DNA from: Lachnospiraceae bacterium
Lineage (GTDB): Bacteria; Bacillota; Clostridia; Lachnospirales; Lachnospiraceae
Direction: 5' to 3'
NCBI GenBank assembly: GCA_017620255.1
Contig: JAFZQU010000025.1
Location: 1-64,000 of the forward strand
Length of the DNA: 64,000 bases
This document shows positions 1 through 64,000 of the stretch, in pieces. The translations under genes were made by a program, and so were the position numbers. The notes under the pieces were generated by a model, which was given only the letters and a program-made list of their open reading frames with translations, searched no databases and was not told the origin of the DNA. The first letter of the stretch is position 1. The number at the start of each line of letters is the position of its first letter.

Positions 1-1
1 C

Positions 2-3000
2 GGGACTGCGCTTCCGGCAGACAATAATTATACCTGGACGGATGCTGATGAAAAACTGTATACCGAATTTGGCAGTGCGGATGACGACACATATAATTGG
101 ACAGAAACAGATGAAGCACTCTATAAGACTTACGGAGTTGCCAGAGATAATAGGAATGAATGGACAGATGGGGAAGAAGCAGCGTATAAGACCGATGTAG
201 AGAACGGCGCAACGCTCGACCAACTCAAGTCCAAATATGGCTCCCGTATGAAATATCGTATGCGTTACCGTATGCGTTATCGTATGCGCTATCGTATGAG
301 GTATCGTATGCGCTATCGTATGCGTTACCGTATGCGCTATCGTATGTGTTATCGTATGCGCTATCGTATGCGTTACCGTATGCGCTATCGTATGAGGTAT
401 CGTATGCGCTATCGTATGAGGTATCGTATGCGTTACCGTATGCGTTATCGTATGCGTTATCGTATGCGTTATCGTATGCGCTATCGTATGAGGTATCGTA
501 TGCGTTACCGTATGCGTTATCGTATGCGTTATCGTATGAGGTATCGTATGCGTTATCGTATGAGGTATCGTATGCGTTACCGTATGCGTTATCGTATGCG
601 TTATCGTATGCGTTATCGTATGCGCTATCGTATGAGGTATCGTATGCGTTATCGTATGCGCTACCGTATGCGCTATCGTATGCGCACCATGCTGGTCGAT
701 TCCACGGACGGATCTTCCGGGAATTATGAGATCCGGGACGCTGAGGGCACGCAACTTGCAACGATATCCGGCAGAAGGCTGAATGTGAACGAAAACAAGG
801 CGGATGAGGTCGTAGGCCTCACATCCCTTGGTATGATGCAGAATGAAGCCGGAACAGAGATCGTACGGACAGCTCCTGTAACAGAGGGAAATCTGATCGC
901 AGTGACGACAGATGAAACCGTTGTGGAAAACAAAGAAAACAAAAAAATGCAGATCCACTCTCTGGACGGAGACAAGTATGTCGATGTTGTAACGGACGCA
1001 TCCAGGGTTGCAACGACGCTCGACGCAGAAAAAGGAGAAGTATCCGCAACGGTGTATGCCGGCAATCAGGAGGACTTCCGTATTACCCTTGGTACAAATG
1101 AAAGCGGTACGGCAGAGGAACAGGCAGTTACGATTGACGGATGTGGAACATCAAGAGGGAAAAATAAAAAACAGTCGGCAATACTGAAAGAGGATGCCGA
1201 TGGAAACGCGGATCTTCTCTTAAGTGAGATCAGTGCGGACAACCTGAGTCTGGAGAATGTGGAAATAGACACGCTGGAGATGGATGCTGCAGCGATCAAC
1301 AGTATCACGGTCAAGGATGGCGCCAGTGTAGATAACCTGCTGATAGATGGCGGAAGCATCACCACCATCAAAACGGATCCGAACGGTTCTGTTGAAAGTG
1401 TTGTTGTCAGTGCCGAAACGGATTCAAAAAATCTAACACTTCAATGCGGAGGTCCGGAAGATACTGCGGTTGATATCAAAGACCTTGATATTGCGCTTTC
1501 CTTTGCGCAGAAACTCCGTTCCAAAAACTCCGCTTTGCCGGAAGCGTTCCTTTATCATGATGAGAAAACGCTGACGATCGGGGAAGACTATTCTGTGGTC
1601 TACAAGGAAAATACAGACAATGGAACGGTATCCATGTCGATTTACGGGTTGGCTCCTGATTATAAAGGACGTTATGATCTTGATTATGAAATGATCAACG
1701 GAAGCCTGCTGGGAGATCTTATGTTTGAAGATCCCGAGGGTATGCCGCAAGTACTTGTCAAATCCGTAGACGGCGGAACTGAAACAGTTATCCGTTATGT
1801 CGGACGGGATCTGAAGCGAATCATCAAGAAGGATGACACAATGGAACTGACTTCGGATATCTGGTCCTGTGGCTTAAGCCGCGAATACCGGTATACGGGT
1901 TCTGCCATCAAGCCGAATATCTCCGTTTATGACGGAACGAAAAAACTGATAGCCGGGACAGATTACAGTGTTAGCTTGAAAAATAATACCAAAGTTGGAA
2001 GTACAGCGGTCGCGACAGTAAGCTTTAAGGGAAATTATAAGGGGACAGCTCCGCAGAAACTGAGTTTCACAATTGTACCGGCGGTGCTGGGCGAAGATGT
2101 GACAGTGGAAGATCTGGTGATCGCCGCAACCGGAAGAGTACAAAGCCCTGTACCTGTTATAAAATGGAAATCTACAGGAAAGAGCATTGCAAAGACAGGG
2201 TTTGATTTTGTCTACAGTGATGATGTGAATGGGGTCGGCCCTTATACTGTAGAGATCAAACCGAAGACGAATAATGCAAACTTTACCGGGACATTGACCG
2301 CGAACATCACGGTTGTGGAAAAATCACAGTTATTCTCGAAGGTCGCCGTGACCCTGAAACCGAATTCGTATGTTTATACAGGTAATGCGATAAGACCGGC
2401 TTCCGGAACATACACGCTGAAACTGAACGGGGTAGATCTCGTGGAAGGTGATGATTACGTGGTAGTCGGCGTGCAGAATAATACGAATGTCGGGACGGCA
2501 ACTATTGTCTTTGCGGCTAAAGAGGGCAATGCGAAGAATCTGGTCGGCAGTAAGAACGCGACATTCAAGATCGCAAAAGGCAGGGAACTGAAAAAAGAAC
2601 CCGGCTTTACCTACAAGTACAGCACCTCCGTTCCTTATGCCAAGGGAGGAGCAAAACCTGCGATCACAGTACAAGACGGTGCCAGAACACTTACAGAGGG
2701 AAAAGATTACACCGTTAGTTACAGTAAAAATACCGCGGTGACCACCGGGGCAACAGCCGTCATGACAGTGAAAGGCAAGGGTGATTATAAAGGGACGCTG
2801 GCATTCAACTTTGCGGTTGCGCGGCAGGACATTGCAAAACTGAAAAAGAATATCACAGTGGAAGATAAGGTGGTATCCAAAAAGGGATATCAGAATCCGG
2901 CCGTTAAGATCACAGATCTGGACGGAAAGGCTTTGAGAGCCGGAACGGATTATCAGATCACGGACTATGACGACAGTCTGTTAGAGGAGAAAGGCGAAGT

Positions 3001-3379
3001 GAGTGCTGTTATCAGCGGCCGTGGTAACTATTCGGGAAGCACAGTGATCACTTACCGCTATATTACGGCTGACAAGAATCTGAACAAGGCAGCGCTGATG
3101 CAGGCGATCCCTTCCAAAGACTATACAGGAAGAGCCGTAACACTGAAGAACGAAGATCTTACGGATGTTCTGTATCTCGGTACCAAGAAGTCTCCGACCT
3201 ATCTGGTTCCGGGTGTAGACTTTGAGATAGCCGGTTACAGCAACAACATCAAATCCGGAACGGCGAAAGTGACGCTCAAGGGAATCGGTAATTATGGTGG
3301 AACGAAGACGGTCAACTTTAAGATCGGTACGAGAAACGGCGGATTTCTGGGATATCTGGCAGATCTTTGGTGGAATTAG
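2..3379 (+). CDS. Giant secreted repeat protein, 3' part (5' end outside window)
   Basis: The frame is open from the first bases of the window, so the true start lies upstream. The ATG at 248 is only a Met inside the repeats and has no ribosome site. The visible 1,125 residues run as follows. First come three 21-residue repeats with Trp codons at 35, 98 and 161 (motif W-T-x-x-[DE]-E-x-x-Y). Then come 36 copies of Tyr-Arg-Met-Arg (254–685), then about 300 acidic, Ser/Thr/Asn-rich residues. From about base 1,890 there are roughly six Ig-like modules of the type YTG-x-[IV]-[KR]-P … GTDY … NNT … GNYxG, known from secreted Lachnospiraceae proteins. The C-terminus is a short aromatic tail (…YLADLWWN) with no LPXTG or membrane anchor. 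Inferred role: extracellular adhesin or matrix protein. The repeat region is odd in being strongly basic within an otherwise acidic protein. Surface location is likely; function is unknown. Confidence 0.8.
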   Translation, partial: GTALPADNNYTWTDADEKLYTEFGSADDDTYNWTETDEALYKTYGVARDNRNEWTDGEEAAYKTDVENGATLDQLKSKYGSRMKYRMRYRMRYRMRYRMRYRMRYRMRYRMRYRMCYRMRYRMRYRMRYRMRYRMRYRMRYRMRYRMRYRMRYRMRYRMRYRMRYRMRYRMRYRMRYRMRYRMRYRMRYRMRYRMRYRMRYRMRYRMRYRMRYRMRYRMRYRMRYRMRTMLVDSTDGSSGNYEIRDAEGTQLATISGRRLNVNENKADEVVGLTSLGMMQNEAGTEIVRTAPVTEGNLIAVTTDETVVENKENKKMQIHSLDGDKYVDVVTDASRVATTLDAEKGEVSATVYAGNQEDFRITLGTNESGTAEEQAVTIDGCGTSRGKNKKQSAILKEDADGNADLLLSEISADNLSLENVEIDTLEMDAAAINSITVKDGASVDNLLIDGGSITTIKTDPNGSVESVVVSAETDSKNLTLQCGGPEDTAVDIKDLDIALSFAQKLRSKNSALPEAFLYHDEKTLTIGEDYSVVYKENTDNGTVSMSIYGLAPDYKGRYDLDYEMINGSLLGDLMFEDPEGMPQVLVKSVDGGTETVIRYVGRDLKRIIKKDDTMELTSDIWSCGLSREYRYTGSAIKPNISVYDGTKKLIAGTDYSVSLKNNTKVGSTAVATVSFKGNYKGTAPQKLSFTIVPAVLGEDVTVEDLVIAATGRVQSPVPVIKWKSTGKSIAKTGFDFVYSDDVNGVGPYTVEIKPKTNNANFTGTLTANITVVEKSQLFSKVAVTLKPNSYVYTGNAIRPASGTYTLKLNGVDLVEGDDYVVVGVQNNTNVGTATIVFAAKEGNAKNLVGSKNATFKIAKGRELKKEPGFTYKYSTSVPYAKGGAKPAITVQDGARTLTEGKDYTVSYSKNTAVTTGATAVMTVKGKGDYKGTLAFNFAVARQDIAKLKKNITVEDKVVSKKGYQNPAVKITDLDGKALRAGTDYQITDYDDSLLEEKGEVSAVISGRGNYSGSTVITYRYITADKNLNKAALMQAIPSKDYTGRAVTLKNEDLTDVLYLGTKKSPTYLVPGVDFEIAGYSNNIKSGTAKVTLKGIGNYGGTKTVNFKIGTRNGGFLGYLADLWWN
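20..208 (+). repeat. Three 63-bp tandem repeats (21 residues each)
   Basis: Trp codons lie exactly 63 bp apart at 35, 98 and 161. Each unit reads roughly N-x-x-W-T-x-x-[DE]-E-x-x-Y-x-[TE]-[FY]-G. The copies are diverged at the DNA level, which suggests an old repeat under protein selection. More copies may lie upstream of the window. Confidence 0.75.
254..685 (+). repeat. 12-bp minisatellite, 36 units, encoding (Tyr-Arg-Met-Arg)36
   Basis: The unit is TA[T/C]-CGT-ATG-[CGT/CGC/AGG], repeated 36 times without interruption. The middle CGTATG is invariant. Variation is confined to Tyr codons (TAT/TAC) and the last Arg codon (CGT, CGC, AGG), with a single TGT (Cys) at 347–349. Almost all variation is therefore silent in this frame. 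Unit length is a multiple of three, so copy-number change would not break the frame. Confidence 0.95.
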
Positions 3380-3405
3380 GTGGAATCAGGAAAGGAAATT
3401 CCATA

Positions 3406-3434
3406 TGGAGATTACACCGCTTTTGTGGTATACT
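3406..3434 (+). promoter_or_regulatory. Putative sigma-A promoter of hpf
   Basis: TGGAGA (3406–3411), a 17-bp spacer and TATACT (3429–3434), about 55 bp before the hpf start and just after the upstream gene ends. The -35 box is weak and the -10 box is good. Confidence 0.5.
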
Positions 3435-3488
3435 GTTAATGCAAAAACAAAGCGTCTCTGACGTTTTGCAAGGAAAGGGGTGACCGGC

Positions 3489-4016
3489 ATGAAATTTACG
3501 ATTGTTGGAAAAAACATTGACATCACCGAAGGACTCAGAAATGCTGTTGAGGACAAGATCGGCAAATTGGAGAGATATTTTACACCGGACACGGAAGTTC
3601 ATGTAACACTTAGCGTAGAGAAGGAAAGACAGAAGATAGAGGTCACGATCCCGGTGAAGGGATCCATCATCCGCTCCGAACAGGCCAGCAACGATATGTA
3701 CGTATCCATAGACCTGGTGGAAGAGATCATTGAGAGACAGCTCAAGAAATACAAGAACAAACTGATCGATTCCAAGCACGGCGCATCCAACTTCAAGCAG
3801 GATTTCATGGAGAAGGATTTTTCGGAGGACGAAGAGATCAAGATCGTCCGCTCGAAACGTTTTGACATCAAGCCGATGTATCCGGAGGATGCCTGCATCC
3901 AGATGGAACTTTTAGGGCATGGATTCTACGTATTCTGCAATGCGGAAACGGATCAGGTAAACGTTGTATATAAGAGAAAAGGAAATACTTACGGATTGAT
4001 CGAACCGGAGATCTGA
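3489..4016 (+). CDS. hpf: Ribosome hibernation promoting factor, long form
   Basis: Binds the 30S subunit in stationary phase or stress and, in the long form, drives 100S ribosome dimers through its C-terminal domain. The 175-residue product has the N-terminal S30AE/RaiA fold (about residues 1–105, beginning MKFTIVGKNIDITEGL). A linker follows, then the conserved C-terminal dimerisation domain (about 120–175: IVRSKRFDIKPMYPEDA…). This is the usual length for firmicute long HPF. ATG 3489 was chosen over the in-frame GTG at 3480 because AGGAAAGGGG (3471–3480) sits 8 nt before it. It has its own promoter and a terminator follows. It lies next to secA–prfB as in many firmicutes, but with mtnA between. 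Confidence 0.93.
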   Translation: MKFTIVGKNIDITEGLRNAVEDKIGKLERYFTPDTEVHVTLSVEKERQKIEVTIPVKGSIIRSEQASNDMYVSIDLVEEIIERQLKKYKNKLIDSKHGASNFKQDFMEKDFSEDEEIKIVRSKRFDIKPMYPEDACIQMELLGHGFYVFCNAETDQVNVVYKRKGNTYGLIEPEI

Positions 4017-4052
4017 GCGCATTCCATGCGGCAGATCACGATCAAAAAGAGC

Positions 4053-4084
4053 AGGGAAGCACCGGCGGTGCTTCCCTTCTTTTC
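4053..4084 (+). terminator. Rho-independent terminator of hpf
   Basis: A perfect 11-bp stem (4053–4063 with 4067–4077), GGC loop, then TCTTTTC. It ends only about 7 nt before the mtnA ribosome site, so mtnA is either transcribed by read-through or has a promoter inside hpf. Confidence 0.8.
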
Positions 4085-4103
4085 GGGAACAGGAGGATGA
4101 GGC

Positions 4104-5192
4104 ATGAAAACAGGCCTGACATATGATACGGTTGCGCTGAACGAAGCAGGAGACGCGCTGCTGATCATCGACCAGACAAAGCTGCCAAACGAGGAAGTGA
4201 TCCTTGCTTTAAAGACGCAGAAAGAGATCCATGACGCCATCTATCTGCTGCAGGTGCGCGGGGCACCGGCGATCGGCGTAGCGGCAGCCTACGGCGTCTA
4301 TCTGGCCGCAAGGGAGATGGATACACAGGATTACGATACTTTCGCGAAACAGTTTCATGATGCCGCCGCCTATCTGAATTCCGCCAGACCGACGGCTGTC
4401 AATCTGTCCTGGGCACTGCGCAGGATGGAAGATGTTGTGGCAGAAGCAAAGAACTGCAGTGTTGCAAAGATCAAAGAGCTCCTTAAGAAAGAAGCGGAAG
4501 AGATACAGGAAGAGGATATCAACATCTGCCGTATGATCGGCGAATACGGCCTGACCCTGATCAAAAAAGGGGACGGACTCCTGACGCACTGTAATGCGGG
4601 ACAGCTTGCCACGAGCCGGTACGGAACGGCAACGGCACCGATGTATCTGGCACATGAAAAGGGATACGGCATCCACGTCTTTGCGGATGAGACCAGGCCG
4701 CTTTTACAGGGGGCCAGGCTGACGGCTTATGAACTGAACAAGGCCGGGATCGATGTGACGCTGATCTGCGACAACATGGCTTCCATGGTGATGAGACAGG
4801 GAAAGGTGCAGGCGGTCTTTGTCGGCTGTGACAGGGTGGCCATGAACGGGGACGCCGCCAATAAGATCGGCACGTCCCAGGTCGCGATCCTTGCAAAGCA
4901 TTACGGGATCCCCTTCTATGTATGTGCGCCCTCTTCCACGATCGATGAAAACCTGACTGACGGCTCACAGATCCCGATCGAGGAACGCCCCGGGGAGGAG
5001 ATCTGTTCGATGTGGTATGAAAAGAGAATGACGCCTGAAGGCGTGAAAACCTACAATCCTGCGTTTGATGTGACGGATCATACGCTGATCAGCGCGATCA
5101 TCACGGAGAACGGGATCGCAAGGGCTCCCTATGAAACATCCCTGCGTAAGATGCTCGAGGGGAAAAAGGGACACAAAATGCAGGCGGAATAA
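4104..5192 (+). CDS. mtnA: S-methyl-5-thioribose-1-phosphate isomerase
   Basis: Converts 5-methylthioribose-1-phosphate to methylthioribulose-1-phosphate in methionine salvage. It belongs to the eIF-2B alpha/beta/delta-like isomerase family. The 362 residues match the family length. Visible signatures are [13 protein letters not shown] near residue 50, HCNAGQLAT with the conserved Cys near 160, [15 protein letters not shown] near 195, and [18 protein letters not shown] near 245 with the catalytic Asp. AGGAGG lies 7 nt before the ATG. No other salvage gene (mtnK, mtnB or similar) is nearby, so the pathway must be completed elsewhere. The family also includes ribose-1,5-bisphosphate isomerases, but the motifs here fit MtnA. 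Confidence 0.92.
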
Positions 5193-5237
5193 GGCTCTGA
5201 TCAGGTTTTGTTCACAAATATTTTACAGATAGACACA

Positions 5238-5266
5238 TTGAACAGCCGCACCATTTCTGCTAAAAT
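5238..5266 (+). promoter_or_regulatory. Putative sigma-A promoter of secA–prfB
   Basis: TTGAAC (5238–5243), a 17-bp spacer and TAAAAT (5261–5266), 40 bp before the secA start in the only sizeable gap upstream of it. Confidence 0.6.
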
Positions 5267-5306
5267 AATGGGTAACGCTGAAAAGACGGAGTGTTAAAAG
5301 GATTTT

Positions 5307-7880
5307 ATGAAATTAGTTGAAAAAATATTCGGTACACATAGTGAGCGGGAACTGAAACTGATCCAGGATACCGTAGATCAGGTGGAATCTTACCGCGACG
5401 CCATGAGAGCGCTTTCGGACGCGGAACTGAAGGACAAGACGAAGGAATTCAAGAAGCGCTACAGCGAAGGCGAGACACTTGACGATCTGCTGCCGGAAGC
5501 ATATGCGGTCGTTCGGGAAGCAGCAAGACGTGTTCTGAAGATGGAGCACTATCGTGTACAGATCATCGGCGGCATCATCCTGCATCAGGGCAGAATCGCC
5601 GAGATGAGAACAGGTGAAGGTAAAACATTAGTCGCGACTTTGCCTGCTTACTTAAACGCATTGGCCGGACGCGGCGTGCATGTCGTCACGGTCAACGATT
5701 ACCTGGCCAGCCGTGATGCGGAGTGGATGGGACAGATCCATGAGTTCCTGGGCCTGACGGTCGGCTGCGTACTCAATGAGATGAAGCCCGAGGAAAGACG
5801 GGCTGCCTATAACTGTGATATCACCTATGTGACCAATAACGAACTCGGTTTCGATTATCTGCGTGACAACATGGTGATCTACAAGGAACAGCTGGTCCTC
5901 AGGGATCTTGCGTTTGCCATCATCGACGAGGTGGACTCGGTGCTCATCGACGAAGCCCGGACTCCGCTGATCATTTCCGGTCAGAGCGGCAAATCCACCA
6001 AACTCTACGAGGTCTGCGACATCCTGGCAAGACAGATGAAGCGCGGAGCCGACATGGAAGATCTGACCAAGATGGATGCCATCATGGGGATCGAGCGTGA
6101 AGAGAGCGGTGATTTTATTGTCAATGAAAAGGATAAATTCGTCACTCTGACGGCTGAGGGCGTACGCAGGGTTGAGCAGTTCTTCCAGATCGAGAATCTG
6201 GCCGATCCCGAGAATGTGGAGATCCAGAACAATATCATCCTGGCGCTGCGTGCGCACAATCTGATGTTCCGCGACCAGGATTACGTGGTCAAAGACGATC
6301 AGGTGCTGATCGTGGACGAGTTTACCGGACGTATCATGCCGGGACGCCGTTATTCCGACGGTCTGCATCAGGCGATCGAGGCCAAAGAGCATGTCAAAGT
6401 CAAACGCGAGAGTAAGACGCTTGCGACGATCACTTTCCAGAATTTCTTTAATAAATTCGAGAAAAAATGCGGTATGACCGGTACCGCGCTGACAGAAGAA
6501 AAAGAATTCCGTGATATTTACGGGATGGACGTTATCGAGATCCCGACAAATAAGCCTGTGGTCAGAAGAGACCTGCAGGATGCCGTATATAAGACAAGGC
6601 GCGAGAAACTGCATGCGATCTGCGATGAGATCGAACGGGCGCATGCAACGGGACAGCCGATCCTGGTCGGCACGATCACGATCGAGGCCTCGGAAGAACT
6701 GAGTGCACTGCTTAGGAAGCGCGGCATCCAGCATAAAGTGCTGAACGCGAAGTTCCATGAACTCGAAGCGGAGATCGTAGCGGACGCCGGTATACACGGG
6801 GCAGTTACGATCGCGACCAACATGGCCGGCCGTGGTACGGATATCAAGCTGGATGAGCAAGCCAGGGCAGCAGGCGGCCTGAAGATCATCGGTACGGAAC
6901 GTCATGAATCCAGACGTATTGATAATCAGCTGCGAGGCCGTTCCGGACGACAGGGCGATCCCGGTGAATCCAGGTTCTTTATCTCGCTCGAAGACGATCT
7001 GATGCGTCTGTTCGGTTCCGAGCGTCTGATGAACGTATTCAATGCACTGGGCGTTCCCGACGGTGAACAGATCGAGCATAAGATGCTCTCTTCCGCGATC
7101 GAGAAGGCACAGACAAAGATCGAGAACAACAACTTCGGTATCCGTAAGAATCTGCTGGAATATGACCAGGTCATGAACGAGCAGCGTGAGATCATCTATG
7201 CGGAGCGCAGAAGAGTACTTGACGGCGAAAGCATGCGCGATGTGATCTTCCGCATGGCGACTGATTTTGTCGAAAATACCGTGGATATGTGTATCGGCGA
7301 GGATTCCGTTCCGGAAGACTGGGATCTGGCCGAACTGAACCAGCACCTTTTGGCAACGGTTCCCGTACAGGAACTGACGCCTGAGAGGGTGAAGGATCTT
7401 AAGAAAAAAGAATTAAAGCATATGCTCAAGGAAGAGGTCGTTAAGCTCTATGAGGCCAAGGAGACCGAATTCCCGACACCCGAGCAGATCCGTGAACTGG
7501 AACGCGTGATCTTACTCAAAGTCATTGACCGCAAGTGGATGGACCACATCGACGATATGGACCAGCTGCGGCAGGGTATCGGGCTGCAGGCTTACGGTCA
7601 GAGAGACCCGCTTGTTGAGTATAAGATGATGGGCTATGAAATGTTCAATGCCATGACGGATTCCATCAGTGAGGAGACCGTCCGTGTTCTGATGCATATC
7701 CGCGTCGAGCAGAAGGTGGAACGTGAGGAAGTGGCCAAGATCACCGGAACGAACAAAGACGATTCCGCACAGAAGAAGCCGCAGAAGCGCGAGGTGGCCA
7801 AGATCTATCCGAACGATCCCTGCCCCTGCGGTTCAGGCAAGAAATATAAGCAGTGCTGCATGCGCAAGAAGGAAGCGTAG
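5307..7880 (+). CDS. secA: Preprotein translocase ATPase SecA
   Basis: The motor of the Sec pathway: it binds preproteins and pushes them through SecYEG by ATP hydrolysis at the inner face of the membrane. The 857 residues include Walker A MRTGEGKT near residue 100, the DEVDS Walker B near 210, the preprotein cross-linking region (about 230–370), the second nucleotide domain ([12 protein letters not shown] near 505; [11 protein letters not shown]), the helical scaffold and wing, and a C-terminal zinc motif ([13 protein letters not shown]) for SecB or ribosome contact. AAAAGG precedes the ATG. prfB follows after 8 nt and is surely cotranscribed. This is the only secA in the window, and its full domain set marks it as the housekeeping copy. 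Confidence 0.97.
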
Positions 7881-7888
7881 AAACAGAT

Positions 7889-8992
7889 ATGGTAGAACTG
7901 GATCAGATCAAACAGGAATTACAGACTTACGAGGAGCCTCTACGGGAAGTAAAGGCTTCTTTGGCGCTTGACCATAAGAAACAGCGTGTCGAGGAACTGG
8001 AGCGCGAGATGGAAGCGCCGGACTTCTGGGACAATGCGGAACGCGCACAGCAGATGACGATCGAACTCAAGAGTTACAAGGACATCATCGAGACCGTGGA
8101 AGGCCTGGAACAGCAGTACGGCGATCTCTTCGAACTGATCGACATGGCTTATGAGGAGAACGATCCCGCGCTTGTTCCGGATATCCAGACGGAATACGAT
8201 GATTTTAAGAATACCATCGAGGAACTCAGGATCAATACGCTGCTCAGCGGCGAATACGATAAAAACAATGCGATCTTAAGGCTGAACGCAGGCGCAGGCG
8301 GTACCGAGAGCTGTGACTGGGCGGGCATGTTATACCGCATGTATTCACGCTATGCGGAAAAGAAAGGGTTCTCCGTGGAAGTGCTTGATATCCTTGACGG
8401 CGACGAAGCGGGGATCAAGTCCGTGACATTCCAGGTAAACGGTCTGAACGCTTACGGATATCTGAAATCGGAAAAAGGTGTGCACAGACTGGTGCGCATC
8501 TCCCCTTTCAACGCGCAGGGAAAGAGACAGACTTCCTTTGTATCGCTTGATGTAATGCCGGATATCGAAGAGGATCTGGACGTGGAGATCAACGACGAGG
8601 ATCTTAGGATCGATACCTACCGCAGTTCCGGCGCCGGCGGACAGCACATCAACAAGACATCCTCCGCGATCCGGATCACACATCTGCCGACCGGGATCGT
8701 GGTGCAGTGCCAGAATGAGCGTTCGCAGTTCCAGAACAAGGATAAGGCGATGCAGATGCTGAAAGCCAAACTGTATCTGCTCAAGCAGGAGGAAAACGCG
8801 GAGAAGCTTTCCGATATCCGCGGGGACGTCAAAGAGATCGGCTGGGGCAACCAGATCCGTTCCTATGTCCTGCAGCCCTACACCATGGTCAAGGACCACC
8901 GCACAAATGTGGAGGTCGCACAGGTGGATGCGGTGCTGGACGGGTATCTTGATCCCTTCATCAACGGCTACCTGAAATGGATCTCGGCTTAA
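7889..8992 (+). CDS. prfB: Peptide chain release factor 2, no programmed frameshift
   Basis: Releases the finished peptide at UGA and UAA codons. The 367 residues have the coiled N-terminal domain, the SPF stop-codon reading tripeptide (in RISPFNAQG) and the GGQ catalytic motif (SSGAGGQHINK). Most prfB genes carry an in-frame UGA with a CTTTGAC slippery site near codon 25. Here the equivalent place reads GCG-CTT-GAC, so the frame is continuous and autoregulation by frameshifting is absent. The start is probably ATG 7889, with GGAAG 13 nt upstream inside the end of secA. An ATG at 7853 overlaps secA and is less likely. A strong terminator follows. Confidence 0.95.
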   Translation: MVELDQIKQELQTYEEPLREVKASLALDHKKQRVEELEREMEAPDFWDNAERAQQMTIELKSYKDIIETVEGLEQQYGDLFELIDMAYEENDPALVPDIQTEYDDFKNTIEELRINTLLSGEYDKNNAILRLNAGAGGTESCDWAGMLYRMYSRYAEKKGFSVEVLDILDGDEAGIKSVTFQVNGLNAYGYLKSEKGVHRLVRISPFNAQGKRQTSFVSLDVMPDIEEDLDVEINDEDLRIDTYRSSGAGGQHINKTSSAIRITHLPTGIVVQCQNERSQFQNKDKAMQMLKAKLYLLKQEENAEKLSDIRGDVKEIGWGNQIRSYVLQPYTMVKDHRTNVEVAQVDAVLDGYLDPFINGYLKWISA

Positions 8993-9020
8993 CAAAACTA
9001 CCATAAGGATAGAATAGATA

Positions 9021-9050
9021 AAAAAACCGCCACAGAGCGGTTTTTTTTTA
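9021..9050 (+). terminator. Terminator of the secA–prfB operon
   Basis: Stem AAAAAACCGC / GCGGTTTTTT (9021–9030 with 9037–9046) with a CACAGA loop and a run of nine T. Confidence 0.9.
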
Positions 9051-9064
9051 TATGATTTTTACAC

Positions 9065-9093
9065 TTGCCCCGTACAGGAGAGTATGATAGAAT
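9065..9093 (+). promoter_or_regulatory. Sigma-A promoter of the aspartate-family operon
   Basis: TTGCCC (9065–9070), a 17-bp spacer and TAGAAT (9088–9093), 27 bp before the first gene and directly after the prfB terminator. Confidence 0.65.
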
Positions 9094-9120
9094 ATCTTTC
9101 GTGCAAGGACAGGTGTTCGC

Positions 9121-9564
9121 ATGACAAAGACAAACAACTACTACATCGTAAAAGAGAAAGCGCTGCCGGAAGTGCTCTTAAAGGTGGTAGAGGCAAAATC
9201 ACTGCTTGACAGTGAGCAGGCCATCACCGTACAGGAAGCGACCGAGAGCGTGGGGATCAGCCGGAGCTCGTTCTATAAATACAAGGACGATATCTTCCAG
9301 TTCCATGACAATACGCAGGGGACAACGATCACCCTGACTTTTTCCATGGATGACAAGCCGGGGCTTCTCGCCGATCTTCTGAAGATCATCGCCAAATACG
9401 GGGCGAATATCCTGACGATCCATCAGAGTATCCCCATCAATGCGATGGCTTCCCTTTCGATCAGTATCCAGCTGCTCAAGGATACGAAGGACGTATCGAA
9501 ACTGATCGAGGAAATGGAACAGCAGCAGGGCGTGCATCATGTCAAGATCCTTGCGAAGGAATAA
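9121..9564 (+). CDS. ACT domain protein, UPF0735/PheB family
   Basis: A small (147 residues) cytoplasmic protein. The N-terminal half (about 1–65) looks like a helix-turn-helix (ITVQEATESVGISRSSFYKY). The C-terminal half (about 70–147) is an ACT domain beginning TTITLTFSMDDKPGLLADLL, a fold that usually binds amino acids. Family members are annotated PheB-like and are commonly found just before homoserine dehydrogenase, as here (18 nt gap). Inferred role: amino-acid-responsive regulator of the aspartate-family operon it heads. It lacks any chorismate mutase or prephenate dehydratase domain, so a direct role in Phe synthesis is not supported. Confidence 0.85.
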   Translation: MTKTNNYYIVKEKALPEVLLKVVEAKSLLDSEQAITVQEATESVGISRSSFYKYKDDIFQFHDNTQGTTITLTFSMDDKPGLLADLLKIIAKYGANILTIHQSIPINAMASLSISIQLLKDTKDVSKLIEEMEQQQGVHHVKILAKE

Positions 9565-9582
9565 AGATAAAGGAGACAGCAT

Positions 9583-10818
9583 ATGGTCAATATAGCGGTA
9601 CTCGGATACGGAACAGTCGGTTCGGGGGTTGTGGAAGTGATCCGCACCAATCCGGACAGTATCAATAAGAAGGCAGGACAGGAGATCAACGTCAAGTATG
9701 TCCTGGATCTGCGTGATTTTCCCGGAGATCCGGTCGAAAAGATCCTCGTGCATGATTTTGACGTGATCTTAAACGATCCGGATGTAAAGATCGTGGTCGA
9801 AGTCATGGGCGGCGTGGAGCCGGCGTATACGTTTGTGAAAAAGAGCCTGCTCGCCGGAAAGAGCGTATGTACTTCCAACAAGGAACTGGTCGCAAAGCAC
9901 GGACCGGAACTTCTCGAGATCGCCCGCACGAAGGAACTGAACTTCCTGTTTGAAGCAAGTGTCGGCGGCGGCATTCCGATCATCCGCCCGCTCAATTCCT
10001 CTCTGACGGCCGATGAGATCCTTGAGATCACGGGTATCCTGAACGGAACGACCAATTACATCCTGAGTAAAATGTCCGCAGACGGGCAGGAATTTGACGC
10101 GGCCCTGAAGAAGGCCCAGGAACTGGGGTATGCGGAACGCAATCCCGAAGCGGATGTGGAAGGCTACGACGCCTGCAGGAAGATCGCGATCCTTTCCTCG
10201 CTTGCTTTTGGCGACCATGTGGATTTCGAAGAGATCTACACGGAGGGTATCTCGAAGATCACGGCGGTGGATATCGCCTATGCAAAGAAGATGAATTATG
10301 CGGTAAAACTGCTCGCATCCAGCAAACGCGAAGAGGACCAGTACTATGCGATGGTGGCGCCTTTCCTGGTACCGCCGACACATCCCCTGTTTGCGGTCAA
10401 CGACGTGTTCAATGCGATCTTCGTCAAGGGGAACGTGCTTGGCGATGTGATGTTTTACGGCAGCGGTGCGGGAAAACTCCCGACAGCGAGCGCCGTGGTT
10501 TCCGATGTCGTCGATGCGACCAAGCACCTGCACCGCAATATCATGTCCTTCTGGAGCAGTAAAAAACTCGGTCTGACAAAAGTGGACAAGGCTACGAGAC
10601 GTTTCTTTGTAAGGATCGCCGATGCATCCGCAGGAGATCCGGCAAAAGAACCTGCAGGTCTTGCCAAGGTGAAAGCTGTCTTTGGCGAGGGCGAACTTGT
10701 GCGCGCGGACGGCGTGACCGGTGAATTCGGGTTTGTGACACAGGCCATGACGGAAGAAGCGTTCCACGAAAAATGCGGACAGATCGACGGATTCCTCGGA
10801 CGGATCCGGTTGCTGTAA
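9583..10818 (+). CDS. hom: Homoserine dehydrogenase
   Basis: Reduces aspartate semialdehyde to homoserine with NAD(P)H, at the branch to threonine and methionine. The 411 residues have the Rossmann motif GYGTVGSG at residues 8–15, the conserved NGTTNYIL near 155, and the substrate loop with E/D residues GYAERNPEADVEGYDACRK near 185. A C-terminal ACT-like regulatory domain (about 340–411) is the usual site of threonine feedback. AAGGAGACAGC precedes the ATG. It is the second gene of a four-gene operon with lysC. Confidence 0.95.
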   Translation: MVNIAVLGYGTVGSGVVEVIRTNPDSINKKAGQEINVKYVLDLRDFPGDPVEKILVHDFDVILNDPDVKIVVEVMGGVEPAYTFVKKSLLAGKSVCTSNKELVAKHGPELLEIARTKELNFLFEASVGGGIPIIRPLNSSLTADEILEITGILNGTTNYILSKMSADGQEFDAALKKAQELGYAERNPEADVEGYDACRKIAILSSLAFGDHVDFEEIYTEGISKITAVDIAYAKKMNYAVKLLASSKREEDQYYAMVAPFLVPPTHPLFAVNDVFNAIFVKGNVLGDVMFYGSGAGKLPTASAVVSDVVDATKHLHRNIMSFWSSKKLGLTKVDKATRRFFVRIADASAGDPAKEPAGLAKVKAVFGEGELVRADGVTGEFGFVTQAMTEEAFHEKCGQIDGFLGRIRLL

Positions 10819-10839
10819 TAAAGGGAAAGAGGAAATACC

Positions 10840-12042
10840 ATGAAATATGTCATTGTTCTTGGCGACGGCATGGCGGACGAACCGCTTGCGGAACTTGACG
10901 GGAAAACCTGTCTGGAATATGCCGATACCCCGGCCATGGATGCGCTGGCGCCCAGATCGGAAGTGGGACTTGTAAAGACGATCCCCGACGGGATGAAGCC
11001 CGGTTCCGACACGGCCAATCTGGCGGTGCTTGGCTACGATCCGAAGAAATACTATTCGGGCAGATCGCCGCTTGAGGCGCTCTCGATCGGCGTACCCATG
11101 AAAGATACGGATATCGCGATCCGCTGCAATATCGTGACGATCTCCGATGATGATGTGCCGTTTGAAAACAAGACGATCATCGATCACAGTTCGGATGAGA
11201 TCAGTACGGAAGACGCTGCGGTCCTGCTGAAAGCCGTTGCGGATGAACTGCAGAATGAGACCTATCAGTTCTATGTCGGGACCAGCTACAGGCACTGCCT
11301 GATCTGGGACAAGGGAGAAGTCGTGGAACTGACGCCGCCGCACGATGTGCTGACGCAGACGATCGGGCAGTATCTGCCAAAAGACCCTGCCCTTCGTGAG
11401 ATGATGGTCAAAAGCTATCAGATCCTAAAAGACCATCCGATCAACGTATCCCGCAGAAAGCAGGGACTGAATCCCGCCAACTGCTGCTGGTTCTGGGGCG
11501 CAGGTACCAAACCGATGCTCTCTTCCTTTGAAGAGAAAAATCATAAAAAGGGCGTGATGATCTCCGCCGTCGATCTGCTGAAAGGCATAGCGATCGGCGC
11601 AGGCATGGAAGTCGTGAAGGTGGAAGGCGCGACAGGCGGCTTGAATACCAATTACGAAGGTAAGGCCGATGCCGCGGTGAAAGCGCTTCTTGAGGACGGG
11701 CTTGATTTTGCCTATATCCACGTGGAAGCACCGGATGAGATGGGACATCAGGGAAGCGCAGAGCGTAAGATCAAATCCATCGAATATCTGGATGAGCGTG
11801 TGATCCGCCGCGTGAAGGAGCGGATGGAAGCGGCCGGAGCAGATTTCAGGATGCTCATCATGCCGGATCATCCGACACCGATCTGCTGCAGGACGCACAC
11901 GTCGGACCCGATCCCTTATATGCTCTATGATTCGACGGCGCCAAAGCAGGAGGATCATTTATATAACGAGGCAGCAGGCAAGGCAAGCGGGATCTTTATC
12001 CCCGAGGGATATACCCTGATCGACCGCCTGTTTGCGGAATGA
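10840..12042 (+). CDS. Archaeal-type phosphoglycerate mutase-like protein, probable homoserine kinase
   Basis: The 400 residues belong to the alkaline-phosphatase-like, cofactor-independent phosphoglycerate mutase family (ApgM type). The metal site GDGMAD is at residues 8–13, the catalytic Ser lies in PGSDTANLAVLGYDP near 50, and the C-terminal metal ligands are in MPDHPTP near 345. A sister group of this family found beside hom, lysC or thrC is classed as a proposed homoserine kinase. No GHMP-type thrB is present here, and the gene sits between hom and lysC (gaps of 21 and 49 nt). I therefore infer phosphorylation of homoserine rather than glycolytic mutase activity. The glycolytic role remains the alternative. 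Confidence 0.82.
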   Translation: MKYVIVLGDGMADEPLAELDGKTCLEYADTPAMDALAPRSEVGLVKTIPDGMKPGSDTANLAVLGYDPKKYYSGRSPLEALSIGVPMKDTDIAIRCNIVTISDDDVPFENKTIIDHSSDEISTEDAAVLLKAVADELQNETYQFYVGTSYRHCLIWDKGEVVELTPPHDVLTQTIGQYLPKDPALREMMVKSYQILKDHPINVSRRKQGLNPANCCWFWGAGTKPMLSSFEEKNHKKGVMISAVDLLKGIAIGAGMEVVKVEGATGGLNTNYEGKADAAVKALLEDGLDFAYIHVEAPDEMGHQGSAERKIKSIEYLDERVIRRVKERMEAAGADFRMLIMPDHPTPICCRTHTSDPIPYMLYDSTAPKQEDHLYNEAAGKASGIFIPEGYTLIDRLFAE

Positions 12043-12091
12043 AAACTGCATGCGATGCATGAGTGAATATTTATAATGAGGAGACAGTATT

Positions 12092-13300
12092 ATGCTGGTA
12101 GTGAAGAAATTCGGCGGCACATCCGTCGCCGACAAAGACCGGATCATGAATGTGGCCAGACGCTGCATCAGGGATTATCAGGCCGGTAATGATGTGATCG
12201 TGGTGCTCTCGGCCATGGGCAAGCAGACAGATGTCCTGATCGACATGGCAAAAGAGATCAACCCGAATCCGGGAAGAAGAGAACTGGATATGCTGCTGAC
12301 GACCGGGGAGCAGACGAGCGTGGCACTGATGGCCATGGCGATGGACGTTCTCGGCGTGCCTGCGGTATCGCTGAACGCTTATCAGGTGGCAATGCATACC
12401 ACGAGCGCATACGGCAACGCAAGGCTTAAGAGGATCGATACGGAACGGATCAGGCACGAACTGGATTCGCGCAAGATCGTTATCGTGACGGGTTTCCAGG
12501 GCGTGAACAAGTATGATGACTATACAACGCTTGGCAGAGGCGGTTCCGATACCACGGCGGTGGCTCTGGCTGCGGCACTGCATGCGGACAAGTGTGAGAT
12601 CTATACGGATGTGGACGGCGTTTATACGGCCGATCCGAGGATCGTGAAAAAAGCGCGCAAGATGAAAGAGATCACGTATGATGAAATGCTGGATCTGGCA
12701 ACGCTCGGTGCCGGTGTCCTGCATAACAGGTCCGTCGAACTTGCGAAGAAATACGGTGTCCAGCTGGTGGTACGTTCCAGTCTGAACGAAGAAGAAGGAA
12801 CAGTCGTTAAGGAGGATGTAAAAGTGGAGAGAATGCTGGTAAGCGGCGTAGCAGCCGATAAGAATGTAACAAGAATTTCAGTGGTGGGTCTGCAGGATAA
12901 GCCCGGTATGGCGTTCCGCATGTTTGACGCACTGGCCAAAGCCAATATCAACGTGGACATGATCCTGCAGTCGATCGGCCGTGACAATACAAAGGATATT
13001 TCCTTTACGATCCCGCGTGATATGACGGATGATGCCTTAAAGGCACTGGAAGACAAAAAAGATGCGCTTGGCGCACAGGATATCAAGTGCAAGACGACCG
13101 TTGCCAAGGTTTCGATCGTCGGTGCCGGCATGATGAGCAATCCGGGTGTTGCTGCCAAGATGTTCGAATGTCTCTACAATTCCAACATCAACATCAACAT
13201 GATCTCCACATCCGAGATCCGCGTTACGGTCCTGATCGATGAGGCGGACGTGGAGAAAGCCATGAATGCCGTACATGAGAGCTTCGGCTTAGAAGACTGA
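12092..13300 (+). CDS. lysC: Aspartate kinase
   Basis: Phosphorylates aspartate, the first step to lysine, threonine, methionine and diaminopimelate. The 402 residues begin with the kinase signature VVKKFGGTSVAD (residues 3–14). The nucleotide and substrate segment is TTLGRGGSDTTAVALA near 150. Two ACT domains follow (about 265–335 and 345–402) for feedback control. No dehydrogenase is fused. GAGGAGACAG precedes the ATG. The 49-nt gap before it holds a small inverted repeat (TGCAT-GCG-ATGCA, 12047–12059) of unknown role. It is the last gene of the operon. Confidence 0.95.
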   Translation: MLVVKKFGGTSVADKDRIMNVARRCIRDYQAGNDVIVVLSAMGKQTDVLIDMAKEINPNPGRRELDMLLTTGEQTSVALMAMAMDVLGVPAVSLNAYQVAMHTTSAYGNARLKRIDTERIRHELDSRKIVIVTGFQGVNKYDDYTTLGRGGSDTTAVALAAALHADKCEIYTDVDGVYTADPRIVKKARKMKEITYDEMLDLATLGAGVLHNRSVELAKKYGVQLVVRSSLNEEEGTVVKEDVKVERMLVSGVAADKNVTRISVVGLQDKPGMAFRMFDALAKANINVDMILQSIGRDNTKDISFTIPRDMTDDALKALEDKKDALGAQDIKCKTTVAKVSIVGAGMMSNPGVAAKMFECLYNSNININMISTSEIRVTVLIDEADVEKAMNAVHESFGLED

Positions 13301-13304
13301 TCAT

Positions 13305-13331
13305 CGGCCGGTAAGATCACCCGGCCGCTTT
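13305..13331. terminator. GC-rich hairpin between convergent lysC and DUF4153 gene
   Basis: CGGCCGG (13305–13311) pairs with CCGGCCG (13321–13327) around a 9-nt loop, followed by CTTTATT, which contains the stop codon of the opposing gene. The T tract is short, so it is probably a weak terminator shared by both strands. Confidence 0.55.
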
Positions 13332-15165
13332 ATTCGGTGGTCAGGTAATATCCCTGCAGGAAGAGTTCCTGCACGTCGCCGTACGTATCCAGACAGAGGT
13401 TGGCATCTGTTACACAGAATGCATTGCCGTCATCCAGCAGGATCACCTGATCTTGCTGCATGGCGGCATTATATTCGCGGTCAGACAGGGTGCCCTTGTT
13501 GTTTTGCAGGGCAAGATCCTTGTAAATATCCACATATCCGTTCAGGTTGGTCTCCAAAACAGGCGTGCGGGAATCTTCCAGATCTTCCGCATTCACATAG
13601 CCTGCGATCTTCCCGTCCATATTCAGATACAGACCTGCGTGCGCCGTATCGGCAGGTTTTCCGTTCTTTCCAAGAGAAACCAGATAAGCATACTGCATAT
13701 GGTCATAACCGGTTATATCCAGATCAAAGCGGTTGGTCTCCGGCATCCAGGGATACCATTTCTTCGGCTCTTCCCCGTCAGGACCGGAGGCTTCGTTTTT
13801 GGTCAGTTTCTGCATGGTTTTGCGGTCGGCTTCGCTCAGCTTTGCCTTCAGGAAATCCTCATTGTTGCTTGCAAGGTAACTGTATCCTGCTGCTGCGCGG
13901 GAAGCGGCTTTCACCGGATCGCCCGTAAGATGATCCGCCTGTGCGAGATAGGAACGGATCTCCGCAAGCTGCATGTACTTGGACAGATCGAGCGCATTGA
14001 CTGCAGGCAGCCAGGTGGATATGAGGGCGCAGCCTGCCAGTACCGCAAGGATCACGCTCATCTTCTGTTCCTTCGTCCGCTCGAAGATCGCATACAATAC
14101 GATGTAGACGATCTCAAAGGCGATAAAGAGCAGACCGAAATACCGCGTCGGGGTCAGACCGTACTGCCGGATCCTCACGCCCACCGTATAGATCTGCAGC
14201 AGGATGAACGGTGCAAAGATATAGGGCAGGAGCCGTGCCGACAGGGAAAAGAACCGCGGCGACGCAGGAAAGGACCTGCACATATAGGCAACCGGCATGG
14301 ATGCCACAAAGAGAGCCGTTAAGATCGCAAATACCGAATTCGAAGGGAATTCCTGCAGGATCAGGATCTTGATCATATAGATGTAAATGATCAGGTAGGC
14401 GGCAAGACTGATGGAATGGAGCACAAAGCGCAGCAGGACCGCGATGAACGTATTCACTTCCTGCATGGGTTCCGTAAAGCAGGCGATCGTGCGCATCAGG
14501 AGATAGCCGCCAAAGAGCAGCATGAATGCCGCGGAGAAGATCACTATGAAATCACCCCACAAAAGGACCGTGAAGATCCCTGTCAGGGCCGCGATACCGA
14601 TCTCCAAAACAGCGAAAGTGATATTTGCAAAGAACAGTTTGGAAAAAAGGTTTGCAAGATATCCCGAGAAGGTCGTATTCTCCGGTTTCCTGTAGGAAAA
14701 GAAGATCCCAAGGCACAGCATGATGGTGCAGTAACCAAGTGCCAGGCTCATGATCCGCGTGCCGCCGAGCAGTTCCATGTAACTCCTGCAGATCCCGGCA
14801 AGCAGGATGTGATTCGAGGAAGTAGCCGCAAAATCAGCAAGGGAGCCGAGCGCGACGGAAAACAGCGCGACGATACAGTATACCGGGATTGATACGTAGA
14901 GGGGCATCTTTTTCTTCAGCGGCGAACTCTCGATGCAGAACGCCGTCAGACCGAAGATCAGCAGTACGCACAGGCCCCGTTGGAGAACCGCCTCATACGG
15001 AGCCGTTTTCTCCCAGCCCATGTTGAAGGCGTCGTTCAGATAGAACGAATAAACAAAAGCTGTCAGCGTGCCGGCACAGATTGTGAAAAAGGTGACGGGA
15101 TGTGTGGAAAACAGCCCTCCGACATAGGAAAAAGTATTTATGAGAAGTTTTTTGAATTTACCCAT
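13330..15165 (-). CDS. DUF4153-family polytopic membrane protein
   Basis: The 611 residues fall into about 11–12 hydrophobic membrane segments (residues 20–400) and a soluble C-terminal domain of about 200 residues, presumably outside the cell. The family (DUF4153) has no settled biochemical role. Start ATG 15165 is supported by ACGGAGGT 7 nt upstream, so an upstream in-frame ATG at 15189 is unlikely. A minus-strand promoter lies at 15205–15233. The gene is single and diverges from the coiled-coil surface protein at 15343. Confidence 0.75.
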   Translation of the reverse strand: MGKFKKLLINTFSYVGGLFSTHPVTFFTICAGTLTAFVYSFYLNDAFNMGWEKTAPYEAVLQRGLCVLLIFGLTAFCIESSPLKKKMPLYVSIPVYCIVALFSVALGSLADFAATSSNHILLAGICRSYMELLGGTRIMSLALGYCTIMLCLGIFFSYRKPENTTFSGYLANLFSKLFFANITFAVLEIGIAALTGIFTVLLWGDFIVIFSAAFMLLFGGYLLMRTIACFTEPMQEVNTFIAVLLRFVLHSISLAAYLIIYIYMIKILILQEFPSNSVFAILTALFVASMPVAYMCRSFPASPRFFSLSARLLPYIFAPFILLQIYTVGVRIRQYGLTPTRYFGLLFIAFEIVYIVLYAIFERTKEQKMSVILAVLAGCALISTWLPAVNALDLSKYMQLAEIRSYLAQADHLTGDPVKAASRAAAGYSYLASNNEDFLKAKLSEADRKTMQKLTKNEASGPDGEEPKKWYPWMPETNRFDLDITGYDHMQYAYLVSLGKNGKPADTAHAGLYLNMDGKIAGYVNAEDLEDSRTPVLETNLNGYVDIYKDLALQNNKGTLSDREYNAAMQQDQVILLDDGNAFCVTDANLCLDTYGDVQELFLQGYYLTTE

Positions 15166-15204
15166 TGCAGTAACCTCCGTAAGGATCATTTTTCAATCCG
15201 TTAC

Positions 15205-15233
15205 ATACTAGCACAGGGGAGTAAAAATCGCAA
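15205..15233 (-). promoter_or_regulatory. Promoter of the DUF4153 gene (minus strand)
   Basis: On the minus strand: TTGCGA (15233–15228), a 17-bp spacer and TAGTAT (15210–15205), about 40 bp before the start codon. Confidence 0.55.
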
Positions 15234-15254
15234 GAAAAGCAACGCAATGTGTAT

Positions 15255-15282
15255 TTGAAATCCTGTGATTTTGTCGTATAAT
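15255..15282 (+). promoter_or_regulatory. Promoter of the coiled-coil surface protein operon
   Basis: TTGAAA (15255–15260), a 16-bp spacer and TATAAT (15277–15282), about 60 bp before the start at 15343 and divergent from the DUF4153 promoter. Confidence 0.7.
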
Positions 15283-15342
15283 ATATTTGAGAAACTATAC
15301 GAAAATGCCGATATATAATGTAGCGAAAAGGAGGTACCGGTC

Positions 15343-17760
15343 ATGTATAAAAGAATCATCGCACTGGTCATGGTAACTTCGTTATCCATAGCTGCAACCA
15401 GAACCGCCTATGCGGCGGAAGAAATAGAAGCGGTCGAGATCCGCGAAGAATCACAGGGAGGATCTGCGGCACCGTCCGGTTCCGCATCATCCGATCCTGC
15501 TCCGTCAAATCCCGAGCCGGCCCCGGTACAGATTGCCGAGAGTGCCCCGGTCCCTGCCCCTGCAGCAGCAGCGGAGAGCGTTGCGAATGCGCAGGTGATC
15601 ATCACGGAGCTGGATGTGAGCAGGGATGTTCTGCCGTATCTGGACGAAGCGACAGTATATATCGGCGGCGGAACGCTGCCTGTCACGCCGGAAGCACCTG
15701 CAGCAGAACCCGCCAACCCGGCACCCGTTGTGACAGAGCCTGCAAGTCCTGCACCCGCTGCACCTGTGGCGGAAGATACAGACAGTCCGGATGACGGACA
15801 GGAAGCAGACGCAGGGCAGGAAGCGGAAACAGAGAAGGAGATCGCAGGTGCCGTTTCGGATCTTGAAAAGGCGCAGGAGATCCTCGATGAGGTGGAAGAG
15901 CCCGATACGACGGAACTGGAAAAAGCCCTGGACGAAACAGACAAAGAACTGAATAAGTTTAAGGATAAGGAAACAGAGACAAAAGAGGCTGCGAAGACTG
16001 CGAAAGAGAGCGCGGAAGCCGCAAACAGTGCCGGAACGAAGAAAGAAGCGGTTGAGGAAAAGGAACGGGCCGGCAATGCTCTTGCGGTTGCGGAAACACA
16101 CCTGATGGAGGCGACCGATGCTTATGACGAGGCCAGAAAGAACGCCAATGCGGCGGAGGAAGCGTATGAGCAGGCCCTGATCGAGCATGAGAAGGCGCAG
16201 CAGAAGATAGAGGAAGCAAAGAAAGCGCTTGAAAGTGCAAAGACGAATTCGACGGCAGCGCTCGAGGCTTTGAAGAAGGCGCAGGAAAACGCCGCCAAAG
16301 CGGAAGAAAGAGTCAGAAAGCTAAGAGACAACAAGGAAGATCTGGAAAATATCAAGGATCAGTATTATGCATCCATGGTCTATTACTACAGAAACCTGCT
16401 CGGACGCGCGGCCGAATACCAGGAAGACGGCACGCTTGATCTGGAGGCAAACGCCGTAAAGGTACAGGAAACGGGAAAGGCCGAAAAGGAAGCCTTAAAT
16501 CCCGACAAAAACAACATGCAGCTGAACCGTTACCTGGCAAAGCTCCTGATCGACTACATGATCTCCAACGACGAGAACGTGGATCCGGAAACGGCCAATC
16601 TGCAGATCGGTGTGAAGGAAGCCGGCCTGGAAGCCCAGCGGGCTTCCGAAGGAACCGTGTTTACGAATGCGGAAGGCGTTGACCAGACGGTTGTGACCGG
16701 CAGGAAGAAAGATATCGACGGCAATTATGTTTATGCCGGTGAGCAGACGGATATCTACATGGAAAGGTCCAAACAGCAGGATAACGGCAGGACCAATAAG
16801 ATCAAGGTGACCTATACCGACAAAGACGGCGTAGAGCATGTTGAATATTACAACTATATCTACAAGACCAAGAAATACGAAGACGGTCTGGACATCGAAA
16901 ACGGTCCGATCTATCTTGCGCTGGTCCGTTATAACGAAGAGTCGGGGAAATGGGAAGCGAGCGAGGTCGATGATGAAAACAACTTCGACGATTACTCGGA
17001 ACTGACCAAAGCCCTGCAGGCGATCGAAGACCTTGAGAAATATGAACAGGCCAGGATGGCCGTTGATGACGCGGTCGAGAAAGTCGCACAGCTGGAAGAG
17101 ATGATCGCAAACCTCAGTTTAGAGAGCCCGTCAAACCTGAACGTTTTGGAAGAAGCGCTTGCGGAAGCCAGGGAAGAACTGGATGAAGCCTATGAGAAGA
17201 AGCGCGAACTGGAGGATGTCGTCGAAGAGGCACGCAAGGCAGTCGCTGGGATCGACCTGTCGCGTTTCAAAATCCATCGCGTGGATCCGGAAGAGGATCT
17301 GACGCCCTCCGGCGGAACCTACACGGCAGCTGCAACGGAAGGCCTCACGGCGGCGGATCTGACACCCGTCACAGGGGATGCGATCACAACGTCCATCCCT
17401 TCGATGCCGGTAGCTTTCCTGCCGCTTGACCCGGTCGTCACACCGGCAGCAGGCCTGCTTGCGGAATCCCCGTTTATGGATATCACGCTTGCAAGTACGG
17501 AACGCGCGCTGCAGGCGGAGGCAGAGAACAATCTGCTGGCATTACGGTTTGCACAGCTGCCGGAGGCGGTAACGCCCGATGAGGATTCCGTCAATCTGGG
17601 TGAAAAAGAACTGCCCGGTGCAAAAGCGGTCGTCGGTGATGAAGAAAAGAACAGAGGCTGGTGGATGTGGATCCTGATTGCGCTTGCATCCCTCACCGGC
17701 TGGAATATCCTGAAGAAATATCAGAAACAGCAGGAACCGGAGGAACAGAAAAATGCGTAA
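15343..17760 (+). CDS. Cell-surface coiled-coil protein with C-terminal membrane anchor
   Basis: Not a family I can name. The 805 residues show a signal peptide (1–25, cleavage after TAYA), a Pro/Ala-rich stretch (about 45–145), and a long Glu/Lys/Ala coiled coil (about 165–345). A mixed domain follows (about 345–560, with a YYNYIYKTKKY patch), then a second coiled coil (about 565–640) and an Ala/Thr linker. The C-terminal tail has E-L-P-G-A at 756–760, a Trp-rich membrane helix (WWMWILIALASLTGW, about 773–787) and a basic end. The order motif, helix, basic residues resembles a sortase signal, but there is no LPXTG. Architecture and tail match the gene at 59901, so they look like paralogues. 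It overlaps the next lipoprotein gene by 8 bp. Inferred: wall-spanning structural or adhesive protein. Confidence 0.75.
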   Translation: MYKRIIALVMVTSLSIAATRTAYAAEEIEAVEIREESQGGSAAPSGSASSDPAPSNPEPAPVQIAESAPVPAPAAAAESVANAQVIITELDVSRDVLPYLDEATVYIGGGTLPVTPEAPAAEPANPAPVVTEPASPAPAAPVAEDTDSPDDGQEADAGQEAETEKEIAGAVSDLEKAQEILDEVEEPDTTELEKALDETDKELNKFKDKETETKEAAKTAKESAEAANSAGTKKEAVEEKERAGNALAVAETHLMEATDAYDEARKNANAAEEAYEQALIEHEKAQQKIEEAKKALESAKTNSTAALEALKKAQENAAKAEERVRKLRDNKEDLENIKDQYYASMVYYYRNLLGRAAEYQEDGTLDLEANAVKVQETGKAEKEALNPDKNNMQLNRYLAKLLIDYMISNDENVDPETANLQIGVKEAGLEAQRASEGTVFTNAEGVDQTVVTGRKKDIDGNYVYAGEQTDIYMERSKQQDNGRTNKIKVTYTDKDGVEHVEYYNYIYKTKKYEDGLDIENGPIYLALVRYNEESGKWEASEVDDENNFDDYSELTKALQAIEDLEKYEQARMAVDDAVEKVAQLEEMIANLSLESPSNLNVLEEALAEAREELDEAYEKKRELEDVVEEARKAVAGIDLSRFKIHRVDPEEDLTPSGGTYTAAATEGLTAADLTPVTGDAITTSIPSMPVAFLPLDPVVTPAAGLLAESPFMDITLASTERALQAEAENNLLALRFAQLPEAVTPDEDSVNLGEKELPGAKAVVGDEEKNRGWWMWILIALASLTGWNILKKYQKQQEPEEQKNA

Positions 17761-18292
17761 GATGACGCTCCGGCTGTGTACACTTACCCTGCTTGTCCTG
17801 TCGGCATCGCTTTTGACAGGGTGTCTGGTATCCAGAAAGGATTATGACGCAGTCGTTACGGAGCGTGACAGTCTGCAGCAGGAAGTGGAAAAACTGAACG
17901 CCGATGTGGCAACGCTGCAGGAATATGCTGCGGAACTGCAGAAAGAGATCGAAGAGAAGGATGAACGGCTGCAGGTCCTGGAGCAGGAGCTGAAGGATAA
18001 AAACGATCTGATCACGGAAATGAGCGGGCAGATCACTTCCATGACGGAAGAGATGGCCGCGCTTATGGATGCGGGTACCATCGATAAGGAAAAAGTTGCG
18101 GAAACGATCGAAGACGCCACGGACGCCGTAAATGAGATGGCGCAGAAAGCGGCAGATTCGGCACAGAAGATGGCGGAAGATCTTCCGGAGGCCGCAACGG
18201 AAGCAGAAAAAGCACTGAGCGAAGCGCTGGGTCAGGCTGCGGATACCGCGAACAGCCTGTGGGACAGTGCAAAGAAGAAACTGGGGAGATAA
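17753..18292 (+). CDS. Coiled-coil lipoprotein
   Basis: The 179 residues begin with a lipoprotein signal peptide ending in L-L-T-G-C, so Cys24 would be lipidated and the protein tethered to the outer face of the membrane. The rest is helical: a heptad-rich coiled coil (about 30–105) followed by Ala/Glu/Lys amphipathic repeats. GGAGG (17739–17743) lies inside the preceding gene and the start overlaps that gene's stop by 8 bp, which indicates translational coupling and a shared job at the cell surface. No enzymatic motif is seen. Confidence 0.8.
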   Translation: MRKMTLRLCTLTLLVLSASLLTGCLVSRKDYDAVVTERDSLQQEVEKLNADVATLQEYAAELQKEIEEKDERLQVLEQELKDKNDLITEMSGQITSMTEEMAALMDAGTIDKEKVAETIEDATDAVNEMAQKAADSAQKMAEDLPEAATEAEKALSEALGQAADTANSLWDSAKKKLGR

Positions 18293-18328
18293 CCCGAAAC
18301 AGGTTTCGGGAGAATAAGGGGGATAAGG

Positions 18329-18967
18329 ATGAAGAAAATGATAAAACTGGCGGGGCCGGTCATTTTGGTCGTACTGATGATCGTCGCCGCCTTTTATGTT
18401 TCAAACCGTCTCGAGCGGAACACTTCGGTTTCGAAGCAGGAGAACACCTTTACCCAGACGGAAAAGGTGATCACGGGCGATATCATCAAGGCAGGACTTG
18501 CGGATATCGGAGAGCTCGCAACGGAGGAATACTATTACACGGGCGTAGAATCCTTTGACAGTAGCAAGAGTTACAAAGGCTTCAATATCCCGCTGACGAC
18601 CACCCGCTTCATTTACAGTTACGACGGGGTGATCAAGGCCGGGATCGATTTTACCGCGATCGAAGTGGAGAAGGACGACCTGAAGAAACTGATCGTCGTA
18701 AAACTGCCAAAATCAAAGATCCTGTCTTCTGAGATCGATGAAAACAGTTTCAAACTCTACGATGAGAAGCAGAGCATCTTCAACCCGCTGAGCGTGAGCG
18801 ACGTGAACGATACGATCAAGGACCTGAAAGCCAAAGCGGAAGCGGACGCAGAAAAGAAGGGTGTGCTGGAGCGTGCCGACAAGAACGCGGTGAAAATGAT
18901 CAAACAGCTTCTGGTCAGCACCTATGATCTTTCAGACTATACGATCAAAGTGGAGACGGAGAACTGA
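18329..18967 (+). CDS. DUF4230-family membrane-anchored protein
   Basis: The 212 residues have one N-terminal membrane segment (about 7–25) and an extracytoplasmic domain. The features TQTEKVITGDIIKAGLADIGELATEEYYYTG-type start, an internal Phe/Ile strand pair and a long C-terminal helix fit the DUF4230 family, whose function is unknown. It is probably the third gene of the operon starting at 15343, following the lipoprotein by 36 nt. Confidence in the family is good; no role can be read from the sequence. Confidence 0.75.
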   Translation: MKKMIKLAGPVILVVLMIVAAFYVSNRLERNTSVSKQENTFTQTEKVITGDIIKAGLADIGELATEEYYYTGVESFDSSKSYKGFNIPLTTTRFIYSYDGVIKAGIDFTAIEVEKDDLKKLIVVKLPKSKILSSEIDENSFKLYDEKQSIFNPLSVSDVNDTIKDLKAKAEADAEKKGVLERADKNAVKMIKQLLVSTYDLSDYTIKVETEN

Positions 18968-19031
18968 CCGGCAGTCGAGAAATGTTGTCGGGCACGTTAT
19001 TAGATTTCAACTATCATGGGAGGGTGCATAA

Positions 19032-20060
19032 TTGAAACAGTTTGAGGGTTACATGCACGGGATCAATCTGGGCGGCTGGCTGTCGCAGTGCGATCATACG
19101 AAAGAACGCTATGACACGTTTATCGTCGAGAAAGACATTCAGACGATCAAATCCTGGGGACTCGATCATATCCGCGTGCCCATCGATTATGAACTCATCG
19201 AAAAACCGGACGGCGGATACTCTGAAGAAGGGTTCGGTTACATCGACAAGGCGATCGGCTGGGCCAGGAAATACGGTCTGAACATGATCCTTGACCTGCA
19301 TAAGACATACGGGTTCAGTTTCGATGCAGGGCATAATGAAACGGGCTTTTTTGAGAATACAGACTACCAGGAGCGCTTTTACAGGCTCTGGGAGGAACTG
19401 GCGCGGCGCTTTGGAAAAAACGCCGGCATGCTTTCTTTTGAACTGTTAAATGAGGTGACCGATCCTGCCTATTCCGACCGCTGGAATCAGATCCTGACGA
19501 CCTGTATCGGGAAGATCCGCAAATTCGCACCAACGATCAAAATCCTTGTCGGCGGCTATTATAACAACAGCATCATGGCGCTCAAAGACTTGTGCCCGCC
19601 CTATGACGAGAACATCGTATACAACTTCCATTTTTATGAGCCCCTGATCTTTACGCATCAGGGTGCATACTGGATCGCACCCATGGATACATCCTTCAGG
19701 ATGCCGTTCGCCTCGACCTATGCGGAGTATGAGGAGTATACGGAAAAATATACCACCGTGCAGTTCCCGGAAGCGAAGATCTTCCCGGCGGATCAGATCC
19801 TTGGCAGAGAGTATTTCGAGCACTATTTTGCCGAAGCGATCCGGGTGGCAAAAGAACGCGACGTGGCGCTCTACTGCGGCGAATACGGCGTGATCGGACT
19901 TGTGGATAAAGCGGATACGCTCGCATGGTACAGGGAGATCTGTTCGTTCTTTGATCGAAACGGGATCGGCAGGGCAGCCTGGAGTTATAAGGAAATGGAT
20001 TTCGGGATCGCCGATGAACCCATGGGCGAGATCCGGCAGGAATTGCTGAAATTACTGTGA
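19032..20060 (+). CDS. Glycoside hydrolase family 5 enzyme, cytoplasmic
   Basis: A (beta/alpha)8-barrel hydrolase of 342 residues related to endoglucanases and exo-beta-glucosidases of GH5. The acid/base Glu141 is in LLNEVTDP and the nucleophile Glu284 in YCGEYGV. RVPIDY near 48 and the HFYEP segment near 200 are family hallmarks. There is no signal peptide, so it should act inside the cell on imported oligosaccharides. The start is a TTG at 19032 with GGGAGGG 7 nt upstream; an ATG at 19053 is the alternative. It is alone between an envelope operon and the SprA-like gene. Substrate cannot be told; beta-glucan or cello-oligosaccharides are likely. Confidence 0.88.
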   Translation: MKQFEGYMHGINLGGWLSQCDHTKERYDTFIVEKDIQTIKSWGLDHIRVPIDYELIEKPDGGYSEEGFGYIDKAIGWARKYGLNMILDLHKTYGFSFDAGHNETGFFENTDYQERFYRLWEELARRFGKNAGMLSFELLNEVTDPAYSDRWNQILTTCIGKIRKFAPTIKILVGGYYNNSIMALKDLCPPYDENIVYNFHFYEPLIFTHQGAYWIAPMDTSFRMPFASTYAEYEEYTEKYTTVQFPEAKIFPADQILGREYFEHYFAEAIRVAKERDVALYCGEYGVIGLVDKADTLAWYREICSFFDRNGIGRAAWSYKEMDFGIADEPMGEIRQELLKLL

Positions 20061-20075
20061 TTTTCCCGTATTTTA

Positions 20076-20084
20076 TGGTATAAT
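20076..20084 (+). promoter_or_regulatory. Extended -10 promoter before the SprA-like gene
   Basis: TGG-TATAAT (20076–20084) is a perfect extended -10 element with no recognisable -35, about 30 bp before the ATG at 20113. Confidence 0.6.
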
Positions 20085-20112
20085 GGACGCAGGATATCAG
20101 TGAGGTGCTGTT

Positions 20113-20583
20113 ATGATCGGTGGTGTCGGATTCGGAATGAATCCTTACACAAACCAAATACACAGACCGGCAACGGTGAAGAATCCGGGCGAATCCATGC
20201 AGGTGAACCCGGGACGGAAGTCTTCGCCTGCGGAATGCGAGACCTGTAAGAACCGGAAGTATAAAGACGGTTCCGATGAGATGGTCTCCTTTAAATCGGC
20301 TGCGCACATTTCTCCGGCTGCATCGGCAGGCAGGGTGATGGCGCATGAGATGGAACACGTGGCCAACGCCTACAGCAAGGCGGAAGAGAAGAACGGCAAA
20401 GTCCTGCAGGCTTCCGTGACTTTGCATACGGCCATCTGTCCGGAATGCGGAAGTGCCTATGTTTCCGGCGGGGAAACCAGAACCGCCATTCAATACAGCA
20501 ACGAATCCAATCCCTATCAGAAGAATCTCAAGGCGATCCACGCGGATGCACTGCGCGGCGCCAATATCGATCTGGCGGTATAA
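20113..20583 (+). CDS. SprA-related putative zinc metalloprotease
   Basis: The 156 residues contain a zincin motif H78-E-M-E-H82 (in VMAHEMEHV), a first Cys pair (C42-E-T-C45) followed by RKYKDGS, and a second pair (CPECG near 116). The block SFKSAAHISPAASAGRVM is typical of the SprA-related family (PF12118-type). No signal peptide or membrane segment is present. The Cys pairs could bind a structural metal. The next gene follows after 2 nt. The biological substrate of this family is unknown to me. Confidence 0.8.
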   Translation: MIGGVGFGMNPYTNQIHRPATVKNPGESMQVNPGRKSSPAECETCKNRKYKDGSDEMVSFKSAAHISPAASAGRVMAHEMEHVANAYSKAEEKNGKVLQASVTLHTAICPECGSAYVSGGETRTAIQYSNESNPYQKNLKAIHADALRGANIDLAV

Positions 20584-20585
20584 TC

Positions 20586-21422
20586 ATGGAATACTATTCA
20601 AGTGAAGGATTAAAGAGAGCGGCCAAGAGTAAGCTGTCTTACCAGTATGGGACCGCGATCGGCGGCTATCTGCTGCAGGTTGCGATCCTGTTTGCATTTA
20701 TGATGATCGTGGCGATCGCCCTTGCGGGAACCATTCTGCAGCCGATGATGAACCTGATCGCGACGATGGATCCGACGGGTGATATCATGGCCGTGCAGAA
20801 ACAGCTCATCGAAATGTCGATGACGCCGCGCTACCAGCTCACATCACAGGCGGTAAGTGCCCTGGTCGGTGCCCTTGCCGCAACGCTGACGACAGGCTAC
20901 AGTTATCTCTGTCTGAAGATCTCCCGCTCGGAAACGGCAAAGATCTCGGATCTGTTTTTTGTCTATAAGAACAACCCGGACCGTGTGATCCTGCTGTACC
21001 TTTTGTCTTTCCTGATCCAGACCCTGATCAGCCTTCCCTCGGATGTCGTCAATTATATCTATGAAAAGAATCCGCAGAATGTGGTGCTCTATTTTGCCGG
21101 CACCGTGCTCTCGATCGCTTCCTTTGTGCTGACCTACATCTTTTCACTGATGGTCTCGCAGGTCTTCTTCCTTTACATGGACGATGTGAACCGCTCCGTT
21201 CCGGAGATCTTCCGGGAGAGCATCGCGCTGATGAAGGGGCATAAAGGACGCCTGTTCTATCTGCAGGTCAGCTTTATCGGCTGGATCCTGCTTGCGCTTC
21301 TGACCTGCGGCGTGCTCCTGTTCTGGGTCGGCCCGTACATGACGATCACATTCGCCGAGTTCTACAGAAACCTGAAAAGAGAGCCGCTCTATGTGGTAAC
21401 GGAGCGCTATCCGGACGCCTGA
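20586..21422 (+). CDS. DUF975-family membrane protein
   Basis: The 278 residues have about five to six membrane segments. The N-terminal motif RAAKSKLSYQYG and the C-terminal GPYMTITFAEFYRNLKRE are typical of the DUF975 family, whose function is unknown. ATG 20586 starts 2 nt after the preceding stop codon, so the two are cotranscribed. A longer in-frame reading that overlaps the previous gene is discounted because homologues begin near MEYYSSEGLK. Confidence 0.8.
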   Translation: MEYYSSEGLKRAAKSKLSYQYGTAIGGYLLQVAILFAFMMIVAIALAGTILQPMMNLIATMDPTGDIMAVQKQLIEMSMTPRYQLTSQAVSALVGALAATLTTGYSYLCLKISRSETAKISDLFFVYKNNPDRVILLYLLSFLIQTLISLPSDVVNYIYEKNPQNVVLYFAGTVLSIASFVLTYIFSLMVSQVFFLYMDDVNRSVPEIFRESIALMKGHKGRLFYLQVSFIGWILLALLTCGVLLFWVGPYMTITFAEFYRNLKREPLYVVTERYPDA

Positions 21423-21456
21423 AGAAAGACCGGATCACGTGCCGGTAAATACAGCC

Positions 21457-21485
21457 TTGATTTTGTCCGGCGGATGTATTAGGAT
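21457..21485 (+). promoter_or_regulatory. Promoter of the FMN riboswitch / ribU
   Basis: TTGATT (21457–21462), a 17-bp spacer and TAGGAT (21480–21485), 25 bp before the riboswitch. Confidence 0.55.
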
Positions 21486-21509
21486 AGCAAAGGAACAAAT
21501 GCATAATTT

Positions 21510-21620
21510 GTCTTCAGGGCAGGGTGAGATTCCCGACCGGCGGTAAAGCCCGCGAACGGCCGTAAGGCTGTTGATCCGGTTGCATTCCGGAGCCGACAGT
21601 ATAGTCTGGATGAAAGAAGA
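21510..21620 (+). ncRNA. FMN riboswitch (RFN element)
   Basis: All the conserved blocks are present in order: TCTTCAGGGCAGGGTGAGAT, TCCCGACCGGCGGTAAAGCC, CGCGA, a variable arm, then GCCGACAGTATAGTCTGGAT and GAAAGAAGA. It precedes ribU. FMN binding should favour the downstream terminator hairpin and shut off riboflavin uptake. Confidence 0.97.
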
Positions 21621-21650
21621 TGGATTGCGGAATATGACAGTTTCCGTGGT

Positions 21651-21681
21651 ACCTGTAAGACAGATCTTGCAGGTATTTTTT
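21651..21681 (+). terminator. Riboswitch-controlled terminator before ribU
   Basis: A 10-bp stem with one G·U (21651–21660 with 21665–21674), CAGA loop, then ATTTTTTA. It lies between the riboswitch and the ribU ribosome site (GGAGGT, 21684–21689), as expected for transcriptional attenuation. Confidence 0.9.
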
Positions 21682-21696
21682 ATGGAGGTAACCAAT

Positions 21697-22434
21697 ATGA
21701 GTGAACTGTTTCAAAATGCAAAGGAAAACCTGTCATTTCTGCTTGTGAGCCTGGTGATCGTCCTTGCGGCGGTCGTGCTCGCCAAAGCCATCGAAAAGGC
21801 GATCGGCTTTGAGAACGATGAAAGGAACCGCACCAGAAGACTCGCGTTTGTCGGCATCTTTTCGGCGATCTCCGGCGTGCTGATGCTGCTTGAGTTTCCG
21901 CTTCCTTTTGCGCCGCCTTTTTACAAGATCGACTTAAGCGAACTGCCCGTTCTGATCTGCGCGTTTGCGTACGGACCGATGGCAGGCGTGATCTCGGAGT
22001 TTCTGAAGGTGCTGATCAAACTGCTGATCAAGGGAACGACCACGGCGTTTGTCGGCGACCTGGCCAACTTTGTGATCGGGATCATGCTGATCTTACCCGC
22101 AGCGGTCATCTATCATGTGAAGAAGACGAGAAAGACCGCGCTGATCGGCATGGGGGCAGGGATCGCCCTGATGACGGTGTTCGGTACGGTCTTCAATGCG
22201 GTATATCTTCTGCCGACGTTTGCAAGACTTTACGGCATGCCGCTTGAAGCGATCATAGATATGGGTACACAGATCAATACCGGGATCCATGACGTGACAA
22301 CGTTCGTATGTTTCTGCGTCGCACCGTTCAATCTGGTGAAGGGGATCCTGGTGTCTCTTCTCACATTTCTTCTGTACAAACGCCTGAGTCCGATGATCCA
22401 CAAGGTACATGACGATACCTTGCTAACCCGCTGA
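21697..22434 (+). CDS. ribU: Riboflavin ECF transporter substrate-binding subunit RibU
   Basis: The membrane S component that binds riboflavin and works with the shared EcfA/A'/T module, which is not in this window. The 245 residues have about six membrane helices. The family segment RRLAFVGIFSAISGVLMLLE and the KIDLSELPVL stretch follow an N-terminal helix. Start ATG 21697 has GGAGGT 7 nt upstream. Control by the FMN riboswitch fixes the substrate as riboflavin rather than another vitamin. Confidence 0.93.
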   Translation: MSELFQNAKENLSFLLVSLVIVLAAVVLAKAIEKAIGFENDERNRTRRLAFVGIFSAISGVLMLLEFPLPFAPPFYKIDLSELPVLICAFAYGPMAGVISEFLKVLIKLLIKGTTTAFVGDLANFVIGIMLILPAAVIYHVKKTRKTALIGMGAGIALMTVFGTVFNAVYLLPTFARLYGMPLEAIIDMGTQINTGIHDVTTFVCFCVAPFNLVKGILVSLLTFLLYKRLSPMIHKVHDDTLLTR

Positions 22435-22469
22435 ACTTCGTTTATAATATATTATGTATGTGCACTTGG

Positions 22470-22514
22470 CCGCGGTACTATATCTTGACGGCAAAATCAC
22501 CCGCGGTACCATAT
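22470..22514 (+). promoter_or_regulatory. Promoter flanked by paired direct repeats (candidate operator)
   Basis: Two copies of CCGCGGTAC[T/C]ATAT, at 22470–22483 and 22501–22514, start 31 bp apart, about three helix turns. Between and overlapping them lies a promoter: TTGACG (22485–22490), a 16-bp spacer and TACCAT (22507–22512). The second repeat covers the -10, which suits repressor binding. Confidence 0.5.
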
Positions 22515-22568
22515 ATCGCACCGTGAGACAACGAAAGGCCTGAAACGGCCGGTATACGGGAGCAGGAA

Positions 22569-23054
22569 ATGAAGATTGAATTTGATGTGAAGATGACTGT
22601 CGGGAAAATGTATGATTATATGCTCTACCATACTTTTCACGGCATGCAGGGGATCCTCGGGGAAATGGTCGGCATCCTGCTGATCATCGGGTTTGTGATC
22701 ACGGACCCGCACAAATGGATCTATCTGATCTTCGGTCTGATCATTCTGTTCTATCTGCCGGTCGCGCTGTTCATCAATGCGAGACGGCAGGTCAGCCTGC
22801 AGCCCGTGTTCAAGGATACGCTGCACTATACGCTGACGGAAGAAGGCATCGAAGTGCAGGTGGGCGAACAGACAGACGCACAGCCCTGGGATGCCGTACG
22901 CAAAGCCGTCTGCACAAGCAGGAATCTGATCCTGTATACGAGTAAGAATACGGCGACGCTGTTTCCGCGCGCAGACCTTGGAGACCAGCAGGTGGCCGTT
23001 ATAGAGATGATCAGCAAACATGTGGATCCGGATAAGGTGAATCTGCGCGTCTGA
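22569..23054 (+). CDS. YcxB-like membrane protein
   Basis: The 161 residues have two close membrane helices (about 28–46 and 50–70) and a C-terminal beta-rich domain (about 80–155) with W-D-A-V-R-K and L-I-L-Y-T, typical of the YcxB-like family (PF14317-type). Function is unknown. AGCAGGAA precedes the ATG. Paired direct repeats around its promoter suggest specific regulation. The tsaE gene starts 41 nt downstream and may be cotranscribed. Confidence 0.72.
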   Translation: MKIEFDVKMTVGKMYDYMLYHTFHGMQGILGEMVGILLIIGFVITDPHKWIYLIFGLIILFYLPVALFINARRQVSLQPVFKDTLHYTLTEEGIEVQVGEQTDAQPWDAVRKAVCTSRNLILYTSKNTATLFPRADLGDQQVAVIEMISKHVDPDKVNLRV

Positions 23055-23095
23055 AGAAAACAGACCGCCGGTCGGTTTGCGGCAAAGGACATTTC

Positions 23096-23545
23096 ATGAT
23101 CTATGAAACAAACAGCAGCCGGGAAACATATGAACTGGCAAAGACCCTGGCAGGCAGGGCCAAACCCGGCGATATCTATACCCTGATCGGTGACCTTGGG
23201 GTCGGCAAGACCGTGTTCACGCAGGGATTTGCGGCAGGGCTCGGGATCGACGGTCCCGTTAACAGCCCGACTTTTACGATCCTGCAGATCTATGAGCAGG
23301 GACGCATGCCGCTCTATCATTTCGATGTCTACCGCATCGGGGATGTCGAAGAGATGGATGAGATCGGATACGAGGACTGCTTCTACGGCGACGGCGTCTG
23401 CATCATCGAGTGGGCAGACCTGATCGAAGAGATCATCCCGGCAGAAGCCTGCAGGGTCACGATCGAAAAAGACCTGCAAAAGGGCATGGATTTCAGACAG
23501 ATCCGGATCGAGGGACCATCAGGGCTTACAGACGATAGCGAATAA
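23096..23545 (+). CDS. tsaE: tRNA threonylcarbamoyladenosine biosynthesis ATPase TsaE
   Basis: An ATPase that cycles the TsaB–TsaD complex during t6A37 modification of ANN-decoding tRNAs. The 149 residues show Walker A GDLGVGKTVF near residue 33, the SPTFTI switch near 59, and the HFDVYRI and IIEWAD motifs. It leads the block tsaE–tsaB–rimI–rnz–DUF6715-like–tsaD–ispD, with short gaps or overlaps throughout. Confidence 0.95.
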   Translation: MIYETNSSRETYELAKTLAGRAKPGDIYTLIGDLGVGKTVFTQGFAAGLGIDGPVNSPTFTILQIYEQGRMPLYHFDVYRIGDVEEMDEIGYEDCFYGDGVCIIEWADLIEEIIPAEACRVTIEKDLQKGMDFRQIRIEGPSGLTDDSE

Positions 23546-23556
23546 AGAGGCAAGAC

Positions 23557-24255
23557 ATGAAAATACTGGCGATCGATTCTTCCGGCCTGACCGCGACCGT
23601 TGCGCTCCTGCAAGATGAACTGGTCATTGCCGAGTATTCGGTGAATTATAAAAAGACACATTCCCAGACACTTGTTCCGATGCTTGATGAGATCAGAAAG
23701 ATGACGGATCTGGATCTTGCAAGCGTGGATGCGATCGCAGTGGCAAAAGGGCCGGGCAGTTTTACGGGTTTAAGGATCGGCTCCGCGACCGTCAAGGGAC
23801 TCGGGCTTGCACTGGATAAGCCGGTGATCCCCGTCGGAACGGTGGATGCACTCAGTTATAACGGCTGGGGATATCCGGGACTTGTCTGTCCGATCATGGA
23901 CGCAAGACGGCAGCAGGTCTATACCGGGATTTACCGCTTTACGAAAGATAAATGGGAGATCGTGAAAGAACAGTGTGCGATCTCCGTGGCGGAACTTGTA
24001 GAGATCCTGAATGGGATGGAAGGACCCGTACTGTTTCTTGGCGACGCCTGTCCGGTCTATGCAGAAGAGATCCGGGCCGGTATGAAGACAGAATACGAGT
24101 TTGCACCGCCGCATATGAGCCGCCAGAGAGCTGCGGCGCTTGGCGTTCTTGCGATGGAATACTACCGGATGGGACGCATTGAAACGGCGGATGCGCACCG
24201 CCCCGAGTACCTGCGTAAATCCCAGGCGGAGAGAATGCGCGATGAAGCAGAATGA
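23557..24255 (+). CDS. tsaB: tRNA threonylcarbamoyladenosine biosynthesis protein TsaB
   Basis: The inactive, ASKHA-fold partner of TsaD needed for t6A synthesis. The 232 residues begin KILAIDSSGLTATVAL and contain KGPGSFTGLRIG near residue 65, the most conserved stretch of the family. AGAGGCAAGAC precedes the ATG. The last 14 bp overlap rimI. With tsaE and tsaD in the same cluster, only tsaC/ywlC for t6A lies elsewhere. Confidence 0.94.
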   Translation: MKILAIDSSGLTATVALLQDELVIAEYSVNYKKTHSQTLVPMLDEIRKMTDLDLASVDAIAVAKGPGSFTGLRIGSATVKGLGLALDKPVIPVGTVDALSYNGWGYPGLVCPIMDARRQQVYTGIYRFTKDKWEIVKEQCAISVAELVEILNGMEGPVLFLGDACPVYAEEIRAGMKTEYEFAPPHMSRQRAAALGVLAMEYYRMGRIETADAHRPEYLRKSQAERMRDEAE

Positions 24256-24688
24256 ACTGATACTCCGTCCCATGACGGAAGAGGATCTGCCGGCGGTATC
24301 GCAGATTGAAGAGGAAACCTTTTCCATGCCGTGGAAACCGGATGATTTCCGCGAGATGATAAAGCGCGACAACATGACATACATGGTCGCGGAGCTTGAC
24401 GGAGAGATCATCGGCGGTTCCGGGATGCGGAATATTCTGGGGGATGGCGAGATCACAAATGTTGCCATCCGTGAAAAGTACCGCGGCAGGGGATACGGAA
24501 AAGCCCTTCTTCAGGCCCTGCTCACTGCAGGTGAGGAAATGGGTGCAGCCGCGTTCACACTGGAAGTACGCGTGAGCAATACAGCGGCGATCAGGCTCTA
24601 TGAGAGTCTCGGCTTTGTGTCGGAGGGTGTACGCCCAGATTTTTACGAACGGCCGAGAGAAGATGCCCTGATCATGTGGAAACGGTAA
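24242..24688 (+). CDS. rimI: Ribosomal-protein-alanine N-acetyltransferase RimI
   Basis: A GNAT acetyltransferase, known to acetylate the N-terminus of ribosomal protein S18 in E. coli. The 148 residues contain the acetyl-CoA loop R-x-x-G-x-G/A in YRGRGYGKALL near residue 80, followed by EVRVSNTAAIRLYESLGF, the family C-terminal signature. ATG 24242 starts 14 bp inside tsaB, a common arrangement that implies translational coupling. Confidence 0.9.
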   Translation: MKQNELILRPMTEEDLPAVSQIEEETFSMPWKPDDFREMIKRDNMTYMVAELDGEIIGGSGMRNILGDGEITNVAIREKYRGRGYGKALLQALLTAGEEMGAAAFTLEVRVSNTAAIRLYESLGFVSEGVRPDFYERPREDALIMWKR

Positions 24689-24705
24689 CGAATGGAGAGA
24701 TATAG

Positions 24706-25617
24706 ATGTTAGACGTATGCTTGCTGGGTACGGGCGGTATGATGCCGCTGCCCCGCAGATGGCTTACTTCCTGCATGATGCGGTATAACGGAAGCAGTAT
24801 CCTGATCGACTGCGGCGAGGGAACCCAGATCGCGATGAAGGAAAAGGGCTGGAGCCCCAAACCGATCGACATCATCTGCTTTACCCATTATCATGCGGAT
24901 CATATCAGCGGCCTGCCGGGACTCCTGCTTTCGATGGGGAACTCCGAGCGTACCGAGCCGGTCGTCATGATCGGGCCGAAGGGACTGGAACGGGTGGTTG
25001 GCGCACTCAGGACGATCGCGCCGGAACTGCCGTTTGAGATCCGCTTCATCGAACTGACGGAAACATTTGAAACGATTGATTTTGACGGATTCCGTATGGA
25101 AGCGTTCCGCGTGCAGCATAACATGGTCTGCTACGCATATAACATGCTCATCGACCGCGCCGGCAGATTTGATGCGGAGCGTGCGAAGGCACAGAACATC
25201 CCGTTAAAACTCTGGAGCATCCTGCAAAAGGGTGAGACCGTGGAAGATGGCGGCGTAACGTATACGCCGGACATGGTACTTGGCCCTGCGCGCAAGGGGA
25301 TCAAGCTGACCTACTGCACGGACAGCCGGCCGACGGATGCGATCGCAGAGCATGCCGCGGGTGCCGACCTGTTCATCTGTGAAGGCATGTACGGCGAGCC
25401 CGGCATGGAAGAGAAAGCAAAAGAACACAAACACATGACGTTCTACGAAGCGGCAAAGCTCGCAAAGGCGGCAGGCGTGAAGGAACTGTGGCTCACGCAT
25501 TACAGCCCGTCCCTGCTTAATCCGAGAGAATACCGCGATGAGGTCAGGAAGATCTTTGAGAATACGCATACCTGCAAGGACGGCAGGAGCGTGGACCTGG
25601 TCTTTGAAGAAGCGTAA
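24706..25617 (+). CDS. rnz: Ribonuclease Z
   Basis: A metallo-beta-lactamase-fold endonuclease that trims the 3' ends of tRNA precursors lacking encoded CCA. The 303 residues contain LGTGGMMPLP near the start, the zinc motif HYHADH near 66, and later ligands in TYCTDSRP, a His-rich EHKHMTF and LTHYSP. AATGGAGAG precedes the ATG. Its place among the t6A genes makes this a tRNA-maturation cluster. Confidence 0.9.
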   Translation: MLDVCLLGTGGMMPLPRRWLTSCMMRYNGSSILIDCGEGTQIAMKEKGWSPKPIDIICFTHYHADHISGLPGLLLSMGNSERTEPVVMIGPKGLERVVGALRTIAPELPFEIRFIELTETFETIDFDGFRMEAFRVQHNMVCYAYNMLIDRAGRFDAERAKAQNIPLKLWSILQKGETVEDGGVTYTPDMVLGPARKGIKLTYCTDSRPTDAIAEHAAGADLFICEGMYGEPGMEEKAKEHKHMTFYEAAKLAKAAGVKELWLTHYSPSLLNPREYRDEVRKIFENTHTCKDGRSVDLVFEEA

Positions 25618-25628
25618 AGAGGCCTACA

Positions 25629-26222
25629 TTGGACAAACGTAACCTGAAAAATTTCATAGTGCTGATCCTTCTGGCGCTGCTGATCGTGGGAGCGTTTGTT
25701 TTGGTGTCCAATCGCGGGAGCGAGCGCGACGAATCCAATATTTCCAGGACAGCCGTGGAAGAGGTGCTCGACCGGGATCTGACGAAGAATTATCCGGCGA
25801 CGCCCAAGGAAGTCGTGAAGATGTACAGCGAGATCACGCGTTGCTTCTACGGGGAAGAATACACGGATGACCAGCTGGTCGCACTGGCGGAGCAGTCGCG
25901 GCGGCTGTTTGACGATGAACTGAGGGCCAACCAGACGGACGAACAGTATCTGATGAACTTACGGACCGTCATTTCCAATTATAAAGAAGAGAAGCGGACG
26001 ATCTCCAGTTTCTCCGTAGCCAGTGCCTCGGATGTGGATTATCAGGATTTCAAGGGCGATAAGTGGGCACATCTGATGGCGATCTATACGATCAAGACGA
26101 ACCATGCGTTCAACACAAGCAAGGAGGAATATCTCCTGCGCAAGGATCCGGACGGTCACTGGAAGATCTTCGGCTGGAGAGTGATCGAGGAGAGCCCCGC
26201 TTTGATCGAGGGACAGCAGTAA
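25629..26222 (+). CDS. DUF6715-like membrane-anchored protein
   Basis: The 197 residues have one N-terminal membrane helix (about 9–27) and an extracytoplasmic domain carrying E-V-L-D-R-D-L, NYPATPKEVV and a C-terminal W-K-I-F-G-W. I match these to the DUF6715 family common in Lachnospiraceae, with moderate certainty. The start is TTG at 25629, with AAAGAGG about 6 nt upstream. It sits between rnz and tsaD in the same transcription unit; role unknown. Confidence 0.65.
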   Translation: MDKRNLKNFIVLILLALLIVGAFVLVSNRGSERDESNISRTAVEEVLDRDLTKNYPATPKEVVKMYSEITRCFYGEEYTDDQLVALAEQSRRLFDDELRANQTDEQYLMNLRTVISNYKEEKRTISSFSVASASDVDYQDFKGDKWAHLMAIYTIKTNHAFNTSKEEYLLRKDPDGHWKIFGWRVIEESPALIEGQQ

Positions 26223-26231
26223 GGAGTTACG

Positions 26232-27278
26232 ATGGAGCAAAGCAGCGTGCTTAGGGAAAATAAGGATCTCCTGATCCTCGGGATCGAGAGTTCGTGTGAT
26301 GAGACCGCGGCGGCCGTGATCAAGGGCGGCCGCACTGTTTTGTCCAACGTGATCTCTTCGCAGATCGATATCCATACATTGTACGGCGGCGTGGTCCCGG
26401 AGATCGCATCGCGTAAACACACGGAACGCATCAACCAGGTGATCCGTGAGGCGCTCTCGGATGCGGGCGCAGCGCTTAAGGATATAGATGCGATCGCCGT
26501 TACATATGGCCCCGGGCTTGTCGGTGCCCTGCTTGTCGGTGTGGCGGAAGCCAAAGCCATCAGCTTTGCGACCGGTATCGATCTCGTTGGCGTGCATCAT
26601 ATCGAAGGACATATCTGTGCCAATTACATTGAACATAAAGACCTGGAACCGCCGTTCCTCTCACTCGTGGTATCCGGCGGACATACGCACCTTGTCAACG
26701 TCGCAGACTACGGTGTTTACGAGATCCTTGGCCGGACCAGGGACGATGCGGCCGGAGAAGCGTTTGACAAAGTCGCCCGTGCGATCGGTCTCGGATACCC
26801 CGGCGGCCCGAAGATAGACAAAGTTGCAAAAGAAGGGAATCCCGATGCGATCGCGTTTCCGCGCGCCAAGGTTGCCGCATCGGTCTACGATTTCAGTTTC
26901 AGCGGGTTAAAATCAGCCGTGCTCAATTATCTGAACAGCTGTGAGATGAAGGGCGAATCCATCGTCGTACCGGATGTCGCCGCCTCCTTCCAGAAGGCAG
27001 TTGTGGACGTGCTGGTCGAGAATTCGATGATGGCCTGCGCAGAGAGATCCTGCAGGAAATTCGCGCTCGCAGGCGGCGTTGCTTCCAATTCCGCACTGCG
27101 CGCTGCCATGGAAGAAGCCTGCAGGGCAGGGGGGATTGATTTTTACGTACCCTCGCCCGTTTATTGCACGGACAATGCGGCCATGATCGCGGTCGCAGGC
27201 TACTACGAATACTGCAAGGGCGTGCGCAGCGACCTGACATTGAACGCGGTGCCGAATCTTCCGCTCGGTGAGCGGTAG
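26232..27278 (+). CDS. tsaD: tRNA N6-threonylcarbamoyladenosine transferase TsaD
   Basis: The catalytic subunit that moves the threonylcarbamoyl group from its AMP adduct to A37 of tRNA. The 348 residues contain the ASKHA nucleotide motifs [15 protein letters not shown] near the start, the metal-binding H-x-x-x-H in [12 protein letters not shown] near 120, VSGGHTHLV, and CTDNAAMIA near the C-terminus. AAGGAG precedes the ATG. Confidence 0.96.
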
Positions 27279-27290
27279 GGAGGATGGAGC

Positions 27291-28001
27291 ATGAAGGATG
27301 GTAAGAAATGTGCGGCGATCGTGCTGGCAGCAGGCAGGGGAAAACGCATGGGAACGGATACCGCCAAGCAGTATCTGCCGCTTGGGGATAAACCGGTGCT
27401 CTGCTATGCACTGCAGGCGTTCGAAGACAGTTTTATGGATGAAGTCGTGCTCGTGACGGCTGCAGAGGAGATTGACTTTTGCAAGCGCGAGATCGTGGAA
27501 AAATACAGATTCGGGAAGATAAAGAAGATCGTTGCCGGCGGGCAGGAGCGCTACCATTCCGTAGCCTGCGGGCTAACAGCCATCGATACGTGCGACTATG
27601 TTTTCATTCATGACGGCGCGAGACCTTTTGTAGATGAGCCGGTGTTAACGCGTTTGTTTGCATCCCTGCTTGAGAATGAGACGGCGATCGCGGCGATGCC
27701 TGCCAAAGACACGGTGAAGATCGCGGATGCAGACGGATTTGCGGCTTCCACGCCTGACCGCAGCCTGGTATGGCAGATGCAGACACCGCAGGCTTTTGCG
27801 TATGCTCCGATCCGTGACGCCTATGAAAAGCTGCTTGATTCCGAAGAAGAGGTGCTGAAAAAGGGCATCCACATCACGGACGATGCGATGGTCATGGAAA
27901 CATTCGGAAACCTGAAAGTGAAACTGGTGGAAGGAAGTTACCGGAACATAAAGATCACAACGCCGGAAGATCTGAAGATCGCAGAGGCGCTGCTGAAATA
28001 A
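27291..28001 (+). CDS. ispD: 2-C-methyl-D-erythritol 4-phosphate cytidylyltransferase
   Basis: Makes CDP-methylerythritol in the non-mevalonate isoprenoid pathway. The 236 residues have the CTP-binding loop AAIVLAAGRGKRMG near residue 8, FIHDGARPF near 104, and TDDAMVMETFG near 196. AGGGAGGATGG precedes the ATG. It closes the tsa cluster, 12 nt after tsaD. Confidence 0.94.
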   Translation: MKDGKKCAAIVLAAGRGKRMGTDTAKQYLPLGDKPVLCYALQAFEDSFMDEVVLVTAAEEIDFCKREIVEKYRFGKIKKIVAGGQERYHSVACGLTAIDTCDYVFIHDGARPFVDEPVLTRLFASLLENETAIAAMPAKDTVKIADADGFAASTPDRSLVWQMQTPQAFAYAPIRDAYEKLLDSEEEVLKKGIHITDDAMVMETFGNLKVKLVEGSYRNIKITTPEDLKIAEALLK

Positions 28002-28019
28002 AACAAACAAATACAGACC

Positions 28020-28081
28020 AAAATAATAACACATTGTGCACCGTATCTGTTGATAAAATGTACACAATGTGTTATTATTTT
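28020..28081. terminator. 19-bp perfect palindrome after ispD, also carrying the toxin promoter
   Basis: A perfect 19-bp inverted repeat (28020–28038 with 28063–28081) around a 24-nt loop, ending in TTATTATTTTTT. It can terminate ispD transcription. A plus-strand promoter also fits inside: TTGATA (28050–28055), a 17-bp spacer and TATTAT (28073–28078), aimed at the small gene at 28131. The core ACACATTGTG / CACAATGTGT could equally be an operator. Confidence 0.65.
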
Positions 28082-28130
28082 TTCGGTGGTAGCGGTTTCC
28101 CTTGAAATATAAGGGAAAGGAGCCATGCCT

Positions 28131-28211
28131 ATGACGTTACATGACGCATTAACTCTGTTAATCCTGATTGTAGAAGTTATATGGCTGGTCTACAAGCTTA
28201 GTAAAAAGTAG
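28131..28211 (+). CDS. Holin-like hydrophobic small peptide, candidate type I toxin
   Basis: A 26-residue product, MTLHDALTLLILIVEVIW followed by LVYKLSKK: a short polar start, one membrane helix and a basic tail. This is the make-up of the putative holin-like toxin (Hol-Tox) and Fst/TxpA-type peptides. The second ATG (28131) was chosen because AAAGGAG ends 8 nt before it; the ATG at 28125 is only 2 nt from it. A promoter at 28050–28078 faces it and a minus-strand promoter at 28287–28314 faces its 3' end. Inferred: membrane-damaging toxin held in check by antisense RNA. Confidence 0.6.
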   Translation: MTLHDALTLLILIVEVIWLVYKLSKK

Positions 28212-28280
28212 ACATTAACCGCTCCAGCCCTCGAAGTTGCGAGCGGTTTACGCCACAATCAAGGGGTATCGCTACCGCTT
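28205..28280 (-). ncRNA. Predicted antisense RNA (antitoxin) opposite the toxin gene's 3' end
   Basis: Inferred from a strong minus-strand promoter starting transcription near 28280 and running toward the toxin. The RNA would include the hairpin 28217–28248 and overlap the toxin mRNA's 3' region. The 3' end is a guess: a T-rich stretch (CTTTTTAC on the minus strand, about 28200–28208) follows the hairpin. Confidence 0.4.
28217..28248. promoter_or_regulatory. Hairpin shared by toxin mRNA and antisense RNA
   Basis: AACCGCTC (28217–28224) pairs with GAGCGGTT (28241–28248) around a 16-nt loop, just after the toxin stop codon. It can form on both strands and may serve as the end or the kissing loop of the two RNAs. 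Confidence 0.5.
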
Positions 28281-28286
28281 ACCAGT

Positions 28287-28314
28287 ATTATACCATAGTA
28301 TGAACACAATGCAA
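28287..28314 (-). promoter_or_regulatory. Minus-strand promoter of the antisense RNA
   Basis: On the minus strand: TTGCAT (28314–28309), a 16-bp spacer ending in TGG, then TATAAT (28292–28287). The consensus extended -10 sits where no minus-strand gene exists, which argues for a non-coding transcript. Confidence 0.6.
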
Positions 28315-28359
28315 GCATAATCGTTCATGCATGGAAGCGGCATTTTGTGACGGTATTTC

Positions 28360-28388
28360 TTGACAAAGGAGGCTTGTTTGCATAGAAT
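28360..28388 (+). promoter_or_regulatory. Strong sigma-A promoter of the BspA-like protein gene
   Basis: TTGACA (28360–28365), a 17-bp spacer and TAGAAT (28383–28388), about 65 bp before the start at 28455. Confidence 0.8.
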
Positions 28389-28454
28389 ATTATTACTTAA
28401 CACTTAGTAAATCCGGGTAACGGATAGAGCGTTATATAATATGGAGGGTTTCTT

Positions 28455-31400
28455 ATGGGTAGATCATGGAGAAGGCTTTTGGCGATACTGATCTGTCTGG
28501 CGTTGCTTTTGTGCACACAGGCGATCAGTATTTTTGCATCTGAAGGACCGGTTCCCGAAGAGGAAGCGGTGAGCGTGGATGTGAATACTGACACAGATGC
28601 AGAGTGTTTAGCAGGTGAAACGGCATCGGTTGCCGTTGAGGACCCTAAGGAGGATGTAACAGAGGAGAACGAGAATCTCTCTGTTCCGGACAGTACATGG
28701 AAAGCATCCGAAGACGCGCCGTATGGGCTGACATATAACGATAGCAATAATGAGATCACGATCACGGGCTGTGAAGTTTATGATTGGGATGCGTTTGAAG
28801 AGAATGATCCCAATATTATTCTGGAAATCCCGGCTGAGATCGATGGTAAACCGGTCACAACGATCGGGAAATTTGCCTTTTGCGAGTGCTATGTTTCCGC
28901 GGGGCTTGACCTACCGGACAGCATCACCAGGATAGAAGAAGATGCTTTCAGTCATAGTGGATTTAAAGGAACACTGACACTTCCCGCAAATCTGACGTAT
29001 ATCGGAGACTATGCATTTGGTGATTGCATCGGATTCAGGGGCGATCTTTCATTGCCTGCCAGCCTTCAGTACCTCGGACATAGCGCTTTTGGTAACTGCG
29101 GGGGATTTAACGGTACATTAACCTTACCTGCAGGACTTGAGACCATCGGTAACTATGCGTTCGGTTTTTGTTCCGGATTGACAGGGGAACTGACATTACC
29201 GGCAAACCTGAAAACGATTGAAGGCAGTGCATTTGCCAATTGTCGAGGGCTGACCGGTTCTCTGGTTTTACCGGATGGAGTTGAAGAAGTAGGAAGCGGA
29301 GCATTTGCCAGATGCACCGGGTTTACCGGGACATTGTCAATTCCGGAGGGAGCATGTTGTGCCTTCAGAGCGTTTGAGGGTTGTTATGGATTTCGAAAAG
29401 TAATAAACAACTCTTTTGAACAGATCTTCTTATCGGAATTATCCGACCAGGCGCATAATAACAAAGAACGCAGGAACTGGATCAACGAGGAGAGCGGAGA
29501 AAACATTGTTTCGATCGCAGAAGGCACAGCTGTGATCGAGGATGACGGGGCCTATAAAAAGTATCTGCCCTATGAAGGTGCAACCTATCAATTAACATAT
29601 ACAACCCGATATGATAACGGAAAGGATGAGGTCTGTATCACAGGGTTTACGGGGACTTCCGGGGGAGAATTTGTCATTCCGGATCAAATTGACGGAATCC
29701 CTGTCACAACGATCGATGATTTTGCCTTTTTTGATTCGCAGGATAACGGAACACCGTTTGAGGGGGCATTTGTATTGCCGGACACGTTGACAACGATCGG
29801 AAGACAGAATTTCTATGGAAAGACTTATCATAAACTATCCGGCGAACTAATCCTTCCGGCCGGACTGAAGAGTATCGGGTACGGATGTTTTTATCGTTGT
29901 TTAGGCCTTACGGGAGACATTACCATTCCGGACGGTGTGGTTTCAATCGATGGGTTTTCTGATTGCAGCAGGCTGAACGGAACCGTGACGATCCCTGCCA
30001 GCGTGAAGACGATCGGTCCCAATTTCCTATTGCTTACAGAAAACGTAAATAAAGTTGTGAATCGGTCTTCCGTCCCGGTCGATCTCACAGTTATATCGAA
30101 AACCAAAAGCTGGATCAATACAAACACGCTTAAAACCGTAACAAGCATTGCAAAGGGAACGGCAACTGTAGACGACAGTGTATCCATAAAAACCGTGTTG
30201 CCACAAGGCATTGAGGATCCTGCGTATGAACTGCAATATGTGGTACTCAATAACCGTGAGGTCCGGATCGTCGGAACAAATTCCAGGAAGCTAGAAGGCG
30301 TTGTTGAGGATTGGCAGCTTGTCATACCGGAGGAGATCGACGGATACCCGGTTACGGAAATCGGATCATCTGCTTTTCAAGGATTTGGCTGGTATGGAGA
30401 TATTGTGCTCCCGGACAGCGTCAAAAAGATCGGCGATTGGGCGTTCTCTGCCTACGGCTATTGGCAGGATGAACCCAGTGTGTTAACACTCCCGTCAGAT
30501 CTGAAGGAGATCGGACAGGGCGCTTTTGTGGGATGCTCTTTTGCAAACGAGGAACTGGTCCTTCCGGACGGATTAAAAACGATATCATATAGAGCATTCG
30601 AAAATGCGTTTTCTGATCTGCAAAGTGTAATCATTCCGGCAAGTGTCACTTTTATAGGAGAAGATGCATTTTACGGGTGTTACTGTGGAACCGTTGTAAA
30701 CAGATCTGCCGTAACCTGCCCGTTGCCCGTCGGTAGTCCTAACGAAGATGGTTGCCATATGTGGATTGACGAGGGGACAAGGCTGAAGATCACGGGTATC
30801 ACACAGGGAACAGCAGTTTATACAGAGGTGAATACAGCTTACAGTCCTGAAGGTGCAGCATACAGGTTTATGTACCTGGAGCAGACAAAAAACGGTGAAA
30901 CAACTGCGATCATAGCCGGTATTTATGATGACTCCGGGAAATATGAGTCTGTGATCGAAGGCGATCTGATCATTCCGTCTTCGATCAACGGAATTCCGGT
31001 TACCGAAATTGCTTCTCATGCAATGTATCAGGTAAAGGCAACCGGAAAACTGGTCTTACCGGATACACTTCTGACAATCGGAGAGAGCGCGTTTTATGGT
31101 GCTACATTTGACGGAGACCTTTGGATTCCGATGAGCGTAACATCGCTCGGAAGGGATGCATTCGCATATTGCCAAAGTCACTATGGGCGTTTGATGCTTT
31201 CAAACAGTCTGGTTCGGATCGGTGAAGGTGCGTTTAGACATACAGATTTCACAGGCAGCCTGAAACTGCCTTCCGGCCTGCGTCAGATTGAGGATAGTGC
31301 ATTTTTGGAAGCACGTTTCACGAATGATCTGGAAATCCCGGAGGGTGTTATATCGATTGGCAGAGTTGCCTTCGACATGAACAGCTTCAGCGGTACCCTG

Positions 31401-33560
31401 ACGATCCCGGCCAGTGTGCAGGTGATCGGTGACAGCGATCTGTACGGATACGCATTCAGGGGCGCCTCCTTTACGAAGGTAGTGAATAAATCGGCAATAC
31501 CGGTTTCGCTGGAACAGTTCTCCTATAAGACCTGGAGAAACTTAAGTTCGCTTCAGTATGTATCGAGAATCGCAAAAGGAACGGCTGTCCGGGCAGATTA
31601 TGTGGGCATAGACAGCATCCCGGATCAGATTTATACGGGTGCACCCATTAAACCGGAGATCGTTCTGACCGGCAACTCCCATAACGGTGTACTGGGCGAG
31701 ATCGGCTATACGGTATCCTATTCGAACAATACGAATGTCGGCATTGCGACTGCGACGGTTACCGGAAAGGGTGATTTTGCAGACAAGATCACAATCCGTT
31801 TCCGCATTGTTCCACGCTCTTTGGGAGAGGGAGATGCATTTGGAGACGGCTTTGAGGCATACGCGCCGAACATGCAGTATAACAACGGTAAGGAACTGAA
31901 GTCCAAACCCGTGATCAAACTGGGATCCGTTACGCTTAAGGAAAGCAAGGACTACACAGTTGCGTACACTGGAGATCTGAAAGGTGAGACGGATGGTAAA
32001 GCAACCGTCATCGTGACCGGCAAGGGTAATTTCACAGGCAGTGCAAAACTGGATTACAAGATCTTCAAGAAAGAAGAAAGCCTGGCAAATGCAACGATCG
32101 CAGCGATCGATCCGCTGGCCTATACCGGCGATGAGATTAAGCCTGATCTTGCAGTAACCTTTAACGGCAATCCGCTCACGGAAAATGATGATTTTGTGGT
32201 CACTTACAGCAACAATATCAATGCCTCCAAGAAAGCTGTGGCAACGATCACCGGTATCGGTAATTACGGTGGTTCAAAGAGTGTGAACTTTACGATCACG
32301 CCGGCGCAGCTGACGGCAGGCATGGTAGAGATCGATCCTGTCACCTATACCGGAAGTGCCATCAAGGCAGAGCCGGCAGTGACATTTAACGGGACGCCGC
32401 TCACGCAGGGCAAGGATTTCACGGTATCCTATAAGAACAACACAAATGTAGTCAACACAAAGGGCGATCCCACGGCAACGATCAAGGGCAAAGGCAATTT
32501 TACAGGTAGCGTTGATAAGGCCTTTGAGATAGAGCCGCTGGAACCGGATGCAGACGAACTGTCCGTAACGGTAGATAATGTGAAAATCAGCCAGACGGGA
32601 GCAGTTGTGAATGAAAGTGTACTGAAAGCAACTGTAAAATACGGAAAGAAGACCCTAGCCAAAAACAAGGATTATGTGATCCGCTATACAACTGCACAGG
32701 ATTTCACAGACCGGTGGCAGTCTGCAACAGTTACGCTGATCGGAAATTACACGAGTGACCCGATTGTGCAGAACTTCCTGATCTATACAACACAGCAGGC
32801 GTTGGCTCTGACAAATGCAAATGTGACCCCGGAGGAGGGCCCGTTCACGTACACAGGTGAAAAGATCACACCGGAGATCCTTGTGAAGGATGGAACGAAG
32901 GTGCTGACACTCGGAAGGGACTATACGCTGTCCTATGCGAATAATACCAACGCCGCCAAAGCTAATGCCGGCAAAAAAGCTCCGGCCTGGACTGTAAAAG
33001 GCAAGGGAGCCTATAAAGGCACGGTAAGCGATACGTTCGCGGTCGATCCTGTGGATATCACCGATGGCAGCAGGTGCATGGTCACAGTACAGGATGCAAA
33101 ATACAACGCGGGGAAAGCGGTGAAACCAAAGGTTGTTGTAGTCGATCTGGACACGGAAAAAGTCCTGAAGGAGAAAAAGGATTATACGGTCGAGTTCAGC
33201 AACAATACCAAGAAGGCGGAAATAGATGCTGCCGAAAAGCCGACAGCGGTAATCAAAGGCATCGGCAATTATGCAGAGGAGCTTCCGCAACTGTTCCGGA
33301 TCTATGAATTTGACATATCCACGGTGACGGTTGATATAGAGCCCTGTCGCTATTACGGCGGTCAGATCAAGCCTGCATTTACAGTTTATAAAGACAAGAA
33401 GAAAACCCAGGTGCTGGATCCGTCAAATTATGATGTTGCATACGGAACCAATGTCAATGTCGGAAACGGAACGATCACGCTGAAGGGCAAAGGTGCTTAT
33501 GGCGGTTCCGCAACATTCAAGTTCAAGATCCTGCCGAAACAGGTATCCAATCTGCTCTGA
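28455..33560 (+). CDS. Giant BspA-like leucine-rich-repeat and Ig-like-module secreted protein
   Basis: The 1,701 residues begin with a signal peptide (about 1–29, ending SIFA) and a short acidic region. About 900 residues of LRR_5-type repeats follow, with the recurring L-P-x-x-[VL]-x-x-I-G-x-x-A-F pattern. They are broken into three or four blocks by linkers with the SI-AKGTAV motif. From about residue 1,050 to the end come about nine YTG-x-x-IKP … DYTVSYxNNT … KGKGNYTG modules. There is no LPXTG, S-layer or choline-binding domain, so the means of surface attachment is unclear. GGAGGG lies 6 nt before the ATG. BspA-like proteins are known adhesins of gut and oral bacteria; binding to host or substrate is inferred. 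Confidence 0.85.
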   Translation: MGRSWRRLLAILICLALLLCTQAISIFASEGPVPEEEAVSVDVNTDTDAECLAGETASVAVEDPKEDVTEENENLSVPDSTWKASEDAPYGLTYNDSNNEITITGCEVYDWDAFEENDPNIILEIPAEIDGKPVTTIGKFAFCECYVSAGLDLPDSITRIEEDAFSHSGFKGTLTLPANLTYIGDYAFGDCIGFRGDLSLPASLQYLGHSAFGNCGGFNGTLTLPAGLETIGNYAFGFCSGLTGELTLPANLKTIEGSAFANCRGLTGSLVLPDGVEEVGSGAFARCTGFTGTLSIPEGACCAFRAFEGCYGFRKVINNSFEQIFLSELSDQAHNNKERRNWINEESGENIVSIAEGTAVIEDDGAYKKYLPYEGATYQLTYTTRYDNGKDEVCITGFTGTSGGEFVIPDQIDGIPVTTIDDFAFFDSQDNGTPFEGAFVLPDTLTTIGRQNFYGKTYHKLSGELILPAGLKSIGYGCFYRCLGLTGDITIPDGVVSIDGFSDCSRLNGTVTIPASVKTIGPNFLLLTENVNKVVNRSSVPVDLTVISKTKSWINTNTLKTVTSIAKGTATVDDSVSIKTVLPQGIEDPAYELQYVVLNNREVRIVGTNSRKLEGVVEDWQLVIPEEIDGYPVTEIGSSAFQGFGWYGDIVLPDSVKKIGDWAFSAYGYWQDEPSVLTLPSDLKEIGQGAFVGCSFANEELVLPDGLKTISYRAFENAFSDLQSVIIPASVTFIGEDAFYGCYCGTVVNRSAVTCPLPVGSPNEDGCHMWIDEGTRLKITGITQGTAVYTEVNTAYSPEGAAYRFMYLEQTKNGETTAIIAGIYDDSGKYESVIEGDLIIPSSINGIPVTEIASHAMYQVKATGKLVLPDTLLTIGESAFYGATFDGDLWIPMSVTSLGRDAFAYCQSHYGRLMLSNSLVRIGEGAFRHTDFTGSLKLPSGLRQIEDSAFLEARFTNDLEIPEGVISIGRVAFDMNSFSGTLTIPASVQVIGDSDLYGYAFRGASFTKVVNKSAIPVSLEQFSYKTWRNLSSLQYVSRIAKGTAVRADYVGIDSIPDQIYTGAPIKPEIVLTGNSHNGVLGEIGYTVSYSNNTNVGIATATVTGKGDFADKITIRFRIVPRSLGEGDAFGDGFEAYAPNMQYNNGKELKSKPVIKLGSVTLKESKDYTVAYTGDLKGETDGKATVIVTGKGNFTGSAKLDYKIFKKEESLANATIAAIDPLAYTGDEIKPDLAVTFNGNPLTENDDFVVTYSNNINASKKAVATITGIGNYGGSKSVNFTITPAQLTAGMVEIDPVTYTGSAIKAEPAVTFNGTPLTQGKDFTVSYKNNTNVVNTKGDPTATIKGKGNFTGSVDKAFEIEPLEPDADELSVTVDNVKISQTGAVVNESVLKATVKYGKKTLAKNKDYVIRYTTAQDFTDRWQSATVTLIGNYTSDPIVQNFLIYTTQQALALTNANVTPEEGPFTYTGEKITPEILVKDGTKVLTLGRDYTLSYANNTNAAKANAGKKAPAWTVKGKGAYKGTVSDTFAVDPVDITDGSRCMVTVQDAKYNAGKAVKPKVVVVDLDTEKVLKEKKDYTVEFSNNTKKAEIDAAEKPTAVIKGIGNYAEELPQLFRIYEFDISTVTVDIEPCRYYGGQIKPAFTVYKDKKKTQVLDPSNYDVAYGTNVNVGNGTITLKGKGAYGGSATFKFKILPKQVSNLL

Positions 33561-33636
33561 TCACTAACGGGCAGGGATCGTACGGTCCGGCCGGCTACCT
33601 GTGCAGATGATCCGAAAAGAATAATAAAAAAATAAG

Positions 33637-33669
33637 CGGGAAAGGGTTGACATCCTTTCCCGTTTGTTT
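33637..33669 (+). terminator. Terminator of the BspA-like gene
   Basis: A 9-bp perfect stem CGGGAAAGG / CCTTTCCCG (33637–33645 with 33654–33662), 8-nt loop, then TTTGTTTA. The loop holds the -35 box of the next promoter. Confidence 0.85.
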
Positions 33670-33674
33670 ATAAT
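33647..33674 (+). promoter_or_regulatory. Consensus promoter of the zinc-efflux operon
   Basis: TTGACA (33647–33652), a 16-bp spacer and TATAAT (33669–33674); both boxes are perfect. It overlaps the preceding terminator. Such a strong promoter needs tight repression, supplied by the operator just downstream. Confidence 0.85.
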
Positions 33675-33676
33675 GA

Positions 33677-33706
33677 TATATGAACATATGAATAAATGCT
33701 CATATA
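33677..33706 (+). promoter_or_regulatory. ArsR/SmtB-type operator
   Basis: An imperfect inverted repeat TATATGAACA (33677–33686) / TGCTCATATA (33697–33706), with an inner ATGAATA half-site. The ATATGAA…TTCATAT pattern is typical of SmtB/CzrA/ZiaR operators. It covers the transcription start of the operon that ends with an ArsR-family gene. Confidence 0.7.
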
Positions 33707-33751
33707 TAAAAGACAGATAAATGCAAAAACAGTAAGAAAGGAATCAAAATC

Positions 33752-33970
33752 ATGAAGAAGACTTACAAGATCGAAGTGGACTGTGCGAATTGCGCAAACA
33801 AGATGGAAGAAGCTGCGAAGAAGACAGAAGGTGTGGCAGACTGCACCGTGAATTTTATGGCACTGAAGATGATCGTGGATTTTGCGGAAGGTGCGGATGA
33901 GGCGTCTGTTATGAAGGCAGTCATCAAAAACTGCAAGAAAGTGGAAGACGATTGCGAGATCTTTGTATAG
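33752..33970 (+). CDS. Stand-alone heavy-metal-associated (HMA) domain protein
   Basis: A 72-residue ferredoxin-like metal carrier with the binding motif D-C-A-N-C (residues 10–14). The Asp before the first Cys is typical of zinc/cadmium HMA domains such as those of ZntA and CadA, rather than the copper type (MxCxxC). A second Cys-rich region lies near the C-terminus (NCKK…DDC). AGAAAGGAATC precedes the ATG. The ATPase next door lacks its own N-terminal HMA domain, so this protein probably supplies it in trans. Confidence 0.88.
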   Translation: MKKTYKIEVDCANCANKMEEAAKKTEGVADCTVNFMALKMIVDFAEGADEASVMKAVIKNCKKVEDDCEIFV

Positions 33971-33980
33971 AGGGATAGAC

Positions 33981-35930
33981 ATGACCAAAAAGCAAAAGAA
34001 AGTTCTGATCCGTATCATTCTGACGATCATCCTGACCATCGGCCTGGAAGTGGTTTCGCGTGTATTTTTCCCGGGTGAAGGGGATGCGCAGACGAGCACC
34101 TTTACACGCTGGCTGATGCTTGGGCTTTACCTGATCCCCTACCTTGTGATCGGTTATGACATCCTGAAGAAAGCCGGAAAGGGCATCTTAAGACGGCAGA
34201 TCCTGGATGAAAACTTCCTGATGGCCGTTGCGACGATCGGTGCGTTTGCGCTGGGTGAATACAGGGAAGGCGTCGCCGTCATGCTGTTCTACCAGATCGG
34301 CGAACTGTTCCAGTCCTATGCGGTAGGACGGAGCCGTAGAAATATCTCGGATCTGATGGATATCCGTCCGGACTATGCGAACCTTGTGCAGGATGGCGAA
34401 GTGACCCGCGTGGATCCGGATGAGGTGCCGGTTGGTTCCCTGATCACGGTATACCCGGGGGAAAAGATCCCGATCGACGGTGTGATCGAAGAAGGTACAA
34501 CGATGCTCAATACCGCCGCACTGACAGGCGAGAGCGTGCCGAGAGAAGCGGCAGCAGGCGATGAAGTGATCAGCGGCTGCATCAATCTGACAGGGATCCT
34601 TCAGATCCGTACGAGCAGGGCATTCGGAGAATCCACTGTTGCAAAGATCTTAGACCTTGTAGAGAATGCCGGTTCGAAAAAATCAAGATCCGAGCAGTTC
34701 ATCACCAAATTTGCCAGGATCTACACCCCGGCGGTCTGCATCAGCGCACTGGCGCTCGCGATCCTGCCCCCTCTTTTCCTGCTTGCGACCGGCAGGGCGC
34801 CGGCGTTTGGCGACTGGATCTACAGGGGACTGACATTTCTTGTCATCAGCTGTCCCTGCGCGCTTGTGATCAGTATCCCGTTAACCTTTTTTGCGGGGAT
34901 CGGCGGTGCGTCCAAGGCAGGCATCCTGGTCAAAGGATCGAACTATCTGGAAGCGTTGTCCAGAGTGAAATATGTGCTTTTTGATAAAACGGGAACGGTC
35001 ACAAAGGGCGTTTTTGAAGTGATCGGGATCCACCACAATGAGATGGAGGAGCGCAAACTGCTTGAATATGCTGCACTTCTCGAGAGCCGCAGTACGCATC
35101 CGATCGCACGCAGCATTGTAAATGCGTACGAAGGCAAGCAGGATCTTTCGCGCGTCAGTGATCTTGCAGAGATCAGCGGGCACGGGATCCGTGCCAAGGT
35201 GGACGGGCGCGAGGTCGCGATCGGCAATGCCAAACTGATGGATTCACTGGACATTTCCTATATTCCGTGTCATCATACAGGCACGGTGGTACATATTGCG
35301 ATCGACGGCAGTTATGCCGGGCACATTCTGATCGCGGATATCGTGAAGCCGGAAGCGGAAACAGCGCTTAAGATGCTGAAGAGTGCCGGTGTCTCAAAAA
35401 CTGTCATGCTCACGGGCGATGCAAAGGCTGTCGCCGAATCGGTCGCAAAGGATCTGGGCGCGGATGATTTTTACAGCGATCTTTTACCTGCCGACAAAGT
35501 CAGCAAAGTCGAAGATTTCCTGATCCGCAAGGCAAAAGGCGAAACGCTTGCGTTTGTCGGGGACGGGATCAACGATGCACCGGTACTTGCCAGAGCGGAT
35601 ATCGGGATTGCGATGGGAGCGCTCGGATCGGATGCTGCGATCGAAGCGGCGGATGTGGTGCTGATGGACGATGATCCGGTCAAGATCGCGGGAGCGATCG
35701 CCATTGCACGGAAATGCATGCGGATCGTTTATGAGAATATCGCATTTGCGCTGCTTGTCAAAGCAGCCTGCCTGATCCTCGGAGCACTGGGGATCGCCAA
35801 TATGTGGCTTGCGATCTTTGCGGATGTCGGCGTCATGGTGATCGCCGTTCTGAATGCGATCCGGGCCCTGCGCGCACCCGGTTGGATGCGGCAGGCACAG
35901 AACAGGGGCGTATCGGCAGAGAACGTTTAG
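33981..35930 (+). CDS. Zinc/cadmium-exporting P1B-type ATPase
   Basis: Pumps divalent soft metals out of the cell with ATP. The 649 residues have the actuator motif TGES, the membrane metal site SCPCALVIS, the phosphorylation loop FDKTGTVTKG, HP in SSTHPIA form (SRSTHPIA), and GDGINDAPVLA. The CPC motif with a Lys in helix 7 (LLVKAA) and an Asp in helix 8 (FADVGV) fits the P1B-2 (Zn/Cd/Pb) class. No HMA domain is fused. ATG 33981 has GAGGG 7 nt upstream; an in-frame ATG at 33963 would overlap the HMA gene. Best named CadA/ZntA-like. Confidence 0.92.
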   Translation: MTKKQKKVLIRIILTIILTIGLEVVSRVFFPGEGDAQTSTFTRWLMLGLYLIPYLVIGYDILKKAGKGILRRQILDENFLMAVATIGAFALGEYREGVAVMLFYQIGELFQSYAVGRSRRNISDLMDIRPDYANLVQDGEVTRVDPDEVPVGSLITVYPGEKIPIDGVIEEGTTMLNTAALTGESVPREAAAGDEVISGCINLTGILQIRTSRAFGESTVAKILDLVENAGSKKSRSEQFITKFARIYTPAVCISALALAILPPLFLLATGRAPAFGDWIYRGLTFLVISCPCALVISIPLTFFAGIGGASKAGILVKGSNYLEALSRVKYVLFDKTGTVTKGVFEVIGIHHNEMEERKLLEYAALLESRSTHPIARSIVNAYEGKQDLSRVSDLAEISGHGIRAKVDGREVAIGNAKLMDSLDISYIPCHHTGTVVHIAIDGSYAGHILIADIVKPEAETALKMLKSAGVSKTVMLTGDAKAVAESVAKDLGADDFYSDLLPADKVSKVEDFLIRKAKGETLAFVGDGINDAPVLARADIGIAMGALGSDAAIEAADVVLMDDDPVKIAGAIAIARKCMRIVYENIAFALLVKAACLILGALGIANMWLAIFADVGVMVIAVLNAIRALRAPGWMRQAQNRGVSAENV

Positions 35931-35966
35931 TCCCGGATGCGTGTTTTAAAAAGAAGGGGAATGGAT

Positions 35967-36257
35967 ATGAAGATCAAAGATGAAAACGAATTATACGATC
36001 TCGCGGAGCTGTTCAAAGTCTTCGGAGATTCCACCAGGATCCGGATCCTGTTCGCTCTGTTTGATAAGGAACTGTGCGTGACGGATATCGCAAATACGCT
36101 TGCGATCACGCAGTCCGCGATCTCGCACCAGCTAAAGATCCTAAAGCAGAGCAAACTGATCAAAAGCCGCAGGGACGGCAAGCAGATCTACTACGCGCTT
36201 GCGGATGAGCATGTGCGGTCGATCATCGGACAGGGTCTTGAGCATATCGAGGAATAA
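35967..36257 (+). CDS. ArsR/SmtB-family metal sensor, CzrA-like
   Basis: A winged-helix repressor that leaves DNA when it binds metal. The 96 residues include ELCVTDIA and the recognition helix SQ-like TQSAISHQLKIL. The C-terminal helix carries D-x-H-x10-H-x-x-E (in DEHVRSII…EHIEE), exactly the alpha-5 zinc/cobalt site of SmtB and CzrA. The alpha-3 CxC site of ArsR/CadC is absent (ELCVTD has a single Cys). Start ATG 35967 is 7 nt after AAGAAGGGG; ATGs at 35937 and 35961 are poorly spaced. It closes the operon and should repress it at 33677–33706. Confidence 0.92.
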   Translation: MKIKDENELYDLAELFKVFGDSTRIRILFALFDKELCVTDIANTLAITQSAISHQLKILKQSKLIKSRRDGKQIYYALADEHVRSIIGQGLEHIEE

Positions 36258-36299
36258 GGCATATATGATGGTCAGACCTGTCAGATATTTTGCAAAAGA

Positions 36300-36329
36300 A
36301 AACGGATGCACGCTAAAGTGCATCCGTTT
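36300..36329. terminator. Bidirectional terminator between arsR-like gene and C1 peptidase gene
   Basis: A perfect 12-bp stem AAACGGATGCAC / GTGCATCCGTTT (36300–36311 with 36318–36329), 6-nt loop, GTTCT on the plus side and a TTCTTTT tract on the minus side. Confidence 0.85.
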
Positions 36330-36362
36330 GTTCTGCTGTAAGTACTACCTGTAACTAAAGGA

Positions 36363-39300
36363 TCAGGGCTCCAAAATGATGGGAGCAAACCAAGTGAACA
36401 GGAGTTTCTTTTGGCCGATCTTATACTTTTCGGTCTTCTCGCCGCAGTAATTGCCAATCCCGCGCAGCTTGATCTTGGCGGTACCGACTTTGCAGGCATC
36501 CTCGTATCCGACGATCTCATAATCGGACGGCTCTAAGGTTGTCTGGCCGATCTTGACTACAATGTCTGCCTTTGTGGGATAAACGGCCTTTCCGGCATAA
36601 TCAAAGGCTTTGCCGCCATTGATGGTCACTTTCGCTTTGCTCAGATCACCGGCTTTGACGGTGTAGAGCGTGGAGACGGAAGTATTACTATAAGGATAGT
36701 AATCATATACCGTAACCCGGATCAACGCAGTTGTTCCTTCTTGTAAAATATCATTGGGTGAAACGGGAGTACCGGCACGGCGTATACTGCCGTTGTCGAG
36801 TATGACATCGCGCTCATATTCATATTTGATAGTCTTGTCGTAATCTGTTCCCGCTTTCAGTTTGGCACCGTTGAGAGTTACGGTAGGTGTAGAGAACAAA
36901 CCGTTCTTCTTTTTACTTCGAACCAGATCCGGCGCCGAAACGGTCGCGTTGTTAAGATAGTGGGAATATGTCATATCGTATTTTGCGGTGATCTTGCCTG
37001 TGAATCCCCCCTTGCCTGTAATGGTCACCTCAGGTTTTTTACGATAATCGTATTTTTTGTGGTTCTTATAACTCAACGTGTAATCAATGCCTTCGCGTAG
37101 TTCCACATCGTCATAAAGTATAGTCAGAGTAGGAATTGCACCGGTTGAGACATAGTTTGCATAAAAATCATCATTATTTGCAAAACTATAACCATAATAT
37201 GTGTATTCAGCTCCATTCCAGGACCACTTACTGCTTGATACATTCGTGACATTGATTGTTATCCTGTTGCTTACGATGTTATGTCCGGTGATCGTGAATT
37301 GTTTGGAAACGGATCCGTTGAAGCGTCCCATTCCATTCACTGTCATCGTGGCCTTTCCGGCTTTGGTGTTGTTCTTGTAAGTGAGATAATAGTCTGTTCC
37401 TTCCTCCAATTCTTTTCCATCGTAGTAAACTTCAGGCTCCTGGAAGTATGCACCATTTTCCGTGGCGTCCGCATCCCATTCCACCGCATCGTCATAATCA
37501 CTGATCGTGGCATTCTTGATCGGTGCCTGTGCGACCTTGAAGGTTTTGCTCAAGGAACCTGTGTAGTCACCTGTACCCGTGATGATCATGGTAGCAGTTC
37601 CGGCCTGTGCGTTATTTCTGTACTCGATCGTATAGTTGACATCTTTAACCAGCTTGGGACCGGTCCTGGTCAGCCATACTTCCAGTTTTTCTTCGTCTTG
37701 CGTGTAACCGCCCTTTGCCGGAACCGGGTCGCTGGACATCAGGACGGATGACTGGAAGTTTTTCAGCGTTGCCTTGGCTATGGATGTAGCTTTATCTTTG
37801 GCGACGATGGTAAGGTCTACAGTGATAGCCTCATCAGCATCTGTGCAGAAGTTACCCTTACCGGTCAGGGTGATATCATATGTTCCGGAATTTACATATG
37901 CACCGTCTTCGGTACTCGGATAACTTACAGTGAAATCCGTGTTATTCTTCAGAACGATCCCGTTGTAGTAGACTACGGGAACCGGTTTGATTGCTTTACC
38001 GGTTGCGAGTTCGCGGATCGGACTGACCTGAATGTGTCCGGTGTCTTTTTCATGTTTTAGTGATGCTTTGACAATATCAAACAGAACCTTCTCCTGGCCC
38101 GAATAGTTTCCCTTTCCGTTCACTGTGATCGTGGGCCTCTTGGAATCGGGCAGACCTGTCGATACGTTTTTATTATTCTTATAGGAAAGGGTGTAGTCAG
38201 TTCCTTTTACGAGCAGTTTGTTTCCGTGGTATACACGGGGCTCCGGAGTTACGTTAGCTCCTGTATAGACAACCTCTGAGTCATAACTGGCATCCGCCAC
38301 CCAAATATCATGTGGAATGAAAGCAGGACACTCTCCATCAAACCCGATCTGTGCTTTGTCAGCGTTACAGATGTCGCCCCATTCAGCGTCAGGATCACGC
38401 GTCACCGTATAATCGAACATTTCCACGCTGCTGTCGGTATAGTCGGTTTTAACTGCGTATGCCATGATCGTAAACGTGTCACCGTCTACTCCTGTTACGG
38501 GAATAGGTTCCGTGTAAAGCGTGCTGTCCTTTGTAGGTGTTGTTCCGTTTGTTGTATAGAAGATCTGTGCATCTTTTGTATCCACAGACAACTCTATTTT
38601 TTCGCCCGGAGTAACGTTGCTTCCGGAGTCAATCGATGCGGATGGAGCTTCAACCCGATATTGTGCTGACCAATCGGCATACAGGGTCATATTCCCATCG
38701 ATGGTTTCGCCAAGATTGAACTCCGTGCCACCTTCATCCAACCAACCGTTAAATACACTGTTGGATCTTTGCGGATCTTCGATGGTGAACGTTCCATTTT
38801 TGCAGACTTTGATCTCATCTTCGGTGAGGCTGACTGTGCCGCCGTTTTCTGCGTTTCTTAAGAAATAACCGCCGTTCGCATTAAGTTTTACCGTATACTC
38901 CGTGAGGGCAACGGTAACCTTACAGGTAGCCTTACGGCCACCGTAATAAGCAGTTATCGTGGTTTCACCGTTTGCGACTGCTGTAACAACACCTTCTTCT
39001 ACAGTTGCAACATCACGGTCATCCGAGTGCCAGATCATGCAGTTAGTAGCCTCAAAGTCCTCCTCATTGGCAGCATCATATGCTTTCGCACTGAGTTGTT
39101 TCCAACTACCGACCTGCGATTCTTCTCCAAACATAAGTGCAGAGACTGGCTCATCTTCCCCTTGCATTGTCAGTTTAATTCGTCCGTCTAAGCCCCCATC
39201 AGCGGTCAGGGCATGGATACCGAGATTGCCGGAAGGATACTTTCTGTCCCCGTTTCCCTTTTTCCCGAAATCGACCCATTTCCTGCCGTCATAGAGGAAA

Positions 39301-41021
39301 CTCTGTTTATCCTGCGCACCGACAGACTGTTCAAGCCCGGTCCAGGCAAGTCCGCCACACTCGTAGTTGACAGATTTTTTATCACTTAATGTGATGACAA
39401 CAGAGAAGGATTCACCATAATTGAGTTCTACCGGCTCTTTAAGCGGAATGGTGTACATACCGCTTAATGCGATCGTACCGGTTGTAGTAGCTTCCTCTGC
39501 CTTATCACCGCTCTCAGGTCCTTTTGCCGGATCCACATTTTTGTAGATCTCGATCGTATAGCCGATATTGGAGCCGGTTATATAAGAAAGATCAAAATAC
39601 ACCGCCTGCAGAGTTTCCTTACTGCTTGTGTCTTCGCTGTTAGCCTGGTAGATATTGGCGCTCTTAACAGCATTTGTGCGGTCACAGAGATGGATCTGGG
39701 AATCATAGAAGTAGTTGTTGTCAAAATCAGGGTCCGCCGGATCTATCATCTCATAAACCCAGAAATCAGACATGCTTTTATCTTCATAAGACATCCAGAA
39801 ATAAGAGTCGTAGTCAATTCCGGTTTCGGTTGTCCAGCTGTTCCGTATCAGCCAGGCTCCGTCATTGGCCGGTTTCATATGATACTTGCCGTACCACCAG
39901 TCGCTGGAGTCAAAATTTTCTCTCGGATAGTCGTCATCCCAGCCGACGACAGCGACCGCATGAGTAGTGTTAAAAACAAACGGGCAGTAGTAGGCAGAAG
40001 TATCGTAATTGAAATACTCATTGTAATCGTGATAGGAAACTCCGAGAAGTCCGTTCTTCAAGAGCGTTTCTTTTGCGAGTTTCGTATTGTTGCGGCTGAT
40101 CATGTATGCATTTTTAAGATAGGCAACATTGTCATGTTCTGAGTCGGGATCCAGCCGGTCATCATACTCAATATCCGAAAACGGATAATTGTTTTCACTT
40201 GCCACACCGCGCCGCTGCATCAGTGTCAGCGCCGCCATATAACTGTTGCCGCCAACACCATATATGCTGGGCTGGCTTCCGAACGAACCGGTTACTCCGT
40301 TATAGTATATTGTATCTCCGGTATCCCCGGCCAGAGAAGGTTTCCCCTGTGTGTAGGCCCAGTAGGACAGATGGCGTTCGCTGAAGTCAACATCCTTTTC
40401 AGCCATTCCATGAGAGATCATATAGAATTCAGACATTGCGAGAGCGGAATGAGCCCAGCAGGTTCCTGTCCAATCCTGATCCCTGGTATCCGGATAGTAT
40501 TTTTTCAGATAGGTAAGAATATCTTCTTCTCTATCATAGGAATAAGGAAAAGCACGGCTTGCCGCACTTGCACCCATTGCTTCCTGTGTTGCATTCAGGT
40601 ATTCCCGATCTTCTCTGGAATCGTTCAACGCGTCCTTCATGGACTGATAATCCAGATCCTGGTCTACGACCGGTGCTTCGCTTTCACCGGGCATCGGTAA
40701 GTAACCGCCCCCATGTGGATCATCATGCCGATGCAGACGCTCAGTTTCAGAGTCAGAATCCTCCGTGGCTTCTTCCGGAGCTTCTGTCTCATCAGCTTCC
40801 GGCAGATCCGCTTCGTCTTCGACGGTTTCTGCAGAGTCTGATTTTTCCGCAAGGGTTTCTTCCTCGGAAGGGGATGCTTCCTCCACCTGTTCGGTGGTTT
40901 CTTCCACAGCCACAGGTTCTTCCTTGATTACATCCGCCCAGGCGGGAGTGCTCTGGGCAAGGGTGACTACCGCAGCGAGCAGGGCTGCCAGCAGTCGGAT
41001 GGTGCGGGGTGTTCTCTTCAT
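36363..41021 (-). CDS. Giant secreted papain-family (C1) peptidase with lectin-like and Ig-like modules
   Basis: The 1,552 residues are laid out as follows. A signal peptide (1–29, ending AWA) precedes an acidic stretch (30–95). The C1A peptidase domain (about 155–405) has Cys188 (GTCWAHS), His354 (TTHAVAVVGW) and Asn394 (LIRNSW), all catalytic residues being present. A lectin-like beta domain often attached to such peptidases follows (about 410–560). Then come a Big_2-type Ig domain (about 605–685), an InlB-type B-repeat (about 690–765), a chitobiase/FN3-like C-terminal domain with Y-T-T-N-G-T-T-P, and about seven YTG/GTDY modules to the end. Minus-strand CGGAGG precedes the ATG. There is no wall anchor. 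Inferred: extracellular protease tethered through its repeats. Confidence 0.88.
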   Translation of the reverse strand: MKRTPRTIRLLAALLAAVVTLAQSTPAWADVIKEEPVAVEETTEQVEEASPSEEETLAEKSDSAETVEDEADLPEADETEAPEEATEDSDSETERLHRHDDPHGGGYLPMPGESEAPVVDQDLDYQSMKDALNDSREDREYLNATQEAMGASAASRAFPYSYDREEDILTYLKKYYPDTRDQDWTGTCWAHSALAMSEFYMISHGMAEKDVDFSERHLSYWAYTQGKPSLAGDTGDTIYYNGVTGSFGSQPSIYGVGGNSYMAALTLMQRRGVASENNYPFSDIEYDDRLDPDSEHDNVAYLKNAYMISRNNTKLAKETLLKNGLLGVSYHDYNEYFNYDTSAYYCPFVFNTTHAVAVVGWDDDYPRENFDSSDWWYGKYHMKPANDGAWLIRNSWTTETGIDYDSYFWMSYEDKSMSDFWVYEMIDPADPDFDNNYFYDSQIHLCDRTNAVKSANIYQANSEDTSSKETLQAVYFDLSYITGSNIGYTIEIYKNVDPAKGPESGDKAEEATTTGTIALSGMYTIPLKEPVELNYGESFSVVITLSDKKSVNYECGGLAWTGLEQSVGAQDKQSFLYDGRKWVDFGKKGNGDRKYPSGNLGIHALTADGGLDGRIKLTMQGEDEPVSALMFGEESQVGSWKQLSAKAYDAANEEDFEATNCMIWHSDDRDVATVEEGVVTAVANGETTITAYYGGRKATCKVTVALTEYTVKLNANGGYFLRNAENGGTVSLTEDEIKVCKNGTFTIEDPQRSNSVFNGWLDEGGTEFNLGETIDGNMTLYADWSAQYRVEAPSASIDSGSNVTPGEKIELSVDTKDAQIFYTTNGTTPTKDSTLYTEPIPVTGVDGDTFTIMAYAVKTDYTDSSVEMFDYTVTRDPDAEWGDICNADKAQIGFDGECPAFIPHDIWVADASYDSEVVYTGANVTPEPRVYHGNKLLVKGTDYTLSYKNNKNVSTGLPDSKRPTITVNGKGNYSGQEKVLFDIVKASLKHEKDTGHIQVSPIRELATGKAIKPVPVVYYNGIVLKNNTDFTVSYPSTEDGAYVNSGTYDITLTGKGNFCTDADEAITVDLTIVAKDKATSIAKATLKNFQSSVLMSSDPVPAKGGYTQDEEKLEVWLTRTGPKLVKDVNYTIEYRNNAQAGTATMIITGTGDYTGSLSKTFKVAQAPIKNATISDYDDAVEWDADATENGAYFQEPEVYYDGKELEEGTDYYLTYKNNTKAGKATMTVNGMGRFNGSVSKQFTITGHNIVSNRITINVTNVSSSKWSWNGAEYTYYGYSFANNDDFYANYVSTGAIPTLTILYDDVELREGIDYTLSYKNHKKYDYRKKPEVTITGKGGFTGKITAKYDMTYSHYLNNATVSAPDLVRSKKKNGLFSTPTVTLNGAKLKAGTDYDKTIKYEYERDVILDNGSIRRAGTPVSPNDILQEGTTALIRVTVYDYYPYSNTSVSTLYTVKAGDLSKAKVTINGGKAFDYAGKAVYPTKADIVVKIGQTTLEPSDYEIVGYEDACKVGTAKIKLRGIGNYCGEKTEKYKIGQKKLLFTWFAPIILEP

Positions 41022-41129
41022 TCCGTTGTCCTCCGTATATTTTTATAAAACAGGTGTTTCTGTAAATGACCCGTTTGTAAAGTGACGTAATCACATTATA
41101 CTACAAATGCAACGATAATGGGAAATTTG

Positions 41130-41158
41130 TTGACACCATTTATTTGAAATGTTAGAAT
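41130..41158 (+). promoter_or_regulatory. Promoter of tRNA-Ser(UGA)
   Basis: TTGACA (41130–41135), a 17-bp spacer and TAGAAT (41153–41158), 33 bp before the mature tRNA. Confidence 0.8.
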
Positions 41159-41190
41159 CTATTTTGCGCTGACGAGATGAGGGCGGTTTT

Positions 41191-41276
41191 GGAGAGGTAT
41201 CGAAGTGGTCATAACGAGGCGGTCTTGAAAACCGTTTGTCCGAAAGGGCGCATGGGTTCGAATCCCATCCTCTCCG
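41191..41276 (+). tRNA. tRNA-Ser, anticodon TGA
   Basis: The acceptor stem GGAGAGG / CCTCTCC pairs fully, with G as discriminator base. The anticodon loop CTTGAAA gives UGA. There is a long variable arm (TTTGTCCGAAAGGGCGC region) and the T arm is GGGTTCGAATCCC. The long variable arm marks a class II tRNA. CCA is not encoded. Transcript 3' processing would involve RNase Z, whose gene is in this window. Confidence 0.96.
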
Positions 41277-41281
41277 CGCGA

Positions 41282-41316
41282 GCGGTCATTTAGCGAAGCA
41301 GACTCTGCAAGACCGC
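41282..41316 (+). other. Spacer hairpin between the two tRNA-Ser genes
   Basis: GCGGTC (41282–41287) pairs with GACCGC (41311–41316), with an inner GCAG-ACT-CTGC. No T tract follows, so it is not a clear terminator. It may be a processing structure. The rest of the 41277–41397 spacer holds only the second tRNA's promoter. Confidence 0.35.
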
Positions 41317-41337
41317 GAACAACCTGTCGCCGAGCAT

Positions 41338-41365
41338 TTGCGAGGGGGCACAACCATTGTATAAT
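41338..41365 (+). promoter_or_regulatory. Promoter of tRNA-Ser(GGA)
   Basis: TTGCGA (41338–41343), a 16-bp spacer and TATAAT (41360–41365), 32 bp before the second tRNA, so the two tRNAs can be transcribed separately. Confidence 0.6.
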
Positions 41366-41397
41366 ACAATATTACAGAATCAGATGATTCTGCCACT

Positions 41398-41487
41398 GGA
41401 GAAGTACCCAAGCTGGCCGAAGGGGCTCCCCTGGAAAGGGAGTAGGTCGTTAATAGCGGCGCGAGGGTTCAAATCCCTCCTTCTCCG
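41398..41487 (+). tRNA. tRNA-Ser, anticodon GGA
   Basis: The acceptor stem GGAGAAG / CTTCTCC pairs with discriminator G. The anticodon stem and loop CTCCC-CTGGAAA-GGGAG gives GGA, followed by a long class II variable arm and T arm GGGTTCAAATCCC. CCA is not encoded. Confidence 0.96.
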
Positions 41488-41491
41488 TAAA

Positions 41492-41519
41492 AAAAATAGC
41501 CGGTTAAGCGGCTATTTTT
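41492..41519. terminator. Bidirectional terminator, tRNA-Ser(GGA) / plsC
   Basis: A perfect 11-bp stem AAAAATAGCCG / CGGCTATTTTT (41492–41502 with 41509–41519) and GTTAAG loop. T or A runs on both sides serve both the tRNA and the convergent minus-strand gene. Confidence 0.88.
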
Positions 41520-41555
41520 ATTGCATGAAATGTTTGTCGTCGGATCAATAGGGGA

Positions 41556-42293
41556 CTAAGCCTGTCTCAGGCTTCTTAGCATATCCGCACGCACTCTGTC
41601 GCCAAGCAAGGCTGTGTTGTGCGCAGAGCAGACTTCTTCCGCGCTTATCACATCAACCACTTTCAACCTCACATGAGTCCGCCTGCGGATATAGTTTTTG
41701 CGGACATTTTCCGTTCCTTCCACAGTGGTGACTACGATCGGCACATTGGCCTTTTGCGCGATCTTGAACATTGCGTTGTGGAAAGGAAGCAATTCACAGG
41801 ATAAACTCCGCGTACCCTCGGGATATACACCGACCGAGACAACATTGTTTTTCAGAAGGTTTGCAGCTTTTTCCACGGTGTCCATCGCATTCTTCGGATC
41901 CTGACGGTCAATGGGAAGGCAGCAGCACTTGCGGATGATGCGTCCGAACCAGGGGATATGAAAATTCTCTTCTTTGGAGATAAACCCGATATTCTGATCC
42001 CTGAACACGATCCAGGCGGCCATCGGGTCAAATTTGGACCGGTGATTCGACACAAGAAGAAATCTTGTCCCGGACGGAACCATTTCCATGCCCTGCGTTT
42101 CTATATGGATCCTGGCCACAAAGAAAAGCATCGCCAGGGATATGTTGAGAAGAAATCGGAAGTAAGGGCTGTCTTTTGTATATTCTACAGGCGCGATCGA
42201 ATATGCGCTGACTGTCAGGATCAGGACATATACCGTGAAGATCGCTACTAAAGCCAATAAAATAAGACCGAGAAAAATACACAGTTCTTTCAA
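41556..42293 (-). CDS. plsC: 1-acyl-sn-glycerol-3-phosphate acyltransferase
   Basis: Adds the second acyl chain to make phosphatidic acid at the membrane. The product of about 245 residues has two N-terminal membrane helices (about 5–25 and 40–60). The HX4D catalytic motif lies in SNHRSKFDP, and the phosphate-binding motif is GVYPEGTRS. A TTG start at 42293 is preferred because GGAGG lies 5 nt before it. The in-frame ATG at 42305 has no good ribosome site. It diverges from a TetR regulator. Substrate chain length cannot be told. Confidence 0.87.
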   Translation of the reverse strand: MKELCIFLGLILLALVAIFTVYVLILTVSAYSIAPVEYTKDSPYFRFLLNISLAMLFFVARIHIETQGMEMVPSGTRFLLVSNHRSKFDPMAAWIVFRDQNIGFISKEENFHIPWFGRIIRKCCCLPIDRQDPKNAMDTVEKAANLLKNNVVSVGVYPEGTRSLSCELLPFHNAMFKIAQKANVPIVVTTVEGTENVRKNYIRRRTHVRLKVVDVISAEEVCSAHNTALLGDRVRADMLRSLRQA

Positions 42294-42394
42294 GGGTTCC
42301 TCCATTGTTTTTCCCGCATACGGATGTTATAGTTGTTTTGCCGTTACAAGTGTAAGGTCGCATGGGTAGAGCGTCAATAAGTCTTGTCTCGGAC

Positions 42395-42422
42395 TTGACA
42401 TTTCAGGTCTGTTTTGTAAAGC
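42395..42422 (+). promoter_or_regulatory. Weak candidate promoter of the TetR-type gene
   Basis: TTGACA (42395–42400) is perfect, but the best -10 at a 16-bp spacer is only TAAAGC (42417–42422). It lies in the divergent gap with plsC. Confidence 0.35.
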
Positions 42423-42447
42423 CGGGACAGTGCGGAGGATCAAGGGC

Positions 42448-43014
42448 ATGGAATATGATGATCAGACTATACTGGAGAAGAAAAACGTTTTAAGACTGAA
42501 CAATGCCGAATCAAACAGATTAACAAGAGAGTGCCTGACGACTGCGTTAATGCAGCTGATGAAAGAAAAACCGATAGACAGGATCACGATAACGGAACTG
42601 GTTGAACGCGCCGGCGTCTCAAGAACGGCTTTTTACCGCAATTATGCGACTAAAGAAGATATCCTGGCCAGTATCCGGGAGCAGCTTTCTGCGGTCACAA
42701 ATGAATTCCTTTCCAAACCGGAACTGAAAGAGGACGAATATATGTGGTTTAAGGAGTGCTTTAAGCTCGTTCGGGACCGTGCGGATGTGATCAGACCGAT
42801 TCTTGGCGCGAATATCCTTTTGGGGGATCTGTTTAACAGTCAGTCTGTTCTGGATACGTTATACCCGTCCGATGACCGGATGAGCAGATACCGGAATCTC
42901 GCCATGGCGGCCGCCTTTCAGAAGATCCTGATCACGTGGGTGGAAGAGGATATGATCGAATCCGTAGATGAAATGGCTGCATTTTGCAAAGAAGCGTTTC
43001 AGACCCCCGTCTAG
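42448..43014 (+). CDS. TetR/AcrR-family transcriptional regulator
   Basis: The 188 residues have an N-terminal helix-turn-helix (about 25–70: ITITELVERAGVSRTAFYRNYATKEDIL). The C-terminal ligand-type domain of about 115 residues is not close to any group I know. ATG 42448 follows GGAGGATCAAGGG; a GTG at 42430 has no spacing for a ribosome site. It diverges from plsC, so it may regulate that gene or itself. Ligand unknown. Confidence 0.82.
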   Translation: MEYDDQTILEKKNVLRLNNAESNRLTRECLTTALMQLMKEKPIDRITITELVERAGVSRTAFYRNYATKEDILASIREQLSAVTNEFLSKPELKEDEYMWFKECFKLVRDRADVIRPILGANILLGDLFNSQSVLDTLYPSDDRMSRYRNLAMAAAFQKILITWVEEDMIESVDEMAAFCKEAFQTPV

Positions 43015-43050
43015 CGTGGCCACAACAATTACTGTCACGCTTATTTTTTT
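43013..43050 (+). terminator. Terminator of the TetR-type gene
   Basis: AGCGTG / CACGCT (43013–43018 with 43036–43041) around a 17-nt loop, followed by TATTTTTTT. The stem is short but the T tract is good. Confidence 0.5.
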
Positions 43051-43060
43051 GTGCGCGGGA

Positions 43061-43069
43061 TGGTATAAT
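43061..43069 (+). promoter_or_regulatory. Extended -10 promoter of the GTPase gene
   Basis: TGG-TATAAT (43061–43069), with no good -35, 31 bp before the GTPase start. It is the same ATGGTATAATG context as at 20075. Confidence 0.6.
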
Positions 43070-43100
43070 GAAACATAATGACAGTTTCAGAGGAGGATCC

Positions 43101-44261
43101 ATGGAAAAGTACAATCCGCAGAATGTAGCCAGAAAGATTCTCGAATCAATCCAGGAAGCAAGGAAGAATATGACGATGTTGAACGTGATGGTTCTTGGCA
43201 AGACGGGTGCCGGCAAAAGCACCCTGATCAACAATGTTTTCAATGAGGAGCTGGCGGAGACCGGGATCGGCAAGCCGGTGACGGATCAGATCCGCTCCTA
43301 TAGCAAGGAAGGGTTTGCCCTGACGATCTATGATACGCCCGGACTGGAGCTTGGCGGCGAGAACAGCCTGAACAAACTGCTGAAGGAAGTGACCGACGTC
43401 ATCGACAAAGGCATGAAGTCGGGCGATATCGAGAAGGCGATCCATTGTATCTGGTATTGCGTCAATACGAACACCCACCGCTTTGAAGAGGCGGAAAAAT
43501 CATTCATCAGCCGTTTCCTCGATGAGGCGAAACAGTACAACGTGCCGGTGATCCTGGTGCTGACGCAGTCGTTCTCCAAACAGGATGCGCAGGAACTGCG
43601 GTCCGAGATCGAAAAGGAGAATCTCCCGCTCGCACAGGTCGTTCCGGTACTCGCACAGGACTATGTGATCGACGGGGAATACACGGTAAAAGCCTACGGG
43701 CTGGAGCGTCTGATCGAGATCATGAACAGCGTGATCCCGGAGAGCGTCAAGAATACACTGATCGCCGTACAGAAGGCGAATATCGATATGAAGCGGACAA
43801 GAGCCAGAGCGATCGTGGCGACCTCCGCAGCAACCGCGGCTGCAACAGGTGCGGTACCGGTTCCGTTTGCGGATGCGGTACTGCTGGTACCGGAACAGAT
43901 CGCCATGCTGGCAGGCATTACGGTGACATTCGGCATTCCCGTGGAAAAAGCCACCCTGGCAGCAGTGGTCTCCGCAACGGTAGGTACTTCCGGTGCGACG
44001 GCACTTGGCAGATCCGCTGTCGGCGGGCTCTTAAAACTGATCCCGGGCGGCGGTTCGGTCGCAGGCGGCGTGATCTCGGCCAGTGTTGCGGCAGCGATCA
44101 CGGCAGCGCTCGGTGAAGCCTATATCGCGGTCATGACGATGGTCGCGAAAGGCGAGATGCAGATCGGGGATCTGGAGACCAAGGAAGGAAAGAAGCAGAT
44201 CACAAAACTGTTCAAGGAGCGTCTGAAGATCAAACGCAACGATAAAGGGGAAGAAATATAG
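43101..44261 (+). CDS. TRAFAC-class GTPase with C-terminal hydrophobic DUF697-like domain
   Basis: The 386 residues have a G domain with P-loop GKTGAGKST (33–41), switch-region DTPGLELGG and VNTNTHRF. The G4 position reads LTQSFSKQD, which departs from the usual [NT]KxD and may loosen guanine specificity. From about residue 245 the protein is rich in Ala, Val and Gly, with several hydrophobic segments like the DUF697/YcjF region, suggesting membrane insertion. The C-terminus is basic. GAGGAGG precedes the ATG. The next gene encodes a coiled-coil J-domain protein, which may be its partner. The biological process is unknown. Confidence 0.8.
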   Translation: MEKYNPQNVARKILESIQEARKNMTMLNVMVLGKTGAGKSTLINNVFNEELAETGIGKPVTDQIRSYSKEGFALTIYDTPGLELGGENSLNKLLKEVTDVIDKGMKSGDIEKAIHCIWYCVNTNTHRFEEAEKSFISRFLDEAKQYNVPVILVLTQSFSKQDAQELRSEIEKENLPLAQVVPVLAQDYVIDGEYTVKAYGLERLIEIMNSVIPESVKNTLIAVQKANIDMKRTRARAIVATSAATAAATGAVPVPFADAVLLVPEQIAMLAGITVTFGIPVEKATLAAVVSATVGTSGATALGRSAVGGLLKLIPGGGSVAGGVISASVAAAITAALGEAYIAVMTMVAKGEMQIGDLETKEGKKQITKLFKERLKIKRNDKGEEI

Positions 44262-44290
44262 TGTACAAACGGTCATAATTGTGGTATTCT
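44262..44290 (+). promoter_or_regulatory. Putative promoter of the J-domain gene
   Basis: TGTACA (44262–44267), a 17-bp spacer ending in TGG, and TATTCT (44285–44290). Confidence 0.45.
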
Positions 44291-44316
44291 GACAAACGAG
44301 GGAAGTCATACCACAA
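44279..44316 (+). repeat. 9-bp inverted repeat at the J-domain gene promoter
   Basis: TTGTGGTAT (44279–44287) and ATACCACAA (44308–44316) are exact inverses 20 nt apart. The left arm overlaps the -10 box. It could be an operator or a 5'-leader hairpin. Confidence 0.6.
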
Positions 44317-44368
44317 CATGTAGTGGAACATCGGCAGAGCCGGTGTCCGAAATGATGAGGGGTAATAT

Positions 44369-45166
44369 ATGGAAGACCGTATGGAGCAGATGATCTGGGA
44401 ACGGATCAACGCAACGATCGATGCCGCGCAGAGCGATATCAAGGCAGAGCCGCAAGGGGAAACTGAGGCGGTATTCATGGAAAGTATGGGAATGCCGGAA
44501 GCGGCAGTTCCGGAAGAAGCGGCAGTTCCGGTCATGGAGGCAGAACAAGAGGAGATCACGCAACCTTCGGAACCGCTGGATGAGAGCATTTACACAGCCG
44601 ATCCGGATGATGACCATGACATCACGGAGAAGATCAAGCAGGCATCGGAAGAGGAACTGCATGAACTCAAGCGGTGGCTCTTTGGTGAGAACATCCGCTT
44701 AAGAGGAGAGAGGCTGGAACTGAAGGAACTGCGTATCGAACTGGAAGAAGAGCGTCAGAACCAGGATACCGACCGGCAGATCTATTTGAACCACATCGCG
44801 CAGGAGCGCAAGGAGATCCGCAAGGAAGAGGAACTGGTAGCGGAGAAACTGGAGATCATCAAGAAGGGTTTCGCAGCGCTCGATGCCGACCGCAGGGAAC
44901 TGAAAGAGAGAGAAGCGCGGCTTACCGCAAGGGAAGCGGTTCTTGATACAAAACTGAAATACAGTTACACGGCGGAGAATCCGGAAGTTGCAGATGTCCT
45001 GTTCATGGGCGTGACCAGTTACCTGATGCTGAAGAAACGCTACAAAGACCTGATGAAGATGTACCACCCGGACAGCGTGGGCGGAAGCACGGACATGGTC
45101 CTTGCGATCAACAGGGTATATGATAAGTTACTGAAGCAGTACGGACGGTCGCGGGAGATCTTATAA
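44369..45166 (+). CDS. Coiled-coil protein with C-terminal J domain
   Basis: The 265 residues have an acidic, Pro/Glu-rich N-terminus (about 20–85) and a long charged coiled coil (about 90–195). A C-terminal J-domain-like segment (about 205–260) has the H233-P-D motif, which in DnaJ proteins stimulates the Hsp70 ATPase. Helix II is basic (MLKKRYKDLMKMY), and a shortened helix III (AINRVYDKLLKQY) follows. There is no Gly/Phe or zinc region, so it is a type III J protein. It follows the GTPase gene and may link a chaperone to it. A terminator follows. Confidence 0.75.
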   Translation: MEDRMEQMIWERINATIDAAQSDIKAEPQGETEAVFMESMGMPEAAVPEEAAVPVMEAEQEEITQPSEPLDESIYTADPDDDHDITEKIKQASEEELHELKRWLFGENIRLRGERLELKELRIELEEERQNQDTDRQIYLNHIAQERKEIRKEEELVAEKLEIIKKGFAALDADRRELKEREARLTAREAVLDTKLKYSYTAENPEVADVLFMGVTSYLMLKKRYKDLMKMYHPDSVGGSTDMVLAINRVYDKLLKQYGRSREIL

Positions 45167-45196
45167 AAAACAGCAAGAAAAATCAATTATTCACAG

Positions 45197-45228
45197 AAAG
45201 AGCCATATCCACCGGCTCTTTTTTTTTA
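45197..45228 (+). terminator. Terminator of the J-domain gene
   Basis: An 8-bp stem AAAGAGCC / GGCTCTTT (45197–45204 with 45214–45221), 9-nt loop and a run of T to 45227. Confidence 0.88.
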
Positions 45229-45246
45229 TATACTGTCAGTGTAGGG

Positions 45247-45263
45247 TGACCGCTGTGCGGTCA
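45247..45263 (+). promoter_or_regulatory. Palindrome before the phosphorylase gene (candidate operator)
   Basis: TGACCGC-TGT-GCGGTCA is a perfect 7-bp palindrome with a 3-nt centre, 5 bp before the ribosome site and just after a possible -10 (TATACT, 45229–45234). The position fits a repressor site or a leader hairpin. Confidence 0.5.
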
Positions 45264-45278
45264 GCCGGGAGGAAAATC

Positions 45279-47744
45279 ATGCAATACGGACATTTTGATG
45301 ACGAAAAACGTGAATATGTGATCGACAGGGTGGATCTGCCTACTTCCTGGACCAACTATCTGGGCGTGGAAGACATGGCAGCTGTAGTAAATCATACGGC
45401 AGGCGGCTATCTGTTCTACAAGACGCCGGAATATCACAGGATCAGCCGTTTCCGCGGCAACAGCGTGCCGATGGACAGGCCCGGCTTCTATGTGTATCTG
45501 CGTGATAATGAGAATGCCGACTATTGGTCGATATCCTGGCAGCCGGTTGGAAAACCGCTGGATCAGGCGAAATATACCTGCAGGCACGGCCTGTCTTATT
45601 CGGTATATGCCTGTGACTATGCCGGGATCCATGCGGAGCAGACGCTGTTCATTCCGCGCGGCGAGGCGGTGCAGCTCTGGGACGTACGCCTTAAGAACGA
45701 CTCGGACAAGCCCCGTGACCTTTCCGTTTTCTCCTATCTGGAATTCTCCTTCCATCATGTGATGATCGACAATATCAATTTCCAGATGAGTCTGTATGCG
45801 GCGGGTTCTTCCTATGCAGACGGTGTGATCGAAGAAGACCTGTTCTATGAGGAAGAAGGGTACCAGTTCTTTACGGCTGATTTTGAGCCGGACGGTTTCG
45901 ACTGCATGCGTGACCGGTTCCTTGGAACCTATCATACGGAAACAGATCCCGTGGCAGTGGCAAACGGAAAATGCAGCGGCTCTTATGAGAAGGGCGGCAA
46001 TCACTGCGGTTCCCTGCAGAAGAACCTGCAGCTGGCGCCGGGCGAAGAGGTCCGGATGATCTTTATGCTGGGAGAAGGAAGACGCGCCGAGGGGATCCGC
46101 ATCCGGAACAAATACACCGACCACAAGTCGGTAGATGCGGCTTTTGCAGATCTTGCCGCGTATTGGGATGAAAAATGTCGGAAACTGCAGATCGCGACGC
46201 CGAATCAGGGGATGAACTCGCTGATCAACACCTGGACACTCTATCAGTCCGAGATCAACGTCATGTTCTCGCGGTTTGCTTCCTTTATAGAAGTCGGCGG
46301 CAGGGTCGGACTGGGATACCGTGACACGGCCCAGGATTCCATGACAGTACCGCATTCGAATCCTGAGATGTGCAGGATCCGGATCGAGCAGCTCCTGCGC
46401 GGTCTTACTTCCAAAGGATACGGCCTGCATCTCTTCCAGCCGGAATGGTTTCAGCCGGATACAGGGAAGAAGCCTTTCAAATCGCCGACGGTCATTCCGA
46501 AGCCGGAAGGAGATTCGATCATTCACGGTCTGGACGACGCCTGTTCGGATGATGCCCTGTGGCTGGTTCCTTCCATAGCGGAATATGTAAGAGAAACGGG
46601 CGACCTTTCGTTTGTGGCAAAACAACTGCCGTACGCGGACACGTTTGTTGCGGGCAGTGATGCTACCGCGTCCGTGTATGAACATATGAAACGGATCCTT
46701 GATTTTTCCGCAGAGCAGGTCGGTGCAAGCGGCGTCTGCAAGGGATTGCGCGCAGACTGGAACGACTGTCTGAACCTCGGCGGCGGAGAGAGTGCGCTGG
46801 TAACCTTCCTGCATTACTGGGCTTTGAGCCATTTTGCAGATCTTGCGGACGAACTTGCAATGTGCGCTAAGAAGGGGTGTCTGCCTGCCGGTTTTGCAGG
46901 AACGGATCCGGAGACTTTTGCAAACGATGCAATACATTACCGTGAGATGATGGAGCACCTGAAGAAGGTCGCAGACGGGAAACTCTGGGACGGACAGTGG
47001 TATCTGAGAGGTTTCACGGCAAGCGGCAGAAAGATCGGATGCAAAGAAGACAAAGAAGGACGTGTCCATCTTGAATCCAACGCCTGGGCGATCTTATCGG
47101 GCGCTGCGGACCCGGAGAAGGCGGCAAAGACCCTGCAGACGATCGACGAATATCTGTATACGGAATACGGACTGTTGCTGAACACCCCGAGTTACACCGT
47201 TCCCGATGATGAGATCGGCTTTGTAACGCGTGTGTATCCGGGACTCAAGGAAAACGGGGCGATCTTCTCGCATCCGAATCCGTGGGCGCAGGCAGCGGCC
47301 TGTGTGACCGGCAGAGGCGATCTGGCGATGAAGTTTTATGATGCGCTCTGCCCGTATAATCAGAACGATAAGATCGAGATCCGTGAGTCAGAGCCCTATT
47401 CTTACTGCCAGTTCATCGCGGGAAAAGACCACACTGCTTTCGGAAGAGCGAGACATCCGTTCATGACGGGCTCCGGCGGCTGGTCGTATTTCACGGCGAC
47501 AAGATACATCCTGGGGATCCGGCCGCAGTTTGACAGCCTGCTCGTGGATCCCTGCATCCCGGCGGAATGGGACGGTTTTGAGGCGAGCCGCGTGTTCCGC
47601 GGTGCCACCTACAGGATCCGCGTCAGTAACCCGGACCATGTAATGAAGGGTGTTGCAAAGATCGTCGTGGACGGCACGGAGTGTGAAAAGATCCCTGTTT
47701 TCGAGAAGGGAACGGAGCACACCGTGGAACTCATCATGGGGTAG
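45279..47744 (+). CDS. GH94 disaccharide phosphorylase, probable N,N'-diacetylchitobiose phosphorylase
   Basis: Cleaves a beta-linked disaccharide with inorganic phosphate to give a sugar-1-phosphate, inside the cell (no signal peptide). The 821 residues have the N-terminal beta-sandwich (about 1–270) and the (alpha/alpha)6 barrel with GLGYRDTAQDSM and the catalytic Asp in LRADWNDCLNLGGGES. The C-terminal sheet contains DPCIPAEWDGFE. Segments such as QPVGKPL, VEFSFHHV-like, PHSNPEM and CSDDALWLVP resemble, from memory, diacetylchitobiose phosphorylase more than cellobiose phosphorylase. ATG 45279 has GGGAGGA upstream. A phosphomutase, a sugar ABC system and nagA follow. The substrate is therefore inferred to be a GlcNAc disaccharide; cellobiose-like sugars are the alternative. 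Confidence 0.85.
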   Translation: MQYGHFDDEKREYVIDRVDLPTSWTNYLGVEDMAAVVNHTAGGYLFYKTPEYHRISRFRGNSVPMDRPGFYVYLRDNENADYWSISWQPVGKPLDQAKYTCRHGLSYSVYACDYAGIHAEQTLFIPRGEAVQLWDVRLKNDSDKPRDLSVFSYLEFSFHHVMIDNINFQMSLYAAGSSYADGVIEEDLFYEEEGYQFFTADFEPDGFDCMRDRFLGTYHTETDPVAVANGKCSGSYEKGGNHCGSLQKNLQLAPGEEVRMIFMLGEGRRAEGIRIRNKYTDHKSVDAAFADLAAYWDEKCRKLQIATPNQGMNSLINTWTLYQSEINVMFSRFASFIEVGGRVGLGYRDTAQDSMTVPHSNPEMCRIRIEQLLRGLTSKGYGLHLFQPEWFQPDTGKKPFKSPTVIPKPEGDSIIHGLDDACSDDALWLVPSIAEYVRETGDLSFVAKQLPYADTFVAGSDATASVYEHMKRILDFSAEQVGASGVCKGLRADWNDCLNLGGGESALVTFLHYWALSHFADLADELAMCAKKGCLPAGFAGTDPETFANDAIHYREMMEHLKKVADGKLWDGQWYLRGFTASGRKIGCKEDKEGRVHLESNAWAILSGAADPEKAAKTLQTIDEYLYTEYGLLLNTPSYTVPDDEIGFVTRVYPGLKENGAIFSHPNPWAQAAACVTGRGDLAMKFYDALCPYNQNDKIEIRESEPYSYCQFIAGKDHTAFGRARHPFMTGSGGWSYFTATRYILGIRPQFDSLLVDPCIPAEWDGFEASRVFRGATYRIRVSNPDHVMKGVAKIVVDGTECEKIPVFEKGTEHTVELIMG

Positions 47745-47798
47745 ACAAAGATAAAAATGCGACAATAGTCACACAGATATACAGGAGGAAAAATCAAA

Positions 47799-49253
47799 AT
47801 GATCAAGTTTGGGACCGGCGGCTGGAGAGCCGTGATCGGAGACGAATTTACCAAAGCCAATCTGCAGCTTCTGGCAAAAGCGGTTGCCGATCTGATGCAT
47901 GAAGAAGGGGTTGCACAGGAAGGCATCGTGATCGGATATGACAGACGCTTCCTTTCGAAAGAAGCCATGCAGTGGCTGGCCTGTGTTTTTGCGGCAGAAG
48001 GGATCGAAACTTTTCTGATCAATAAATCCGCGCCGACACCGCTTGTGATGTTCTATGTGGCGCATCATGACCTGCATTACGGCATGATGGTGACCGCAAG
48101 CCACAACCCTGCTCTCTATAACGGCGTGAAGGTCTTCACGGAAGGCGGCAGGGACGCAAACGAGGAAAAGACCGCACAGATCGAGGAGCAGATCGGCCGG
48201 ATCCTTTCCGCCAAGAAGGATGAAACACAGCAGGCAGTAACAGAGATGCCTTATGAGGATGGGATCGCGGGCGGCATGATCCATGAGATCTACCCGCTGA
48301 ACGAATATCTCGACAGCATCATCGATACGGTCAACATGGATGCGATCAAAAAGAGAGGCTTAAGGATCGCACTCGACCCGATGTACGGCGTATCGGAGAC
48401 ATCGCTGAAAACAATCCTGATGACGGCCAGATGCGAAGTGGAGACGATCCATGAGCGGCATGATACACTCTTTGGCGGCAAACTGCCGGCTCCGACACAG
48501 GAGACGCTGAAAAGCCTGCAGGAATATGTTCTGGACAGACACTGTGACCTTGGTATCGCAACGGACGGTGACGCCGACCGGATCGGCGTGATCGACGATG
48601 AGGGAAATTTCCTGCACCCGAATGACATTCTGGTCCTTCTCTATTACTATCTGCATAAATACAAAGGCTGGACGGGACCTGCGGTCAGGAACATCTGCAC
48701 GACACACCTGCTCGACCGCGTGGCGGCCTCTTTTTCAGAGCAGTGCTACGAGGTGCCGGTCGGCTTTAAGCACATCAGTGCCAAAATGTATGCGACGAAC
48801 GCCATCATCGGCGGGGAAAGCTCCGGCGGTATGGCAGTGAGAGGACATATCCGCGGCAAAGACGGGATCTATGCATCGGCACTGCTTGTGGAGATGATCG
48901 CCGTGACCGGCAAGAAACTCTCGGAGCTGATGCAGTCCATCCGGGAAGAATTCGGCGGCATGCAGCTGATCGAGCGCGATTACCGCTTCACGCCGGCCAG
49001 AAAAGAGGAGATCAGGCAGCAGCTTCTGATCGATAAACAGCTTCCCGATCTGCCCTTCCTCGCAGAAAAGGTATCCTATCTGGACGGCCTGAAGATCTAT
49101 TTTGCCGCAGATTCCGCACCGGAAAAATCCGGCGGCTGGATCTCCGTGCGCTTCTCCGGAACGGAGCCGCTCCTTAGGATCTTCTGCGAAATGGACAAAA
49201 GAGAAGATGCGGAAAAACTCTGCGCGACGTTTGAATCCTTCCTCGCGCTCTGA
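47799..49253 (+). CDS. Phospho-sugar mutase (alpha-D-phosphohexomutase family)
   Basis: Moves phosphate between C1 and C6 of a hexose phosphate. The 484 residues have the active-site Ser loop TASHNPALYNGVKV near residue 105, the Mg-binding DGDADRIGV near 260, the sugar-binding loop GGESSGGMAV near 340, and the phosphate-binding RFSGTEPLLR near 460. It lies 54 nt after the GH94 phosphorylase with a strong ribosome site (ACAGGAGG). In this context it should turn the phosphorylase product GlcNAc-1-P (or Glc-1-P) into the 6-phosphate for NagA or glycolysis. Confidence 0.88.
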   Translation: MIKFGTGGWRAVIGDEFTKANLQLLAKAVADLMHEEGVAQEGIVIGYDRRFLSKEAMQWLACVFAAEGIETFLINKSAPTPLVMFYVAHHDLHYGMMVTASHNPALYNGVKVFTEGGRDANEEKTAQIEEQIGRILSAKKDETQQAVTEMPYEDGIAGGMIHEIYPLNEYLDSIIDTVNMDAIKKRGLRIALDPMYGVSETSLKTILMTARCEVETIHERHDTLFGGKLPAPTQETLKSLQEYVLDRHCDLGIATDGDADRIGVIDDEGNFLHPNDILVLLYYYLHKYKGWTGPAVRNICTTHLLDRVAASFSEQCYEVPVGFKHISAKMYATNAIIGGESSGGMAVRGHIRGKDGIYASALLVEMIAVTGKKLSELMQSIREEFGGMQLIERDYRFTPARKEEIRQQLLIDKQLPDLPFLAEKVSYLDGLKIYFAADSAPEKSGGWISVRFSGTEPLLRIFCEMDKREDAEKLCATFESFLAL

Positions 49254-49289
49254 TTGCACAAGATGCTTTTGTCGTGGTAATCTTTAGTT

Positions 49290-50930
49290 ATGAAGAATTT
49301 CTGGAAGAAGATCTTTTCGATCAACAATCGGAATGACATGCGATCCAATATGGCAAAGATCATCCTTTTCGGGTGGTTTTTGCCATTGGTGTTACTGACG
49401 CTTGCCATTCTCCTGATCCTGACCGGCAGCCTGAACCGCTCCGGCAGGAACACGGCACAGAACAGCATGCATAAGGCGGCGGAGATCTTAGGCATGCGTC
49501 TCAATGACTGCGAACTCGCCAGCAAGAACGCCTCTTATCTTCCGGTCATTTCGGAAAGCTACCGGACCTATCTTGCCGACGGGGACAGAAAAGATCTGAA
49601 TGAATCCGTTACCACCTTTCTGAAACAGCAGTACCGCTTTCATACTATGCTCAAGGATGCGGTACTCATTTTCACCGAATATCCCGATGAACTCTATTAC
49701 ACATATAACAACAGCAGGGGCGGGACCTATAAGGACATCCAGTCTTTTCAGAAAGATACGCTGCCTGCGGTCCTTGCCATGTCTGAAGAACTGGACACGG
49801 ATACAAGGCTTATCGGCGACCGTGGCCGGATCTATATGATCCGTAATCTCGTGGATTCCAAGTTCAAACCCTATGCCATGCTGATCTTAGAGATCGATCC
49901 GCCGGCTCTTGCGGAGAGTCTGCAGAGTGTCTGGGGCTACAGTGACGGCGGGCTTTTCCTGCAGGATGAGCAGGCACAGACAGGCTGGATCCCGCTGCTT
50001 TCTGCCGGGGAAGAACTCATGGATGCTGTCGGATCCGGGAAGATTGATCTTGACGCATCCGGAAACGAACAGACCGGCTATGTGACGATCGCGGGAAAGA
50101 GTTTTGTGACGGCGCGCATAAACCAGTACGGCGGGATCTGTGCGGCCGTGATGCTCGACAATCACGTGATCAGGGCGGAGCGCAGGACCTATCTGTATTT
50201 TGCGCTGATCCTGCTGATCTTCCTGGTGCCGCTGCTGGTTATGGTACGGCAGTATGAGCAGATCTACCGCGAGGAGATCTCCTTAAGGGATGCCAGGATC
50301 ATGGCCCTGCAGTCGCAGATCAACCCGCATTTCCTGAACAACACGCTGGAGATCATCAACTGGGAAGCAAGGCTTTCCGAGAATTACAAGATCAGCGGTA
50401 TGATCGAGGCACTCTCGACCATGCTTTCCGCCACGATGAACCGCAAGGCGCAGTCCATGCACACCCTGCGGGAGGAAATGAATTATGTGGATGCTTACTT
50501 ATATATAATAGAAAGAAGATTCGGTGACCAGCTGCAGGTGAACAAGGAGATCGACGAAAGCCTGCTTGAAACAAAGGTGCCGCGTCTGATCATCCAGCCG
50601 ATCGTGGAGAATGCCGTGGAGCACGGCGTGGACGCATCCAAGAAGAACACCGTGGTGATCCGGATCAGAAAAGAAGGCGACTTCATGATGATCGGGATCG
50701 AGAATACGGGGCTGCTTGAAAAAGCGGACGAGGAAAGGATCCACGAGATCCTCTACGGCCAGGGAGATGCGAATATGCGTCACACCAGTCTCGGGATCCG
50801 CAACGTCAACAGCAGGTTGAAACTGATCTTCGGCGAGGCATGCGGACTGACGATCGAAAACAACGAAGAAAAGGGTTGTACGATCAGTACGATCAAAATC
50901 ACAATTTCAGACAAAAATAGCCAAGGGTAA
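49290..50930 (+). CDS. Sensor histidine kinase, YesM/LytS-type
   Basis: The 546 residues have a membrane helix near 25–45, an extracellular sensor domain (about 50–300) and a second helix (about 305–325). A short linker leads to the His_kinase domain with QSQINPHFLNNTLE (phospho-accepting His), and then the HATPase region with PIVENAVEHG and HTSLGIRNVN. This class typically controls carbohydrate ABC transporters. The partner regulator is not adjacent but lies after the ABC genes at 54272. No clear ribosome site precedes ATG 49290. Confidence 0.9.
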   Translation: MKNFWKKIFSINNRNDMRSNMAKIILFGWFLPLVLLTLAILLILTGSLNRSGRNTAQNSMHKAAEILGMRLNDCELASKNASYLPVISESYRTYLADGDRKDLNESVTTFLKQQYRFHTMLKDAVLIFTEYPDELYYTYNNSRGGTYKDIQSFQKDTLPAVLAMSEELDTDTRLIGDRGRIYMIRNLVDSKFKPYAMLILEIDPPALAESLQSVWGYSDGGLFLQDEQAQTGWIPLLSAGEELMDAVGSGKIDLDASGNEQTGYVTIAGKSFVTARINQYGGICAAVMLDNHVIRAERRTYLYFALILLIFLVPLLVMVRQYEQIYREEISLRDARIMALQSQINPHFLNNTLEIINWEARLSENYKISGMIEALSTMLSATMNRKAQSMHTLREEMNYVDAYLYIIERRFGDQLQVNKEIDESLLETKVPRLIIQPIVENAVEHGVDASKKNTVVIRIRKEGDFMMIGIENTGLLEKADEERIHEILYGQGDANMRHTSLGIRNVNSRLKLIFGEACGLTIENNEEKGCTISTIKITISDKNSQG

Positions 50931-51009
50931 CAATTCGGTTTTACTCCCGCATCTTATATGATAAGCGTAGCAGTAGTAATTTCTCAATAAGACTCAGGGA
51001 GGGTTAAAT

Positions 51010-52407
51010 ATGAAGAGAAAATTAATCGCAATCTTACTTGCATCAGCAATGGTAACAGCCATGATCGGATGCGGCGCTACAGCAGATGCGCCTGCAGCAG
51101 CTCCGGCAGCGGCAACAGAAGAAGCACCGGCAGCTGAAGAAGAGCCGGCAGAAGCACCTACGGCAGACGCTTCCGGCGTTGAGCTGAACGTAACGACCAC
51201 CTTCGCAGGCGAAGACGGCAACGCACAGAACTTCAAGAACGCAGTTGACGCCTGGTGCGCAGAGACAGGCAACACGGTAGCAGATACCTCCGCAACCAGT
51301 GACGAGACCTTCAAGACCAGAGTGATCACGGACTTTGAAACAGGTTCCGAACCGGATGTACTCTTCTTCTTCAACGGCGCAGATGCCAACAGCTTCATCG
51401 AAGCAGGCAAAGTCGTATCGATCGATGATATCCGTGCAGAATATCCGGAATATGCGTCCAACATGAACGATGACCTGATCGCGGATTCCCTCGTAGACGG
51501 CAAGAAATATGCTGTTCCCGTAAACGGTTACTGGGAAGCAATGTTCGTAAACAAGGCCGTACTGGATGCAGCAGGCGTTGCAGTTCCCGGTGCAAACTAC
51601 AGCATGGATGATTTTAAAGCAGACTGCCAGAAGATCGTGGATGCAGGCTATACCCCGATCGCAGCAGCACTCGGTAACATCCCGCACTACTGGTGGGAGT
51701 ATGCGATCTTCAATAACGAATCTCCGGCAAACCACTTAGAGATCCCCGGCAGTGCAGACGATGAGATCGGTCAGGCATGGGTAGCAGGCATGAACGATAT
51801 CAAGGAACTCTATGAACTGGGCTACTTCCCGGAGAACACACTTTCCGCAACAGACGATGAGACTTTCGCAATGTTCACGGAAGGCAAGGCAGCATTCCTG
51901 ATCGACGGTTCCTGGAAAGTCGGCGGCATCGTGGCAGCCTGCCAGTCCGATCCCGAAGATGCTTCCACACTGGATACAGCAAAACTCGACAACTTTGACG
52001 TAACATATGTACCCGGACAGGGCAGCCGCAAGGCAACCGATCTGATCGGCGGTCTGTCAATGGGTTACTACATCACAACCAAGGCATGGGACGATCCCGC
52101 CAAGAGAGATGCGGCAGTTTCCTTCGTATCCTACATGACAAGCGACACGATCGTTCCGCAGTTCGCACAGCATACGGCAAGCGCACTGAAGAATGCGCCG
52201 GCAGTTGACGAATCCGCATTCAATCCGCTGCAGATCAAGGCAATGAGCATGATGAGCGGTGTTACATCCTTAACCGGTGCCGTTCAGGATCTGTTCATGG
52301 GCGACTGCCGCGTACCGACCTTCGACGGCATGCCTGAGATCGTAACAGGCAAAGTGGATGCCAAGGATGCAGTACAGGAAGGTATTGACGCTTACCAGGC
52401 ACAGTAA
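51010..52407 (+). CDS. Sugar ABC transporter substrate-binding lipoprotein
   Basis: The 465 residues begin with a lipoprotein signal, M-I-G-C at 18–21, so Cys21 is lipidated. A 35-residue Ala/Pro/Glu spacer leads to a family 1 extracellular solute-binding domain. Features include TRVITDFETGSEPDVLFFF, GKKYAVPVNGYWEAMFVN and FTEGKAAFLIDGSWKVGG. GGGAGGG precedes the ATG. Codon use is strongly biased to a few codons, as expected for a highly expressed protein. It is followed by a long hairpin and two permease genes. Ligand inferred from the locus: GlcNAc-containing oligosaccharide. Confidence 0.92.
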   Translation: MKRKLIAILLASAMVTAMIGCGATADAPAAAPAAATEEAPAAEEEPAEAPTADASGVELNVTTTFAGEDGNAQNFKNAVDAWCAETGNTVADTSATSDETFKTRVITDFETGSEPDVLFFFNGADANSFIEAGKVVSIDDIRAEYPEYASNMNDDLIADSLVDGKKYAVPVNGYWEAMFVNKAVLDAAGVAVPGANYSMDDFKADCQKIVDAGYTPIAAALGNIPHYWWEYAIFNNESPANHLEIPGSADDEIGQAWVAGMNDIKELYELGYFPENTLSATDDETFAMFTEGKAAFLIDGSWKVGGIVAACQSDPEDASTLDTAKLDNFDVTYVPGQGSRKATDLIGGLSMGYYITTKAWDDPAKRDAAVSFVSYMTSDTIVPQFAQHTASALKNAPAVDESAFNPLQIKAMSMMSGVTSLTGAVQDLFMGDCRVPTFDGMPEIVTGKVDAKDAVQEGIDAYQAQ

Positions 52408-52446
52408 CTGAAACAGTGGACACATGAAGTGTCCGGGAATGATTTT

Positions 52447-52487
52447 GAACCCCGATCTCTCCTGAAACAGGCAAGAGACCGGGGTTC
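52447..52487 (+). promoter_or_regulatory. Long intergenic hairpin after the binding-protein gene
   Basis: GAACCCCG (52447–52454) pairs with CGGGGTTC (52480–52487). The stem continues through TCTCT/AGAGA-type pairs to an inner CCTG-AAA-CAGG. No T tract follows. This fits an mRNA-stabilising stem or partial terminator that keeps the binding protein in excess over the permeases. Confidence 0.7.
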
Positions 52488-52507
52488 ACTAAAAGAGAGG
52501 GACTCTT

Positions 52508-53395
52508 ATGGGTGCAAATATCTATAAAAACAAAAAACCGGTCATTGTGTTTCTTTTCCCGGCTTTTCTGTTCATGATGGTCTATCTGTACTATCCGTTC
52601 GTGAAGAACATCTGGAACAGCTTCCGGGAGATCAAACAGCTCGGCGGCCAGGGAACGGGATTTGTGGATCCCTGGTACGGGAATTACGCCAAGATGTTTC
52701 AGGATGCCAATATCGGTACATCCCTGATCAACACACTGATCATGATGCTTGCGACACTTGTCTTCCAGGTTGGCTTTGCGATCGTCTTAGCCCTGATGGT
52801 CGACAACATCAAACGCGGCAGCCGGTTTTTCAGGACCGTATTCTTCTTCCCGATCGTGATCTCGGCAACGGCCCTCGGTCTTCTGTTCAACCTGATCTTC
52901 CTGTACGACAAGGGTATGTTAAACCAGATCCTGGAGATCCTCGGCAAACGGGAACTGACGGACTGGAAAGCAGAGGGGATCGCGCTCTTTACAATGATGC
53001 TGCCGGTCATCTGGCAGTATGTCGGATTCTATTTCGTGATCCTGATCACCGGCTTAAACAACATTCCGGAAGACTTATACGAAGCCGCGACGATCGACGG
53101 CGCGACAGGTTTTCAGAAGGTACGCTACATTTCCCTGCCGCTTTTGTATAACGTGATCTGCACCTGCGCGGTGCTCGCGGTAACAGGCGCGCTGAAGGTC
53201 TTTGACCTGCCCTGGACCATGTTCCCCAAGGGTATGCCGCTCAAATCCACTTTCCTGACGGGTACTTACATGTACTACCAGACGATGGAAGCCAAGAACG
53301 TGGATTACGGTTCAGCGATCGCGGTACTGATCGTGGTACTCGGCGTGATCTTATCCAAAGTTGTCAATGCGATCTTTAAGGAAAAAGACTATTAG
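52508..53395 (+). CDS. Sugar ABC transporter permease (MalF/UgpA type)
   Basis: A 295-residue inner-membrane permease with six predicted helices. The cytoplasmic EAA loop reads EAATIDGATGFQKVRYISLPLL near residue 200, the contact to the ATPase. AGAGAGGGAC precedes the ATG. It pairs with the next gene. No ATP-binding subunit is encoded in this locus, so a shared MsmX/MsmK-like ATPase is likely used. Confidence 0.92.
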   Translation: MGANIYKNKKPVIVFLFPAFLFMMVYLYYPFVKNIWNSFREIKQLGGQGTGFVDPWYGNYAKMFQDANIGTSLINTLIMMLATLVFQVGFAIVLALMVDNIKRGSRFFRTVFFFPIVISATALGLLFNLIFLYDKGMLNQILEILGKRELTDWKAEGIALFTMMLPVIWQYVGFYFVILITGLNNIPEDLYEAATIDGATGFQKVRYISLPLLYNVICTCAVLAVTGALKVFDLPWTMFPKGMPLKSTFLTGTYMYYQTMEAKNVDYGSAIAVLIVVLGVILSKVVNAIFKEKDY

Positions 53396-53404
53396 GAGGC
53401 TGCC

Positions 53405-54262
53405 ATGAAAGAAAACAAAATCTCGATCGGAAAGATCCTCATCTATCTTTTCCTGACACTCTGGGCACTGACAACGATCTACCCGATCATCTGGGTCGTA
53501 CAGAATTCCTTCAAGGCAAAAGACAAGATCCTTGCGAATTCTTTTGCCCTTCCCGTGGGAGACCTGTTTACAACGGCCAATTATAAAAAAGCATTCAGTA
53601 ACCTGAATATCTTCGGATCCTACGCGAACAGCCTCTTTATTTCCCTGATGGTTGCCTTCGTCGTGATCCTGCTCGCCGGCATGGCGGCTTACGCACTCTC
53701 GCGTTATCATTTCCGTGGCAGCAAACTGCTCTACGCGGTCGTGATCGCAGCCATGATGTTTCCGGCTTACGCAACGATCATTCCGGTCTTCTCCATGGAG
53801 TTTTCCTGGGGGATCGTGAATACGGACAGCTGGGCTCTGTCGATGTTTTCCGTGATCCTGCCGCAGGTAGCGGGAAACCTGTCTTTTGCGATCGTGGTAT
53901 TATGCGGTTACATCAAGGGACTGCCGATCGAACTCGAAGAGGCGGCTTTCATGGAAGGCTGCAATGCGTTCCAGATCTTCTTCAAAGTCATTGTTCCGCT
54001 GACCAAGCCTTCCTTCGCAACGGTCGCGATCTTCTCGTTCCTTTGGAGCTACAACGATCTGTTCACGCAGATGTTCTTCTTAAGACGCCCTGAAATGTGG
54101 GCGATCACAAGACTTTTGAACCAGTTGACCAGCCAGGAGGGCACCAACTACGGCCTGATGGCATCTGCCGTAACGCTGGTCGTCGTACCGCTCGTGATCG
54201 TCTATATCTTCCTGCAGAAATATATCATAAAAGGGATGACAGCGGGGGCTGTGAAGGGGTAA
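53405..54262 (+). CDS. Sugar ABC transporter permease (MalG type)
   Basis: A 285-residue permease with six helices. The EAA loop reads ELEEAAFMEGCNAFQIFFKV near residue 180. AGGAGGC precedes the ATG, 9 nt after the first permease stop codon. The C-terminus YIIKGMTAGAVKG is the usual end of this family. Confidence 0.93.
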   Translation: MKENKISIGKILIYLFLTLWALTTIYPIIWVVQNSFKAKDKILANSFALPVGDLFTTANYKKAFSNLNIFGSYANSLFISLMVAFVVILLAGMAAYALSRYHFRGSKLLYAVVIAAMMFPAYATIIPVFSMEFSWGIVNTDSWALSMFSVILPQVAGNLSFAIVVLCGYIKGLPIELEEAAFMEGCNAFQIFFKVIVPLTKPSFATVAIFSFLWSYNDLFTQMFFLRRPEMWAITRLLNQLTSQEGTNYGLMASAVTLVVVPLVIVYIFLQKYIIKGMTAGAVKG

Positions 54263-54271
54263 AGTATTAGT

Positions 54272-55000
54272 ATGTACAAGGTTGTGATCATTGACGACGA
54301 ACCGATCATCGTGGAAGGTCTTACCAGGGCCGTTAACTGGGCAGAGCTGAACTGCTCCGTTACAGGCAGTGCGCCTGACGGGCAGAAAGGGATCGAACTG
54401 ATCCGCACAGTGGAGCCGGATATCGTGATCACCGATATCTGCATGCCCGGTCTGAGCGGTCTGCAGATGATCGCGGCGCTTCGTTCGGAATATCCGAAGA
54501 TGCAGATCACGATCTTAACCGGCTACCGCGAATTCGAATACGCAAGGGAAGCCATCTCCTTAGGCGTCACGCGTTTTCTGCTGAAACCTTCCAAGATGGA
54601 CGAACTGAAGGAAGCCATTCTTGCCATGTGCGAGAAACTGGCAGGAGAGGATAAGGCGGATGAGAGCGCCCTGGAGGCCGGCGGCTTTGTCGTCAAAAAC
54701 GCCCTGCATTACATGCGCGAACACTATGCGGAAAAACTGCTGCTCTCCGATGTGGCAGACGAGATCTATGTCAGCCAGTGGCACTTGAGCAAGCTGCTGA
54801 ACCGGGAAGTCGGGCAGAGTTTTTCGGAGATCATGAACGGGATCCGGATCGAAAAGGCCAAAGAACTGTTAAAGGATCCCTCACTTCGGATCGGCGATAT
54901 CGCGGAATCCGTCGGATTTCAGGACCTGCCGCATTTTTCGCGTGTCTTTAAGAAGATCGCAGGCGTATCCGCCAATGAATACAGAAACGGCGTGAAATAA
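54272..55000 (+). CDS. AraC-type response regulator (YesN-like)
   Basis: The 242 residues have a receiver domain with DD at 9–10, phospho-acceptor Asp55 (IVITDICMPG) and Lys105. The C-terminal AraC-type double helix-turn-helix (about 140–240) includes YVSQWHLSKLLNREVGQSFS and IAESVGFQDLPHFSRVFKK. It is short for its kind and has no linker domain. It is the likely partner of the kinase at 49290, the ABC genes lying between. It probably activates the transporter and catabolic genes. Confidence 0.9.
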   Translation: MYKVVIIDDEPIIVEGLTRAVNWAELNCSVTGSAPDGQKGIELIRTVEPDIVITDICMPGLSGLQMIAALRSEYPKMQITILTGYREFEYAREAISLGVTRFLLKPSKMDELKEAILAMCEKLAGEDKADESALEAGGFVVKNALHYMREHYAEKLLLSDVADEIYVSQWHLSKLLNREVGQSFSEIMNGIRIEKAKELLKDPSLRIGDIAESVGFQDLPHFSRVFKKIAGVSANEYRNGVK

Positions 55001-55022
55001 ACATCCAAGGAGTCATCCTGCC

Positions 55023-56186
55023 ATGAAAGGAATGATTTTTCTTAAAACGGAAGAGACTGCGGGCACAAAGGACAGTGCTTATCTGTTCCTGCCGGGAGAG
55101 ATCCTCAGCGAAGGCGACACGATCAAAGAGATCAACAGGCTGAAGGAGACGGACCTGACACAAGAGGAGAAGGAAAGATATATCCTTCCGGGACTTGTGG
55201 ACATTCACACCCACGGCTGCATGGGAGCGGATTTCTGCGATAGCGTGAAGGCCGAAGGAGACGCGGTACTTGAGACGATCTGTGCTTACGAGACAAGCGT
55301 GGGCGTTACCTCGCTTTGCCCGACCACGATGACCTATGATGAAGCGCGTCTTACCGCCATCATGCAAAAAGCGCGTGATTTTACGCACGGAAACCATCCG
55401 CTGAAGCAGGCCGTTGCCGGCGTGCATCTGGAAGGACCGTTCATCTCCCGTGAAAAATGCGGGGCACAGAATCCGGAATACATACAGAAGCCGGACCTTG
55501 CGATGCTTGAGAGACTGCAGGAAGCAAGCGGCGGACTGGTAAGGCTCGTTGCGATCGCTCCGGAAACGGACGGTGCCATCGACTGCATCCGCAAGGGAAG
55601 CGCATTCCGTTTTTCGATCGCACACACCACGGCAGACTATGAGACGGCATCGCGTGCCATTGCCGCGGGCGCAAAGCATGTGACGCATATGTACAACGCC
55701 ATGCCGCCCTTTTTAAACCGCGCACCGTCGGTCGTGGGAGCGGCGTTTGATGATAAAGACACCTTCGTGGAACTGATCGGGGACGGGATCCATGTACACC
55801 CGTCTGTTGTCAGGGCCACTTTTTCCATGTTTGGGGCCAAGCGGGTCGTTCTGATCTCCGACAGCATGGAAGCAACAGGGAAGCCTGACGGAACCTATGC
55901 CCTTGGCGGACAGGAGGTATTCAAGAAGGGAAACCTGGCCACGCTTGCAGACGGAACGCTTGCGGGTTCCGTCACGAATTTGTTTGACTGCATGAAGAGC
56001 GTGATCGCGATGGGGGTCCCGCAGGAAGCGGCGATCCGTGCCGCCACGATCAATCCGGCAAGATCTGTCGGGATCGACGGCCTGGTGGGCTCACTTGATA
56101 CAGGGAAACGGGCGGATATCCTCGTCTGTGACAAAGCCCTGAACCTGCAGCGCGTGATCGCATCCGGGGTTGAACGCAAGGGGTAA
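55023..56186 (+). CDS. nagA: N-acetylglucosamine-6-phosphate deacetylase
   Basis: Removes acetate from GlcNAc-6-P to give glucosamine-6-P. The 387 residues form an amidohydrolase barrel. GLVDIHTHG (61–69) is the first metal site, HLEGPF near 137 carries the metal Glu, and further ligands are in FSIAHTTAD and VTHMYNAM. The catalytic Asp is in [10 protein letters not shown] near 280. AAGGAG precedes the ATG. Its presence in the locus is the best clue that the imported sugar carries GlcNAc. NagB is not in the window. Confidence 0.94.
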
Positions 56187-56247
56187 TTATGATATAACAA
56201 AATCAGAACTTCCGATTGAAACGGGGACCCTTTGGAGGCGTGGAAAA

Positions 56248-56832
56248 TTGAGATTACTGGAAGAACGGATCAAACGCGACGGCATCGTAAAAGAAGGAGA
56301 TATTCTGAAGGTGGACAGTTTTCTGAACCACCAGATGGATATCCCCCTTTTTTGTGAATTGGGCAGGGAATTTCAGAAGCGGTTTGCGACAGAGGATATC
56401 ACGAAGATCTTAACGATCGAGGCTTCCGGCATCGGACTTGCCTGTATCGTGGCGCAGTATTTCAAGGTGCCGGTAGTATTCGCGAAGAAGACACAGACCA
56501 AGAACATCGCCGGTGATGTTTTTACTTCCAGGGTGGAGAGCTACACCCACGGCCGGATCTATGACATCATCGTATCCAAACAGTTTCTGGGACCGGAAGA
56601 CAGGGTACTTCTGATCGACGATTTTCTCGCAAACGGCAAAGCCCTGGAAGGCCTTGCGGCACTTGTGGAGAATGCGGGCGCCACGCTTGTCGGTGCAGGC
56701 GTTGCGATCGAGAAAGGTTTCCAGATCGGCGGCGACCTGATCCGGAACCGCGGCATACACCTTGAATCCCTCGCGATCGTTGAGAGCATGGATCCCGTGA
56801 CCGGCGAGATCACGTTCCGTCCGGACAACTGA
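56248..56832 (+). CDS. xpt: Xanthine phosphoribosyltransferase
   Basis: Makes XMP from xanthine and PRPP. The 194 residues match the family length and start ([12 protein letters not shown]). The base-binding region carries NHQMDIPL and the PRPP loop is [13 protein letters not shown]. The TTG at 56248 is the likely start, with GGAGG 9 nt upstream; upstream in-frame ATG at 56170 overlaps nagA. No purine riboswitch fits in the 61-nt gap. Functionally paired with guaD downstream, which makes xanthine. Confidence 0.9.
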
Positions 56833-56858
56833 AGATCCGCACATAACATGCAAGACCG

Positions 56859-56883
56859 GCGATCCTTACAGGGTCGCTTTTTC
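56859..56883 (+). terminator. Terminator between xpt and guaD
   Basis: An 8-bp stem with one G·U (56859–56866 with 56870–56877), TAC loop, then TTTTTC. It lies 45 nt before the guaD start, so guaD is expressed by read-through or from a promoter I cannot place. Confidence 0.75.
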
Positions 56884-56927
56884 TATCGTATGGCAGCCTG
56901 TCTGCCAAGATGGACCGGAGAATAGAA

Positions 56928-58253
56928 ATGGAAGAGAACAAGCAGAGGTCGCACATCCTGCGCGGCAACATCCTGTATGCAAGATCACCCGGCGAGCTGG
57001 TAACGGCAGAGCGGGCTTTTCTTGTATGCATTGACGGAAAATGCGCGGGTGTGTTTGAGACCCTGCAGGATGCAAAAGATGCCATGCCGGAACAGTATGC
57101 AGATCTGCCTGTCACGGATCACGGCGACTGCCTGATCATCCCGGGACTCTGCGATCTGCACCTGCATGCGCCGCAGTATGCCTACCGCGGGCTTGGCATG
57201 GACATGGAACTGGTGGACTGGCTGAACCGTGTGACTTTTCCCGAAGAGGCAAAATATGCCGAGATCACCTATGCCGCAAGAGCTTATGATGACTTTGTTT
57301 CCGACATGCGGCAGACGGCAACGACGCGCATGGCCGTGTTCGGTACGATCCACGCCGAGTCGACCCTGCTTCTGGCCAGAAAACTGTCCGAGGCGGGATT
57401 CGGAGCCTATGTCGGAAAAGTCAATATGGACCGCAATGCACCCGACTGCCTGCGCGAAACAGATGCAACAGAAAGCTTTACGCAGACCATGGACTATCTG
57501 CGCAAGTTTGCGTTCCTGAAGAGTCAGGGAAAGATCAGTGACCGCGTGCACCCGATCCTCACCCCGCGTTTTATCCCCAGCTGCAGCCGGGAACTGATGG
57601 AAGAACTGGGGGAACTGGCAAGGCAGCAGGGACTGAAGGTACAGTCCCACCTTTCGGAGAGCAAAAAAGAGATCGCATGGGTCATGGAACTGGAGAGCGA
57701 TATGCCCAATTACGGGGCCTGCTATGCCCGTGCCGGCATGATGGGAAATCCCGTACCCTCCGTCATGGCACACTGTGTATGGAGTTCTCCCGAGGAGATA
57801 GAGATGATCAGGGAAGGCGGCGTGTTCATCGCACACTGCCCGCAGAGCAACACGAACCTTGCATCCGGGATCGCACCGGTCAGGTCTTATCTGGACGCAG
57901 GACTTCACGTGGGACTTGGCACCGATATCGCAGGCGGCTTTTCAAGGTCCGTTTTCCGTGCCATGGCGGATGCGATCCAGGTTTCCAAGCTGTATTTCCG
58001 TTATGTGGATGAAAGCAAAAAACCCCTGACGCTGTCAGAGGCTTTCTATATGGCAACGATGGGCGGTGGCGCGTTCTTTGGCGCGGTCGGCTCCTTCCTG
58101 CCGGATTATGAACTGGACGCGGCTGTCATAGATGATACGGGGCTTAGATCCGTTCTTGCGATGAACCTTGCAGAACGGCTGGAGCGTGCCGTATACATGC
58201 CGGAACAGTGCGTTTTGCAGGCAAAATACATTGCCGGGGAAAGGGTTTTCTGA
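56928..58253 (+). CDS. guaD: Guanine deaminase
   Basis: Deaminates guanine to xanthine, releasing ammonia. The 441 residues belong to the metal-dependent amidohydrolases. Zinc ligands appear in DLHLHAPQY near 85, QSHLSES near 235, MAHCVW near 275 and GTDIAGG near 330, the last being a family hallmark. ATG 56928 has GGAG 9 nt upstream; an in-frame ATG at 56910 has none. With xpt upstream it forms a guanine-to-XMP salvage pair. It ends 9 nt before the convergent rarA, leaving no room for a terminator. Confidence 0.92.
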   Translation: MEENKQRSHILRGNILYARSPGELVTAERAFLVCIDGKCAGVFETLQDAKDAMPEQYADLPVTDHGDCLIIPGLCDLHLHAPQYAYRGLGMDMELVDWLNRVTFPEEAKYAEITYAARAYDDFVSDMRQTATTRMAVFGTIHAESTLLLARKLSEAGFGAYVGKVNMDRNAPDCLRETDATESFTQTMDYLRKFAFLKSQGKISDRVHPILTPRFIPSCSRELMEELGELARQQGLKVQSHLSESKKEIAWVMELESDMPNYGACYARAGMMGNPVPSVMAHCVWSSPEEIEMIREGGVFIAHCPQSNTNLASGIAPVRSYLDAGLHVGLGTDIAGGFSRSVFRAMADAIQVSKLYFRYVDESKKPLTLSEAFYMATMGGGAFFGAVGSFLPDYELDAAVIDDTGLRSVLAMNLAERLERAVYMPEQCVLQAKYIAGERVF

Positions 58254-58262
58254 CTCTCCCCT

Positions 58263-59591
58263 CTATGGCTCGTTCCGCCACTTGCGGATCTCATCGAGCC
58301 GTTTTTTCACTTCCGCTTCCTGTCCCATCACACCCGGATGATAGTAGGTCCGGTCTTTGAGTTTGTCCGGAAGACACTGCATCTTTGTGATCTTTTCTTC
58401 CGTATCGTGGGCGTAAATATAACCTTTACCGTAGCCGGACTCCTTCATGAGCGTTGTAGGCGCGTTGCGGATCTGCATGGGAACGGGTTCTGCCGGCAGT
58501 TCCCGGATATCCGCCATTGCTTCATTGCAGGCGACTTCCAGGGCGTTTGATTTTGGCGCCATGGACAGATAGACTACGGCATGCGCCAGATGCACGTTGC
58601 ATTCCGGAAGCCCCAGAAAATGACAGGCCTGATAGGCCGCGACAGCGACCTGCAGGGCGTTAGAATCAGCCATGCCGACGTCTTCGCTTGCAAAGCGCAC
58701 CAGGCGTCTTGCGATATAGAGCGGGTTCTCGCCGCCGTCGATCATCCGGTTCACCCAGTAGACGGCAGCGTCCGGATCGGAATTACGCATGGATTTATGC
58801 AGGGCGGAGATCAGGTTATAGTGTTCTTCGCCGTTCTTGTCATATAGAAGGGAACGCCTGTCCATACACTGTGCAACGGTCTCTTTTGTCACGCCGATCG
58901 TTCCGTCCGGCGCGATTTCCCCGTTTAAGACACACATTTCCAGCGTGTTGAGTGCGCACCTGGCATCGCCGTTTGCAAAAGCCGCGATGGCATGCAGGTG
59001 ATCCTCTTCTATGGAAACGCGCATGGAACCAAGCCCTTTTTCACTTGAAAGGGCATGCTGCAGGAGTTCGAAAAGGTCCGCTTCCTCGAGCGCTTTCAGG
59101 ATAAAGACCTTGCAGCGCGAGAGCAGAGCGGAATTGATCTCAAAGGACGGGTTCTCTGTTGTAGCGCCGACCAGGATGATGCTGCCTTTTTCAACATAAG
59201 GAAGAAAAGCATCCTGCTGCGCCTTGTTGAAGCGGTGGATCTCGTCCGTGAACAGAAGCGTCCGGATCCCGAGCAGGCGGTTATCTTCCGCGCGCTTCAT
59301 CACTTCCTTCACTTCCTTGATCCCGCTGGTCACGGCGGAAAATTCCACGAACTGGGCGTTGGTGGTCTTGGCGATGATACGCGCGAGCGTGGTTTTGCCG
59401 ACCCCCGGAGGTCCCCAGAAGATCATCGAAGATACCTGGTCCTTCTCGATCAGCTGCCTGAGCAGACAGCCGGGACCGATCAGATGCTTCTGTCCGACAT
59501 ATTCATCCAGTGTTTCCGGCCGCAGCCTGCTTGCAAGAGGCTGGCTTTTGATCCCGGACGGTGCGTCCGTAAAAAGATTTAACTGTTCCAT
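58263..59591 (-). CDS. rarA: Replication-associated recombination protein RarA (MgsA)
   Basis: An AAA+ ATPase that acts at stalled replication forks. The 442 residues have Walker A GPPGVGKTTLA near 60, Walker B LFTDEIHRFN near 115, sensor 1 GATTENPSFE, and the C-terminal MgsA tetramerisation domain (about 260–440, including HKSMRNSDPDAAVYW and HFLGLPE). No ribosome site is present. The -10 box of its promoter lies so close that the mRNA should begin at the ATG. Confidence 0.94.
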   Translation of the reverse strand: MEQLNLFTDAPSGIKSQPLASRLRPETLDEYVGQKHLIGPGCLLRQLIEKDQVSSMIFWGPPGVGKTTLARIIAKTTNAQFVEFSAVTSGIKEVKEVMKRAEDNRLLGIRTLLFTDEIHRFNKAQQDAFLPYVEKGSIILVGATTENPSFEINSALLSRCKVFILKALEEADLFELLQHALSSEKGLGSMRVSIEEDHLHAIAAFANGDARCALNTLEMCVLNGEIAPDGTIGVTKETVAQCMDRRSLLYDKNGEEHYNLISALHKSMRNSDPDAAVYWVNRMIDGGENPLYIARRLVRFASEDVGMADSNALQVAVAAYQACHFLGLPECNVHLAHAVVYLSMAPKSNALEVACNEAMADIRELPAEPVPMQIRNAPTTLMKESGYGKGYIYAHDTEEKITKMQCLPDKLKDRTYYHPGVMGQEAEVKKRLDEIRKWRNEP

Positions 59592-59597
59592 GCCTGT

Positions 59598-59626
59598 ATT
59601 ATAACATTGAAACAGACCGCGCTCAA
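59598..59626 (-). promoter_or_regulatory. Promoter of rarA, predicted leaderless
   Basis: On the minus strand: TTGAGC (59626–59621), a 17-bp spacer and TATAAT (59603–59598). Only 6 nt separate the -10 box from the ATG at 59591, so the transcript should start on or next to the start codon. Confidence 0.7.
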
Positions 59627-59663
59627 ATACGGGTTTCTGTTACATTTGCAGGCATATGTGTTG

Positions 59664-59692
59664 TTGAAGAAGACCACTATATATGGTATATT
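59664..59692 (+). promoter_or_regulatory. Promoter of the large coiled-coil wall protein
   Basis: TTGAAG (59664–59669), a 17-bp spacer ending in TGG, and TATATT (59687–59692). It gives a leader of about 200 nt before the start at 59901. Confidence 0.65.
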
Positions 59693-59707
59693 TAAGGCAG
59701 TTTTACA

Positions 59708-59731
59708 GCACAAGGATTCAAAATCTTGTGC
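59708..59731 (+). promoter_or_regulatory. Leader hairpin of the wall-protein mRNA
   Basis: GCACAAGG (59708–59715) pairs with TCTTGTGC (59724–59731, one G·U), followed by GTTTTA. It is terminator-like within the leader. A second T run (GTTTTTTAG, about 59853–59861) follows a weak hairpin. The 59592–59900 gap holds no gene, only these elements and the shared motif at 59794–59807. Confidence 0.45.
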
Positions 59732-59793
59732 GTTTTATCACACTCGCACAGCAATGTGACGGAAAGTGTTTCCAGAGCGCGAAACTTGACAGA

Positions 59794-59807
59794 AAAAACC
59801 TGAACCT
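59794..59807 (+). repeat. 14-bp motif AAAAACCTGAACCT, copy 1
   Basis: Identical to 63569–63582 in front of the last gene of the window, and in both places preceded by TGACA a few bases upstream. ACCT recurs with a 6-bp period inside it, as in many activator sites. Confidence 0.6.
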
Positions 59808-59900
59808 AACTGCATTTTTGGAATGTCTTTATTTACAGAACGCGAAAATTTCGTTTTTTAGATGGGTTACAGGCAACAGTTCAGACAAAGGAGAGAACAA

Positions 59901-62900
59901 ATGAAAAACATCATCAGAAAAGCAACAACATGGATGCTGGTATTCGGCATGACCTTTACACCGGTACTGACAAGTATCGATATGGTCGCTGCCAATGCAG
60001 AAGAAGGCACACCGACGATCACGGTCAGTGAGGCAAAAGAGAAGGTTGAAGCCGAGCAGAAAACGGCCAACACGCCGACCCCTGCAGGCAAGGAGCCTAC
60101 AGTTGAGAATACCGGCGCACAGCAGCTGATCGAAAATGCGCAGGCGACTGTCAATACGGAAGTGAACAACGAATCCGGTCAGACATTACTGGATACAACG
60201 AATCTGAGCAATGACCTGGGCGAAGCAGCAGAGAAGATGGATGCCGAGACAGGCGCACAGAAGAATCTGGCTGATGCAGCAGCAGCATATGATGCCGCAA
60301 AAAAAGCTGATGATGCGGTAACATCTATGCTGGAAGGCAGCACAGGCGTAAACGCGATCGTTGCGTATGTGCAGGCAACCGATCCGGAAACCGGAGATCT
60401 ACTGTTTACGGTAAACGAAGACGGAACAAAAACACCTGTTTGGGAGGTCGCGAAAGATGAACAAGGCAATCCGATAACAGATGAACTTGGCAACCCGGTT
60501 TATGTAACAACGGTTGTTTACCTTCCGATCATGCCCGAAACATTTGAAGAAAACGCAAAGCAGACGTATGGTGATGCTGAGTCGACGATTAAGATAGCAA
60601 AGAAAGCTTCCAGCCAATTGGGCAAAAAGTTAGCAGAAGCTGAACTTCAAAAAGCAGAAGACGGTCTGGTTATTGCTGAAACTGATGTGGCTGAAGCAGA
60701 GGCAGCTGTTACGGCGGCAAATGCTCTTGCAAAGGATGCTCTTGCAAAGAAGAACGAGGCAGAAGCCAAGGTAAGAGAAGCACAGGAAGCTTTAGAGAAG
60801 GCACTGGTTCAGGTCGGCACGGATAAGGACGGAAATCCTGTTTATGCCGGCAATGTAGAAGAAGCGGAAGATGCTCTGAAAAGGGCTGTAGAAGAAGCGG
60901 AAAGCCTTGCAGGCGATGCAGCTGAAGCGATCGAGAAGGCACAGGATGCCAAACTGAATCTGGTACAGGCCAAGTATCAGGCAGTGATGGACTATGTAAA
61001 CGGCGTTGAAAAGAGCAACTGGACAGACGATGCGACATATCGTGAACTGGCAAGAGACCTTTGCGCAGCAGTTCTGAACAACTTTATCGAGGGTCAGGTA
61101 GGCGCTGAGTTCAATTATGGAATGAATTTCGTAGCAGACCGCGATCTGATCGTTGACTGGAAATATAAGAATGTGGATGATGAAGGCAACCCGATCCCCA
61201 CGACGCGCACGGATGAAGACGGCAAAGTGCTCTGCGATGAAAACGGTTATCCGCTTTACTTCATCGAGTATGAGACCGTATACGGATCCTTCGTGGAAAA
61301 AGTAAACGGATGGATCGGACCCAAAGACGGAGAGGACAGTGTATATGGCTGGATCTCTTCCAACAAGAATCAGGACAATCGTGTTGTAGTCCAGTACTAT
61401 CAGTTAGAAGTGGATGAAGACGGAAATCCTGTTCTGGATGATGATGGCAACCCGGTTTATGCGGTTGATGATAAGGGAGAAAAGATCTTAGTTACCAAGT
61501 TCTACAATTACAAGGCCAATAAGGATGGCAGCATTTACATCTTTGAACGCCGTTATGATATCGTTGACGGTGAAGTGGTTGTAGAAGAAGTTGATCCTGT
61601 AACAACGAAGATCATCGATCAGGAATATGTTCCTGGCGTGGATCCGGTTGAGGGTAAAGATGAAGTTCCTGAAAGCTGGGCAACGGAAGATGGAAACAAG
61701 TCGATCATTATTGATCAGGAAACGAAGAAACCTGTACGCCCCAATGAAACAACACATTTTGTTGAAAGACCTGCTAACGAGGACGAAAGCAAGGCAGGAT
61801 ATTGGGTAGTTGATACTGCAACCAGTGAGAAGATCGGCGATCAGATCGATAATGCAGATCTGAATGAAAAATCAGAGAACAACGGCAGAAAGACTGTCAC
61901 TTATACGGTTGTAGAAGGAACTGAGCGCGAAACAGAAGAGTATTCATCCTATACAGTTACTGACGGTTATGAGCCGAAGACCGGACCGCAGAACAAGAAG
62001 GTAAATGCTTTTTATATGGAATCAACGGTTCGTGATTTATATGATCAGGGATATGATGTTAAGGTAACATACAAGAACTGGTTGACAGGAGAAGACGAAT
62101 CGGTTGATCTTGATCATCAGAATGGCTGGCAGGCATTTAAAGCAATCATTAAAGGAATATTTGGAGTTAATTCCTACACGTATTCGACAACTAACACGAT
62201 CGATGATCTGGACAAACCGATCACGCATGATGAAGATGGTATTTTCGTGATCAAGAAGGCAAATGTAGTTGAGACTACAACCGTATTGGAAGCACAACCC
62301 ACCATTAGTACTTCTGATAATCGTTCGAGAAATGAAAATAGCGTAAAAACTGCCCTGAATGACAAAATTGCCGAGTTGAGAGGAGACAAGAACAAGACTA
62401 ATATCTCCGGTGAAGTAAAATCGAAATGGATTTGGGATGGCTTTGCGTGGGGGCATTATGAGTACTATTATGAAATAACCTACGATTATAAGACAACCTC
62501 CACTCAAACGTTAGAAAATGTTGAAATCTCAAGACAGAAATATGCAGCAGACACATTAGGCAAACATACAGATTACGAAGCTGCGGTACCGAAGGTAGAG
62601 GGAAAAGACCCGATAGAGGAACAGTTCCACTTTGATTACACCTACGGAAAGGATGAACTGAAGAAAGAAAAAGTTCTGTGGTCGGATGATAAAAAAGGTG
62701 CTTTTGAAGGTCAGGAAGTATATGAAGCAAGCGATTATCTGGATCCTCTTGCCGATTACCAGCAGAAGCTGAGCGATTTACAGGATCAGCAGAGCAAACT
62801 TGACCAGGCAGTTTTAGATGCTAAAGCAGCTTTGGAAAAAGTTCAGGAACTGAAGAAACAGCTCGCAGAACGTCAGCAGATCCAGCTTGCAAGTGTTACG

Positions 62901-63446
62901 GCATATACAGAATTTATGGAAAAATTAGAAGATGCAGAAGATGACTTGGAAGCGGCACAGAAAAGAGTTAGCCAACTGGAAGATAAGGTCGAAGAGGCAA
63001 GAGAGGCTGTAAGAAAGATTAAGATCAGACAAGACGAGGAAGATGTACCGGGAAAACCGGGTCCCGATGATGGTACACCGGCAGACATCACTCCGCTTGG
63101 AGTTGATCCGATGACAGCGATCCTTCCGGCAGCAGGCGGCGCAACCTCCGGTGTAGCAGGTGTCCGTGTTGCGGCAGCCGATGCAGCAGATGATGCAGTG
63201 AAGACAGTTGCAACGGTAGAAGAGAAGAAAGAAGAAGCTCCGGTTATTCTGGAAGAGGAAGATCTTCCGGCAGCTGCTGAAGCCACAACGCTTGAAGACG
63301 AAGAACTCGCAGGCGCGCAGACAATTGAAGAAGGCGCTTCCCTGTGGTGGATCTGGCTCCTGATCGTTCTTGCAGCAGCAGCAGGCTATGGTGTTTACAA
63401 ATATGTAGACAACAAGAAGAAAAACGCTAATACGATCCAGAAGTAA
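59901..63446 (+). CDS. Large cell-surface coiled-coil protein with C-terminal membrane anchor
   Basis: The 1,181 residues show a signal peptide (about 1–34, ending ANA) and a helical Ala/Glu/Lys-rich coiled coil (about 40–340). A central mixed region (about 350–920) is rich in D-E-D-G-N-P-V-type turns and Tyr, followed by a second coiled coil (about 945–1,040) and an Ala/Pro linker. The tail is E-E-D-L-P-A-A (from 1119), L-E-D-E-E-L-A-G-A, a Trp-rich helix (LWWIWLLIVLAAAAGY) and a basic end. Layout and tail parallel the gene at 15343. ATG 59901 follows AAAGGAGAG; an ATG at 59862 has no site. No LPXTG is present. Role inferred as structural or adhesive. Confidence 0.78.
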   Translation: MKNIIRKATTWMLVFGMTFTPVLTSIDMVAANAEEGTPTITVSEAKEKVEAEQKTANTPTPAGKEPTVENTGAQQLIENAQATVNTEVNNESGQTLLDTTNLSNDLGEAAEKMDAETGAQKNLADAAAAYDAAKKADDAVTSMLEGSTGVNAIVAYVQATDPETGDLLFTVNEDGTKTPVWEVAKDEQGNPITDELGNPVYVTTVVYLPIMPETFEENAKQTYGDAESTIKIAKKASSQLGKKLAEAELQKAEDGLVIAETDVAEAEAAVTAANALAKDALAKKNEAEAKVREAQEALEKALVQVGTDKDGNPVYAGNVEEAEDALKRAVEEAESLAGDAAEAIEKAQDAKLNLVQAKYQAVMDYVNGVEKSNWTDDATYRELARDLCAAVLNNFIEGQVGAEFNYGMNFVADRDLIVDWKYKNVDDEGNPIPTTRTDEDGKVLCDENGYPLYFIEYETVYGSFVEKVNGWIGPKDGEDSVYGWISSNKNQDNRVVVQYYQLEVDEDGNPVLDDDGNPVYAVDDKGEKILVTKFYNYKANKDGSIYIFERRYDIVDGEVVVEEVDPVTTKIIDQEYVPGVDPVEGKDEVPESWATEDGNKSIIIDQETKKPVRPNETTHFVERPANEDESKAGYWVVDTATSEKIGDQIDNADLNEKSENNGRKTVTYTVVEGTERETEEYSSYTVTDGYEPKTGPQNKKVNAFYMESTVRDLYDQGYDVKVTYKNWLTGEDESVDLDHQNGWQAFKAIIKGIFGVNSYTYSTTNTIDDLDKPITHDEDGIFVIKKANVVETTTVLEAQPTISTSDNRSRNENSVKTALNDKIAELRGDKNKTNISGEVKSKWIWDGFAWGHYEYYYEITYDYKTTSTQTLENVEISRQKYAADTLGKHTDYEAAVPKVEGKDPIEEQFHFDYTYGKDELKKEKVLWSDDKKGAFEGQEVYEASDYLDPLADYQQKLSDLQDQQSKLDQAVLDAKAALEKVQELKKQLAERQQIQLASVTAYTEFMEKLEDAEDDLEAAQKRVSQLEDKVEEAREAVRKIKIRQDEEDVPGKPGPDDGTPADITPLGVDPMTAILPAAGGATSGVAGVRVAAADAADDAVKTVATVEEKKEEAPVILEEEDLPAAAEATTLEDEELAGAQTIEEGASLWWIWLLIVLAAAAGYGVYKYVDNKKKNANTIQK

Positions 63447-63478
63447 GCAGAGACTGCGAAGAAGATAAGCAGAATCAT

Positions 63479-63509
63479 CGGGGTGGGGGATCTTTCCTCC
63501 ACCCCGTTT
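63479..63509 (+). terminator. Terminator of the wall-protein gene
   Basis: An 11-bp stem with one G·U (63479–63489 with 63496–63506), 6-nt loop, then TTTCATT. Confidence 0.8.
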
Positions 63510-63568
63510 CATTCCAGGCCAAAGGGTCTGAAGGGATAAGAACTGACATTTTTTTTACGAAAAGTGAC

Positions 63569-63582
63569 AAAAACCTGAACCT
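63569..63582 (+). repeat. 14-bp motif AAAAACCTGAACCT, copy 2
   Basis: An exact copy of 59794–59807, 44 bp before the next start codon. It is followed by TTTTTTGATC and a possible -10 TATAGG (63605–63610). Confidence 0.6.
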
Positions 63583-63625
63583 TTTTTGATCCTGAGAGAG
63601 TCATTATAGGTAAAGGAGTGATAGT

Positions 63626-64000
63626 ATGATGAAAAACAGAACGAACAGTATCAGTATTATATCGGGCATCATCATAGCAGCATGTATTCTGCTGGCTTTG
63701 TTTATACATCTTACCGGCGTGAAGGTACAGGGTTCCATGGATGCGGTTACGGAAGATACCGCGATCGTGCACGCAGGTACCGAGATCGATGATTACAGCT
63801 TTGTAGTTCTTGAGGATGAAGAACTTCCCGCTGCAGCATCGCCGATCGAGAGCAAGGCAAGCAAAGCTTTATGGGTCATGACGGCAGTATTTCTGGTAGT
63901 GACTCTGGTCGGATATGAACTGTGGTATGAGAATTGTGAATCGAGGATCCGGGCCCTGTCGGTCGGCGACAAGGAAGAAGCCCATATCCTGCGCGGAGTA
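63626..64000 (+). CDS. Membrane protein with E-L-P-A-A tail motif (3' end outside window)
   Basis: Open from ATG 63626 to the window edge, 125 residues seen. AAAGGAG precedes the start at good spacing. There is an N-terminal membrane helix (about 9–31), a short outer segment holding V-L-E-D-E-E-L-P-A-A (61–70), a second helix (about 82–98) and then a charged, probably cytoplasmic region (CESRIRALSVGDKEEAH). The outer motif matches the tail of the preceding gene product almost exactly. No family recognised. It may process, anchor or partner the wall protein encoded upstream. Confidence 0.7.
   Translation, partial: MMKNRTNSISIISGIIIAACILLALFIHLTGVKVQGSMDAVTEDTAIVHAGTEIDDYSFVVLEDEELPAAASPIESKASKALWVMTAVFLVVTLVGYELWYENCESRIRALSVGDKEEAHILRGV

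Follow-up and report, generated by a model that had tools for sequence, protein, structure and literature searches.

Repeat-bearing secreted surface proteins are already known; what is unusual in the protein described here, encoded at the start of a 64,000-nucleotide stretch of a Lachnospiraceae genome (GCA_017620255.1, contig JAFZQU010000025.1, positions 1 to 64,000; hereafter the window), is an acid/base pair. The protein resembles the BspA-type / DUF285 (PARCEL) surface proteins in that DUF285 was found in its own N-terminal part and, together with LRR_5, in the relatives L023, L024 and L027, and it differs from them in that the models found cover neither its acidic block nor its basic tract. 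In Tyr/Arg sticker proteins (FUS-type condensates), Arg and aromatic residues act as multivalent contacts, as they may in the tract; these proteins differ in being intracellular, irregularly spaced and without an adjoining acidic repeat.

Two further systems bear a partial likeness to this locus. The designed [XZ]n amphipathic beta-stranded peptides of the excerpted text of PMC8757834 share with the tract an alternation of hydrophobic and cationic residues, and an extended tract would have its Tyr/Met side chains on the face opposite to Arg. The peptides of that excerpt are mainly designed models, whereas the tracts are natural, 36–144 residues long, and lie within a large protein with an acidic block beside them. 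Prothymosin alpha and histone H1 are two long chains with opposite charges of similar size (–44 and +53 in the excerpt of PMC11592313), and according to PMC7661507 neither partner loses its disorder. These two are separate proteins, whereas the blocks described here are fused in one putative secreted bacterial protein; aromatic residues are moreover abundant in both blocks, as is Met in the tract, and pairing of the blocks is proposed from sequence. No description of such an acid/base pair was found in the literature and libraries searched. Doubled tract motifs had no match in the literature searched, none of the matches listed for 'YRMR' concerned such a tract as judged by title and start of abstract, and the stretch comprising the acidic block, the tract and the post-tract part had no match among solved structures.

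The tract is located at positions 254–685 (+) of the window and consists of 36 contiguous in-register 12-bp units with zero indels, in the frame of the ORF at 2–3379, encoding (Tyr-Arg-Met-Arg)36 with a net charge of +71. The unit number is that assembled in a draft genome of 48 contigs, with the window at the start of contig C32. The first-pass annotation had described 36 perfect units; the number and register stand and the perfection does not, as 35 of the 36 units read YRMR and unit 8 (338–349, +; TATCGTATGTGT) reads YRMC. Six distinct 12-bp units are present (13, 8, 7, 4, 3 and 1 copies), which vary at unit positions 3, 10 and 12 and share an invariant CGTATG core. The changes (TAT/TAC, CGT/CGC, AGG) are all silent in the tract frame except a single TGT, in agreement with the earlier claim that variation among units is almost wholly silent. 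Across the tract, TGA interrupts the forward frame one base later (frame 1) at the AGG units, and one reverse frame holds many stops; the remaining three frames are open and their peptides vary.

A three-unit YRMR pattern in which CGT encodes the Arg preceding Met recovered five stretches from four metagenome-assembled Lachnospiraceae genomes of the genome_contigs collection, each of them with an in-frame (YRMR)n tract within a large ORF. More arrays came to light when these genomes were themselves searched. An acidic-block profile added three genomes, of the genus of G471 and G473, with YRMK or FRMR tracts. In total, 21 arrays were obtained in eight genomes of three genera (37, 7 and 4 genomes searched), absence in genus and family being based on the YRMR patterns and the acid profile. 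The 20 arrays outside the window lie in seven other genomes and have different silent patterns, and the window tract is therefore neither a product of chance nor a one-off assembly artefact. A DNA hit in G028 (35 bases, E 1.8e-4) was discarded, its locus lacking a YRMR frame. With regard to a phage or plasmid origin, three patterns were unmatched in IMG/VR and a stretch of the L025 protein had no match in phage and plasmid collections.

The 21 arrays comprise 421 units, of which 227 are YRMR, 96 FRMR, 76 YRMK and 22 others. The first residue is Tyr or Phe in 412 units, the second Arg in 412, the third Met in 413 and the fourth Arg or Lys in 406. Units were counted in register from the first to the last; array ends were defined by an RM motif, and R and M are therefore favoured at the ends. 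Tyr is dispensable in some arrays, as the FRMR and YRMK versions show, and a general requirement for Tyr-specific chemistry (dityrosine, sulfation, DOPA) was set aside in view of the FRMR arrays. Tracts range from 9 to 36 units (36–144 residues) and from +15 to +71 in net charge, and the close homologues L024 and L027 have 24 and 14 units in register, so that the proposed ability of the unit number to change without breaking the frame holds. The L086 and L087 arrays share a 12-residue interruption, FRLDYTN(K/Q)LKLK, in the same place; interruptions can thus be long-lived.

The tract frame is open from base 2, without a start at the contig end, to a stop at 3377–3379, and the ORF (2–3379, +) comprises the C-terminal 1125 codons of what is probably a secreted protein of about 3243 aa. 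The window begins at the contig end, within acidic repeats, and positions 1–104 (+) are an exact 104-nt overlap with the terminus of C29, another contig of this draft assembly, the assembly break falling inside these repeats. The C29 frame (2152 codons, open up to the contig end) holds the 5' part of the gene and encodes, in order, what resembles a signal peptide by eye, eight stretches of DUF285 repeats, a domain bearing the motifs GGSCYGLS, GHAVLAY and IYDSNWP, and acidic WT..DE repeats. The two ORFs are probably one gene, as judged from the overlapping ends, the reading frame and the relatives, in which the parts follow in the same order; within this genome, the acid profile matched on C29 and C32 only. 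On the window side, the final 84 residues of the acidic block with its Trp/Tyr repeats (2–253, +; W at aa 12, 33 and 54) are followed by the tract, by a post-tract region (686–1465, +), the first part of which aligns with other tract proteins, and by a YTG / GTDY module region (1886–3379, +), which resembles the C-terminal parts of large proteins in the genus that are different elsewhere.

The C29 part matched DUF285 (326.6 bits, 8 stretches) and LRR_5 (62.6 bits) above cut-off. Matches to both models were also present in L023, L024 and L027, and neither was matched in the cut ORFs L025 and L026. By these matches, the tract protein is a DUF285/BspA-type surface protein. For the window part alone, no Pfam or NCBIfam model above cut-off was found, and the matches above cut-off (DUF285, LRR and a Big_2 part only) leave the acidic block and the tract uncovered. 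The extracellular place proposed earlier is likely, given the signal-peptide-like start (by eye) and the DUF285 repeats on C29. The last 60 residues of the tract ORFs contained LP.TG in 0 of 21 cases (one of them, L106 at nt 6310, cut by the contig end), and the tract ORFs are accordingly not classed as LPxTG-anchored.

The tract gene is followed by genes for a ribosome hibernation factor (S30AE), an IF-2B family protein and SecA (3480–7880, +). Further along the window are encoded a 1701-aa BspA-type LRR_5 protein with seven matched stretches (28455–33560, +), a large protein with papain-family (Peptidase_C1) and Lectin_like domains and a stretch like the YTG-type modules (36363–41021, –), and a 1194-aa ORF with no Pfam match at E 1e-5 (59862–63446, +). 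Proteins like the post-tract part, mostly YTG modules, were present in 26 of the 37 genomes of the genus, and their N-terminal parts differ (subtilase-like in L074 and papain-like in L070, by eye).

The first-pass annotation overlooked the acidic block upstream of the tract. A Trp/Tyr-rich acidic block lies directly upstream, in the same ORF, in 21 of 21 arrays; it is complete in 19 of them (that of the window counted with its C29 part) and cut by contig ends in L026 and L104. Ten arrays were found by the tract and the block was then seen, and eleven by the block and the tract was then seen. With starts set by sequence motifs, the 19 complete blocks have 140–367 residues and net charges of –32 to –85. 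The 18 that are complete on one contig contain 29% Asp+Glu, 4.6% Trp and 6.2% Tyr; the commonest Trp spacing in the blocks is 23. The window's own gene has the extreme charge of both blocks (–85 over about 367 aa with the C29 part, and +71). The acid profile A4, derived from YRMR proteins and possibly insensitive to distant acidic blocks, matched 1 of 37 members of the genus, 1 of 299 of the family, 2 of 4 of genus C and 5 of 7 of genus B. Every genome matched by A4 also has a tract. Sixteen of the 17 genus B contigs matched show tracts, and the other, L113, ends at the contig end just behind the acidic block.

In the cases read, the two blocks are also absent together. Three tract-free homologues, a count that leaves out four weaker peptidase-domain matches (G025:C74, G025:C70, G020:C26 and G000:C25), lack both blocks and have the post-tract domain directly behind the peptidase-like domain (L090, two ORFs, in G025, and L091 in G002; hmmsearch best-domain E 2.8e-20, 4.3e-7 and 1.4e-5). 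The acidic block and the tract therefore appear as one insert.

On these data, we consider the tract to be one of two fused sticky polymers with opposite charges on a putative secreted surface protein, and we give this reading a probability of roughly 45%. The tract would be the basic half of a two-block charged polymer placed between the peptidase-like domain and a small conserved domain, with the acidic half first and the basic ([Y/F]-R-M-[R/K])n half immediately after it. The blocks may pair by charge and by Arg/Met-aromatic contacts, either in cis, where fold-back within one molecule would give a condensed segment, or in trans, where neighbouring molecules would be cross-linked into a cohesive surface layer. 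The unit number would set the strength of pairing and could be changed without loss of frame. In magnitude, the charges of the blocks are comparable to those of prothymosin alpha and histone H1, which speaks for this reading; by charge, order and joint occurrence, the blocks are a candidate disordered acid/base complex or condensate former. Tuning of length or charge between the blocks was rejected: the raw correlations (length rho 0.58, charge rho 0.56, n=19; in the first set of nine, length rho 0.74 and charge rho 0.31, the latter not significant) vanish after correction for relatedness (length r=0.11, p=0.66; charge r=0.17, p=0.51). This loss, together with an acidic charge that exceeds the tract charge in 19 of 19 complete cases, counts against tight tuning.

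The main rival, which we regard as possible though somewhat unlikely, is that the tract has an external polyanion as its ligand (teichoic acid or capsule of the cell itself, plant pectin, mucin or DNA) and that the acidic block masks the tract, which thereby stays in solution during export or up to its encounter with the target. The first-pass annotation had suggested binding of this kind. The tract is strongly basic, aromatic and probably extracellular, and the missing LP.TG means that another form of attachment may be needed. With the acidic block upstream, however, the nearest polyanion is the protein itself, and the charge of this block, larger than that of the tract in every complete case, would compete with the ligand. 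Similar C-terminal YTG modules occur in large tract-free proteins of the genus, and these modules may serve placement instead.

The distribution of array types bears both on this rival and on the paired-polymer reading. By majority unit, four arrays in G471, two in G473 and two in G470 are YRMR, five in G477 are YRMK, and three each in G474 and G475 are FRMR; G000 and G472 have one YRMR array each. The type is thus uniform in 6 of 6 genomes with two or more arrays. A tree of the flanking domains needs 6 type changes; for the FRMR label, no fewer than 3 are required by its well-supported branches (2 in a tree with fewer filled columns), which group L108 (FRMR) with L024/L027 (YRMR) and L109–L112 (FRMR) with L086/L087 (YRMR). 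Judging from this tree, paralogues seem to have changed type in step. Uniformity despite six changes would be expected under a requirement that arrays within a cell fit one another or a single partner, and one type per genome would also fit a species-specific ligand. The uniform type could come from copying between loci, and selection for matching is another possible reason. L108 (G474) and L112 (G475), of two gene clades, share 5 three-unit DNA words vs 1.4 in shuffles (7 of 1000 shuffles as high; any three-unit word is shared in 9 of 210 pairs). Within genomes, 48-base words are shared by L104/L106 only, no more than shuffled units give, and sharing is low or at shuffle level except in the sister genes L084/L085 (2-unit words) and, slightly, L023/L026. 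At its upstream edge, L108 has a small number of YRMK, YRMN and YRMR-like units, and L112 has a single YRMR unit; these are possibly relics of an earlier type.

A more far-reaching form of the paired-polymer reading would be a new type of secreted protein with its own acid/base pair as species-matched glue, the type being set per species across paralogues and the proteins of one cell or of like cells cohering in trans via their arrays and acidic blocks. We regard this form as rather doubtful, and weighed it slightly lower because L108/L112 stand out in word sharing.

A regular rod, beta or helical, in which conservation reflects folding and not stickiness, would make the tract an ordered spacer. 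The very strict four-residue period, with Arg at position 2 and Met at position 3 in almost all of the 421 units, is in its favour, as is the helix that AlphaFold2 gives over part of the tract. Both AlphaFold2 predictions are of low confidence, however, with pLDDT of about 33–45 over the tract, and the tract length varies widely. A lone rod of like charges is itself unlikely, and the spacer is considered improbable.

The domain before the acidic block carries GSCYG, GHA(V/I/L)L.Y and YDSN.P motifs in all 18 proteins whose sequence extends to the Cys site. These Cys, His and Asp motifs are peptidase-like, and the domain is a putative C39- or papain-like peptidase. Peptidase_C39_2 matched weakly in 1 of 12 domain sequences (E 0.0048), no credible relative was found among PDB structures, and the AlphaFold2 model has low confidence (pLDDT 36.8). 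The sole structure match, a prion protein chain (E 0.095), was taken as chance. Such a domain could belong to a masked membrane-active peptide, in which cleavage frees a cationic amphipathic beta-type repeat that damages competitors, the acidic block acting like an anionic propiece. The tract resembles the alternating cationic/hydrophobic peptides of the excerpt of PMC8757834. A tract in mid-protein would require two cuts, though, and the part behind it is conserved as well; this rival is weaker than the masked polyanion binder and was judged highly improbable.

The earlier claim that the peptide itself is selected receives strong support across species. In ten YRMR arrays (234 units), within-array pN/pS was 0.10 in the tract frame, computed with codon pairs with stops skipped and with Ser-codon paths inflating pN in this frame. 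In the other five frames it was 1.94, 2.75, 0.83, 13.0 and 0.53, so at least 0.53 in each, and the same changes do alter the peptides of these frames, as had been proposed. The ten arrays hold 68 silent vs 13 coding distinct codon variants, counted once per array and not fully independent, where about 21% silent would be expected. A role in the DNA or RNA alone was rejected: other arrays break the CGTATG core with CGG, CGC, CGA, AGA and AGG, and it is therefore the peptide that is kept.

Selection on the peptide is clearest in the more divergent pair L086/L087, homologues from two genomes, whose tracts differ at 3 of 104 residues, while their N-terminal parts differ at 500 of 1396. The tract of this pair has 43 silent and 7 coding changes and a pN/pS of 0.04, the lowest of the parts compared (acidic block 0.25, N-terminal 0.38, C-terminal 0.17). 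For L024/L027, whose tract alignment is uncertain as the arrays differ in length, pN/pS was 0.14 in the tract and about the same, 0.13, in the N-terminal part; the acidic block gave 0.26 and the C-terminal part 0.21. Neutral slippage without a peptide-level role, which would account for repeats that expand by themselves and for a varying unit number, is contradicted by these silent and coding counts and by the pN/pS of the L086/L087 tract, below every other part of the pair.

The strict rule of the unit (aromatic, Arg, Met, basic), together with the fixed acidic neighbour, makes this pair traceable across species from genomes alone. The native YRMR, FRMR and YRMK versions, each with its own acidic block, would make the roles of Tyr/Phe, Arg/Lys and Met separable. 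If the pairing is real, the locus would be a compact natural system for the evolution of charged sticky polymers, and it would serve to test acid/base pairing outside cells and the way in which these bacteria build their surface layer.
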